IMG/VR virus record: IMGVR_UViG_3300049595_002889
Span: 1-35,666 of that record
DNA length: 35,666 nt
Origin: a virus
Reading direction: 5' to 3' (one strand)
Below the pieces are notes generated by a model that saw only the letters and a program-made list of their open reading frames with translations, was not told where the DNA came from and did no database searches. Position 1 is the first letter of the stretch. Each line of letters begins with the position of its first letter. The translations under genes were made by a program, and so were the position numbers. Shown piece after piece: positions 1 to 35,666 of this stretch.

Positions 1-1
1 T

Positions 2-316
2 GAGGATGCGCGGAAGGTGGAACGGAAGCTCAACGATGCGTTGAAAGAAAATGCGCGGCTAAGACCAGCCCTCATGGGTTTCAGCCAAGCCGAGGAGCTA
101 ATGGAACTGCGGGAGGACTTGCGAAAGGAGCAACGATGCTCCCTTGATTTGGCGAGACAGAACAACATCCTGCAGGACTATAACAAAAAGCTGGGCCGTA
201 TCCCGCCGCTGTTGCTCGGATGCCTAATGGACAGGGTATGCGATGGAAAGCCGCCCACATTGCGCGCGCGCGTTTTCAAGGCGCTTGCGAACCTTCGTCG
301 GAGGATTGCGCGATGA
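2..316 (+). CDS. Hypothetical coiled-coil protein, 5' end cut by window edge
   Basis: The frame is open to the left edge (it reads EDARKVERKLND from base 2), so the true start is probably outside the window; a GTG at 17 is the first possible internal start. The visible part is rich in Lys, Glu, Arg and Leu in a heptad-like pattern, followed by a basic tail ending LRRRIAR. It heads a chain of small genes joined by 4-base overlaps; its TGA (314-316) overlaps the ATG at 313. The function is not recognised. Confidence 0.6.
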   Translation, partial: EDARKVERKLNDALKENARLRPALMGFSQAEELMELREDLRKEQRCSLDLARQNNILQDYNKKLGRIPPLLLGCLMDRVCDGKPPTLRARVFKALANLRRRIAR

Positions 317-420
317 GACACGACCCCCCGGAAAGCGCGATTGCCGCAATGCTGTTGTTGACCGCTTTGGCGGTCGGCTTGGTGCTCTTCGTGGAACTCA
401 TTGCCAAACAACTGCGATGA
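313..420 (+). CDS. Small single-span membrane protein (35 aa)
   Basis: A 35-residue ORF whose ATG overlaps the upstream stop (ATGA) and whose own stop overlaps the next ATG at 417, so it fits the coupled chain on both sides. Residues about 10-29 are uniformly hydrophobic (AIAAMLLLTALAVGLVLF) and are followed by a short basic end, as expected for one membrane helix. An ATG at 220 in the same frame would add 31 residues but would overlap the upstream gene by nearly 100 bases. The role is unknown; a small phage membrane protein is all the sequence supports. Confidence 0.6.
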   Translation: MRHDPPESAIAAMLLLTALAVGLVLFVELIAKQLR

Positions 421-833
421 TCTGCGACATCAACACGATTGCCGTGGCCCCGACCTCGCACAATGGCCGGATGCGGCCCGCTTCCGGGGGCGACAAGTCA
501 CCCGAACGCAGCCCCGAAGAGGAAATGGCATGGGCCATGATGGAGCAGGCCATCGATGACCTTGCCACTCTCTGCCGCTGGGGGCTGATCACGCCCACCG
601 CACGCTGTATGCCGTGGCCGCGCCGGATGCGTATTGATTCGATTGGCCGCATCGTGGAGTCGATCTGCGTGAAGGTGGCCCACATGAACGGGCCGCACGA
701 TCATTGCGCGCTCAAGGAATTTTTCCTCGACCCCACGCAGGGGCAACTGTGGGCCGACTTGATCGGCATGAACCTTCCGATGACCGATGTCTGGAAGATG
801 ACCCTCAAGCACAACTGCGGGAGGAACCTGTGA
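417..833 (+). CDS. Hypothetical phage protein (138 aa)
   Basis: Start ATG 417 overlaps the preceding stop by 4 bases. An upstream ATG at 243 in the same frame would run through two other genes and is rejected. The protein has an unstructured N-terminal 35 residues (Pro, Ser, Gly-rich) followed by a helical, Trp- and Met-rich domain (EEEMAWAMMEQAIDDLATL onward) with several Cys and His residues but no recognisable metal motif. The end overlaps the next gene by GTGA. No family was recognised. Confidence 0.6.
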   Translation: MICDINTIAVAPTSHNGRMRPASGGDKSPERSPEEEMAWAMMEQAIDDLATLCRWGLITPTARCMPWPRRMRIDSIGRIVESICVKVAHMNGPHDHCALKEFFLDPTQGQLWADLIGMNLPMTDVWKMTLKHNCGRNL

Positions 834-1069
834 GTCACGAAATGGAACTCGAAGACTACTACCATCAAGCAATGGCGCGGGTCGGGGCGTTGGAGGAGCA
901 GATCGACAACCTTGTTGCCGCGTTGCGCGCTGCGGAGGTCAAGGTCGAGGAGCGCGACAATACCATTGCCACGCAGCGGGAGCAGATCAGCCGCTTGACG
1001 GTGGCCTTGGACGATGCCCTTGGCCTGCAACGCGCACGACTCACCGAGAAGGAGGCGCTGGAACTATGA
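830..1069 (+). CDS. Small coiled-coil protein (79 aa)
   Basis: GTG 830 overlaps the upstream TGA (GTGA), giving 79 residues; the in-frame ATG at 704 would lie deep in the previous gene. From residue about 10 to the end the protein is one predicted coiled coil, with a regular Leu/Val/Ile heptad pattern and many Glu, Arg and Gln residues. It overlaps the next ATG at 1066. This kind of small coiled-coil protein is common in phage early operons; no specific job can be given. Confidence 0.6.
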   Translation: MSHEMELEDYYHQAMARVGALEEQIDNLVAALRAAEVKVEERDNTIATQREQISRLTVALDDALGLQRARLTEKEALEL

Positions 1070-1356
1070 ATTTGCCGACCGTTCACAATGGGGAAACGGG
1101 TGGCAACGCCGGGGCGGTGGCCTTTGGGGGGCCGCAAGCCGCCCCGGCACAATTTACGGTTGGCGAGATCGGCTTCGGGCCTTCTTGGTCGGATGGCCTA
1201 TACGAGCAGATGCGGGAGGCTGGAGTTTGCACTGCGTGCGGCATGGCAGATTCGATGGCCGCGTCCATCATTCGCTTTGAGCAGGAGAACCAAGAGCTTC
1301 GCGCCGAGGTGGCGCTGTTGCGGGAGGAGCAAAACATTTTGAGGGCCAAGCTATGA
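1066..1356 (+). CDS. Hypothetical protein with C-terminal coiled coil (96 aa)
   Basis: ATG 1066 overlaps the preceding stop. The N-terminal half is Gly/Ala-rich; a CTAC pair (VCTACGM) sits near residue 55 and could be half a metal site, but there is no partner pair. The last 30 residues (RFEQENQELRAEVALLREEQ) form a strong coiled coil ending in a basic stretch. It is part of the coupled early chain. No family was recognised. Confidence 0.55.
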   Translation: MNLPTVHNGETGGNAGAVAFGGPQAAPAQFTVGEIGFGPSWSDGLYEQMREAGVCTACGMADSMAASIIRFEQENQELRAEVALLREEQNILRAKL

Positions 1357-1583
1357 GCAACCAAGCCGTGAATTTTCTTCGCACCTTCAACCGCTGGCGG
1401 CGTGGCGACGAAAGCCTTGAGCAGCCTTCGCCGCGCGTGGTGGGCGAGATGATTGATGCTGCGTGCGACGAGATTGAGCGGCTTGAGCGTGATCGTGACG
1501 AGGCGCGTTTTGCGGCTCGCGCTGGCATGACCACCGAGGAAATGCGAAAGGACTTTTTGAAGAAGTGGAGGCGGGACAAATGA
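1353..1583 (+). CDS. Hypothetical phage protein (76 aa)
   Basis: ATG 1353 overlaps the upstream stop (ATGA), and the end overlaps the nuclease start at 1580. The sequence NFLRTFNRWRRGDESLEQP followed by PSPRVVGEMIDAACDEIERL resembles a short conserved protein seen in many phage early regions (general impression of the family, no search run). It has a basic N-terminal helix, a Pro-Ser turn and a long acidic/basic helix. The function is unknown. Confidence 0.6.
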   Translation: MSNQAVNFLRTFNRWRRGDESLEQPSPRVVGEMIDAACDEIERLERDRDEARFAARAGMTTEEMRKDFLKKWRRDK

Positions 1584-1978
1584 GCCGCGCCCAAAGACAG
1601 AAAGGCAAGCGGGGCGAGTTGCTGTGGCGCGATATGCTGCGGGCGCACGGCTTTGAGGCGCAGCGCGCCGGATTTAAGCAGGCGCACTTGGGCAGTGGTG
1701 GCGCAGATGTCGAAGACAATTCCGGCCTGTGGTGGGAGGTCAAGTTTGTCGAGAAGCTGAACGTGCGGCAGGCGTATGAGCAGGCAGCAGCGGCTTGCCC
1801 CATGGCGAGCATTCCTGCCGTTGCACACAAAACAAGCGCGAAGCCGTGGTTGGTTACGTTGGCTGGCGAAGACTTTTTACAGATTTTGTGGAGGCTGCAT
1901 GACGCCGAGCGGCGTCTGGCTGATGCGGACAACGGACAGCAGGCCGCGCCTGCCGTTGAAAAAACAAGCGGCAATTAA
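1580..1978 (+). CDS. PD-(D/E)XK family endonuclease
   Basis: 132 residues from ATG 1580, which overlaps the preceding stop; the upstream in-frame ATG at 1565 is less likely. The motifs of the PD-(D/E)XK fold are visible: a basic N-terminal helix with RQKGKRGE (Glu13), then GGADVED (Asp43) and WWEVKFVE (Glu53-x-Lys55). The following helix (LNVRQAYEQAAAA) and the KPWLVTLAGEDFLQIL strand match small phage nucleases of the VRR-NUC/Holliday-resolvase-like type. It probably cuts branched or recombining DNA and works with the recombination genes that follow; the exact substrate is inferred. Confidence 0.72.
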   Translation: MSRAQRQKGKRGELLWRDMLRAHGFEAQRAGFKQAHLGSGGADVEDNSGLWWEVKFVEKLNVRQAYEQAAAACPMASIPAVAHKTSAKPWLVTLAGEDFLQILWRLHDAERRLADADNGQQAAPAVEKTSGN

Positions 1979-1992
1979 GGAAACCAAAACAG

Positions 1993-2517
1993 ATGGCTAC
2001 AATACCACAAACCAACGCAAGCACCGACTTCGGCCCGCCGCCCCCGGTTGGCACGTATCTCGCGGTTTGCGTCGAAGTGATCGACCTTTACGGGGTTGAT
2101 CGCAAGAAATACGAGTCCGAGGAAATGGAGAAGGTCGATGTGACCCGCTTCGTCTTCGGGGTCAAGGCGAAGTCCGGCGCGCTGCACAAGATCGCCACAC
2201 GGGAGTTCAAGATCAGCGGCTCGCCCAAGTCCAACTTGGTCAAGTTCGTCAAGTCGTGGACGGGCGAACAGCCCAAGCCCGGAATGGACACGACCGATCT
2301 GCGCGGCAAGGGCGCGCAAATCACGGTTGTCTCGGAGGAGGCGCGCAACGGCAAGACCTACCAGAACATCGGCGGCATCGCTCCGGTGCTGGATGGTTAC
2401 GAGGACAAGGTGCCGCCCGTCAATGCGTTCGCCAATGTCGGCGGCGATGGCGGCGGCAATGATGAAGACGAGTTCGCCGTGCTCGGCCCGAAGAAGACAG
2501 CGGGAGAGCCGTTCTAA
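1993..2517 (+). CDS. Candidate phage ssDNA-binding protein
   Basis: 174 residues, beginning 14 bases after the nuclease. The core is beta-rich (VGTYLAVCVEVIDLYGV, FVFGVKAKSGALHKIATREF, GKGAQITVVSEEARNGKTYQ), as in OB-fold or DUF669-like phage proteins that accompany exonucleases. The C-terminal 35 residues are Gly/Asp-rich and acidic (GGDGGGNDEDEF) and end in PF, like the acidic tail that bacterial SSB uses to recruit partners. The position next to a RecB-like exonuclease and upstream of primase and helicase supports a role in replication/recombination. The assignment rests on composition and context; no signature motif is decisive. Confidence 0.5.
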   Translation: MATIPQTNASTDFGPPPPVGTYLAVCVEVIDLYGVDRKKYESEEMEKVDVTRFVFGVKAKSGALHKIATREFKISGSPKSNLVKFVKSWTGEQPKPGMDTTDLRGKGAQITVVSEEARNGKTYQNIGGIAPVLDGYEDKVPPVNAFANVGGDGGGNDEDEFAVLGPKKTAGEPF

Positions 2518-2524
2518 TCAAATA

Positions 2525-2581
2525 GGGGCGGGAGCGCAGCGGAGTCCAACTTTCGACGGGAAGACTCCAGCGCCCCGCCCC
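2525..2581 (+). repeat. Long GC-rich hairpin upstream of exonuclease gene
   Basis: An inverted repeat pairs GGGGCGGG (2525-2532) with CCCGCCCC (2574-2581), GCGC (2534-2537) with GCGC (2570-2573), and GGAGTC (2541-2546) with GACTCC (2563-2568), giving about 18 base pairs. No T-run follows, so it does not look like an intrinsic terminator. It is followed at once by the AACACAGAAC leader of the next gene, the same arrangement seen at 10458 and 10771. Confidence 0.7.
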
Positions 2582-2583
2582 GC

Positions 2584-2595
2584 AACACAGAACAC
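2584..2595 (+). promoter_or_regulatory. AACACAGAACAC leader element before exonuclease
   Basis: AACACAGAACAC lies 8 bases upstream of ATG 2604 and directly after the 2525-2581 hairpin. There is no Shine-Dalgarno sequence. The same core recurs immediately before the starts at 10252, 10520 and 10817, so it is probably a shared translation or mRNA-leader signal. Confidence 0.5.
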
Positions 2596-2603
2596 GTATT
2601 GCA

Positions 2604-3446
2604 ATGGCTATACTAACAAAGCCGTCAACCAACGGCTCGCACTGGTATTCATTGGACGGCAAGCCCGTCCACACGCTGCCCACCAAGGACGGCGAAGGCA
2701 CGCGCTCCACGACCCTTCGTGACGCGCGCAAAATGGGGTTGCTGCCTTCAGTGACCAACATCATCGGCCTGCTCGACAAGCCGCAACTAACCAAATGGAA
2801 AATGAGGGAATCGGCCAAGGCCGCGCTCAACGTGCCGCCGCCGCAGGGCGAGGAACCGCTGGATCGGTTTGCCGACCGCGCCATTGAGTTTGCCATGACC
2901 CAAGTGAGCGAAGCCGCCGACCTCGGCAGCCGCATCCACGGGGCCATTGAGAACATCATCCGGGGCAGCGCCGAACAGCCGAGCGAGGAGATCGTGCCTT
3001 ACATCAAGCCCGTGGTCGCATGGATGCGCGAGGTCGGCATCCGCGTCACGCATAGCGAGATCGTCTTGGTCAACCCGATCCACGGCTACGCGGGGCGGGT
3101 CGATGCGCTCTTCACGTGGGGCGAACACGATGCGCCGAACATGGGCATCTTGGACTTCAAGACCAAAAAGACGAAGCCGGATGACAAGATCGAGGCCTAC
3201 GACGAGCACGTTTTGCAGTTGGCCGCTTACGCTGCCGTGCATTACGGGCCGGACTACCTCGACCGCGTTCTCGCGGCCAACCTCTTCATCTCGTCCACCG
3301 AACCGGGGCGAATGGAAGTGGTTAAGCACGACAAGGCGCGGCTGGTCGAGGCGTATCACGCCTTCTGCCAGATGTGTGCCATCTGGAGATTCCGCAAGGG
3401 CTACGACCCGCGACCGGAGGAGCATCGGGAAAGGAGAGCGGCGTGA
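2604..3446 (+). CDS. RecB/Cas4-like PD-(D/E)XK exonuclease
   Basis: 280 residues. The RecB-family nuclease motifs appear in order: LGSRIH (His112), SEIVL (Glu152), GYAGRVDAL (Asp167), GILDFKTKK (Asp184-x-Lys186), and QLAAY (Gln205 and Tyr209). This is the full set expected for a phage recombination exonuclease that degrades one strand from double-stranded ends. It follows the ssDNA-binding-like gene, the usual pairing in phage recombination modules. The start is ATG 2604, preceded by a hairpin and a CA-rich leader instead of a Shine-Dalgarno site. A role in repair-type replication or end processing is inferred; the nuclease fold is well supported. Confidence 0.82.
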   Translation: MAILTKPSTNGSHWYSLDGKPVHTLPTKDGEGTRSTTLRDARKMGLLPSVTNIIGLLDKPQLTKWKMRESAKAALNVPPPQGEEPLDRFADRAIEFAMTQVSEAADLGSRIHGAIENIIRGSAEQPSEEIVPYIKPVVAWMREVGIRVTHSEIVLVNPIHGYAGRVDALFTWGEHDAPNMGILDFKTKKTKPDDKIEAYDEHVLQLAAYAAVHYGPDYLDRVLAANLFISSTEPGRMEVVKHDKARLVEAYHAFCQMCAIWRFRKGYDPRPEEHRERRAA

Positions 3447-3721
3447 GTCAGTGGATTTCTATCAACGACGATTTGCCGCCCGTGGGTCAACCCGTGTGGA
3501 TTTACATGAAGTCCATCAATCCGAGGCCGACGAAGGACGATTACATTCACTTCGCCGTCCGCACCACGCAAGGCGCGGGGCCGCAGTGGGCCGAGTGCCA
3601 TGATGATGCGTTCTGGACGGGCGAGGCATGGGAAGTGGTTATGCAGTTGGAGGGCGAAGAAGGCATTGAGCCGAGCCATTGGATGCCGTTGCCGTTGCCG
3701 CCGGAAGGGGGTGCGGCGTGA
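3443..3721 (+). CDS. DUF551 domain protein
   Basis: 92 residues from GTG 3443, which overlaps the exonuclease stop (GTGA); an ATG at 3374 in frame would overlap the exonuclease by over 70 bases. The N-terminal WISINDDLPPVGQPVWIY and the C-terminal SHWMPLPLPPE frame the DUF551 domain, common in phage early regions. The Trp-rich middle (FWTGEAWEV) also fits. DUF551 proteins have no established function. It overlaps the HNH gene by 4 bases. Confidence 0.75.
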   Translation: MSQWISINDDLPPVGQPVWIYMKSINPRPTKDDYIHFAVRTTQGAGPQWAECHDDAFWTGEAWEVVMQLEGEEGIEPSHWMPLPLPPEGGAA

Positions 3722-4212
3722 GTAATCACGAATGTGTCTCTCGCGGCATTGTGAAAAGAACTCTTCGCAATGGCGCTGTGACATTTGTCGATCAGTGCCG
3801 GGAGTGTGGGCGGCAGATGCGCTCTCACAAGAAACAGGAAGCGACAGAGCTTTCTGGATTTTGGCTTTCTGGATTGTGGGATGAGTCCATTGCCGAAAAA
3901 TGGCAGGAACGCTGGCGCAGGGAATGGCAGGCCGAGGCCGACAAGCGCGATCAAGCCAGAGCAGAACAAGACAGACTGTGGTGGGAGGAATATAATCGCT
4001 ACATTAACAGCGCCGAGTGGTCGGCCATCAAATACAAGGTTCTGAAACGGGCCAATCGCATTTGCGAAGGGTGTGGTGAAAATGCCGCTTGGCACGTTCA
4101 TCATTGCACTTACAAAAATGCGTTTGACCCGTTCATGTTTGAACTGGTCGCGCTATGTGAGCCATGCCATTCGCGTGTGCATGGCCGCGCTGTCGGAGAG
4201 GAGGCCGCATGA
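3718..4212 (+). CDS. HNH endonuclease
   Basis: 164 residues from GTG 3718 (GTGA overlap). The HNH domain occupies the C-terminal third: a SAEWSAIKYKVLKRANRICE helix, a CEGCG knuckle, WHVHHCTYKNAFDPF with the catalytic His pair, and the CEPCHSRVHG knuckle that completes the zinc ribbon. A second possible zinc pair, CRECG, lies near residue 26. A charged helical linker (EKWQERWRREWQAEADKRD) joins the two parts. It sits inside the replication operon. It could be a free-standing homing-type nuclease or a phage nuclease aiding packaging or recombination; the terminase is 3 kb away. Confidence 0.8.
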   Translation: MSNHECVSRGIVKRTLRNGAVTFVDQCRECGRQMRSHKKQEATELSGFWLSGLWDESIAEKWQERWRREWQAEADKRDQARAEQDRLWWEEYNRYINSAEWSAIKYKVLKRANRICEGCGENAAWHVHHCTYKNAFDPFMFELVALCEPCHSRVHGRAVGEEAA

Positions 4213-4391
4213 CCGCCCCCGCACCAACCCTTAAGAGCCCCTTGCTGCGCTTGGTTAAAGAACGCAACGAGGCCCGCGAGTTGGTCAAGCGCATCACGGC
4301 CACGCAGCACATGGGCGATAATTCGCAGGATAAATACAACGCGCTGGCCGAGGCTTGGAAGGCGGTGCTGCGGTGGAAGGGGGGCGAGTGA
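4209..4391 (+). CDS. Small hypothetical protein (60 aa)
   Basis: ATG 4209 overlaps the HNH stop, and its own end overlaps the primase-like gene by GTGA. The sequence is a helical protein: KSPLLRLVKERNEARELVKR, a short loop with GDNSQDKYN, then AEAWKAVLRWKGG. The in-frame ATG at 4164 would fall inside the HNH domain. It resembles short phage proteins with two helices; no function is known. Confidence 0.55.
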   Translation: MTAPAPTLKSPLLRLVKERNEARELVKRITATQHMGDNSQDKYNALAEAWKAVLRWKGGE

Positions 4392-5284
4392 AGGCCGACA
4401 GCAAATTCCTCTCATGGTGCCGCAACATGAACCGCCGCAAGCGGGTGGCATCGTCTATGCACTCGCAGATTTATTCGTGGGCGTGCTTGTTGCGAGATGA
4501 CGGCATCGGCCACGCCCGCGCTTATCACATCATCCGCAAGATGTGTGACGCGGTGCGGGAGGACACGGCGCGCTTTACCCCGGATCGGGAAATCCTTGGG
4601 GCCATACAAGACGCTTTCGAGGTCACGCCGTCCACCGGGACGCAGCGCGCGCGGCCTTGGCCGATCCCGAACCGCACTTTGCAGGGCGAGTGCCGCCGCC
4701 TCTCGCAGCGCCGGAATTGGACGCTGGCGCAGTTGCGGGAAGTGTCGGCCCTTGCGCCTGCCGATGCCGAGAAGACACCGCCACGGTGGTTTTTGCAGCA
4801 TTTGCTCGGCAATGACCCGCTGATCTGTGTCGGCACGGGCGTCCACAAGTTTGAGACGGACTTGCTCTCGACGTTTTTGGAGTGGCGGCTTGCGTCTTAC
4901 GAGTTCGTTGTGCCGAACGCGATGTCGGCTCCGATGGGCAAGCGTAAGTCGGACGGCGAGATGTCGGCTCACACCCTCGACAACACGGGGCCACGGCAAA
5001 ACATCGTCGTGGAGTTCGATGACGGGGCGACCTTGGACGAGCAAGCGGCCCGTCACATCTGGCTGAGTGAACTGCGCGACCTCCGCATGGTGGTGTTCAG
5101 CGGCAGCAAGTCCCTGCACGGCTGGTATCGGGCGCGGGACGAGCAGTCGGATCGGCAATTCATGGAACACGCCGTGCGCCTCGGTGCTGACCCGAAGACA
5201 TGGCTGCGCTCGCAGTTTGTGCGCCTGCCCAACGGGCGGCGGGAGGATGGAACAACCCAACAAGTTTACTTTTTCGATGCGTAA
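4388..5284 (+). CDS. Primase-like (archaeo-eukaryotic primase fold) protein
   Basis: 298 residues from GTG 4388. The C-terminal half shows the expected spacing of a prim-pol type catalytic core: NIVVEFDDG (acidic pair Glu209 and Asp211), VVFSGSKSLHGWYRA with His244, and SQFVRLPNGRREDG about 35 residues later. The N-terminal 130 residues are basic and helical (NMNRRKRVASSMHSQIYSWA) and may bind DNA or the helicase. The next gene is a RepA-like helicase, a common partner for such primases. The reading as a primase is by motif pattern; the first acidic residue is Glu instead of the usual Asp. Confidence 0.62.
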   Translation: MKADSKFLSWCRNMNRRKRVASSMHSQIYSWACLLRDDGIGHARAYHIIRKMCDAVREDTARFTPDREILGAIQDAFEVTPSTGTQRARPWPIPNRTLQGECRRLSQRRNWTLAQLREVSALAPADAEKTPPRWFLQHLLGNDPLICVGTGVHKFETDLLSTFLEWRLASYEFVVPNAMSAPMGKRKSDGEMSAHTLDNTGPRQNIVVEFDDGATLDEQAARHIWLSELRDLRMVVFSGSKSLHGWYRARDEQSDRQFMEHAVRLGADPKTWLRSQFVRLPNGRREDGTTQQVYFFDA

Positions 5285-6473
5285 CTTAGCCAAAGCCCAA
5301 CCCATAGGCGAAGCCGCCTTTCACGAAACTGCCCACATGGACGAGGGCGATGCCGCCCCAACCAATGTGACGCGCCTGCCCGCGCCCGACGATATGGGCG
5401 ACGATGCCCTGCCCGATTGGGTGGACGGCAATGAATTGATTGCCTACGAGGCCGAGTCGCCAGAAATCTTGATCGCTGGCCCCGATGGCAGCGAGGACGG
5501 GGCCATGCTGCGCCGGGGGTCGAAGCTGGTGGTGGGAGGGTCTTCCAAGATGGGCAAGACTTGGACACTGATCGACTTGGCACTCGCCGTGGCGGCGGGG
5601 GGCAAGTGGCTCGGTCACTTTCAGTGCCGTCAAGGGCCAGTGCTCTACGTCAATCTGGAGCTACGCAAGCACACGGCGGGCAAGCGGGTGCGGTGGATCG
5701 CGGAGAAGCGCGGCTACTGCAAGGGCATGGGGCTGAAACCGGAGATCAGTGCCGCCCTCAAGACATGGAACTTGCGCGGCAAGTGCTACGACCTCCCCAC
5801 GATGCTGGAGACGGCCCGCATGAGGCTTAAAGACCCTGCCGCACCCAAGTTCGCCCTCATTATCCTTGACCCGCTCTACAAGACGTTGGGAGGCCGCGAC
5901 GAGAACTCGGCGGGGGAGATGGCGACCTTGATGCTGGAGTTGGAGCAGTTTGCCGACGAGTGCAATGCGGCCATCGCCTTTGCCGCCCACTTTAGCAAGG
6001 GCAACCAGAGCGGCAAGGACGCCATTGACCGTATCAGCGGCAGCGGGGTCATTGCCCGCGACCCGGATGCCATCCTCACCTTCACCCCGCATGAGCAGGA
6101 GGATTGCTTCACGCTGGATTCCATCTTGCGGGAGTTCCCGCCTTTGCCGCCGACCGTCATGCAGTGGGAGGCACCCGTGCTGTGTCCAAGGATCGACCTC
6201 GACCCCGACAAGCTGCGGCAACCCGGCAAGAGCGTGGACACATTCGGGCCGCGTGCCGATGCCATCTTGCAAGTGCTGCAAGAAGCGGGACGCCCCGTGC
6301 CAAGCAGCGAACTCATCACGCGGGCCAAGGCCATCACTAAGGACGAGTATAGCGATGGCGCGTGGAAGCAGTCGATCAACCGCCATGCCAACACGCTTAA
6401 GCGCATGGGCATTGAGAAGGTTAATAACGCAACCAAGGAGGCCGTTTTTCGGATTAACAATGACCCGTTCTAA
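5277..6473 (+). CDS. RepA-like AAA replicative helicase
   Basis: 398 residues from ATG 5277 (8-base overlap with the primase-like gene). The ATPase core is clear: Walker A GGSSKMGKTW (Lys94), Walker B ALIILDP (Asp199), and a downstream FAAHFSKGNQSGKDAIDRIS segment with the His and Ser/Gly residues typical of AAA_25/RepA hexameric helicases. The C-terminal 80 residues form a winged-helix-like domain (RADAILQVLQEAGRPVPSSE). Probably unwinds phage DNA for replication. An alternative ATG at 5247 has GGGAGG touching it with no spacer; I prefer 5277 but am not certain. Confidence 0.78.
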   Translation: MRNLAKAQPIGEAAFHETAHMDEGDAAPTNVTRLPAPDDMGDDALPDWVDGNELIAYEAESPEILIAGPDGSEDGAMLRRGSKLVVGGSSKMGKTWTLIDLALAVAAGGKWLGHFQCRQGPVLYVNLELRKHTAGKRVRWIAEKRGYCKGMGLKPEISAALKTWNLRGKCYDLPTMLETARMRLKDPAAPKFALIILDPLYKTLGGRDENSAGEMATLMLELEQFADECNAAIAFAAHFSKGNQSGKDAIDRISGSGVIARDPDAILTFTPHEQEDCFTLDSILREFPPLPPTVMQWEAPVLCPRIDLDPDKLRQPGKSVDTFGPRADAILQVLQEAGRPVPSSELITRAKAITKDEYSDGAWKQSINRHANTLKRMGIEKVNNATKEAVFRINNDPF

Positions 6474-6513
6474 GCCCACTTCACTTCATTCATCATCATT
6501 AAGGAAAATAGTG

Positions 6514-6609
6514 ATGTATGAAGTCCAATCAGTCTTAAGGACGGACATAAAAGTCCTGTCCGTCTTAAGACTGTTGGCCGCTAACAATGGACTCTCAAAA
6601 AGCCCATGA
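6514..6609 (+). CDS. Possible 31-aa ORF containing a large inverted repeat
   Basis: ATG 6514 has AAGGA at 6501-6505, one of the few good Shine-Dalgarno matches here, and the TGA overlaps ATG 6606 by 4 bases. The peptide carries SVLRTDIKVLSVLR because the two arms of the 6530-6573 inverted repeat both encode SVLR. It may be a leader peptide or a by-product of the regulatory hairpin. Real translation is uncertain. Confidence 0.4.
   Translation: MYEVQSVLRTDIKVLSVLRLLAANNGLSKSP
6530..6573 (+). repeat. 44-base inverted repeat (hairpin or operator)
   Basis: The left arm, 6530-6546 (CAGTCTTAAGGACGGAC), and right arm, 6558-6573 (GTCCGTCTTAAGACTG), are reverse complements except for one extra G in the left arm, around an 11-base loop. 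It lies in the first non-coupled gap after the helicase gene. There is no T-run after it. It could be a protein operator (each arm is centred on CTTAAG) or an RNA hairpin that controls the short downstream genes. Confidence 0.75.
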
Positions 6610-6800
6610 AAAAGCGCCGATCAAGGTTGGCCGACCTCCGGTCGGGCCAACCCATACTTGAGGCTGATATACCCCCGGCAGAATGGCTGATAAGCGCAGT
6701 CGGGCAGGATGTGGCATGGGCGGCAGAGTTATTCAAGGCGCGGGCTGTTGAGTTGTCCGAAGGGGTGACGATACGGCTGCGGGAGGGGGCCAAGCGATGA
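6606..6800 (+). CDS. Hypothetical protein (64 aa)
   Basis: The protein starts with a very basic segment (MKKRRSRLADLRSG) followed by an amphipathic helical domain (AEWLISAVGQDVAWAAELFKA). The ATG overlaps the stop of the preceding 31-codon ORF, and the end overlaps the next start (ATGA). No family was recognised. Confidence 0.5.
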   Translation: MKKRRSRLADLRSGQPILEADIPPAEWLISAVGQDVAWAAELFKARAVELSEGVTIRLREGAKR

Positions 6801-6985
6801 GGGAGGCGTATCGACAGACGGGCCACAAGTATCTTGGCCGCAACATTGGCAGGGGTTGCAGGCAATACTCCAAGATCGTCAAGGCGCTCAAAGGCATGGC
6901 AAGCCACGCACTACTTGAAGCAGTGGCAAGGGAGGACGCCAGACGCAGGAGGCAGCGAGAGCAAATGGAGGGCGTGGCGGCGTGA
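6797..6985 (+). CDS. Small basic protein (62 aa)
   Basis: ATG 6797 overlaps the upstream stop. The sequence is rich in Arg and Lys (QTGHKYLGRNIGRGCRQYSK near the start, ARRRRQREQ near the end) with a central helix, so binding to nucleic acid is possible. No family was recognised. Its end overlaps a possible GTG-started 40-residue ORF. Confidence 0.5.
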   Translation: MREAYRQTGHKYLGRNIGRGCRQYSKIVKALKGMASHALLEAVAREDARRRRQREQMEGVAA

Positions 6986-7104
6986 GCGATCGACATAAAA
7001 ATCAAACGGACGTTTGGTCGCAAGTCTTTGATGGTCAACGATCAATCAAACAAATTCTTGCCTTAAACTTCGTGGGGTTGCACGCGACTCCGGTAACTTT
7101 TTAG
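6982..7104 (+). CDS. Possible 40-aa ORF upstream of terminase
   Basis: GTG 6982 overlaps the preceding stop (GTGA), the coupling used by several genes here. The peptide contains TDVWSQVFDGQRSIKQILAL, which looks like ordinary coding sequence. However, the same DNA is dense in inverted repeats (7003-7016, 7027-7050 and the GGTAACTTT copies), which suggests a regulatory or packaging site instead. Coding status is open. Confidence 0.35.
   Translation: MSDRHKNQTDVWSQVFDGQRSIKQILALNFVGLHATPVTF
7003..7016. repeat. Perfect short palindrome CAAACG-GA-CGTTTG
   Basis: Six bases on each side are reverse complements around a 2-base centre. It is one of three dyads in the segment before the small terminase gene. 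A looser dyad, TTTGAT (7027-7032) with ATCAAA (7045-7050), follows. Candidate protein-binding site. Confidence 0.5.
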
Positions 7105-7132
7105 TGAGTCGGTAACTTTTGACAAAGTTACC
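7091..7132. promoter_or_regulatory. Three GGTAACTTT copies: candidate terminase-binding (cos/pac) or operator site
   Basis: CGGTAACTTTT occurs at 7091-7101 and 7110-7120 (19-base period), and AAAGTTACC at 7124-7132 is the reverse complement of the 9-base core, forming a dyad with the second copy around TGAC. The cluster ends 6 bases before the start of the HTH-bearing small terminase gene. In lambda, the Nu1 protein binds repeated R sites in cosB just upstream of its own gene, so a packaging site is a reasonable inference; a simple operator is the alternative. Confidence 0.5.
7119..7124 (+). promoter_or_regulatory. TTGACA start-associated motif (terS)
   Basis: TTGACA is 14 bases before ATG 7139. 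It is one of ten such hexamers, all 13-16 bases before an ATG. It lies inside the GGTAACTTT dyad. Confidence 0.5.
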
Positions 7133-7138
7133 ACTGGC

Positions 7139-7750
7139 ATGACCACAAGAGAGCTTGCGGCGGCACTTGGCCGCTCCCACGTTACTGTTGCCAAAGACAT
7201 CCGCGCCGGGATGCCCTCCGATTCTCCCGAAGCCGCGCAAGCGTGGCGACGAGCCAACCGCCGCGCCCGCATCGACAGCGCCACAACCCGCCGTCCTGCC
7301 GGGGGCAAGCCCGAAAAACCGAGCGGAGTAGTCCATACCAAGCTGCCGACCTACGATCCAGAGGGCGGGCCGCAGGAACTGGAGCGCCTGCAAGCCATCG
7401 TGATCCGCTGCATGGAAGCCGCCGAGCAATCCGCTTCGACCGCCGAGCTTGCCGCCGCCAACCGCGCGCTCAAAGAGGCCCGCGATACCGTCCGCATCGC
7501 CAAGCGCGACATGGCCGAGACGGAGATTGAGGCGGGCAACTTGATTCGGCGCGACGATGTGCTGGCCGTCTTCAACGAATTTTTGGGCAAGGCGCGGGCC
7601 TTGGTCGAGTCCATGCCGCAGGAGTTGGCGGCACAGTGCAACCCGTCCGATCCGCAGTTGTCGGCCAACGTCATGACCGATTGGTCGAACAACAAATACA
7701 TGGTCACCATGAGCCAGCCGCCCGATGTCCTTGCCGTGGATCAAGTCTGA
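7139..7750 (+). CDS. terS: Terminase small subunit (Nu1-like)
   Basis: 203 residues. The N-terminus is a helix-turn-helix of the Nu1 type (MTTRELAAALGRSHVTVAKD, then IRAGMPSD), followed by AAQAWRRANRRAR and a basic linker. A long helical oligomerisation region (residues about 80-140) precedes a C-terminal part with RRDDVLAVFNEFLGKARALV. This is the expected layout of a DNA-recognising small terminase. The large terminase gene begins 26 bases before its stop, which supports the call. It presumably recognises the packaging site, perhaps the repeats just upstream. Confidence 0.8.
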   Translation: MTTRELAAALGRSHVTVAKDIRAGMPSDSPEAAQAWRRANRRARIDSATTRRPAGGKPEKPSGVVHTKLPTYDPEGGPQELERLQAIVIRCMEAAEQSASTAELAAANRALKEARDTVRIAKRDMAETEIEAGNLIRRDDVLAVFNEFLGKARALVESMPQELAAQCNPSDPQLSANVMTDWSNNKYMVTMSQPPDVLAVDQV

Positions 7751-9536
7751 CCGCCGCTGGATTTGGGAAGCGGCGTGTGCAACCCATAAGCCGCACCAAG
7801 ACCAGACCGTGACGCAGTGGGCCGAGGCTCACATCGAACTGCCGCGCGGCATGACGAGCGCGCCGGGGCCGTTTCGCACGGCCATGTTCCCCTACATGAA
7901 CGAGCCGATGGATGCGTTCCATCCCAAGAGCGGCGTCCGCAAGATGACGCTGATATGGGCCGCGCAGTCCAACAAATCGACGGCCATTATGCTTGGCATT
8001 GCCTACCGCCTCGACCGATCGCCCGCGCCGACTTTGTGGGTCATGGACAACAGCCGCAACGCGCAGAGCTTTAGCGAATCGAGATGGCAACGACTCGTCG
8101 AGGCCAACGCCGTCCTCGCCAAGCACAAGCCGAGCGACCCCGACAAATTCAAAAACATGGAGATGCACTTCAACTCCATGCCGCTTTGGTTCGCGGGCAG
8201 CAACAGTCCGGGCAACCTGGCGTCACGCAGTGTGGGACTTTTGGTCATGGACGAAGCTGGAAAATATCCCGCCAAGGCGCGCGGCGAAGCGTCGAGCGTG
8301 CAGTTGGCGATTCAACGCACGACGAGCTATCCGATGCACTTGATCGTCATCACCACGACTCCGGTGACGCCCGATGAAGCCGCGTGGCAGAGCTACCTTG
8401 AGAGCGACCAACGCCGCTACTTCATGCCCTGCCCGCACTGCCGCGAGCTAATCACTTTCGAGCAGTCCATGCTCAAGTGGGATCAGTCCGCGCGGCAGGA
8501 GGATGGATCGTGGGACTTGAAAGCCGTCCGCAATAGCGCACGCATGGAATGTCCGAAGTGTGCGGGCGTGATCCGAGACGGGGCCAAGACCGTGATGCTG
8601 CGCGAGGGGCGATGGGTTGCGACCAATGACGCGGCCATGCCGGGGAATGTCGGCTACCACTTGAACGGCTTTTATTCGCCCCGCCGCACCTTCGGCAACC
8701 TTGCCGTCAAGTTCTTGCAGGACAAGCAATCGCTCATGGGCTTGCAGGACTACGTGAACAGCGTCCTTGCCGAGCCGTGGGAAGATGACGCCGAGAAAGA
8801 GCAAGAGACACCGCGCACGGCGAGCGACTACTTGATGGGCGACCGATGGGACGAGGCCGATTTCAGCGCCATGACCATTGACGTTCAAGACGCGGGTGGT
8901 CGGCACTTTTGGGTTGTTATCCGTGATTGGTCAAAAGACGGGCGCAGCCGGGGGCGATGGGCGGGGCGCGTCGAGACATGGGATGATCTGGAGCGCATCC
9001 GCGCCGAGAATGAAATCCGCCAGCCGTGCGTGTTTGTCGATAGCGCCTTCGCCACCCGCGAGGTTTATTTCATGTGCTGCCGCTTCGGATGGGTTTCCCT
9101 GCGCGGATCGGACAACGAGAGCTTCACATGGATCGACGGCGGCAAGCGTGTGCAGCGCGCCTATGCCAAGCCAGAGCGCGGCGATCCTGCGGGCGGTGGA
9201 CGTTGGGACGCTGGCACGTTGCCGCGCAGGAATTGTCCGGTGATTAAATTCAGCGCGCCGACTTGCGAAGACATCCTTGCCGCGTTGCGTCGAACCGATC
9301 CGCCGCGATGGGAGTTCCCGCGCGACTTCCCCGTCGATTGGCATCAGCACATGGCAAGCACGGTGAAGAAGCGCGTCCGCAATGCCGCCACCGGAGCAGT
9401 GTCATACAAATGGGTAGTGCCGAAGGGCAAAGACAATCACTTGCGCGACTGCGAAAAAATGCAAGTGGTCGCGGCCTTACTTGCCCGCGTCTTGACCCCC
9501 GCCGCCGAGCGCCCCAAAGAGAAGGCAACCCCGTAA
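7725..9536 (+). CDS. terL: Terminase large subunit (lambda gpA family)
   Basis: 603 residues, a typical length for the gpA family. The ATPase half has a Walker A position at AAQSNKSTA (Lys84), Walker B GLLVMDEAG (Asp176, Glu177), and an ITTTPVTPDE coupling segment. A zinc knuckle pair follows (CPHC 236-239 and CPKC 276-279). The nuclease half has acidic residues at TIDVQDAGG (Asp386), CVFVDSAFAT (Asp439) and NHLRDCEKM near residue 580. It packages and cuts genome DNA into proheads with the small subunit. The Walker A loop lacks the usual Gly before Lys, which is atypical but occurs in this family. Confidence 0.92.
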   Translation: MSLPWIKSDRRWIWEAACATHKPHQDQTVTQWAEAHIELPRGMTSAPGPFRTAMFPYMNEPMDAFHPKSGVRKMTLIWAAQSNKSTAIMLGIAYRLDRSPAPTLWVMDNSRNAQSFSESRWQRLVEANAVLAKHKPSDPDKFKNMEMHFNSMPLWFAGSNSPGNLASRSVGLLVMDEAGKYPAKARGEASSVQLAIQRTTSYPMHLIVITTTPVTPDEAAWQSYLESDQRRYFMPCPHCRELITFEQSMLKWDQSARQEDGSWDLKAVRNSARMECPKCAGVIRDGAKTVMLREGRWVATNDAAMPGNVGYHLNGFYSPRRTFGNLAVKFLQDKQSLMGLQDYVNSVLAEPWEDDAEKEQETPRTASDYLMGDRWDEADFSAMTIDVQDAGGRHFWVVIRDWSKDGRSRGRWAGRVETWDDLERIRAENEIRQPCVFVDSAFATREVYFMCCRFGWVSLRGSDNESFTWIDGGKRVQRAYAKPERGDPAGGGRWDAGTLPRRNCPVIKFSAPTCEDILAALRRTDPPRWEFPRDFPVDWHQHMASTVKKRVRNAATGAVSYKWVVPKGKDNHLRDCEKMQVVAALLARVLTPAAERPKEKATP

Positions 9537-9632
9537 AGCGGTCATTTGCAGGGGTTTAGGGGGGTGAAAAAAAGATGAAAAAAGGTGCGTTTGCTCCTTT
9601 ACAAAGGCAAGCGTTTGGCTTTAATTAGAAGC

Positions 9633-10217
9633 ATGATGAATCAGAAACGCACACTTGAACGCGCGACCATCGTCGGCTTTTTCTCCATCCCCTCTCCGAC
9701 ATTGGCCGAACACAATCCCACCGCTTACGCCGCTGCGATGGCAGGGTTGCCCGAAGGCGCTGGCTCATGCTCTCACTGCGGCATGGGCATTCGTCATCAT
9801 GTCGTGATCCGCGACGAGGACGGCGGCGAGCGTTTCATCGGTTGTATGTGCGCCGAGAAGGTTGGCGTTCCCAAGGCCCGCGAGGCGATTCGCTACCGCA
9901 TGACCACCGAGCAGCTTGCCGCCCGTGATGCCAAACGCGCAGCCGAGCGCGAGGCTTGGCAGCTTGCCGAGCAAAAACGCCAAGACGAGGAGGCCGCGCG
10001 CCTTGCCACCCGCCGCGAGTCGGTCGGCCATCTTGTCGATATGCTGCGCGGTCTTGGCAACTCGTTCTACTCGTCGCTGGCCGAGCAGCTTGCGTTTCGC
10101 CCGCTCTCGTTCCGCCAAGCCGAGTATGTCGCCAAGGCCACATCCGCCACGGGCCGCAGGAACAAGCGCAACGCCGAAGCCTTTGATGCGGTCATCGACC
10201 TCTGCACCACCGCCTAA
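9633..10217 (+). CDS. Hypothetical protein with putative zinc-binding site (194 aa)
   Basis: I choose ATG 9633 (or the ATG right after it), with AGAAG just upstream; a GTG at 9585 is also in frame but has no better context. The N-terminal 80 residues contain SCSHCGMGIRHHVVIRDEDG and then RFIGCMCAEKVG, so a CxxC plus CxC pair separated by about 20 residues could hold one zinc ion. A long charged helix (AKRAAEREAWQLAEQKRQDE) and an AT-rich-free helical C-terminus follow. It begins the accessory region after the terminase. No family name can be given. Confidence 0.6.
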   Translation: MMNQKRTLERATIVGFFSIPSPTLAEHNPTAYAAAMAGLPEGAGSCSHCGMGIRHHVVIRDEDGGERFIGCMCAEKVGVPKAREAIRYRMTTEQLAARDAKRAAEREAWQLAEQKRQDEEAARLATRRESVGHLVDMLRGLGNSFYSSLAEQLAFRPLSFRQAEYVAKATSATGRRNKRNAEAFDAVIDLCTTA

Positions 10218-10240
10218 TTTCCTATCAATCACAACAACCA

Positions 10241-10250
10241 AACACAGAAC
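10241..10250 (+). promoter_or_regulatory. AACACAGAAC leader element
   Basis: AACACAGAAC ends 1 base before ATG 10252. It matches the leaders at 2584, 10505 and 10802 but has no GC hairpin in front; the upstream sequence is CA- and T-rich. Confidence 0.5.
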
Positions 10251-10251
10251 C

Positions 10252-10449
10252 ATGAACATTCAACTGCAACGCCACAACGAAGCGCGCCGTTATGTAAAAA
10301 AGATCGAAGCCAAATACGGTCGCAATGCGCGCATCTGCGACTTGCACACGCACTGGTATATCTACACCCCCGTCCGCGTTGGCCCCGGAATGTGGGGCGT
10401 TCAAGACCGTATGCACTGGAGTGGCAAGTTTCTCCGCGATGCTATCTGA
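10252..10449 (+). CDS. Small hypothetical protein (65 aa)
   Basis: Basic and aromatic: NEARRYVKKIEAKYGRNA followed by HTHWYIYTPVRVGPG and a C-terminal WSGKFLRDAI. The start is ATG 10252 directly after the AACACAGAAC leader; an in-frame ATG at 9916 lies inside the previous gene and is rejected. No family was recognised. Confidence 0.55.
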   Translation: MNIQLQRHNEARRYVKKIEAKYGRNARICDLHTHWYIYTPVRVGPGMWGVQDRMHWSGKFLRDAI

Positions 10450-10457
10450 CCTCCCTC

Positions 10458-10480
10458 CCGCCCCCGCACGCCGGGGGCGG
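10458..10480 (+). repeat. GC-rich hairpin before leader element
   Basis: CCGCCCCCG (10458-10466) pairs with CGGGGGCGG (10472-10480) around a 5-base loop: a perfect 9-bp stem. No T-run follows. It is 24 bases upstream of the AACACAGAACACACA leader of the next gene. Confidence 0.65.
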
Positions 10481-10504
10481 CATGGGACGCCAGACGGCGA
10501 ACCG

Positions 10505-10519
10505 AACACAGAACACACA
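10505..10519 (+). promoter_or_regulatory. AACACAGAACACACA leader element
   Basis: Directly abuts ATG 10520. Together with flanking bases, 10501-10523 is identical to 10798-10820 (23 bases). Confidence 0.6.
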
Positions 10520-10765
10520 ATGACAGCACTAAACAAACCCATCGCCCGCAGGGCGATCACTCGTCCCGCCGCCTACGGTGTGCGCGCCGAGCTTGTCATC
10601 GCCCTTCATCCGGGCGGCATCATCGGCATCCGCGAATGTGGACGCCGCAGCAAGAGCGAGGTCTGCTTCGACGCAGCCGAGCTTTACGTCGAGGGCGTGC
10701 GCCGACGCATCGCCAAGGAACGCGCGGAGAAGCGCAAGGCCCGCATGGCACGGCGCAAGAAATAA
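10520..10765 (+). CDS. Small basic protein (81 aa)
   Basis: Start ATG 10520 directly follows the CA-rich leader; the in-frame ATG at 10325 lies within the previous gene. The core is beta-like (YGVRAELVIALHPGGIIGIRE), followed by SKSEVCFDAAELYVEGVRRR and a strongly basic tail (AEKRKARMARRKK). It may bind nucleic acid. No family was recognised. Confidence 0.6.
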   Translation: MTALNKPIARRAITRPAAYGVRAELVIALHPGGIIGIRECGRRSKSEVCFDAAELYVEGVRRRIAKERAEKRKARMARRKK

Positions 10766-10770
10766 CCACA

Positions 10771-10791
10771 GCGCGGGTCCGACCCCCGCGC
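10771..10791 (+). repeat. GC-rich hairpin before leader element
   Basis: GCGCGGG (10771-10777) pairs with CCCGCGC (10785-10791) around a 7-base loop. No T-run follows. The AACACAGAACACACA leader begins 10 bases later. Confidence 0.6.
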
Positions 10792-10801
10792 ATCAACACC
10801 G

Positions 10802-10816
10802 AACACAGAACACACA
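10802..10816 (+). promoter_or_regulatory. AACACAGAACACACA leader element
   Basis: Directly abuts ATG 10817; second exact copy of the 23-base leader repeat. Confidence 0.6.
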
Positions 10817-11095
10817 ATGAACACAACATCACGCCGCCGCTCCGGTGGCATCAAGATACCGAATCAAGACTCGCTCGCTTTAGGGCGCGTCTTTGATGAC
10901 ACACCCAAGGCCGTGCTCGCCGCGATTGTTTGCAGCGCGTATCGGCAGCTTGGCTTTAAGGACAAGGAACTCAAGGCCCGCATCGCCTACGAGTGGCTCG
11001 CGCTGCACCACAACGAGATCGTGGACAACCCGCCGACCAAGGCGATCCGCGATGAGGCTTGGCACTACAACCCGATGGGCGAGGAGGCACAATGA
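10817..11095 (+). CDS. Hypothetical protein (92 aa)
   Basis: After a short basic N-terminus (MNTTSRRRSGGIKIP) comes a helical domain: PKAVLAAIVCSAYRQLGF, then KELKARIAYEWLALHHNEIV and KAIRDEAWHYNPMG. The start is fixed by the leader repeat just upstream. It overlaps the next gene by ATGA. No function is recognised. Confidence 0.55.
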   Translation: MNTTSRRRSGGIKIPNQDSLALGRVFDDTPKAVLAAIVCSAYRQLGFKDKELKARIAYEWLALHHNEIVDNPPTKAIRDEAWHYNPMGEEAQ

Positions 11096-11277
11096 ACATC
11101 AACGAAATCGCCAACGCCGCCGCGCGTTTTAACGAGCAGCACGACTACGACCTCCCGTCCGCGCTCAAGCTGACCGAGATCATCATCCGCCACGCGCACA
11201 CCGTGCAACTGGCGCGCGTCCAAGCCGCCGATCCGCAACTTGAGTTGCCTATCGACTTAGACACGGAGGCGGCATGA
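11092..11277 (+). CDS. Small hypothetical protein (61 aa)
   Basis: ATG 11092 overlaps the previous stop, and the end overlaps ATG 11274. The sequence is mainly helical (NEIANAAARFNEQHDYDLPS, then KLTEIIIRHAHTVQLARVQ) with an acidic C-terminus. No family was recognised. Confidence 0.55.
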   Translation: MNINEIANAAARFNEQHDYDLPSALKLTEIIIRHAHTVQLARVQAADPQLELPIDLDTEAA

Positions 11278-11405
11278 AACCCGACAAGATCATTCCCTTC
11301 CCCATCAAGCCCGCCGCCCCCAAGGCCGAGCTTGACGAGGCCAAGCCGCAGAACATCATCGTGGTCGAGTTCGACCGGGACGAGTATATCGTGACCGCCG
11401 TATGA
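11274..11405 (+). CDS. Very small protein (43 aa)
   Basis: A 43-residue ORF with ATGA overlaps at both ends (11274 with the upstream stop, 11402 with the downstream start), which supports it as a real gene. The sequence has a Pro/Lys-rich N-terminus (KPDKIIPFPIKPAAPK) and one beta-like segment (NIIVVEFDRDEYIV). The function is unknown. Confidence 0.5.
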   Translation: MKPDKIIPFPIKPAAPKAELDEAKPQNIIVVEFDRDEYIVTAV

Positions 11406-11626
11406 GCAAACAATCCGACATATCGAAAGCCGCCGCCGCCCTTGGCCGCAAAGGCGGGGCGGCAGGCACAGGCAAGGCCAAGGCCCGCAGCAAGGCGCAT
11501 TACTCCGAAGCAGGGAAGAAGTCCGGGGAGGTTCGCCGCCGAAACGCCGAGCTAAAGCGGCTCCTCGTTGAGAAGGGCGGGGTCGATAAGGCGTGGGCGA
11601 AAAAGCATCTTATCGTGGATAGCTGA
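11402..11626 (+). CDS. Small basic KGG-type protein (74 aa)
   Basis: Contains AAALGRKGGAAGTGKAKARS followed by HYSEAGKKSGEVRRRNAELK. The repeated GRKGG/GKKSG turns with Lys and Arg resemble short basic phage and plasmid proteins of the KGG-motif kind, which may bind nucleic acid. ATG 11402 overlaps the preceding stop. The role is inferred from composition only. Confidence 0.55.
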   Translation: MSKQSDISKAAAALGRKGGAAGTGKAKARSKAHYSEAGKKSGEVRRRNAELKRLLVEKGGVDKAWAKKHLIVDS

Positions 11627-11682
11627 CCGGGGGCCATTTGACCGATTTCCGGTTTGTGGTAATCTCCGCGCCATGAGCCTAC

Positions 11683-12306
11683 GTGCCGCCCGGAGTCGTG
11701 ATAACCCACGACTCAAAACACGCTGACCCCGCTGATTACAACGAAGCATCCTGCGGCCCGGAACTGCCGCACGATACTGCGGAAGATTTATTTTTAGACG
11801 CACGCTGTCGCGTAGCCGCTCCCGCGCAGCTTGCGTCTTTCCGCGCCCTGCTGGATTGGTGGTCGCTGGAAGTCTTCAAGGAGTTCTGGAAGGACTACGA
11901 AGCGCAGGAAGGCGGGGGCCAAGCCTCGCGCACCTTCGGGGATGAGGCGGCGATTCGTCTCCTGCAAGCGTTGACCAACTCGCAGACACGGCAGACCGCG
12001 ATGAAGGCGGAATGTTATCTCGCCGTGATCAATCGCAAACCGGAGTCACAGACCGAGATTGCCAAGAAATACGGCGTGACCCGCGCTGCCGTCTCCAAGG
12101 TCATCGTCAGCATCAAAGACGATCTCGACCTCCCGACCGCGCGGCACATGAAAAGTGACACCGCCCGCGAATCATATCGGACCCGCGCCCTGCGGGTTCA
12201 CCAAATACGAAAAGAAAAATTATGCAAACAACCGAACTCCAACTCATACAACCGTCTCTCGACCTTGCGCTCTGCATTGATGCAGGCACTTGTGCCGCAG
12301 AGCTAA
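11683..12306 (+). CDS. HTH-domain DNA-binding protein
   Basis: 207 residues if started at GTG 11683; another GTG at 11698 has GGAG just upstream. No ATG is available near the N-terminus. Residues about 122-145 form a helix-turn-helix (SQTEIAKKYGVTRAAVSKVI) like the recognition module of sigma region 4 or a MarR/LuxR-type HTH. The region before it is helical with aromatic residues (LLDWWSLEVFKEFWKDYEAQ). The C-terminal end overlaps the next gene by 85 bases. It could be a late-gene regulator, given its place between accessory and head genes, or a DNA-binding accessory protein. Confidence 0.55.
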   Translation: MPPGVVITHDSKHADPADYNEASCGPELPHDTAEDLFLDARCRVAAPAQLASFRALLDWWSLEVFKEFWKDYEAQEGGGQASRTFGDEAAIRLLQALTNSQTRQTAMKAECYLAVINRKPESQTEIAKKYGVTRAAVSKVIVSIKDDLDLPTARHMKSDTARESYRTRALRVHQIRKEKLCKQPNSNSYNRLSTLRSALMQALVPQS

Positions 12307-12767
12307 AACGCTGCGCCGACGAAGCTGACCGCTGCGCGGCCCTTGCTCAAGCCGGGGCCGAGCTTGCCATCCGTCACGCATGGAACGCGGGGGCCGTCTG
12401 CCTCAAGGCAAAGGAAGTCGTGCCGCACGGCGAGTTTCAAGAATGGCTTGAGGCTAACGCTGGTGAGCGCGGTATCCGCACTCTGCAAAAATGGATGAAG
12501 CTCGCAAAAACGAATCTGGATTCGCTTTTGAACGAGAACCCGAAGGGACTGAATGACGCTTACCGAATCACAGGCATCCTGCCCGAACCGGAGCCGAAGG
12601 CCGAAGGCGGGGAAGGGGAGAAGGAGCGCCCGCCCTTCACGCTCTCGTTCAAGTCGCAGTATCATCATCCGTCCGAATGGAGCCGCGATGCCGCCCGTGA
12701 TTTTCTCTACGAGTTCGACCGCTTGGCGAAACTGGCAATGCAACTCAAGACGGAGTTTGGCTTGTGA
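12222..12767 (+). CDS. DUF3102-like protein
   Basis: 181 residues. The middle reads AIRHAWNAGAVCLKAKEVVP, HGEFQEWLEANAGERGIRTL and QKWMKLAKTN, which fits the DUF3102 pattern (a helix with Ala-Gly, then HGEF-x-WLE and an R-T-x-Q-x-x-M-K-x-A segment). Such domains occur in phage and plasmid proteins of unknown or regulatory role. The C-terminal part is less conserved and contains an acidic linker. It overlaps the upstream HTH gene by 85 bases and the next small gene by GTGA. The assignment is by pattern only. Confidence 0.55.
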   Translation: MQTTELQLIQPSLDLALCIDAGTCAAELKRCADEADRCAALAQAGAELAIRHAWNAGAVCLKAKEVVPHGEFQEWLEANAGERGIRTLQKWMKLAKTNLDSLLNENPKGLNDAYRITGILPEPEPKAEGGEGEKERPPFTLSFKSQYHHPSEWSRDAARDFLYEFDRLAKLAMQLKTEFGL

Positions 12768-12886
12768 ACGACCAACCGCGCGGGAGCATGGCAATCCCGA
12801 TCTTCCTGTTCTGCTTCGCCGCCTTGGGCTTTGTCTGGTCGGTCGAGGCGACTTGCAAGGTAGTCTTGCGACTGCTTGGCCTTTGA
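12764..12886 (+). CDS. Very small membrane protein (40 aa)
   Basis: GTG 12764 overlaps the upstream TGA (GTGA). Residues about 9-27 (MAIPIFLFCFAALGFVWSV) make one strong transmembrane segment. The TGA stop lies inside the TTGACA motif of the next gene. The role is unknown; a small phage membrane protein. Confidence 0.5.
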   Translation: MNDQPRGSMAIPIFLFCFAALGFVWSVEATCKVVLRLLGL

Positions 12887-12888
12887 CA
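12883..12888 (+). promoter_or_regulatory. TTGACA start-associated motif (gpW-like gene)
   Basis: TTGACA followed by 13 bases and then ATG 12902. Confidence 0.5.
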
Positions 12889-12901
12889 GTTTGGCAAAAG
12901 C

Positions 12902-13147
12902 ATGGCGCGTTCTGATTTTTACGGCTTACCAACGGCGACTCTTACCGAGTTGCGGGATGAGTATGTTGCCGCGATCAAAGCGATTGCCACCAATGGCGTC
13001 AGCTATTCCATCGGGGGCCGCAGCCTGTCCCGCGCCAATCTGACCGAGATGCGGAACACGCTTGGCGACATCACTGCCGCCCTCGACCGCGCTTCCGGTA
13101 GTCGCCGCCGCACGACCTACGCTTCCTTCGCGGGCGTCCGCTCATAA
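12902..13147 (+). CDS. gpW-like head-tail connector
   Basis: 81 residues. The pattern ELRDEYVAAIKAIATNGVSY, then SIGGRSLSRANLTEMRNTLG and RASGSRRRTTYASF fits the gpW family: a first helix, a beta-hairpin around SYSIGG, a second helix, and a short basic tail. gpW acts at the head-tail junction after packaging. It lies just before the portal gene, as expected. The start ATG 12902 is fixed by the TTGACA motif; the stop overlaps the portal ATG by one base. Confidence 0.7.
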   Translation: MARSDFYGLPTATLTELRDEYVAAIKAIATNGVSYSIGGRSLSRANLTEMRNTLGDITAALDRASGSRRRTTYASFAGVRS

Positions 13148-15003
13148 TGAACCTTGTTGACCAGACCATCGCCCTGTTCAGCCCCCGCGCAGCCCTGCGC
13201 CGGGAGGTTGCGCGGCAGAAGCTAACGGCCTTCTCGCGCTTCGACGCGGCCAAGATTACCCGCGCCCGCCCGCAGGCCCGCCAGAATATGCCCGCCGAGC
13301 AGATCGGGGGAACGACTGAGCGCATTCGGTTAATGAACCGCGCCCGCGACTTAGACGATAACTTTTCCACGGTAAGGGCGATATTGACCCACTTCGTCAT
13401 TCACACGGCAGGCACACTTTCCTACCAAGCTCGCACGGGCGACACGGCCCTCGACCAAGACGTTGAGGCGTATCTGAATCAGTGGTTCGCCAACTGCGAC
13501 TTGACCGGACGCCATTCGCTCCTTTGCCTTACGCAACTCGTCTTCCGCGCTGTCCTTGTCGATGGCGATTGCGGTGTGATCCTTGTCCGTGACGGGGATG
13601 ACCTCAAACTTCAGACGGTGACCGCCGACAGGATCGGGCGGGACATCGACCTCGACCTTAACGACCCTGCCTATATCGGCGGGGTGCAGATCGACCCGCG
13701 CGGGCGTCCGCTTAAATACCGCGTGTATGAGCGCGACCGCTCCGGGCGTTATCTGAACTTTGAGGAAATCGACGCGGAGAACTTCTGCCACATTGCCAAC
13801 TTCACCCGCCCCGACGAATACCGGGGCCGCTCGGTTCTCGCCCCGATGCTCGATGACGCGCAGGACGTTGCTGACTTGATCGAATACGAAAAGCTCGCTG
13901 CGCGTTGGGCTTCTTCACAGGCGGGCGTGGTCAAGACCGAATACGGCGCGGACGAGGAACTTGCTTCCGTGCTGCGCGGGGAGAAAGATCAATTCGGCAA
14001 TGAGATCAAACTGACGGCGCTGGAGCCGGGGCGCATTAACTATCTGAACACGGGCGAGAGCATGGAGATGTTCAAGAGCGGCGACCGTCCTGCCGCCGCC
14101 TTCGCCAACTTCGTGCAATACTTGGAGAACCGGATGTGTCGCGCCCTTGGTGCTTCCGCTCGCGTTATCCTCGACCGCACCAGCGCAGGCCCGGAAGCGC
14201 GCAAAGACCTTCGCCAAGCCGAGCGCACGTTCGACTTCTGGCGCTATCAGTTGGAGGCGCAATTCTTGAACAAGGTGGTGCGCCTTGCCTTGATGGATGC
14301 CGCCGCCAAGCGACTCCTGCCGAACCGCCCCGAAGTCACACTCGGTCAATGGCAATGGCCGGGATCGGTCAGCATTGACGCGGGGCGTGATGCTCGCGCC
14401 GACATCGAACTCTGGCGCATGGGCCTTGCTACCGCTGCGGAACTTTACGGCGAGGCGGGCCACGATTGGCAGGCCAGCATGAGACAGCGCGCCAAGGAGG
14501 CGGCGTATATCCGCGAGCTTGCGGAAGAAATGGACGTAAGCCCTGCCGAGATTAGCGGAGGCAAAGAGTCTATCGCTACCGATCCCAACCGCGCCCCGGT
14601 GACCGCCCCCGTGCCGTCCGCACCGGAGCAGGAGCTATCGCAGTTTGCGATCCCCAAAAAATACGCGCACATCAATTTTAAGCCAACCGCCGCCCTCGCG
14701 GTCGAGGCCAAGCGCGGCCTTGAGTGGCGCGAGGAATACGGACGCGGAGGAACGGAAGTCGGAGTCGCCCGTGCGCGTGACTTGATGAACCGCGCGAATC
14801 TTTCACCGGACACGATTCGCCGCATGAATAGCTATTTTGCCCGTCACGAAGTCGATAAGCAGGGCGAAGGATTTAAGCCGGGGCAGGACGGTTATCCGTC
14901 CGCTGGCCGTATCGCATGGGCCTTGTGGGGCGGCGATGCGGGCGCGTCATGGGCTGCGGCCCGCGCGGCACAGATGGATGCCGTCGATGACGATGAAGGC
15001 TAA
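13147..15003 (+). CDS. Portal protein with fused C-terminal domain
   Basis: 618 residues, longer than a typical gpB-type portal. Residues about 1-480 match the lambda gpB family: IRLMNRARDLDDNFSTVRAI, LVFRAVLVDGDCGVILVRDG, DRSGRYLNFEEIDAENFCHI, ASSQAGVVKTEYG and RKDLRQAERTFDFWRYQ. The portal forms the dodecameric ring through which DNA is packaged. Residues about 510-605 form an extra domain with RGLEWREEYGRGGTEVGVAR, RARDLMNRANLSPDTIRRMN, SYFARHEVD and GRIAWALWGGDAGASWA. This is a domain I recognise from other phage proteins where it has no known function. A linker rich in Pro and Glu joins them. Confidence 0.85.
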   Translation: MNLVDQTIALFSPRAALRREVARQKLTAFSRFDAAKITRARPQARQNMPAEQIGGTTERIRLMNRARDLDDNFSTVRAILTHFVIHTAGTLSYQARTGDTALDQDVEAYLNQWFANCDLTGRHSLLCLTQLVFRAVLVDGDCGVILVRDGDDLKLQTVTADRIGRDIDLDLNDPAYIGGVQIDPRGRPLKYRVYERDRSGRYLNFEEIDAENFCHIANFTRPDEYRGRSVLAPMLDDAQDVADLIEYEKLAARWASSQAGVVKTEYGADEELASVLRGEKDQFGNEIKLTALEPGRINYLNTGESMEMFKSGDRPAAAFANFVQYLENRMCRALGASARVILDRTSAGPEARKDLRQAERTFDFWRYQLEAQFLNKVVRLALMDAAAKRLLPNRPEVTLGQWQWPGSVSIDAGRDARADIELWRMGLATAAELYGEAGHDWQASMRQRAKEAAYIRELAEEMDVSPAEISGGKESIATDPNRAPVTAPVPSAPEQELSQFAIPKKYAHINFKPTAALAVEAKRGLEWREEYGRGGTEVGVARARDLMNRANLSPDTIRRMNSYFARHEVDKQGEGFKPGQDGYPSAGRIAWALWGGDAGASWAAARAAQMDAVDDDEG

Positions 15004-15030
15004 ACTTTAACGGGGGCGATTGCTTCGACC

Positions 15031-15066
15031 GACTCTGCGGAGTCTGGCACGGGGGTGAAAGCCCCC
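15031..15066 (+). repeat. Two small hairpins in the gap before the coiled-coil gene
   Basis: GACTC-TGCG-GAGTC (15031-15044) and GGGGG-TGAAAG-CCCCC (15051-15066) lie in tandem. Neither is followed directly by a T-run. The same DNA is also an open extension of the downstream reading frame. Confidence 0.35.
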
Positions 15067-15078
15067 CGCCTCCACCTT

Positions 15079-15084
15079 TTGACA
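15079..15084 (+). promoter_or_regulatory. TTGACA start-associated motif (15099 gene)
   Basis: TTGACA followed by 14 bases and then ATG 15099. Confidence 0.5.
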
Positions 15085-15098
15085 GTCGCGCAAAAATA

Positions 15099-15530
15099 AT
15101 GAAGCGCGACTTTAACTGCGGCACTGGCTCCGGTGGATTTGAGCCGGGGAACACTTGCGCTGGCGGTGAAGGGGGCGGTGGTGGTGGCGACTCATCGGGC
15201 GGTTCGTCCGGTGGCGGGAGTGATGAAGGTGGAGGCGGCGGAAATAGCGCGCGCGGCGAGCGATTGCGCGACCGCATTGAAGGGACTGACGCCGAGGTCA
15301 AAGCTGAACTTGCCAAAGGCAGACGAGATATAAGCCGAATCGAAAAAAAAATCGAAGCAGTCAAGGGCAAGATCAAGGAGATTGATCAGCGCGAGCAAAA
15401 TGTCCTCAAGAGTCTTCAGCAGAAAGCAGATGCGGCTACGGCGCGCAGGCAAGATTTAGACTTAAAACTTAAAGCGGTAAATGAGCGAATTGCCGCGAAT
15501 AAAGCAAAACTCGCCAAGTATAAAAAATGA
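15099..15530 (+). CDS. Gly-rich/coiled-coil head-region protein (143 aa)
   Basis: The N-terminus (NCGTGSGGFEPGNTCAGG) matches a short Cys/Gly motif I associate with phage head or protease-associated proteins, followed by about 30 residues of Gly/Ser. The rest is a long, highly charged coiled coil (residues about 60-143) ending in a Lys-rich tail. It sits between portal and protease genes and may be a minor head or assembly protein. The frame continues upstream to 14997 with no start codon. Its stop overlaps ATG 15527. Confidence 0.6.
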   Translation: MKRDFNCGTGSGGFEPGNTCAGGEGGGGGGDSSGGSSGGGSDEGGGGGNSARGERLRDRIEGTDAEVKAELAKGRRDISRIEKKIEAVKGKIKEIDQREQNVLKSLQQKADAATARRQDLDLKLKAVNERIAANKAKLAKYKK

Positions 15531-16597
15531 ACGAGGAAAAACTATTAGAAGCTCTGGAAAAAGACGCCGAAGAACAAGAGGCGTTGCTAAAAGCTCTAAA
15601 GGCAAACAACAAAGAGCTTGAGTCGATTGATAAAGACCTCGATTTTGACAGGTCTTGGCAGGGCATGACCAAGACTGACTTTGCCGTGCTAAAAGGCGCG
15701 ATTGATGCCGACAACGCTACCATTTCGGGCGTTAGCGTTATCACGGTGGGCGAAGCACGCGGTCACGGGATGCAAGTGGACTCACAAACTTTGGCTGAAG
15801 TAAAAGCTGCCGCCGAGACTTATGCGGGCGGACTGAAGGTCAAAACGGATCATTTCTCCGGTTTCAATCAAATCGTCGGAACGCTCAAGAACTTTAAGAT
15901 TACAGGCGATCAACTCCGCGCTGACTTGTTCCTGCTCAAGAATCACGATGCGACCGCTCGCATCTTGGAGATGGCCGAGCTTATGCCCGACACATTCGGT
16001 CTTTCGATCTCGTTCACGGGCGAGCACGAAGAGAGCGACAACGATATTGTCTTTGCGCGCTGCACGGAGATTTACAGCGCCGATCTGGTCGATGCCCCGG
16101 CGGCTAATCCCACGGGACTCTTCAGCGCAAAGGTTGACAGCGAGAAAAAGGACATGGACGAAAAGCAATTTGCCGAAGCCCTCTCCGCTGCCCTCGCGCC
16201 GATCAACGACAAGCTGTCGGCGTTTGAGGCTTTCATGGCCGAGGCCACCACGAAGTTTGCCGCGCTGGAATACAAGCCGGAAGACGAGGAAGCCCCGAAG
16301 ATGGAAGACGGCGAAATGCCCGAAGCCGACGAGGAGAAAGAAGACATGAGCGCCAAGCTCGCCGCCGAACTCGCGGAGATCAAATCGCTCGTCACCAATT
16401 TTGGCGCAAAGCCCGTGGCCGTTGCGGTTCCTGTCGAGGCCAAGACCGAAGAGGTCAAAGAGCCGACCAACTTCTCCGAAGCCCTTGAAGTCGTGAAGGC
16501 CGAAGGTCTTTCCGGTTCCGCCGCCACGAAGGCTGTCATCGCCCGCTACCCCGAACTTTTCCTCGCTGCCCGTAACAGCGGCATCCGCACTCTCTAA
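15527..16597 (+). CDS. Prohead protease with C-terminal scaffold region
   Basis: 356 residues from ATG 15527, which overlaps the upstream stop. Residues about 45-200 are the protease: GVSVITVGEARGHGMQV, VKTDHFSGFNQIVGTLKNF (His109), DTFGLSISFTGEHEES (Ser160 or Ser162), YSADLVDAPAANPTGLF. This is the His/Ser arrangement of self-cleaving phage prohead proteases. Residues about 210-356 are acidic and helical, like a scaffold. The first 46 residues are an isolated coiled coil, and ATG 15665 (with TTGACA 14 bases before it) may be the true or an additional start. A further internal start at 16154 is likely. Confidence 0.78.
   Translation: MNEEKLLEALEKDAEEQEALLKALKANNKELESIDKDLDFDRSWQGMTKTDFAVLKGAIDADNATISGVSVITVGEARGHGMQVDSQTLAEVKAAAETYAGGLKVKTDHFSGFNQIVGTLKNFKITGDQLRADLFLLKNHDATARILEMAELMPDTFGLSISFTGEHEESDNDIVFARCTEIYSADLVDAPAANPTGLFSAKVDSEKKDMDEKQFAEALSAALAPINDKLSAFEAFMAEATTKFAALEYKPEDEEAPKMEDGEMPEADEEKEDMSAKLAAELAEIKSLVTNFGAKPVAVAVPVEAKTEEVKEPTNFSEALEVVKAEGLSGSAATKAVIARYPELFLAARNSGIRTL
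15645..15650 (+). promoter_or_regulatory. TTGACA motif before in-frame ATG 15665
   Basis: Lies inside the 15527 frame (encodes part of FDR), followed by 14 bases and ATG 15665, which is in frame with the protease and begins a 310-residue version that removes only the coiled-coil leader. Confidence 0.45.
16134..16139 (+). promoter_or_regulatory. TTGACA motif before in-frame ATG 16154
   Basis: Lies inside the protease coding sequence (encodes part of KVDS), followed by a purine-rich 14-base spacer and ATG 16154, in frame, exactly at the protease/scaffold boundary. Confidence 0.5.
16154..16597 (+). CDS. Probable internally started scaffold protein (Nu3-like)
   Basis: Internal in-frame start at ATG 16154 would give 147 residues: DEKQFAEALSAALAPINDKL, acidic stretch EYKPEDEEAPKMEDGEMPEA, then AKLAAELAEIKSLVTNFGAK and a C-terminal ARYPELFLAARNSGIRTL. 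In lambda, the scaffold Nu3 is made from an internal start in protease gene C; the same layout is seen here. The start is supported by TTGACA 14 bases upstream, as at other gene starts. Scaffolds shape the procapsid and are then removed by the protease. Direct evidence would need protein data. Confidence 0.55.
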   Translation: MDEKQFAEALSAALAPINDKLSAFEAFMAEATTKFAALEYKPEDEEAPKMEDGEMPEADEEKEDMSAKLAAELAEIKSLVTNFGAKPVAVAVPVEAKTEEVKEPTNFSEALEVVKAEGLSGSAATKAVIARYPELFLAARNSGIRTL

Positions 16598-16610
16598 CTA
16601 ACTAACTCCT

Positions 16611-16964
16611 ATGGCATCCCAAGTTGATTCAACTAACCGCTCCTTCGTCGCCAACGCGGCGATCAGCGCCTTCCGCCTCGTCAAGCTTCACACGACCGAG
16701 AACGAAGTTGTCGCCGCCACCAACGGTGCGGCTATCGGGTTCACCCAAGATGACGCTTCGGCGGCTCAAGTGGTGGGCGTCAAACTTTTCCACCCGACCT
16801 ATCTGGCGACCGTTTCCGGTGCTGGCGTTGCTGCTGGCTCGGCGGTTCACGCGGTTGCCGCTGGCACCGTGGCCTCGGCTGGCGGCGTGACTGTCGGCTT
16901 TGCCATCAATGCTGGCACGACCAACGACATCATCGAAGTCGCGGTTCCCGTCAAGAGCTTCTAA
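16611..16964 (+). CDS. Head decoration-like protein
   Basis: 117 residues, Ala/Val/Gly-rich and beta-like (NEVVAATNGAAIGFTQDDA, VAAGSAVHAVAAGTVASAGG, GTTNDIIEVAVPVKSF). The position immediately before the major capsid gene and the size match small capsid-stabilising proteins analogous to lambda gpD, often called DUF2190-like. It has no Shine-Dalgarno; the leader is a TAAC repeat (CTAACTAACTAACTCCT). The assignment is from context and composition. Confidence 0.65.
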   Translation: MASQVDSTNRSFVANAAISAFRLVKLHTTENEVVAATNGAAIGFTQDDASAAQVVGVKLFHPTYLATVSGAGVAAGSAVHAVAAGTVASAGGVTVGFAINAGTTNDIIEVAVPVKSF

Positions 16965-16983
16965 CAACTAACGACCTACCACT

Positions 16984-17946
16984 ATGGCTTACACAAACTC
17001 AAACGCGCTGCCCCGCGCGGAAATCTCGCAAGCGGTTTTCGAGGCGCAGTCTAATTCCGCCTCCCTCCCGTTCATCGGCCTTGAGGTGCTTCCGGTCTAT
17101 TCGGTTGCCGCTCGCTCCGGTGAATACCTCAAGATTGAACTCGGCGGCGGCGAAGCCTACAACGTCGATGCGCTCAAGACCGATCCCGGTGCGGCTCGCT
17201 CGCGCGTCACCCGCCGCTTCACCAGCGACACCTACGCCACGACCAGCTACGAACTCGAAGAGCTTCTGCCCGACGAGACTGCCGCTGACCTTGGCCGTTA
17301 CTTCGACGTTGAAGTTTCCAGCGCAGCGTTTCTCAACAACAGCTTGCTCATCTCGCATGAGCAGCGCGTTGCCGACCTCGTTTTCGGTTCCAGCATCAGC
17401 GCCATCAGCGCCAATGCCGCTTACACCGCTGGCAGCATCGACACCCTCGATATCGCCAAGGACGTTGACGATGCGATGACGGAACTCGCCAAGAAGAACG
17501 TGGTTGCCGACACGGTGATCCTTTCTCTCTCGGTGTTCAACCGCGTCCGCCGCAGCACCAAACTTCTCAACAACCTTTTCGGCCCCGTCAAAAACGTGGC
17601 GCAGGTTCGTCCTGCTTCCGCCGAGGAAGTTGCCGCCGCCCTTAACGTGTCTCGCGTCCTCATCGGTCGTGGCGCTCGTAACGGCGCGAAGAAAGGTCAG
17701 AGCTACTCCGGTTCCTTCATCTGGGGCAACAACAAGGTTGTCGTCGCCAAGCTCGGCGCTGGTGAGTTCACCGCTGGCGGTTTGGGCCGCACCCTCCTCT
17801 GGAGCGAAGACAGCCCGACCCCGCTGGTCACGGAAACTTACCGCGACGAAGCCCGCCGCAGCAACGTCATCCGCGCTCGCCACAACACGGCTGAGAAGCT
17901 GATCGACACTTCCTGCGCCATCGGCATCGACACCAGCTACGCCTAA
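16984..17946 (+). CDS. Major capsid protein
   Basis: 320 residues in the usual capsid slot after protease and decoration protein, and followed by a strong terminator. Features of the gpE-type capsid family are present: an N-terminal arm (ALPRAEISQAVFEAQS), GEYLKIELGGGEAYNVDALK, a TYATTSYELEELLPDETAAD segment, a central SVFNRVRRSTKLLNN helix, and the C-terminal ARHNTAEKLIDTSCAIGID. It probably forms the icosahedral shell. The leader before ATG 16984 is A/C-rich (AACTAACGACCTACCACT), similar to that of the decoration gene. No sequence-level proof of fold is possible here, but the context is strong. Confidence 0.85.
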   Translation: MAYTNSNALPRAEISQAVFEAQSNSASLPFIGLEVLPVYSVAARSGEYLKIELGGGEAYNVDALKTDPGAARSRVTRRFTSDTYATTSYELEELLPDETAADLGRYFDVEVSSAAFLNNSLLISHEQRVADLVFGSSISAISANAAYTAGSIDTLDIAKDVDDAMTELAKKNVVADTVILSLSVFNRVRRSTKLLNNLFGPVKNVAQVRPASAEEVAAALNVSRVLIGRGARNGAKKGQSYSGSFIWGNNKVVVAKLGAGEFTAGGLGRTLLWSEDSPTPLVTETYRDEARRSNVIRARHNTAEKLIDTSCAIGIDTSYA

Positions 17947-17972
17947 ACGACTGTTCTGTGTGTTCACTAAGA

Positions 17973-17997
17973 CCCCGCCCGAAAGGGCGGGGTTTTT
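17973..17997 (+). terminator. Rho-independent terminator after major capsid gene
   Basis: CCCCGCCC (17973-17980), loop GAAA, GGGCGGGG (17985-17992), then TTTTT (17993-17997). The perfect 8-bp GC stem and T-run make this the clearest terminator in the window. It separates the head genes from the glycosyltransferase cassette. Confidence 0.9.
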
Positions 17998-18004
17998 CGT
18001 TTGA

Positions 18005-18010
18005 TTGACA
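18005..18010 (+). promoter_or_regulatory. TTGACA start-associated motif (first glycosyltransferase)
   Basis: TTGACA followed by 16 bases (including GGGGCAG next to the start) and ATG 18027, just downstream of the terminator. Confidence 0.5.
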
Positions 18011-18026
18011 GTCTGCCACGGGGCAG

Positions 18027-19715
18027 ATGCAAATTCAGTCGAAGGTCGCCGTGTGCCTTATATGCGGCAACGAGGAAGAGATCATAGGACGGGCGCTGGA
18101 TAGCGCCTTCACCGTCAGCGACACTGTTATTGTCGTGCGCGCTATCGGGGGCCAGAAGCCCGATTCCTCGCTCGACGTTGCCCGCCAGCGCGGTTGCATT
18201 GTCGGACAATACCACAACAGCCCTGCGACTGCGGCATGGCCTTTCGTGGACGATTTCGCCGCCGCCCGTAACGAAGCCTTCCGGCTGGCCGCGCAGACCG
18301 ATGCCGAGTGGTTCATGTGGATGGATTGCGACGATACCCTGCCGGAAGGGATGGGCGAGACGATCAAGCAAGCCTGCGCCGATACCAAGGAGGATTGGAT
18401 TCTGGCCGAGTATGAGTTGCCGCAGCACTGCAAGTCTGTCCTGCGCGAGCGCCTATTCCGTCGTGGCACGGCGGCATGGTTTAACGGGGTTCACGAAAAG
18501 TGTATCCCGGTCACGGAGGACAAAGACAAAGACACCCTGCAAGTGCGCGTCCGCAAGGACATCCGCATTGTTCACCAACCGCTCGACGCCAAAACCGGAT
18601 CACAGGAACGCAACCTCAACATCCTGCTCTGGCGATACCAAGAGACGCAGCACATCGCTTTCTATCTGCACTATGAGTTCTTCCTGCTCGGCAAGCGCGA
18701 AGAGGCGGTCAAATACGGTCTGCAAGCCCTGCGCCTCGACAACCTCGATGGCGTCTATCGCTACGAAGTCTTACTGAACCTCGCCATGATGGCCGAGAAA
18801 AACGAACACGGCCAAGACTTGCTGCAACGCGCGATCAAGCTCTGCGACTCCCGGCGCGAGGCGTATCACTTGCTGGCGTTGCTTCAGATGGACGCGGGGC
18901 AGACTGCCGAAGCAGTGAAAACAGCCGATCATTGTCTAACGATCAAGGAGCCGAAGCTTTTTGAATGGACGCATCGCCCCGACATCTACGGCTGGAAAGG
19001 TTTTGCTACTCTTGCGTGGGCGCACCGCGCCAATGGCGACGAAGACAAAGCTGCGGAGATCGAAGAGAAGATGTTGGAGGACGGCGGCAAGCCCCGCATT
19101 TCCCTATTGCACGCCACCCGTGGCCGCTGGTCGCAAGCAATACAGACAATGAATCTGTGGGTTTCCCGCGCCACAAACCCGATGGCCGTAGAGCATATCT
19201 TCGCCATAGACGAGGACGATAAAGAGACGGACGAAAAGCTGGCGCGGTTCCGTGGCGTAATGTCTCACAGCAGTTGCTCGGTCGGCGCGTGGAACGCTGC
19301 CGCCGATCATGCCTCTGGCGATGTGCTGATCCAGATTGCCGATGACTTTGAGCCGCCGCTTGGCTGGGATCGCCTCATTGTTGATGCGTTAGGCGGCGAC
19401 ATCTTTTCGCCCAAAGTGCTGCGCGTTTCGGACGGCAATCGCACGGACGGGCTAATCACTTGCGCCATCGTCACCCGCCGCTGGCACGACATTCACGGAC
19501 TGTTCCACGGAGAATATCGCAACGTCTATTCCGACAACGATCTGACCGCGACCGCGACCAAGGCCGGGGCAATCATCGAAGCCCCGCAAATCGTCATCCG
19601 TCATCATCATCCGTTCTTCAACGACAAGGTGAAGATGGATGCGACCTACGAGCGCGGCAACGACCCTGCCGAATACGAAAGAGCAAAGGCAATCTTTCAA
19701 GCCCGCCACCCATGA
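18027..19715 (+). CDS. Two-domain glycosyltransferase with TPR-like middle
   Basis: 562 residues. The N-terminal GT-A domain of family 2 type begins VAVCLICGNEEEIIGRALDS and has the metal-binding acidic motif EWFMWMDCDDTLPEG (Asp100, Asp102). A middle region (about 200-350) shows TPR-like helical pairs (KREEAVKYGLQALRLDNLDG, LLALLQMDAGQTAEAVKTAD). The C-terminal part looks like a second GT-A domain: ISLLHATRGRWSQAIQTMNL, HIFAIDEDD, VLIQIADDFEPPLGWD. It would transfer sugars to an unknown acceptor, perhaps virion proteins. It starts the three-gene cassette and overlaps the next gene by ATGA. Confidence 0.75.
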   Translation: MQIQSKVAVCLICGNEEEIIGRALDSAFTVSDTVIVVRAIGGQKPDSSLDVARQRGCIVGQYHNSPATAAWPFVDDFAAARNEAFRLAAQTDAEWFMWMDCDDTLPEGMGETIKQACADTKEDWILAEYELPQHCKSVLRERLFRRGTAAWFNGVHEKCIPVTEDKDKDTLQVRVRKDIRIVHQPLDAKTGSQERNLNILLWRYQETQHIAFYLHYEFFLLGKREEAVKYGLQALRLDNLDGVYRYEVLLNLAMMAEKNEHGQDLLQRAIKLCDSRREAYHLLALLQMDAGQTAEAVKTADHCLTIKEPKLFEWTHRPDIYGWKGFATLAWAHRANGDEDKAAEIEEKMLEDGGKPRISLLHATRGRWSQAIQTMNLWVSRATNPMAVEHIFAIDEDDKETDEKLARFRGVMSHSSCSVGAWNAAADHASGDVLIQIADDFEPPLGWDRLIVDALGGDIFSPKVLRVSDGNRTDGLITCAIVTRRWHDIHGLFHGEYRNVYSDNDLTATATKAGAIIEAPQIVIRHHHPFFNDKVKMDATYERGNDPAEYERAKAIFQARHP

Positions 19716-20311
19716 GCTATTCACAGAACAACGAAGAAGCGGTCTTGCTCGACAACTTTGGCGACAAGGCAGACGGCACATTTTTGGAGATCGGCGCATT
19801 TCATCCGACCCGCCACTCCAACACTCGCGCGCTGATTGAGCGCGGCTGGTCTGGCGTCATGGTCGAGATGTCGCCTTACGGGCTGGTCGATTTGATCGAA
19901 TCCTACAAAGACAACCCTCGCATCCGCATCGTCGCCGGGGCCGTGACGATTAACGCGCAGCCGCCCGCATCGGTATGGCTGATGCCCAAGGATGCGGAGA
20001 ATGACGGCGCGATAAGCACCACCGAGACATGGCATCGGGATAAATGGGCGGGTCGCGTGAGCGGCAAGCACATTGCCATGACCGCCGCGACGATCAGCAT
20101 GACCGAACTCATGTGGCTACTGCCTCCGCAAATTGACCTTGTGAGCATCGACACCGAAGGAACCAGCGCGCAAATCGCCAGCGCATTCGACTTTGACCGT
20201 TTCGGAGTCAAAGCCGTGGTTCTGGAGCATGACGGCGCGCAAGAGATTGCAATGCCCGCCTCCTTCCGGGTCGGCGCGATGAACGCCGAAAACGTGATTT
20301 TCCTACGATGA
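19712..20311 (+). CDS. FkbM-type methyltransferase
   Basis: 199 residues from ATG 19712 (ATGA overlap). The N-terminal YSQNNEEAVLLDNFGDKADG, then TFLEIGAFHPTRHSNTRALI and ERGWSGVMVEMSP form the SAM-binding strand and following helix of FkbM-family O-methyltransferases. Later LVSIDTEGTSAQIASAFDF fits the family's second conserved block. It probably methylates a sugar or another product of the neighbouring glycosyltransferases. The upstream in-frame ATG at 19460 lies within the previous gene and is rejected. Confidence 0.78.
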   Translation: MSYSQNNEEAVLLDNFGDKADGTFLEIGAFHPTRHSNTRALIERGWSGVMVEMSPYGLVDLIESYKDNPRIRIVAGAVTINAQPPASVWLMPKDAENDGAISTTETWHRDKWAGRVSGKHIAMTAATISMTELMWLLPPQIDLVSIDTEGTSAQIASAFDFDRFGVKAVVLEHDGAQEIAMPASFRVGAMNAENVIFLR

Positions 20312-20901
20312 AGCGCGCACCGACACCCGACCTGTCTGTCCTTATCCCGACTATCACTGAGCGGGAGCAGGGGGCTAATGCCCTATTTCGGTCGCTGGAA
20401 GCCCGCGTGAAGGGTCGCAACGTCGAGATAGTAATGCTGCGGGAAAACCTCTTGTGTGGCATCGGGGAGGCCCGCAACAAGCTGCTGCGCGCAGCGGGCG
20501 GAAAGTATATCACCTTCCTTGATGACGATGATGCGCTCTGCGAAGGCTACTTTGAACTCGTCCTCGCTAACATCCCGCACGACAAGGACGTAATCACCTT
20601 TGACCAGTGGGCCAACGTCGATGGCGAGACGGGTCGCATCAACTGCCGCCTCGGCCATGAGGTCGAACCCTTCCGCCCCGGAGCAGTAACCAAGCGCCCG
20701 CCGTGGTTCTGGTGCGTCTGGCGGCGGGAACTGGCTTGCGCTTATGCCGTGCCACAAGTGCGAAGGAATGAAGACATCCTTTGGCTGCGCCACCTTTGGG
20801 CCGAAGCCGAGACGGAGGCGCATATCCCGCAAATCCTGCACCGATATAACTACGACAGCACCAAGACCACCCTTCAGAAGCCATTGACAGAAGGCGAATA
20901 G
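20308..20901 (+). CDS. Glycosyltransferase family 2
   Basis: 197 residues. The LSVLIPTITEREQGANALFR start and the ARNKLLRAAGGKYITFLDDD segment, followed by DALCEGYFELV, are the classic GT2 pattern, with DDDD near residue 72 as the metal/nucleotide-sugar site. A late QVRRNEDILWLRHLWAE helix with acidic residues is typical of the catalytic base region. The protein is short for a GT2 enzyme but has the core elements. ATG 20308 overlaps the methyltransferase stop. It acts with its neighbours on an unknown glycan. Confidence 0.8.
   Translation: MKRAPTPDLSVLIPTITEREQGANALFRSLEARVKGRNVEIVMLRENLLCGIGEARNKLLRAAGGKYITFLDDDDALCEGYFELVLANIPHDKDVITFDQWANVDGETGRINCRLGHEVEPFRPGAVTKRPPWFWCVWRRELACAYAVPQVRRNEDILWLRHLWAEAETEAHIPQILHRYNYDSTKTTLQKPLTEGE
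20884..20889 (+). promoter_or_regulatory. TTGACA start-associated motif (20903 gene)
   Basis: Lies in the last codons of the glycosyltransferase gene, followed by 13 bases and ATG 20903. Confidence 0.5.
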
Positions 20902-20902
20902 C

Positions 20903-21226
20903 ATGGCCCTCGACACGGCGCGGCTCGCTACCGAACTCGACAGCATCATTGCGGACTTGCCCGCAACGGTGACTTTCGGTTCGTCCACGTTTAGCGCGGC
21001 GGTCACGCAGGGAACGGTCGGCAGCGACATTGCCGAAGGGGGCTTTATGCCCTCCCGTGACATCGGCCTGCACGTTAAGTCCACGACCGACACCCGCGCG
21101 GTCAAGGTCGGGAGCAAGCTGACAGTCCTGTCGGCGGGCGTCACTAAGACCTACCGCGTTATCAGCATTGAACGCGCCCAAGATGGGCAAGAACTCATAT
21201 TCTCATGCCAGAGTCCGTCCCGCTAA
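20903..21226 (+). CDS. Head-tail connector/head-completion-like protein
   Basis: 107 residues, beta-rich (PATVTFGSSTFSAAV, MPSRDIGLHVKSTTDTRAVK, SKLTVLSAGVTKTYRVISIE) with a terminal ELIFSCQSPSR. Size, fold type and position between capsid and tail genes fit a head-closure or stopper protein. It overlaps the next gene by 22 bases. No specific family motif was seen. Confidence 0.55.
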   Translation: MALDTARLATELDSIIADLPATVTFGSSTFSAAVTQGTVGSDIAEGGFMPSRDIGLHVKSTTDTRAVKVGSKLTVLSAGVTKTYRVISIERAQDGQELIFSCQSPSR

Positions 21227-21702
21227 GTTATCAGTCGATCAAACGCCGTGCGCCGGAACCTTTGGAGGAGGCGGTCGAGAAATGCGTGGCCGACACGTTT
21301 AGCTTTACTCTGCGCGGCTACGGCATGGCAGGCGTTACCGTGGCGCGCGGCGATAGCGGCGACGATCTTGAACTGCCCGCCATCGTCATCCGCGCGGCCC
21401 GCCTGCGCGAGTCGATCCCGACCGGAGACGTTTACGAAGTCGAAGTCACAGTCAGTCAGCTAACCCTCGCGGATCAAGACGAGGAGCAGTGCGACAAAGC
21501 CCCGCAGGAATTTACTGATCAGCTTTGGTCGGCTTGCGTGGCCTTAATCGAAGACCCACAACTGCTGGCCGTCCTGCAAGGCTCGCGCTCCTCGGTCACT
21601 TGGCACGGCTTGGTTCGCCAAGGGTCGATGGAGTTTAGCCGTCAAGAGCGTCACGCCGTCCGCAGCTACCGCTTTTCGGTTCACGTTTCGCGTCTGGTGT
21701 AA
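21205..21702 (+). CDS. Tail completion/minor tail protein (gpU-like position)
   Basis: 165 residues. The pattern of N-terminal helix (EPLEEAVEKCVADTFSF), beta strands (LELPAIVIRAARLRESIPTG, VYEVEVTVSQLTLAD), helix (QEFTDQLWSACVALIEDPQL) and a final strand (VRSYRFSVHVSRLV) fits phage tail-terminator proteins. The position after a connector and before tail genes agrees. It starts inside the previous gene. The call is inferred from layout and predicted structure only. Confidence 0.55.
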   Translation: MPESVPLSYQSIKRRAPEPLEEAVEKCVADTFSFTLRGYGMAGVTVARGDSGDDLELPAIVIRAARLRESIPTGDVYEVEVTVSQLTLADQDEEQCDKAPQEFTDQLWSACVALIEDPQLLAVLQGSRSSVTWHGLVRQGSMEFSRQERHAVRSYRFSVHVSRLV

Positions 21703-21705
21703 CGG

Positions 21706-21711
21706 TTGACA
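21706..21711 (+). promoter_or_regulatory. TTGACA start-associated motif (tail protein)
   Basis: TTGACA followed by 13 bases (containing GCGAGG) and ATG 21725. Confidence 0.5.
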
Positions 21712-21724
21712 GGCGCGGCGAGGT

Positions 21725-22102
21725 ATGCCCGCGATCACCATTACCTCTTCCTCGTCTGCCGCCGTTGTTTTCGGCTGCACAGCGGAAACTGGCATCATCA
21801 TCAATTCTTTCACCCGCACGACTTCACGCGAAAAGGTCGAACTGACCAACGATCAAGGCGATGTCGTAGCCGTCTCTTACTACAAGCCGATGGCGGCAAT
21901 CACCATCGAAGGCGTTGCCAATGGATTGACCACGGGCCTCGGCCTCGCGGCCCCCGGCGTGGCGCTCACGATCAACAACACGACCAGCGCCAACGGCATC
22001 ACCAGCGGCTCGGTCTTGGTCAACAGCACGACCCGCTCGCAAACGAGCGAAGCCTTTGCGGCTTTCTCGGTCGATGCCAGCCAATACCCGCTGATCAGCT
22101 AA
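21725..22102 (+). CDS. Probable tail tube or structural tail protein
   Basis: 125 residues, Ser/Thr/Ala-rich, beta-like: PAITITSSSSAAVVFGCTAE, SREKVELTNDQGDVVAVSYY, GVALTINNTTSANG, SQTSEAFAAFSVDASQYPLI. It is followed by the tail chaperone genes and tape measure, so its slot is that of the major tail protein. The sequence is shorter than most tail-tube proteins. Another long frame on the same strand (21706-22116) is an overlapping shadow. Confidence 0.55.
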   Translation: MPAITITSSSSAAVVFGCTAETGIIINSFTRTTSREKVELTNDQGDVVAVSYYKPMAAITIEGVANGLTTGLGLAAPGVALTINNTTSANGITSGSVLVNSTTRSQTSEAFAAFSVDASQYPLIS

Positions 22103-22122
22103 TCGCTTCCCTCTAACGCGCC

Positions 22123-22146
22123 ACGGCGGGCGCGCAATCCCGCCGT
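22123..22146 (+). repeat. GC-rich hairpin before 22159 gene
   Basis: ACGGCGGG (22123-22130) pairs with CCCGCCGT (22139-22146) around an 8-base loop. No T-run follows; an A-rich leader (CCAAAATAACAA) runs to ATG 22159. It resembles the hairpin-plus-leader modules at 2525, 10458 and 10771, with a different leader. Confidence 0.6.
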
Positions 22147-22158
22147 CCAAAATAACAA

Positions 22159-22602
22159 ATGACTACTGACACGGAAAAGGGCGGCGAAGTATTCGTCACA
22201 ACCTCCACGCGCCTCGCCACGGCGCTTCTATCTTTGGGCCAAACCCTTCAGCGCCCGCCCTGCACGCGTCAAGTTCGCCGCGATGGCAGCACAGTGGTGA
22301 CGTTTCTTTTTGAACCCGGCAACTGCGGCAAGCTCGCCCTGCAATGGTTTAAGATCGAGGAGCAAGACCCCGGCACCGACACGCCCGCCGACCTGCAAAA
22401 CCGCATCACTTGGCTGCGCGAGTTGGAAGAAGAACCCGATCCGATCAAGACGGCTTACATCAACGCCGCGTGGCGCGACATTGCCTTGATGATCGTCAAG
22501 GCCACACCGCGCATGGTCGCTATCCACGGCGCGGGGATGATGGGCTTTGTCCGTGAAGACGCTTCCAAAGAAGAAATCCGACAAATCCAAAGACAACTAT
22601 GA
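22159..22602 (+). CDS. Tail-region protein, DUF5659-like N-terminus
   Basis: 147 residues. The N-terminal GEVFVTTSTRLATALLSLGQ and VVTFLFEPGNCG resemble the DUF5659 pattern (a hydrophobic Ala-Leu helix then a strand), a weak match. The C-terminal half is helical (RNRITWLRELEEEPDP-like segment, then KTAYINAAWRDIALMIVKAT). It precedes the tail chaperone gene and overlaps it by ATGA. The role is unknown. Confidence 0.5.
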   Translation: MTTDTEKGGEVFVTTSTRLATALLSLGQTLQRPPCTRQVRRDGSTVVTFLFEPGNCGKLALQWFKIEEQDPGTDTPADLQNRITWLRELEEEPDPIKTAYINAAWRDIALMIVKATPRMVAIHGAGMMGFVREDASKEEIRQIQRQL

Positions 22603-23081
22603 ACGACGACATCCTTACCGACGAAGAAATCATCACACGCGAAGCCGCGCTCATGCGCTCCACGGCCCCGGCAGGGCGCAAGCTGGGCGAGTTGACCATC
22701 CGCCCGATGACCAGCGAGACGCTGACTTACCTCTGGCACACGAAGAACTTCTTCATGAGCGGCATGATGGGCGGGCCGCAAGCAACCAACGCCAATCCCG
22801 TATGGTCCACCGCTGAGTTTGTTTATATTCACGCGGGCGACATGGACGAAGTGGCCGAGGTCATCTGGGACAGCGGTGCCTTCAAGGCCCGCGTGCGCGA
22901 CTTTCTGCGCGGTCCTCTCAATGATCCGAAAATGCTTAATGAGGCGTTGCCGATCATCGAAGAAATGGTGCGCGAATACTTTGCCGCGCAAAACGAATCT
23001 GCCGCGTCGAAGCACGCTCAACCCGCCACGCCGGGAAAAAAGCCAGCCCGTGTTGGCAGGCGGTCTATGTCGCAATCATAG
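22599..23081 (+). CDS. Tail assembly chaperone (gpG-like, unshifted product)
   Basis: 160 residues. LGELTIRPMTSETLTYLWHT and the following helical region fit a gpG-like chaperone that binds the tape measure protein. The last part is basic and disordered (KHAQPATPGKKPARVGRR). It is immediately before the frameshift extension, with the tape measure gene 1.1 kb downstream. The slippery site 23033-23042 lies near its end. ATG 22599 overlaps the previous stop. Confidence 0.7.
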   Translation: MNDDILTDEEIITREAALMRSTAPAGRKLGELTIRPMTSETLTYLWHTKNFFMSGMMGGPQATNANPVWSTAEFVYIHAGDMDEVAEVIWDSGAFKARVRDFLRGPLNDPKMLNEALPIIEEMVREYFAAQNESAASKHAQPATPGKKPARVGRRSMSQS

Positions 23082-23290
23082 CGCGTCACACGGGCTGGTC
23101 TTACGACTTCATTCACCGCCGCCTGCCTGTCGCTTTCGGCCTGCAAATCATGCTGCTGCACGATCTGCGCGAGGGACGCACGATGCAATGGTCCGTGCCG
23201 ATGAAGGGCGAAGAAGAGCGGGGGGTGGACATCTTTTCCCAAGTGCAAGAGACACTTGCCAAGACCCGTGAAGATTACAGCGCACGTTGA
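22599..23290 (+). CDS. Tail assembly chaperone gpGT-like fusion by -1 frameshift
   Basis: Reading the zero frame to AAG 23040-23042 and then moving back one base opens a second frame from 23042 to the TGA at 23288-23290, giving about 230 residues in all. The added part reads AVYVAIIARHTGWSYDFIHR, RLPVAFGLQIMLLHDLREG, TMQWSVPMKGEEERGVDIF, clearly coding in character and with no start of its own near its beginning. In lambda, G and GT are made from the same mRNA in this way and both are needed for tail assembly. Confidence 0.75.
23033..23042 (+). other. -1 programmed frameshift site (GGGAAAAAAG)
   Basis: The zero frame reads CCG GGA AAA AAG. Two overlapping slippery heptamers occur in the correct phase: G GGA AAA (23033-23039, close to lambda's GGGAAAG) and A AAA AAG (23036-23042, a very efficient -1 site in E. 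coli). The zero-frame stop is at 23079-23081, and the -1 frame then stays open for 82 codons. Confidence 0.75.
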
Positions 23291-24173
23291 TACATCCGAC
23301 CTCCGCAACCGCATGGCGGAATATGCGCGCATTGTTGGCAAGGATGTGAACCGCGAGTTGCGCCGTCACGCTCGCCTTGCCTGTGTTGAGCTTGCCAATA
23401 CCACGCAACCTTTCGGCAAGGGCAAGGACGCGCAGCTATTGGGCGAAAAGGCGGTTGAGGTGGACATCAGCAAGGTTTTTTATACGCCGCAAAGCGAGGG
23501 GTTTGCTGCCGGAATTAGCGAAATCGCCGAAAAGTCATTTTCGGCACGCGCCACAAGGTCAAGCACTCGCGAAGGCAAGAGCTTCAACGCATCAAAGGCG
23601 GGCGAAAAGTTTAAGACTCGCGTGCAGGGGTATATAGCCAGCAACAACACCCGCGCCCTAAAGAAACTAGCCAAAGACTTCAACTGGCAAGGTGTAGTTA
23701 GCGAACCCGATCCGGCCATCCACCAAGCCGCTCGGGGAGGCTCGCGTATGAAGATTCGCAAGCAGCGGGGCAATATGCACTTGATCTTGGGCGGTCGCAA
23801 AGGGGCGCTGCAAACCTACATCAACAAAGTCAAAAAGCGGGTCGGCATGGCAAAGGCGGGGTGGGCCGTCTGCGCCGAGCGCATCCCCGACACCGGACTT
23901 GCCAGCGGCGGAACACGCGGCATCCCGCAATGGGTCACGCGGAACAAAGGAGCGACCGCCCCGCAGAAAAGCCGCATCGATGCCTCGACTACTTACGGCC
24001 AATACAGCAATCCGCGCGTGGTAATGACCAACGCCGTGCCGTGGACGAGTCAAAACCTCACGCCTTCCGCCGCCTTTAAGGCTCTGCAAATCGCCCGTGG
24101 CAAGTTCCTCAAGATGATGAATATTCAAATCCGCTACGTCCTGCGACAGCAAGCCAAGTTGAGAGCGGGTTAA
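23268..24173 (+). CDS. Minor tail protein (gp10-like)
   Basis: About 301 residues from GTG 23268 (an alternative TTG lies at 23256). The N-terminal part KITAHVDTSDLRNRMAEYAR and ELRRHARLACVELANTTQPF resembles the HK97-gp10/minor tail pattern of paired helices. The rest is long, basic and Gly/Lys-rich (GGSRMKIRKQRGNMHLILGG), with an SRIDASTTYGQYSNPRVVM segment near the end. It lies between the chaperone and tape measure genes, where minor tail proteins occur in several phages. The precise role is unclear. Confidence 0.6.
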   Translation: MKITAHVDTSDLRNRMAEYARIVGKDVNRELRRHARLACVELANTTQPFGKGKDAQLLGEKAVEVDISKVFYTPQSEGFAAGISEIAEKSFSARATRSSTREGKSFNASKAGEKFKTRVQGYIASNNTRALKKLAKDFNWQGVVSEPDPAIHQAARGGSRMKIRKQRGNMHLILGGRKGALQTYINKVKKRVGMAKAGWAVCAERIPDTGLASGGTRGIPQWVTRNKGATAPQKSRIDASTTYGQYSNPRVVMTNAVPWTSQNLTPSAAFKALQIARGKFLKMMNIQIRYVLRQQAKLRAG

Positions 24174-24182
24174 AGGGTAAAG

Positions 24183-26216
24183 ATGGCTGACGTAACATCC
24201 ACATTTGCGGCAAAAGATGTCGGGTTCACTTCTACGGTGAACCGGATGCAGCGCAGCTTGGCCGGATTTCAAAGCGGCATTGCCGGATTTGCCGCCAAGG
24301 CAGCGGGACTCGTCACGGCATTTGTCGGTATTCAGCAGTCGGTCGCCGCTTTTAACAAGGCGTTAAGCATGGGCGGACGCCTCGATGACCTGTCCAAGAC
24401 GACCGGAGCCACGGCGGGCGAATTGTTATTGCTCGAAAAAGCCTTTGAGTTGGCGGGTTCTTCGACAGACGCGGTTGGCCCTGCGATTGCGCGCCTCAAC
24501 CGCTTTATGGTCGAGGCCAGCAACGGGGGCGCAGCGCAAGTCGAGACGATGAACAAGCTCGGCTTGTCTTACGATCAACTCAAAGGCCGCACCCCGACCG
24601 AGCAAATGCAACTGCTTGCCAAAAGCATTATGGCACTGCCGACCCCGGCGCAGCGCACGGCGGCGGCGATGGACATTTTCGGACGCAGTGGCAGCACGCT
24701 TATCCCGCTGTTCGCCAACTTTTCCGGTGAACTCGACAAGGCGCAAGGCTATCTCGGTTCTTTGCCGGGGCTGATGGATCAAAGCGCGGGCGCAATGGCG
24801 GACATGGAAGACGACATCGGCGCGCTGGGCGACAAGTTCAATCAATTCGTCGCGGGCTTGATTGCCGGGGCAGCGGGCGCAGACAACTTTGCTTCGGCCC
24901 TTGCCAAGATCGACACAGCGGGGATCGGCGCAAACCTTGGAGAATCCTTGCGCGTGGCCTTTGATGCCCCGCACGAAACGGCCAAGGCGATTGGCTATAC
25001 GCTTCTGACCGGAGCAAAGCAGGCTGGCAACAACCTAATCAATGCCTTTTCTGCGGCTATCGAATTCTTTCAAAAAGTCTATGGCGACCCCGAATATTGG
25101 TCTGGAGTAGGACAACGAATCAAAAGCGTATTTATGGAGGCGGTCAATGCCTTTAACAAGTTGCTGCTTACGGGCGTCGAACAAGGATTGTTAAAGCCGC
25201 TATCTAACCTCCCCGGAATTATTGGCGACCCTTTCCGCGAGGCGCTTAAATCGGTTGAAAGCATCCGCACCGGATTAGAAGCAACCAGTCAAAAAAATTA
25301 CGACGATTGGACTAAAAGCGGAGAAAAAATTCAATCGGCTATTGAACGCGCGGCTTCAACTACCGAAGTTATTGAAAAAGACTGGCTCGGCGTAGAGCAA
25401 TCTGCCGCCGATGCCGCGCGTAATTTTTTAGACGCACAAGAAGCAAGCGCGGCTATCCGCGACAACTCCGCCGAGACGGCAAAGAATTTTGGCGAGGGAA
25501 GCGCAGCTATCCGCTCCGCCTTGGAAGACATTCGCGGCTTTGACCTCAAGGGCGAAATGGGACCGGATGCCCGACCGGATTGGACAAAATCCACTAAGCC
25601 GCCGCCAGAAAACTCCAGCCAACGCATCGCCAACGAAGAAGCCAACGCCCGCGCACTTTACGGTCCGCGCGGCGGAGGCACAACCGCGCCACCGACCGAA
25701 GGTATGCGCGCGGCCATGCTGCGCGGCGAAAGTCGCGGCAACCGCGCGAGGCAGCGCGGCAATGAATTAGCTGAAGCGGGAATGAATCGAAGCGCCGTCC
25801 GCGCCTTCGATCAAGCCGACAGGCTGGCGGGTCTTGCCGCAGAAAACCAACGTGTGCGGGATTTTTATGGCTCCGAGTTTGGAGCAGGCAACGCGGGCGA
25901 GGCTTTTGGTGAGTTTCGTGATATGTTTGGCGGTCTAAATAGCAAGAGCTTAATTGAAAAAGGCCTTAAAGACGCGGGCCTCAAATACGACCCGACCCGC
26001 GACGAGCAGGCAAACTTTGATCGCTTGGCGCGCGAGCAATCCAAAACCCCAGAAGAACGCAAACGCGAAGAAGAAGCCATGCGCGAAAAAAGCCGCCCGC
26101 CCGGAGGCGGAGGAGGCGACTCGGATGCAAGCATTTTGCAGACCATTCAAAGCACTCTGTCCGACTTCAAGTCATCTATGGAGAACAGACTGCCGCAAGT
26201 AGTAATGGGAACTTAA
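24183..26216 (+). CDS. Tape measure protein
   Basis: 677 residues, the second longest protein here, directly after the tail chaperones. The N-terminal part is a helical repeat region (STVNRMQRSLAGFQSGIAGF, AAKAAGLVTAFVGIQQSVAA) with hydrophobic segments, followed by FELAGSSTDAVGPAIARLNR and TAAAMDIFGRSGSTLIPLFA, typical of tape measure domains. The C-terminal half is charged, helical and disordered, with a Gly-rich stretch (SRPPGGGGGDSDAS). It sets tail length and may reach the membrane during infection. The ATG is 10 bases after the previous stop. Confidence 0.85.
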   Translation: MADVTSTFAAKDVGFTSTVNRMQRSLAGFQSGIAGFAAKAAGLVTAFVGIQQSVAAFNKALSMGGRLDDLSKTTGATAGELLLLEKAFELAGSSTDAVGPAIARLNRFMVEASNGGAAQVETMNKLGLSYDQLKGRTPTEQMQLLAKSIMALPTPAQRTAAAMDIFGRSGSTLIPLFANFSGELDKAQGYLGSLPGLMDQSAGAMADMEDDIGALGDKFNQFVAGLIAGAAGADNFASALAKIDTAGIGANLGESLRVAFDAPHETAKAIGYTLLTGAKQAGNNLINAFSAAIEFFQKVYGDPEYWSGVGQRIKSVFMEAVNAFNKLLLTGVEQGLLKPLSNLPGIIGDPFREALKSVESIRTGLEATSQKNYDDWTKSGEKIQSAIERAASTTEVIEKDWLGVEQSAADAARNFLDAQEASAAIRDNSAETAKNFGEGSAAIRSALEDIRGFDLKGEMGPDARPDWTKSTKPPPENSSQRIANEEANARALYGPRGGGTTAPPTEGMRAAMLRGESRGNRARQRGNELAEAGMNRSAVRAFDQADRLAGLAAENQRVRDFYGSEFGAGNAGEAFGEFRDMFGGLNSKSLIEKGLKDAGLKYDPTRDEQANFDRLAREQSKTPEERKREEEAMREKSRPPGGGGGDSDASILQTIQSTLSDFKSSMENRLPQVVMGT

Positions 26217-26220
26217 TGCC

Positions 26221-26895
26221 ATGAGCTTCATCATCCGCAGCAATCCCGACTTCAATAACGGTGGCTTGGTTTTGCAGGCCCACACGACCCGCGTAGCCGA
26301 GGACGGTTTTGTCGAGGTCAGCATGAATTTCGCCTGCCTTGCCACGGCCTTGCAGCGCAATTTGTTTCGCTTTCGCATGGAGCTACCGCCGCCTGTGGCA
26401 TTGCCCGCCGATGCGGCTGCGCTGCCGCTGGAAACAAACAATGTGTATCTCAACTCTTTAGACACGACGACCGACAAAGGCATCGGCTATCTGCGCGCGG
26501 TGTATGTTGGCAGCAGTCTTGACCAAAAGCAGCGCATAGCGCGGGCCGTTGTAGCGCGCTCGTTTTCGGGTTCGGCCACATTTAGATTCAGAAGCCAAGT
26601 GACTTCTGTTGTTTTTGACGTGCCAGGAGTAGTCACCTTTGACTATCAAGCCGAGGCACTTTCGGCAGAATGGTCAAGCCTGTCCGCCGCCGACAAGGGA
26701 CCCGAACTAAAGCCAAAAATTGTAAATGTCACCAATCTTAATCAAGACGTCAATCGTCCAGTTGGTCCCGGTCAGTTTTCTTCGGCGGGCGTATTTGCGA
26801 ACTATGGCCTTAAAATCCAAATAGAGTCCAAAGCTGTTCCTGTCGGCCCTGTTTATCGTTTTTCTAAAACGGCCACAGCTATTTATTCAGCATGA
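26221..26895 (+). CDS. Distal tail protein
   Basis: 224 residues, beta-rich (SFIIRSNPDFNNGGLVLQAH, DGFVEVSMNFACLATA, ATFRFRSQVTSVVFDVPGVV). It directly follows the tape measure gene, the usual slot of the first tail-tip protein. There is no distinct family motif. It overlaps the next small gene by ATGA. Confidence 0.55.
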   Translation: MSFIIRSNPDFNNGGLVLQAHTTRVAEDGFVEVSMNFACLATALQRNLFRFRMELPPPVALPADAAALPLETNNVYLNSLDTTTDKGIGYLRAVYVGSSLDQKQRIARAVVARSFSGSATFRFRSQVTSVVFDVPGVVTFDYQAEALSAEWSSLSAADKGPELKPKIVNVTNLNQDVNRPVGPGQFSSAGVFANYGLKIQIESKAVPVGPVYRFSKTATAIYSA

Positions 26896-27158
26896 GCTTG
26901 GAAAAATTCAAAGACGATTTAAGCGGATCGCCGCCGAATCCTCCTTACCGCATTTCGGCTGGGAAGTTAGACCGCAATTTTTCACGCTGTTATCCAAAAG
27001 AATACGATGGCGATAAAAAGCCATACACAATTAAGCGCGACGAAGACGGCTATCTTATCCAGCTTGCTTTTTGGCCGCCTCCCGCTGGCGGAACTTTTGT
27101 TCTCGCGGCGCGCAACGGTGATCTTGTTTGGCTGGAAACCGAAGAGTGCGAGGATTAG
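26892..27158 (+). CDS. Small tail-region protein (88 aa)
   Basis: Beta-rich and aromatic: NPPYRISAGKLDRNFSRCYP, YTIKRDEDGYLIQLAFWPPP, GTFVLAARNGDLVWLETEEC. It starts with an ATGA overlap. Its position suggests a tail-tip component; nothing more can be said. Confidence 0.5.
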   Translation: MSLEKFKDDLSGSPPNPPYRISAGKLDRNFSRCYPKEYDGDKKPYTIKRDEDGYLIQLAFWPPPAGGTFVLAARNGDLVWLETEECED

Positions 27159-27161
27159 TCC

Positions 27162-27902
27162 GTGGCAACGATCAAGCTCAACAACGGGCGGGTTATCTTA
27201 AAGACCACAAACGGCAACACGCGGGTGAGTTGTTCGTGCTGTGTTACCATACCAGACTTTTGTTGCCCGTATCCGGCTGAAGGACTCAATATTTTGTATG
27301 CGCGGCAAGACTTGCCGCAAACGCTGATTTTTGTTTCGACGGCGTTTTCATACACAGTGCTTCTGACGCTGACCGAAAGCGGTGAAGGCATTTATGAAGG
27401 TGTGGCAAGCGGGGGCGGGGAGTCTATTAACGGCAAGCCGTATCGCTTACTCGCAAACCCTATTGTCTGGATTTTGCAAATTCAAACTGAGACAGGAACG
27501 TGGGCCGATGCTCAAGACTGGGCTGAACAAGAGTGCCTTTTGTATAATTACGGGCCATTGGACGGCCCCGACTGGCCGTTACAACAACTGCCCAACGATT
27601 CATTCCCAACCGACAACTTCTCGGACTCTTACACAGCCACCTGCACCACCGGCAGCGGTTCCACAACCAAAACCTATTATCGCGAGGGCTTGTGCGTGTG
27701 GCGTTCTCGCAGCGGGGGGGAGGTAAACGGCACCCTTTTTTACCGCAGCGACGCCACCCAAGCGCAGGCGCAGGAATTGGGTATGGGGCGCATTTTGTGG
27801 CAATTAAGCGATGCGGGATTTCGCACGGCGGGAGACGGCCCTTACAATTCGCCCGCAGGCAGCTACGGAACAAGCGGTCAGTGCGTGGTTGCTGCTGAAT
27901 GA
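27162..27902 (+). CDS. Cys-rich tail-tip protein (246 aa)
   Basis: The start is GTG 27162, 3 bases after the previous stop. An early cluster VSCSCCVTIPDFCCPYP (five Cys) may form disulfides or bind metal, as in some tail-tip proteins. The rest is beta-like, Gly/Ser/Thr-rich, with a repeated aromatic pattern (ETGTWADAQDWAEQECLLYN, GMGRILWQLSDAGFRTAGDG). It overlaps the following Cys-rich gene by ATGA. Function is unknown beyond the tail context. Confidence 0.5.
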   Translation: MATIKLNNGRVILKTTNGNTRVSCSCCVTIPDFCCPYPAEGLNILYARQDLPQTLIFVSTAFSYTVLLTLTESGEGIYEGVASGGGESINGKPYRLLANPIVWILQIQTETGTWADAQDWAEQECLLYNYGPLDGPDWPLQQLPNDSFPTDNFSDSYTATCTTGSGSTTKTYYREGLCVWRSRSGGEVNGTLFYRSDATQAQAQELGMGRILWQLSDAGFRTAGDGPYNSPAGSYGTSGQCVVAAE

Positions 27903-28126
27903 AAATCGACTGCCCACACGCGACCCGCGCCCGCGACCGGGGGCCAATCCATTGCGCGCTCGGCTGGTTTGGCGGATCGCCATACATCGGCAACTGCCTT
28001 GAGTGCCTGCGCCAAAAGCTGAACACGCCAGAGGCCAAAGCCGCCTTTGACGCAGGCACCCTCCGCGCCCATCCGCCGAACCGCGCGCGCATTAGCGGAT
28101 GCTGCGACCGCGCGGACCAAGCCTAA
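27899..28126 (+). CDS. Small Cys-rich protein (75 aa)
   Basis: KIDCPHATRARDRGPIHCAL, GGSPYIGNCLECLRQKL and RARISGCCDRA give seven Cys in 75 residues, including CLEC, so one or two zinc sites are likely. It starts with an ATGA overlap. Such small zinc-binding-type proteins occur near tail genes in some phages; the function is unknown. Confidence 0.5.
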   Translation: MKIDCPHATRARDRGPIHCALGWFGGSPYIGNCLECLRQKLNTPEAKAAFDAGTLRAHPPNRARISGCCDRADQA

Positions 28127-28135
28127 TCGCGCCCT

Positions 28136-28141
28136 TTGACA
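28136..28141 (+). promoter_or_regulatory. TTGACA start-associated motif (28158 gene)
   Basis: TTGACA followed by 16 bases (including GGGGGAAGG) and ATG 28158; here a Shine-Dalgarno-like stretch is also present. Confidence 0.5.
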
Positions 28142-28157
28142 CAGGGGGAAGGACAGG

Positions 28158-29246
28158 ATGCAGGCCCGCCGCTTTTATTTGGACACCCAAAGCCGCGCTT
28201 TTGTTGGCGGCATTGACCGCGCCTTGCCCGCGTCTAGCACGGCTTTTTTTCAAGAGGACGTCGAAGGCATCGAGCTTTATTTTTTAGAGCCGACAGGAGA
28301 CGTTCAGCAGCCCTACACGGCGGTCGATTATTCGGCAAATACAGTTAAATTGGCCGTGGGGCTGACGGCTCCCGCCGCGCTGCAAACCACTTGGACGAGC
28401 CTTTCCACGGCGATTGCGGCAACGGCAACCGAGGTAGTGGAGGGCGGCGGTGGGAGCAACGCGCAGCAAACCATTTCCTTTAGCGGGCGGCAGCCTGCCA
28501 GCGGTGGTTTTAGCGTTACGTTACCCGCCAGCAGTAAATCCATCTCCGGAATAGACAACAGCAATTTCATTAATATCGAAAATCACGGTTTCCTTAATGG
28601 GCAAATCGTGGTGATCGACAATATCACTTACGACGGCGGAAATTGGGACAACACTTCGTGGTTTGTGGTTGACCGCAGCGTCAATTCTTTCCGCATCTCG
28701 CGCACTTTGGGCGGCGCCCCCTTGACCGTGGAAGATTACGACGGAAATGTTACGCGGCTGGCCGTTAGCACAGCGGAAATTCCATACACCGCCACAGCTG
28801 CTGAGGTGCAGCAAGCATTTGTCGATGCGGGAATTGCGGTCAACGGAGTGCCGCAAATCATCGTCACCGGATCGTATGAGTCTGGATTTTATTGCACATT
28901 TGCCAACGCTCTGGCTGATGTTGACTTTCCGGTAATGTTCGTCAGCAGCACGCTGGCCGCATCGCCCGCGCTGTCGGGTTCCCTCAGCCTCAACACCAAC
29001 GAAATCGCCGCCCTCATCGCCGCCGGAACAAACGGCAACCTCAGAATGGAAGTCGAGGTCGCCGGGAGCGGCAAGCGCCAGACTTACTCTACCAGCGCCT
29101 CGGTGGCCGATGACATGATTGTCTCGGCCAGCACTTCGCCTTTGCCTGTCGGCACCGCCGCCTCGTTTGCCCTGACGGACGGCGGGGGGGGCGTGTGGGT
29201 GGTCACCGTGGACGCCAACGGCATTCTGACAACGGCAAAACAATAA
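28158..29246 (+). CDS. Tail fibre or baseplate-type protein (362 aa)
   Basis: A beta-rich protein. The N-terminus QARRFYLDTQSRAFVGGIDR and the VEGIELYFLEPTGDVQQPYT segment resemble a phage attachment-type domain; the middle has SKSISGIDNSNFINIENHGF and similar Asn/Gly-rich turns, and an ALSGSLSLNTNEIAALIAAG stretch follows. The position is among fibre genes. It probably contributes to the receptor-binding apparatus; no specific motif confirms it. Confidence 0.5.
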   Translation: MQARRFYLDTQSRAFVGGIDRALPASSTAFFQEDVEGIELYFLEPTGDVQQPYTAVDYSANTVKLAVGLTAPAALQTTWTSLSTAIAATATEVVEGGGGSNAQQTISFSGRQPASGGFSVTLPASSKSISGIDNSNFINIENHGFLNGQIVVIDNITYDGGNWDNTSWFVVDRSVNSFRISRTLGGAPLTVEDYDGNVTRLAVSTAEIPYTATAAEVQQAFVDAGIAVNGVPQIIVTGSYESGFYCTFANALADVDFPVMFVSSTLAASPALSGSLSLNTNEIAALIAAGTNGNLRMEVEVAGSGKRQTYSTSASVADDMIVSASTSPLPVGTAASFALTDGGGGVWVVTVDANGILTTAKQ

Positions 29247-29248
29247 TT

Positions 29249-30232
29249 ATGAGAACCTTCCTCGCCATCCTTTTTGCGGCCCTGTGCGCCACAAGCCACG
29301 GGCAGACCATGAAGGCGCTTTCATACAATGCGACAAATCGCACTGTAATTACGCCCTCCAACGGAGTTATTTTTACAAATCGAGTGGCGGGCGATGAATT
29401 TACTGGAACTTTTACCACCGATTCAAGGGGCATTTCGTTTGAAGACGAGGGTAGTGGAGCCACCCGCGCCAACCTCGGCCTCGGCGCGACCAACAGCGTG
29501 GCATTTTTGGAAGTTCTCGTCGGTCAAAACCAAGATCCAGTTGCCAATCTAAGCAATTTTGGCATTGAGATCGAGTCCACCAACACAAACACAACGGCTT
29601 CTATAGTTGTTTTTACGGGAGCAGGCGCTGCAAAAATGGCGCAAAACTCGCGCAACGCTCTCGGCCTCGGTGCGACCAACACACCCGCCTTTCGCGGCCT
29701 GACCTCAGACGGCAACATCGTCATCACCAACCAGACCGCCACGAACAATGGGATTCTTTTCATCTACCGAACCAACAACGAACCTTTTCTTGGCATGGTT
29801 AACCTCATCGCCAGCAACAACACGACGATCTCCAACGAAACGCTGTTTCGCGTAGGCACGGCAGAGGCCACCAACCGAAGCGCGCAGTTTGGTTTCCGCA
29901 CGGTCCGCACCAACAATGGCGGCGAGGGCTTTGCCGTTTTCAGCGTTTATGGTTACAACGCCCTCATGATGATCGGCCCGTCGGATCGCTCTCGCACAAA
30001 CTTTGCGACCAACACAAATGCCGCCATTGAGGCGGACATTTGGACAACCTCCACTACCAACCGCGTGGCAACTCTGCGCGATACGAACTCCGGTGCGTTT
30101 ACGCTGCATCAAGAGCTTGGTTTTTCGACAGGCGGCATCACGACAAACGCCCCGGCCAATACGACCAACGTGGCGCTGTGGCTGCGCGTCTGGGTCGGAA
30201 CGAACAACTATCGCCTGCCGCTGTATCAATGA
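29249..30232 (+). CDS. Fibre-like protein with an N-terminal signal peptide
   Basis: 327 residues from ATG 29249 (an upstream in-frame ATG at 29195 overlaps the previous gene). The first 20 residues, MRTFLAILFAALCATSHGQ, form a typical Sec signal peptide: Arg, a hydrophobic core, and a small-residue cleavage site. The rest is Asn/Thr/Gly-rich with the repeated fibre motif ATRANLGLGATNSVAF and NSRNALGLGATNTPAF. Phage fibres are normally cytoplasmic, so the signal peptide is odd. It may act outside the cell or carry a signal that is not used. Confidence 0.6.
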   Translation: MRTFLAILFAALCATSHGQTMKALSYNATNRTVITPSNGVIFTNRVAGDEFTGTFTTDSRGISFEDEGSGATRANLGLGATNSVAFLEVLVGQNQDPVANLSNFGIEIESTNTNTTASIVVFTGAGAAKMAQNSRNALGLGATNTPAFRGLTSDGNIVITNQTATNNGILFIYRTNNEPFLGMVNLIASNNTTISNETLFRVGTAEATNRSAQFGFRTVRTNNGGEGFAVFSVYGYNALMMIGPSDRSRTNFATNTNAAIEADIWTTSTTNRVATLRDTNSGAFTLHQELGFSTGGITTNAPANTTNVALWLRVWVGTNNYRLPLYQ

Positions 30233-30414
30233 GCTTCCACGACCCCATCGACTTCCTTTCTCGCCCCTTCGTCGGCGTGACCACCTCGCTCGGCTCGGTC
30301 ATCGTCTCGCTTTTGCCGCACCTTGAAACGGGGATGCGCCTGTCCGCTTTGGCGCTCGGCCTATTTGTCGCGGCCATGTCCGCACGCAAAGTCTGGAAGG
30401 ATCGAAACAAATGA
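30229..30414 (+). CDS. Small membrane protein, holin-like (61 aa)
   Basis: ATG 30229 overlaps the fibre stop. Two hydrophobic segments, residues about 13-29 (VGVTTSLGSVIVSLLPH) and 36-50 (LSALALGLFVAAMSA), are followed by a basic tail (RKVWKDRNK), as in small class II holins. It lies within the fibre region; a second holin-like gene is at 34852. The call is tentative. Confidence 0.5.
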   Translation: MSFHDPIDFLSRPFVGVTTSLGSVIVSLLPHLETGMRLSALALGLFVAAMSARKVWKDRNK

Positions 30415-30773
30415 GCGACCTCTACGGAAAATGTCCCGCGCAAGTTGATCTCTGCCTGCCGCAGGGGCAAACGTGGGACACAACCCTACTCTGGGAGGCA
30501 GACGGCGAGCCAGTAAACATGGCGGGCTGGACGGCGCGCATGATGTTGAGGACAACCGCAGAGGCCGCATCGCCCACCGTTTCGCTATCGACCGCGACCA
30601 GCACCATGACCGCGTTGAGCAATGGTGTGATTGGTCTTTCCTATTCGGCCATCTCCTCTGCCGCGATCACGGCGGCAACCTACCTTTACGACTTGGAGGT
30701 GGTTAACCCATCCGGTGCAGTCCGCCGCCTCATGGAAGGCCGTGCTGTTGTAAGCCGCGAAATCACCCGCTAA
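30411..30773 (+). CDS. Tail-associated beta-domain protein (120 aa)
   Basis: QGQTWDTTLLWEADGEPVNM followed by AGWTARMMLRTTAEA, then NGVIGLSYSAISSAAI, ATYLYDLEVVNPSGAVRRLM and a terminal VSREITR. This matches a common phage protein with one immunoglobulin-like or BppU-type beta domain, usually near fibres. It starts with an ATGA overlap, 5 bases before the long fibre gene. Confidence 0.65.
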   Translation: MSDLYGKCPAQVDLCLPQGQTWDTTLLWEADGEPVNMAGWTARMMLRTTAEAASPTVSLSTATSTMTALSNGVIGLSYSAISSAAITAATYLYDLEVVNPSGAVRRLMEGRAVVSREITR

Positions 30774-30777
30774 TCAC

Positions 30778-33700
30778 ATGGCCGAGACGATCACCATACG
30801 CACAGGCGCGGCGACTGAAGTCATCAAGGTCATCGAGCAAGGGCCACAGGGGCCAGTCGGCCCAAAAGGCGATCCCGGTGACGTTGCGGGCCTGCCGCTT
30901 ACGACCACGGGCGACACGCTTTACCGCGCCAACAGCACCACCAATGCCCGCCTGCCAATCGGGACGAACGGCCAAGTTCTCAAGGTTGCCAACGGCATAC
31001 CTGCGTGGGCCAATGAGTCGGGCGCAGTCACTTCGGTCAATGGGCAAACGGGAGCAGTCACGGTTGCAGCCCTTAACCACACTCACGAAGCGGCAGACGT
31101 ATTCTTTCAAGGTCTGGAAATCTTGGATGCGGGCAACGCCAACACAAACGGCGTCTACGTCTACGGCGGGGTTTTTGGCGGCAAGGGCATCTACTACAAA
31201 GACAAGGACAGTTTCATTTATTGGGACGGAGCAGCTTGGATGGTGTCCTACAACTCCGACGACATTTATTCCTCGGCGCAAAACACGACAACGCCGTGGC
31301 AAGTCACTTCGTGGAGCGTTGAAGTAGGCCAAACATCGCCCGCACCTTCGTCGTGGGATCGTCTGACAGGTGACCAATGGGAAGCGGTTGTCGGGCAGCG
31401 CATCAACCCGACCCTGAGCGGAGATGTCGCTGGCAAAAATGTCGGCACGGGGGCCAATGATGTGGCGGCGGGCAACCACACCCACGGCAACCTAACCAAC
31501 GCGGGAGCCATCGGCACCACCGCCAACCTGCCGCTCCGCACAGGCACCAACGGCGTAGTCGAGGCGGGTTCTTTTTCTAACGTGGCAGGGAGCTTTTGCG
31601 AGGGGAACGATGCGCGGTTGAGTGATGCGAGGACACCGAGCTCAACACTGGCTCATGCGGCCAGCCATGCGGCGGGCGTCAAGGCCAGTTCCAGAGTCCT
31701 AGTCGCAGGGGTGTCCACGCCCGTTCTTGTTCGCGCAAACGCCGCTGGAACCGCAGGCAACAGCATCACGCTTTCCTTCAACGGCGTCCGTGCCAATTTT
31801 ACGGGGCAAGTGGCGGGCATGACCAACAATGTCACCATCCGTGCGCTCTATGGCGGGTCTGGCTATAATGGCACCAGCTTATCCTTTGACGGATCAAATT
31901 CCATTCAAGATGCCATCAATGATAATGGTCAGACCGAACTTGTAAGCGGAAACGGAGCGCAAATTCCCGATGACGGAGAGTCCATCACGCTTGCTGGCGG
32001 AAGCGGAGACACTATAAACGCACGTCTCTCTGCGTGGAACTCGGCCAATCCCTCCAATCAAGCTACTTTGATTTGGGGCGATGGGTCGCAAATTCCCGAT
32101 GACGGAGAGTCCATCACGCTTTCGGGCGGGGTTGCGGGCGGATCAGACCCAATTCCGTCTTTTTCTCAACTCGCTGTTAATGATGGCAATGGTGTTTCAT
32201 TAGTTTCGCTAAACGGCGCATCAAGCGACATCATTGAATTTGAATCACAAGAGCTAACATTTCAACATACTGGCGGCAATGGCACTCCCTACATTTCCGT
32301 TACGGACGAAAGCAACAATGAAGCGCTGCTTGGTCTTCGCGACGGCGAAATGTTTTTGCAAGGCAGCAACCCCAATGTCCGCATTGAGCAAGGCGGCGGC
32401 GGGCTTGCCAACATCCTCATGGCAAGCGCCAAACTTGTTGACGATTTAGGCTTTGACGAGCAAGGGCCATATACTGCGACAATAGATGTTCAAGAGCAGC
32501 TTACAGATGACGTAACCCTCACGATCCCCGACCAGTCGGGAACTCTCGCAGTCACGACAGACATCCCGACCGAAGTTACTGACCTTTCCGCCACAGGCAT
32601 CAGCGCCGACTACGTTCCTGTGGCACAGGGCGATGGCACGATAGTTTGGGAGGCGCAAAGCGGTGGAGGAGGCGGCGATACCGTCTCAATCGAAACAAGT
32701 GCCGCAGACATTCTTTCCGTCTCATCGGGTGCAATCTCGGCAGACGATGCGGGCGCTGATCGGATTGTTTACTGGAACAATACGAGCAACAAGCTCGCTT
32801 ACGGAACGCCGTCCGATGTCGGCGCAGCGGCAAGCTCGCACACACACTCGGACGCCACGCAGTCTGTCGCTGGATTTCTTTCCACAACGGACAAGAGCAA
32901 GCTCGACGGCATTGCAAGTGGCGCGGAAGTAAACGTCAACGCCGACTGGAACGCGACCAGCGGTGACGCGCAGATCCTCAACAAGCCTACCCTCGGCACG
33001 GCGGCGGCAGCAGCGACTACCGACTTCGCGGCGGCTTCGCACACGCATCCCGCTTCCGCGATCTCCGACAGCACCACGGCGGGCCGCGCCTTGCTTACGG
33101 CGGCAGACGCAGCGGCACAGCGCACGACTCTCGGCCTCGCCGCCTCGGCCACCACGGACACGACCAACGCCAGCAACATTTCCAGCGGGACGCTTGCCCC
33201 TGCGCGGATGGGCAGCGGCACACCTTCGGCAAGTAACTTTTTGCGCGGCGATGGTAGCTGGCAGACCGTCGCGGCGGGCGTGTCGGGCGTCGATTCCACC
33301 ACCGCCGATGTGTTTAGCGTGTCTGGCTCCGACCTTGTTGCCGACGATGGCGGCTTAATCAACAGCGCCAACCCTGCCGTAGTGTGGGATGATGTCGCGG
33401 GCAAGCTCGTCTATGCCAACCCCTTGGCGCGTCCGAGCGGAGCGGGGTCTATGTTTATCGGGCTTGCGCCCTCTACTACGGCGCTGGGGACGAATGCTAT
33501 TTGCATACAGACGAGCCGAAGCAATGCCAACCAAGTGGCCGCAGACACGGACAGTATTGTTATCGGAACAAATGCAAGAGCATTTGACGGAAGCCCGGTC
33601 GCTCGACAAATTGCTATTGGACAAGGCGCAACTGCTCGCTATCGCTCTGGTGTCGCTATCGGTGGGGCCAGCAATGCTTCGGAGGACGCAACAGCAATCG

Positions 33701-34254
33701 GCGATCAAGCGAACGCCTCGCAAGCCACAACAGTTGCAATAGGCATTGCTGCTGCTGCGTCGGCAGCGCAGGCAGTCGTTGTTGGAAGAACTTCCACGGC
33801 CAGCGCCGACCTTGCGACAGCCGTAGGCCCAAACGTCACAGCAAACCTACGCAGCCAGTTCATCACGCGCACCTTTGGGACAGTCTACTGGGGCGGGCAA
33901 ACGACAAACGCCACGGCCACCATCCTGAACTTGGATGCGATTGCGACCAACCGCTTCACCATCGCCGCCTCCACCGCGCTTGCCGTAGACATTCTGCTCG
34001 TCGCCCGCCGCTCTGGAACGCAGGACAAGTGGCTTGTTGCCCGCCGCTTCCTCGGCATCCGCCGTGATGGCAGTAACAACACCTCGCTCATCGGCACGGT
34101 GCAAGAAGTAGCGCCCGACCAAACCGCAGGCTCGCCAACGTGGACTTTCGAGCTGACCGCCGACGATACCAACGAAGCCCTGCAACTGGAGGTGACGGGA
34201 GCGGCCTCCGAAACCGTGCAATGGCGGGCCACCGCTTTCTATCGCGTAGCGTAA
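30778..34254 (+). CDS. Long tail fibre with collagen-like and YadA-head-like regions
   Basis: 1158 residues, the longest protein in the window. The N-terminus has a collagen-like stretch (GPQGPVGPKGDPGD, about residues 22-36), then typical fibre sequence (SVNGQTGAVTVAALNHTHEA). Near residues 385-450 a 43-residue unit is duplicated (IPDDGESITL twice). A second typical fibre module (DKSKLDGIASGAEVNVNADW) follows. Around residues 940-1020, AIGQGATARYRSGVAIGGAS, SEDATAIGDQANASQATTVA resembles the left-handed beta-roll repeats of YadA trimeric adhesins. The C-terminal 130 residues are a globular beta domain, a likely receptor-binding tip. Confidence 0.85.
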   Translation: MAETITIRTGAATEVIKVIEQGPQGPVGPKGDPGDVAGLPLTTTGDTLYRANSTTNARLPIGTNGQVLKVANGIPAWANESGAVTSVNGQTGAVTVAALNHTHEAADVFFQGLEILDAGNANTNGVYVYGGVFGGKGIYYKDKDSFIYWDGAAWMVSYNSDDIYSSAQNTTTPWQVTSWSVEVGQTSPAPSSWDRLTGDQWEAVVGQRINPTLSGDVAGKNVGTGANDVAAGNHTHGNLTNAGAIGTTANLPLRTGTNGVVEAGSFSNVAGSFCEGNDARLSDARTPSSTLAHAASHAAGVKASSRVLVAGVSTPVLVRANAAGTAGNSITLSFNGVRANFTGQVAGMTNNVTIRALYGGSGYNGTSLSFDGSNSIQDAINDNGQTELVSGNGAQIPDDGESITLAGGSGDTINARLSAWNSANPSNQATLIWGDGSQIPDDGESITLSGGVAGGSDPIPSFSQLAVNDGNGVSLVSLNGASSDIIEFESQELTFQHTGGNGTPYISVTDESNNEALLGLRDGEMFLQGSNPNVRIEQGGGGLANILMASAKLVDDLGFDEQGPYTATIDVQEQLTDDVTLTIPDQSGTLAVTTDIPTEVTDLSATGISADYVPVAQGDGTIVWEAQSGGGGGDTVSIETSAADILSVSSGAISADDAGADRIVYWNNTSNKLAYGTPSDVGAAASSHTHSDATQSVAGFLSTTDKSKLDGIASGAEVNVNADWNATSGDAQILNKPTLGTAAAAATTDFAAASHTHPASAISDSTTAGRALLTAADAAAQRTTLGLAASATTDTTNASNISSGTLAPARMGSGTPSASNFLRGDGSWQTVAAGVSGVDSTTADVFSVSGSDLVADDGGLINSANPAVVWDDVAGKLVYANPLARPSGAGSMFIGLAPSTTALGTNAICIQTSRSNANQVAADTDSIVIGTNARAFDGSPVARQIAIGQGATARYRSGVAIGGASNASEDATAIGDQANASQATTVAIGIAAAASAAQAVVVGRTSTASADLATAVGPNVTANLRSQFITRTFGTVYWGGQTTNATATILNLDAIATNRFTIAASTALAVDILLVARRSGTQDKWLVARRFLGIRRDGSNNTSLIGTVQEVAPDQTAGSPTWTFELTADDTNEALQLEVTGAASETVQWRATAFYRVA
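31958..32121 (+). repeat. Direct repeat within long fibre gene
   Basis: A 35-base stretch at 31958-31992 recurs exactly at 32087-32121 (129 bases = 43 codons apart). It encodes QIPDDGESITL in each copy. Recent duplication in a fibre gene is likely. Confidence 0.85.
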
Positions 34255-34255
34255 T

Positions 34256-34783
34256 ATGAACACCTCCGACATCTACAACGTCCTCCTCGACCAGCCGCGC
34301 CAGATCGACGGCAAGACATGGCACGGCCTGTCCTACCAGCTAACCCGCGACGAAAGCGGCAAGATCGAAGTGCGCGAGCATGGCTGGCCGACGAAGCTGA
34401 CGCTTTGGGAGACGGACGGCCCCGAACTGGAAGCCTTGGACGAGGCCACGGTCAAGGGCATGATCGAAGCGGCGCTGCCTGTGGATAAGAGCTATGTGAT
34501 CCCGCCGCCGTTTGTGCCGTTTGTGGCGACCTTCACCGCAGAGCAAGTAGTCGCCAAGTATTTCTCAGCCTACCAGATCGCCGCCCTGCAACGCCTTGAG
34601 ATGGCCCTGCTCCAAGCAGGCAAGCCCCTCGGCCCGAAGATGACCGCCGCAAAGCAGTGGCTTGAAGGCGTCATGCTTTCATGGGCCGCATCCCCGGCAC
34701 CCGCACCAGCGGAGGCTTTCGGCCAGCCGCAGGCGACCTTTGCGGAGGCGAGTGGGGAGGCTGTGGCTGGGTTGCAGTCCTGA
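34256..34783 (+). CDS. Hypothetical protein after fibre gene (175 aa)
   Basis: Mixed alpha/beta N-terminal domain (MNTSDIYNVLLDQPRQIDGK, TWHGLSYQLTRDESGKIE) and a helical C-terminal part (AEQVVAKYFSAYQIAALQRL, EMALLQAGKPLGPKMTAAKQ) with a Pro/Ala tail. It begins one base after the fibre stop. Proteins in this place are often fibre-assembly chaperones, but no family motif was seen. Confidence 0.5.
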   Translation: MNTSDIYNVLLDQPRQIDGKTWHGLSYQLTRDESGKIEVREHGWPTKLTLWETDGPELEALDEATVKGMIEAALPVDKSYVIPPPFVPFVATFTAEQVVAKYFSAYQIAALQRLEMALLQAGKPLGPKMTAAKQWLEGVMLSWAASPAPAPAEAFGQPQATFAEASGEAVAGLQS

Positions 34784-34832
34784 AAGAAATCGTAGCGCGT
34801 TTTTCTTTCGCAAATAGCGAACAAGGCAGGCT

Positions 34833-34838
34833 TTGACA
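34833..34838 (+). promoter_or_regulatory. TTGACA start-associated motif (holin-like gene)
   Basis: TTGACA is 7 bases before ATG 34846 but exactly 13 before ATG 34852; by analogy with the other nine, 34852 is the likely start. Confidence 0.45.
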
Positions 34839-34851
34839 CCCCGCAATGGGC

Positions 34852-35025
34852 ATGAACCTCGTTCAAACCGCGCTGGGTAAACTGAAGGAAAAAAGCACCT
34901 GGGCTGGCCTCGCCGCCCTCGCCGCTGCCGCAGGGTGGAAACTGGACCCGGACCAATGGTCCGCCATCGCCGCCGTGGTCATCGCCGCCGTTGGAGTCTG
35001 GGAAGTATTCCGCAAGGACAATTAG
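34852..35025 (+). CDS. Holin-like membrane protein (57 aa)
   Basis: MNLVQTALGKLKEKSTWAGL starts a short protein with two hydrophobic segments, residues about 17-29 (TWAGLAALAAAAG) and 37-50 (SAIAAVVIAAVGVW), and a charged end (EVFRKDN), the layout of a small phage holin. ATG 34846 would add two residues; the TTGACA spacing favours 34852. It is followed by a lipoprotein-like gene. Holins time lysis by forming holes in the inner membrane. Confidence 0.6.
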   Translation: MNLVQTALGKLKEKSTWAGLAALAAAAGWKLDPDQWSAIAAVVIAAVGVWEVFRKDN

Positions 35026-35028
35026 GCC

Positions 35029-35247
35029 ATGCGCCTTATCGCCGCTGTTGTGGCGCTTTATTGCGCGGGCTGCGCGTCAATGCCGCAGATGAGCGGCACT
35101 GGCCTGCCGCTTGGCAAAAGCGGCTGGCAGTTCACGGGCGGGGCTGACTTCGACAAGCAAGTCTGGTTCGTGACGTTCTGGCGACCTTGGGGCAAGGACG
35201 AAGCGGATGCAGCACTTGCCGCCGACAAGATCGTCCTGCCGGAATGA
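35029..35247 (+). CDS. Small lipoprotein-like protein
   Basis: 72 residues. MRLIAAVVALYCAGCASMPQ is a short signal peptide with a lipobox-like CAGC, so Cys15 may be lipidated (the -3 residue is Cys, unlike the usual Leu). The mature part is aromatic and short (GKSGWQFTGGADFDKQVWFV, TFWRPWG). After a holin-like gene, an outer-membrane spanin-like or membrane-exclusion role is possible. It starts 3 bases after the holin-like stop and overlaps the next gene by ATGA. Confidence 0.55.
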   Translation: MRLIAAVVALYCAGCASMPQMSGTGLPLGKSGWQFTGGADFDKQVWFVTFWRPWGKDEADAALAADKIVLPE

Positions 35248-35423
35248 AGTCGCGTTCTGTCGTAACGATCAACGGCGAAGCACTGCGCGCAATCTTCACC
35301 AAGCCCAAGGCATCTGACACGCGCCCCCTGCTCACACGCTTGCTAACTTCGATTCAGCCTGTCGTCCGCATCGGACGCCGGGGTCTGAGCTTCATCGGGG
35401 TGCGGGGGCGGGTCGAATTTTAA
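35244..35423 (+). CDS. Small basic protein (59 aa)
   Basis: ATG 35244 overlaps the lipoprotein stop (ATGA). The sequence has SVVTINGEALRAIFTKPKAS, then TRPLLTRLLTSIQPVVRIGR and GLSFIGVRGRVEF. No motif or family was recognised. Confidence 0.5.
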   Translation: MKSRSVVTINGEALRAIFTKPKASDTRPLLTRLLTSIQPVVRIGRRGLSFIGVRGRVEF

Positions 35424-35432
35424 CAACGAAAA

Positions 35433-35666
35433 GTGAAAGCAATAACTACATCATGGTGGAAGAACTCATTCGTGGCCTTTCTGGCTGGCCTGCAAACGAT
35501 AGGCGAGAAGTCGCCCTTGCCCTTATCAAGCGACTTTCAGCCACCGACTTGTCCGAAGTGCTCGTCGCCGCTACCGACCGCCTCCAAGCCGAAGCGGCCA
35601 AGCGCCGGAAAAAATCTCACGGGCGCAAAGGCTGATTTCCAAAAGCTGCTCGATGACGCGGGCGTG
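35433..35666 (+). CDS. Alternative open frame running off the right edge
   Basis: From GTG 35433 the frame has no stop to the window end and its last part reads AGKNLTGAKADFQKLLDDAG, which looks coding. It overlaps the 60-residue gene in another frame and contains a CPKC pair. A next gene could start within it. Only the DNA beyond the edge can settle it. Confidence 0.25.
   Translation, partial: MKAITTSWWKNSFVAFLAGLQTIGEKSPLPLSSDFQPPTCPKCSSPLPTASKPKRPSAGKNLTGAKADFQKLLDDAGV
35453..35635 (+). CDS. Small helical protein (60 aa)
   Basis: EELIRGLSGWPANDRREVAL, ALIKRLSATDLSEVLVAATD and a very basic end (KRRKKSHGRKG). It looks like a short two-helix protein with a basic tail. No Shine-Dalgarno. Another frame over the same DNA (from GTG 35433) stays open to the window edge, so this call is not certain. 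Confidence 0.5.
   Translation: MVEELIRGLSGWPANDRREVALALIKRLSATDLSEVLVAATDRLQAEAAKRRKKSHGRKG

What the first reader, a model, noticed from the sequence alone, without database searches (positions are those of the whole stretch)
10441..10820. Repeated GC hairpin plus AACACAGAAC leader before accessory and exonuclease genes
Hairpins at 2525-2581, 10458-10480 and 10771-10791 are each followed by an AACACAGAACAC-type leader and an ATG (2604, 10520, 10817); 10252 has the leader without the hairpin. The 23 bases 10501-10523 and 10798-10820 are identical. No T-run follows any hairpin and no Shine-Dalgarno is present. This differs from the TTGACA signal used by late genes. Inference: an RNA stability, processing or translation module copied with small genes.
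Basis: seen in the sequence. Interest (0 to 1): 0.68.

Follow-up and report, generated by a model that had tools for sequence, protein, structure and literature searches.

The report
Phage start-codon tag plus unrelated hairpins
In a family of uncultured tailed phages, the small exchangeable genes next to the DNA-packaging gene share a ten-base tag touching the start codon that appears to replace the usual ribosome-binding site, while the hairpins seen with it are separate elements, one at a gene-exchange joint and one covarying RNA hairpin before an exonuclease gene.

Summary
The sequence observation is correct; the idea of one copied hairpin-plus-leader module is only partly right. (1) AACACAGAAC is a start-associated sequence. 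In the terL-portal intervals of 21 related phages it occurs 51 times on the gene strand and never on the other strand, and all 51 touch a start codon: 30 lie 0-5 nt before ATG, 21 begin 2 nt after it, behind a conserved promoter. Leader-type starts have no Shine-Dalgarno and are unstructured. I read it as a CA/ACA-type translation signal; function is inferred. (2) The three hairpins are not copies of one another. Element B (10446-10493) is a single-copy stem-loop, nearly invariant across phages whose TerL identity falls to 22-39%, lying between many different upstream and downstream genes that reassort across it. Element A (2525-2581) precedes the exonuclease in all 19 relatives, with three compensated stem versions and one fixed cap, CAACUUUCGACGGGAA, which also caps unrelated stems in other phages; the leader is absent there. 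The third hairpin was found only here. (3) The 23-base repeat is two copies of the post-B leader. Closest known kind: SAS/ESAS of Cluster K mycobacteriophages.

The parts
2525..2581 (+). Element A: hairpin before the exonuclease gene; outer stem, 5' bulge CAAC, UUUC/GGAA helix, GACG tetraloop
   Evidence: z -5.87; present before the orthologous exonuclease in 19 of 19 relatives; three compensated stem versions
2582..2603 (+). Exonuclease leader: GCAA...TTGC mini-hairpin; here its middle reads ACAGAACACGT, in relatives CCTTGCG or similar, so AACACAGAAC at 2584 is a local variant
2604..3446 (+). PD-(D/E)XK exonuclease gene
   Evidence: phrog_298 2.8e-27; PF12705
7725..9536 (+). terminase large subunit, left anchor of the accessory interval
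   Evidence: phrog_15 2.9e-97
9598..9626 (+). Promoter-like TTTACA-N17-TTAATT after terL, counterpart of the conserved promoter of class II starts in relatives
10241..10250 (+). AACACAGAAC leader, 1 nt before ATG 10252; no hairpin
10252..10449 (+). small accessory ORF, 65 aa, no family match
10446..10493 (+). Element B: conserved imperfect hairpin starting at the stop codon of the upstream gene; conservation runs on to about 10503
   Evidence: sharp-edged conservation in 36 contigs; one copy per contig between terL and portal; gene families on both sides reassort
10505..10519 (+). AACACAGAACACACA leader before ATG 10520
10520..10765 (+). small accessory ORF, 81 aa (family D5); also directly after Element B in L184, L207 and L218
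10771..10791 (+). Hairpin C, 7 bp, found in no other contig; a similar but different hairpin precedes a related gene in L084
10795..10816 (+). leader with iterated GAACACA units, second copy of the 23-base repeat
10817..11095 (+). small accessory ORF, 92 aa (family D12); first gene after Element B in L189 and L195 (98% identical, TerL 40%)
11092..11277 (+). MNINEIA gene: SD start here, but the AACACAGAAC leader in L004 and a one-mismatch form of it in L147
13147..15003 (+). portal protein, right anchor of the accessory interval
   Evidence: phrog_21 1e-48

Best explanation
AACACAGAAC is a phage-borne start-associated sequence that replaces the Shine-Dalgarno at the starts of exchangeable accessory genes between terL and portal. 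As an unstructured CA/ACA-rich stretch touching the AUG (0-5 nt before it at internal starts, 2 nt after it at near-leaderless starts behind a TTTACA-N17-TAAATT-type promoter) it most likely raises 30S or 70S binding without anti-SD pairing. The hairpins are separate. Element B is an intercistronic stem-loop without a U-tract that closes the upstream message, probably as a stability, processing or insulating structure, and gives phages a shared joint across which small genes are swapped, probably by homologous recombination. Element A is an RNA leader hairpin of the exonuclease with a fixed cap. Shown: start linkage, strand bias, absence of SD, openness, covariation of A, reassortment at B. 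Inferred: enhancement of translation, RNA-level role of B, the recombination route, any partner of A's cap.
For: 51 forward and 0 reverse-complement, reversed or complemented copies in 75 kb of terL-portal sequence from 21 phages; 0 in 99 kb after the portal; all 51 touch an ATG, with only 7 one-mismatch forms near an ATG. Unique leader-type starts: 0 of 20 have anti-SD energy <= -5, and mean unpaired probability is 0.85 against 0.46 for other starts. The same gene starts with an SD when tight behind another gene and with this leader when free-standing. The motif serves unrelated gene families. Precedent: ACA motifs enhance translation, and CA repeats do so even downstream of AUG (PMC3879156; PMC9031893). 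Element B: U1, U2, U6 and U8 each pair with both D0 and D3; D0 is 95-96% identical across TerL of 32-39%, yet 67% between L191 and L192 whose TerL is 97% identical. Element A: for each 5' arm its own 3' arm folds best.
Against: No expression data. The copies share ancestry, so 51 is not 51 independent events, and exact identity could reflect spread by recombination alone. The host is unknown and some genes of this phage do have strong SDs, so the host is not simply SD-blind. The 18-base leader is not enriched in 84,980 cellular species. Promoter and near-leaderless readings rest on sequence alone. Element B shows almost no stem variation, so its RNA role has no covariation support.
Confidence: 0.6

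Rival explanations
1. Conserved boundary (linker) sequences only: the leader and Element B are kept because homologous recombination at them swaps genes, not because they act on expression.
For: Gene families reassort across Element B while it stays constant; the 23-base repeat fits a joint; the N-terminal tag DNA ACGGGCGCGGGGAACACCACCGCCGCG is identical before unrelated proteins.
Against: A neutral joint need not touch the start codon on either side at fixed short distances, avoid structure, or swap places with an SD at one gene.
Confidence: 0.17
2. DNA operator: the 10-mer is bound by a phage or host regulator overlapping the start region, as was preferred for the ESAS inverted repeats of Cluster K mycobacteriophages.
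For: Non-palindromic, iterated GAACACA units and fixed orientation; one class sits just downstream of a promoter.
Against: Most leader-type copies are internal to an apparent operon, with no sigma-70-like match next to those in the window, and the motif follows the start codon rather than a promoter.
Confidence: 0.13
3. One copied RNA module, hairpin plus leader, acting together in RNA processing.
For: In the window three of four leaders follow a hairpin; L084 has a hairpin plus an A/C-rich leader before a related gene; L146, L155 and L194 have a hairpin before the MNINEIA gene.
Against: The hairpins are unrelated in sequence and shape, and A and the leader come apart in all 19 exonuclease relatives. 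Most leader copies in relatives have no Element B next to them, since B is single-copy.
Confidence: 0.07
4. The hairpins are intrinsic transcription terminators.
For: Position after stop codons.
Against: No U-tract on the + strand, while a hairpin with a T-run exists in the same genome at 17969-17996.
Confidence: 0.03

Closest known systems
Start-Associated Sequences (SAS) and Extended SAS (ESAS) of Cluster K mycobacteriophages (PMC3203893)
   Same: Short asymmetric repeat, almost always in one orientation, a few nt before ATG, before genes of many families, confined to one genome region, absent or rare in host genomes; about half carry an inverted repeat just upstream.
   Different: SAS contains an SD core (AGGAG) and lies only upstream; here there is no SD and the motif also occurs 2 nt after ATG behind a promoter. 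ESAS repeats lack support for RNA pairing and share a consensus; here Element A has compensatory support and the hairpins are unrelated to each other. No sequence similarity between the motifs.
ACA / CA-repeat translational enhancers of enteric bacteria (PMC3879156; Martin-Farmer and Janssen 1999, cited in PMC9031893)
   Same: CA/ACA-rich stretch near AUG, effective upstream or downstream, loose spacing.
   Different: Those are tested elements in enteric bacteria, the ACA cases together with an SD; here an exact 10-mer is shared by many unrelated phage genes and no test was done.
Conserved boundary sequences at mosaic junctions (discussed in PMC3029335)
   Same: Short conserved DNA at joints between exchanged genes.
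   Different: Element B is a fixed, single-copy hairpin at one locus with strong reassortment on both sides.
Accessory-gene hotspots of P2-like phages and satellites (PMC9122126, abstract only)
   Same: Variable gene content at a fixed site.
   Different: Here the genes tested are mostly tiny, have no match in the defence library, and share start signals.

Membership tests
Start-associated sequence (Cluster K SAS) | short asymmetric repeat in one orientation within a few nt of starts of genes of many families | tested here: met
   51 forward, 0 reverse copies, all touching ATG, many families
Start-associated sequence (Cluster K SAS) | consensus GGGATAGGAGCCC with an SD core | tested here: not met
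   AACACAGAAC; 0 of 20 leader-type starts with anti-SD energy <= -5
ESAS | 17-bp imperfect inverted repeat with a shared consensus just upstream of SAS | tested here: not met
   hairpins A, B and C differ from each other
CA/ACA translational enhancer | CA/ACA-rich sequence next to AUG | tested here: met
CA/ACA translational enhancer | raises translation when present, lowers it when replaced | not testable with these tools
   needs a reporter assay
Conserved boundary sequence | constant sequence between gene modules that reassort | tested here: met
   all four combinations of flanking families; sharp left edge of conservation
Integron attC site | many copies per array, one after each cassette gene | tested here: not met
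   Element B is single-copy per contig
Integron attC site | integron integrase in the same element | not tested
   no specific search was run
Intrinsic terminator | GC hairpin followed by a U-tract | tested here: not met
   no + strand terminator call at B or C; one exists at 17969-17996; no T-run after A by reading
Known Rfam RNA family | match at gathering score | tested here: not met
   no match for the window; sub-threshold matches only for Element A

The most novel reading that the evidence does not exclude
The phage group carries its own start-codon marking system, with AACACAGAAC for accessory genes and TTGACA-N13/14-ATG for late genes, read by a phage or host factor instead of the anti-Shine-Dalgarno, and CAACUUUCGACGGGAA is a recurrent hairpin cap that unrelated phages use to bind a common RNA-binding partner.
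Probability: 0.15. Interest if true: 0.8.

Novelty: new variant of a known kind. Interest (0 to 1): 0.52.

Why it matters
How genes without a Shine-Dalgarno find their start codon, and how swapped-in phage genes are expressed at once in a new genome, are open questions. A start signal that sits on either side of AUG, is shared by many unrelated small genes and replaces an SD at the same gene gives a natural set of constructs to test both. It also gives a practical handle for annotating tiny phage genes, and Element A adds a covarying RNA hairpin that no Rfam family matches.

Tried and rejected
Near-identity search of the phage collection with 9000-14000: no match. Distant searches with Elements B and A alone: only a weak Gordonia phage match for B, none for A. 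Rfam: none at gathering score, only chance-level matches otherwise. TerL alignment against GTDB genomes: no relative, so the host was not identified; named phages with a TerL match include Akkermansia phage Moulinsart at 33.5%, which is only a hint. Exact 18-base leader in GTDB genomes: 4 hits in cyanobacteria, Treponema and Bacteroidales, about chance, so no evidence for a host-wide signal. Relaxed cap search (one or both changes in the inner helix): 14 further contigs, none with a flanking stem of 2 bp or more, which supports the exact cap rather than a looser family. Three contigs with the 19-base Element B core (L153, L156, L162) share one unrelated context and were dropped. Integron attC and terminator readings rejected (membership test). 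No literature hit for the cap in a relevant paper.

Full report
What the window is. It is an IMG/VR virus record of 35,666 bases from a tailed phage: terminase small and large subunits (7139-7750, 7725-9536), portal (13147-15003), tape measure (24183-26216), an exonuclease (2604-3446), a RusA-like resolvase (1565-1978) and a primase/helicase-like AAA protein (5067-6473). The host is unknown.

The observation. All coordinates in the finding hold. The three hairpins fold well beyond shuffles, the leader copies are beyond chance, and the 23-base repeat is exact. The hairpins are not related to one another, which is the key to what follows.

The leader. I fetched related virus records through TerL, the exonuclease and short DNA patterns. 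In 21 distinct terL-portal intervals (75 kb) AACACAGAAC occurs 51 times forward and 0 times as reverse complement, reversed or complemented; in 99 kb after the portal it does not occur. Thirty copies lie 0-5 nt before an ATG (class I). The other 21 begin 2 nt after an ATG, as ATG[A/G][A/G]AACACAGAAC, and mostly encode M(K/R)TQN at the start of otherwise different proteins (class II). Nearly all class II starts follow CTTTACAAA-GCAAGCGGTTG-CTTAAATTG-like sequence, a TTTACA-N17-TAAATT-type promoter whose expected start lies within a few nt of the ATG (inference). L209 is an exception with a CA-rich upstream sequence. Unique class I starts have no SD (0 of 20 at -5 kcal/mol or below) and mean unpaired probability 0.85, against 0.46 at other starts. 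The MNINEIA gene is informative: SD start when tight behind another gene (window, L218), the leader in L004 and a one-mismatch form in L147, and a hairpin plus short leader in L146, L155 and L194. This is what one expects of a translation start signal. ACA motifs enhance translation in enteric bacteria (PMC3879156), and CA repeats downstream of AUG enhance leadered and leaderless translation (PMC9031893). Some Verrucomicrobia are reported as SD-scarce (PMC10783764), but I could not show that the host is one.

Element B. The block 10446-10493 starts at the stop codon of the upstream gene and forms one imperfect hairpin. It is present once per contig, 350-1640 nt after TerL, in phages whose TerL is 22-100% identical to the window's. 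L197, with TerL 99% identical, lacks it. A search that left the hairpin free found only one new contig (L218), so the stem is essentially invariant. Conservation drops sharply at the left edge. Clustering gave at least 13 upstream and 11 downstream gene families, and several upstream families each occur with both D0 and D3. D0, a DUF932 protein, is 95-96% identical between phages with TerL at 32-39%, whereas L191 and L192 have TerL 97% and D0 67% identical. Genes are therefore swapped across this joint. The gene at 10817 is the first gene after B in L189 and L195 (98% identical, TerL 40%), which explains the 23-base repeat: two genes, each with its post-B leader, now stand in a row. What B does as RNA is not shown; it has no U-tract.

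Element A. All 19 exonuclease relatives at 75-85% identity carry a hairpin at the same place, in three stem versions that are each self-complementary; for each 5' arm its own 3' arm folds best. RNAalifold on the sequence alignment reports only two pairs changed on both sides, partly because one version is a base shorter and falls out of register. The apex is CAACUUUCGACGGGAA in all but L090 (and its duplicate L091), which has CGAC and a U-A in place of U-G, keeping the inner helix. The AACACAGAAC leader is in none of these relatives; in the window it is a local variant between conserved GCAAC and ATTGC. The more distant exonuclease relatives (34-41%, L101-L108) lack the hairpin. The same 16-base cap sits on unrelated stems in a group before an HNH endonuclease gene (L121, L123, L127, L128, L131, L134) and before a gene in records resembling Acinetobacter phages (L144, L145), and perhaps in L137; 14 contigs with a cap changed in the inner helix have no such stem. 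This is a lead, not a family.

Known kinds. The closest are the SAS/ESAS of Cluster K mycobacteriophages (PMC3203893): a start-linked repeat in one orientation, before genes of many families, with an inverted repeat at half of them. They differ in having an SD core, lying only upstream, and lacking RNA-pairing support. I therefore call this a new variant of a known kind.

Limits. Copies are related by descent; gene starts are predicted; no RNA data were available; host not found; IMG/VR records may be fragments.

Noticed in passing
window 7119, 12883, 15079, 15645, 16134, 18005, 20884, 21706, 28136, 34833; relatives after the portal: TTGACA occurs 10 times forward and 0 times reverse in the window, always with an ATG 7-16 nt downstream; in 21 phages of the group 69 forward and 3 reverse, 59 of 69 with ATG 13-17 nt downstream. 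A second start-linked signal for late genes with no room for a -10 box before ATG.
   Followed up: partly
L184, L185, L186, L193, L209, L218 and others, first about 60 nt of class II genes: Unrelated small proteins share an N-terminal tag M(K/R)TQNTTTGAGNTTAA; the DNA coding TGAGNTTAA is identical in all seven hits of a degenerate search, so it looks conserved as DNA/RNA rather than as protein.
   Followed up: partly
L121, L127, L144, L145, L137: The hairpin cap CAACTTTCGACGGGAA recurs on unrelated stems in unrelated phages.
   Followed up: partly
window 2582-2603 and L082-L100: A mini-hairpin GCAA...TTGC lies directly before the exonuclease ATG and is kept while its loop changes.
   Followed up: no
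window 17969-17996: Strong hairpin followed by a T-run after the 16984-17946 gene, the clearest intrinsic terminator of the stretches scanned.
   Followed up: no
window 31958-32000 and 32087-32129: 43-base direct repeat, 95% identical, 129 bases apart inside the 1158-residue ORF.
   Followed up: no
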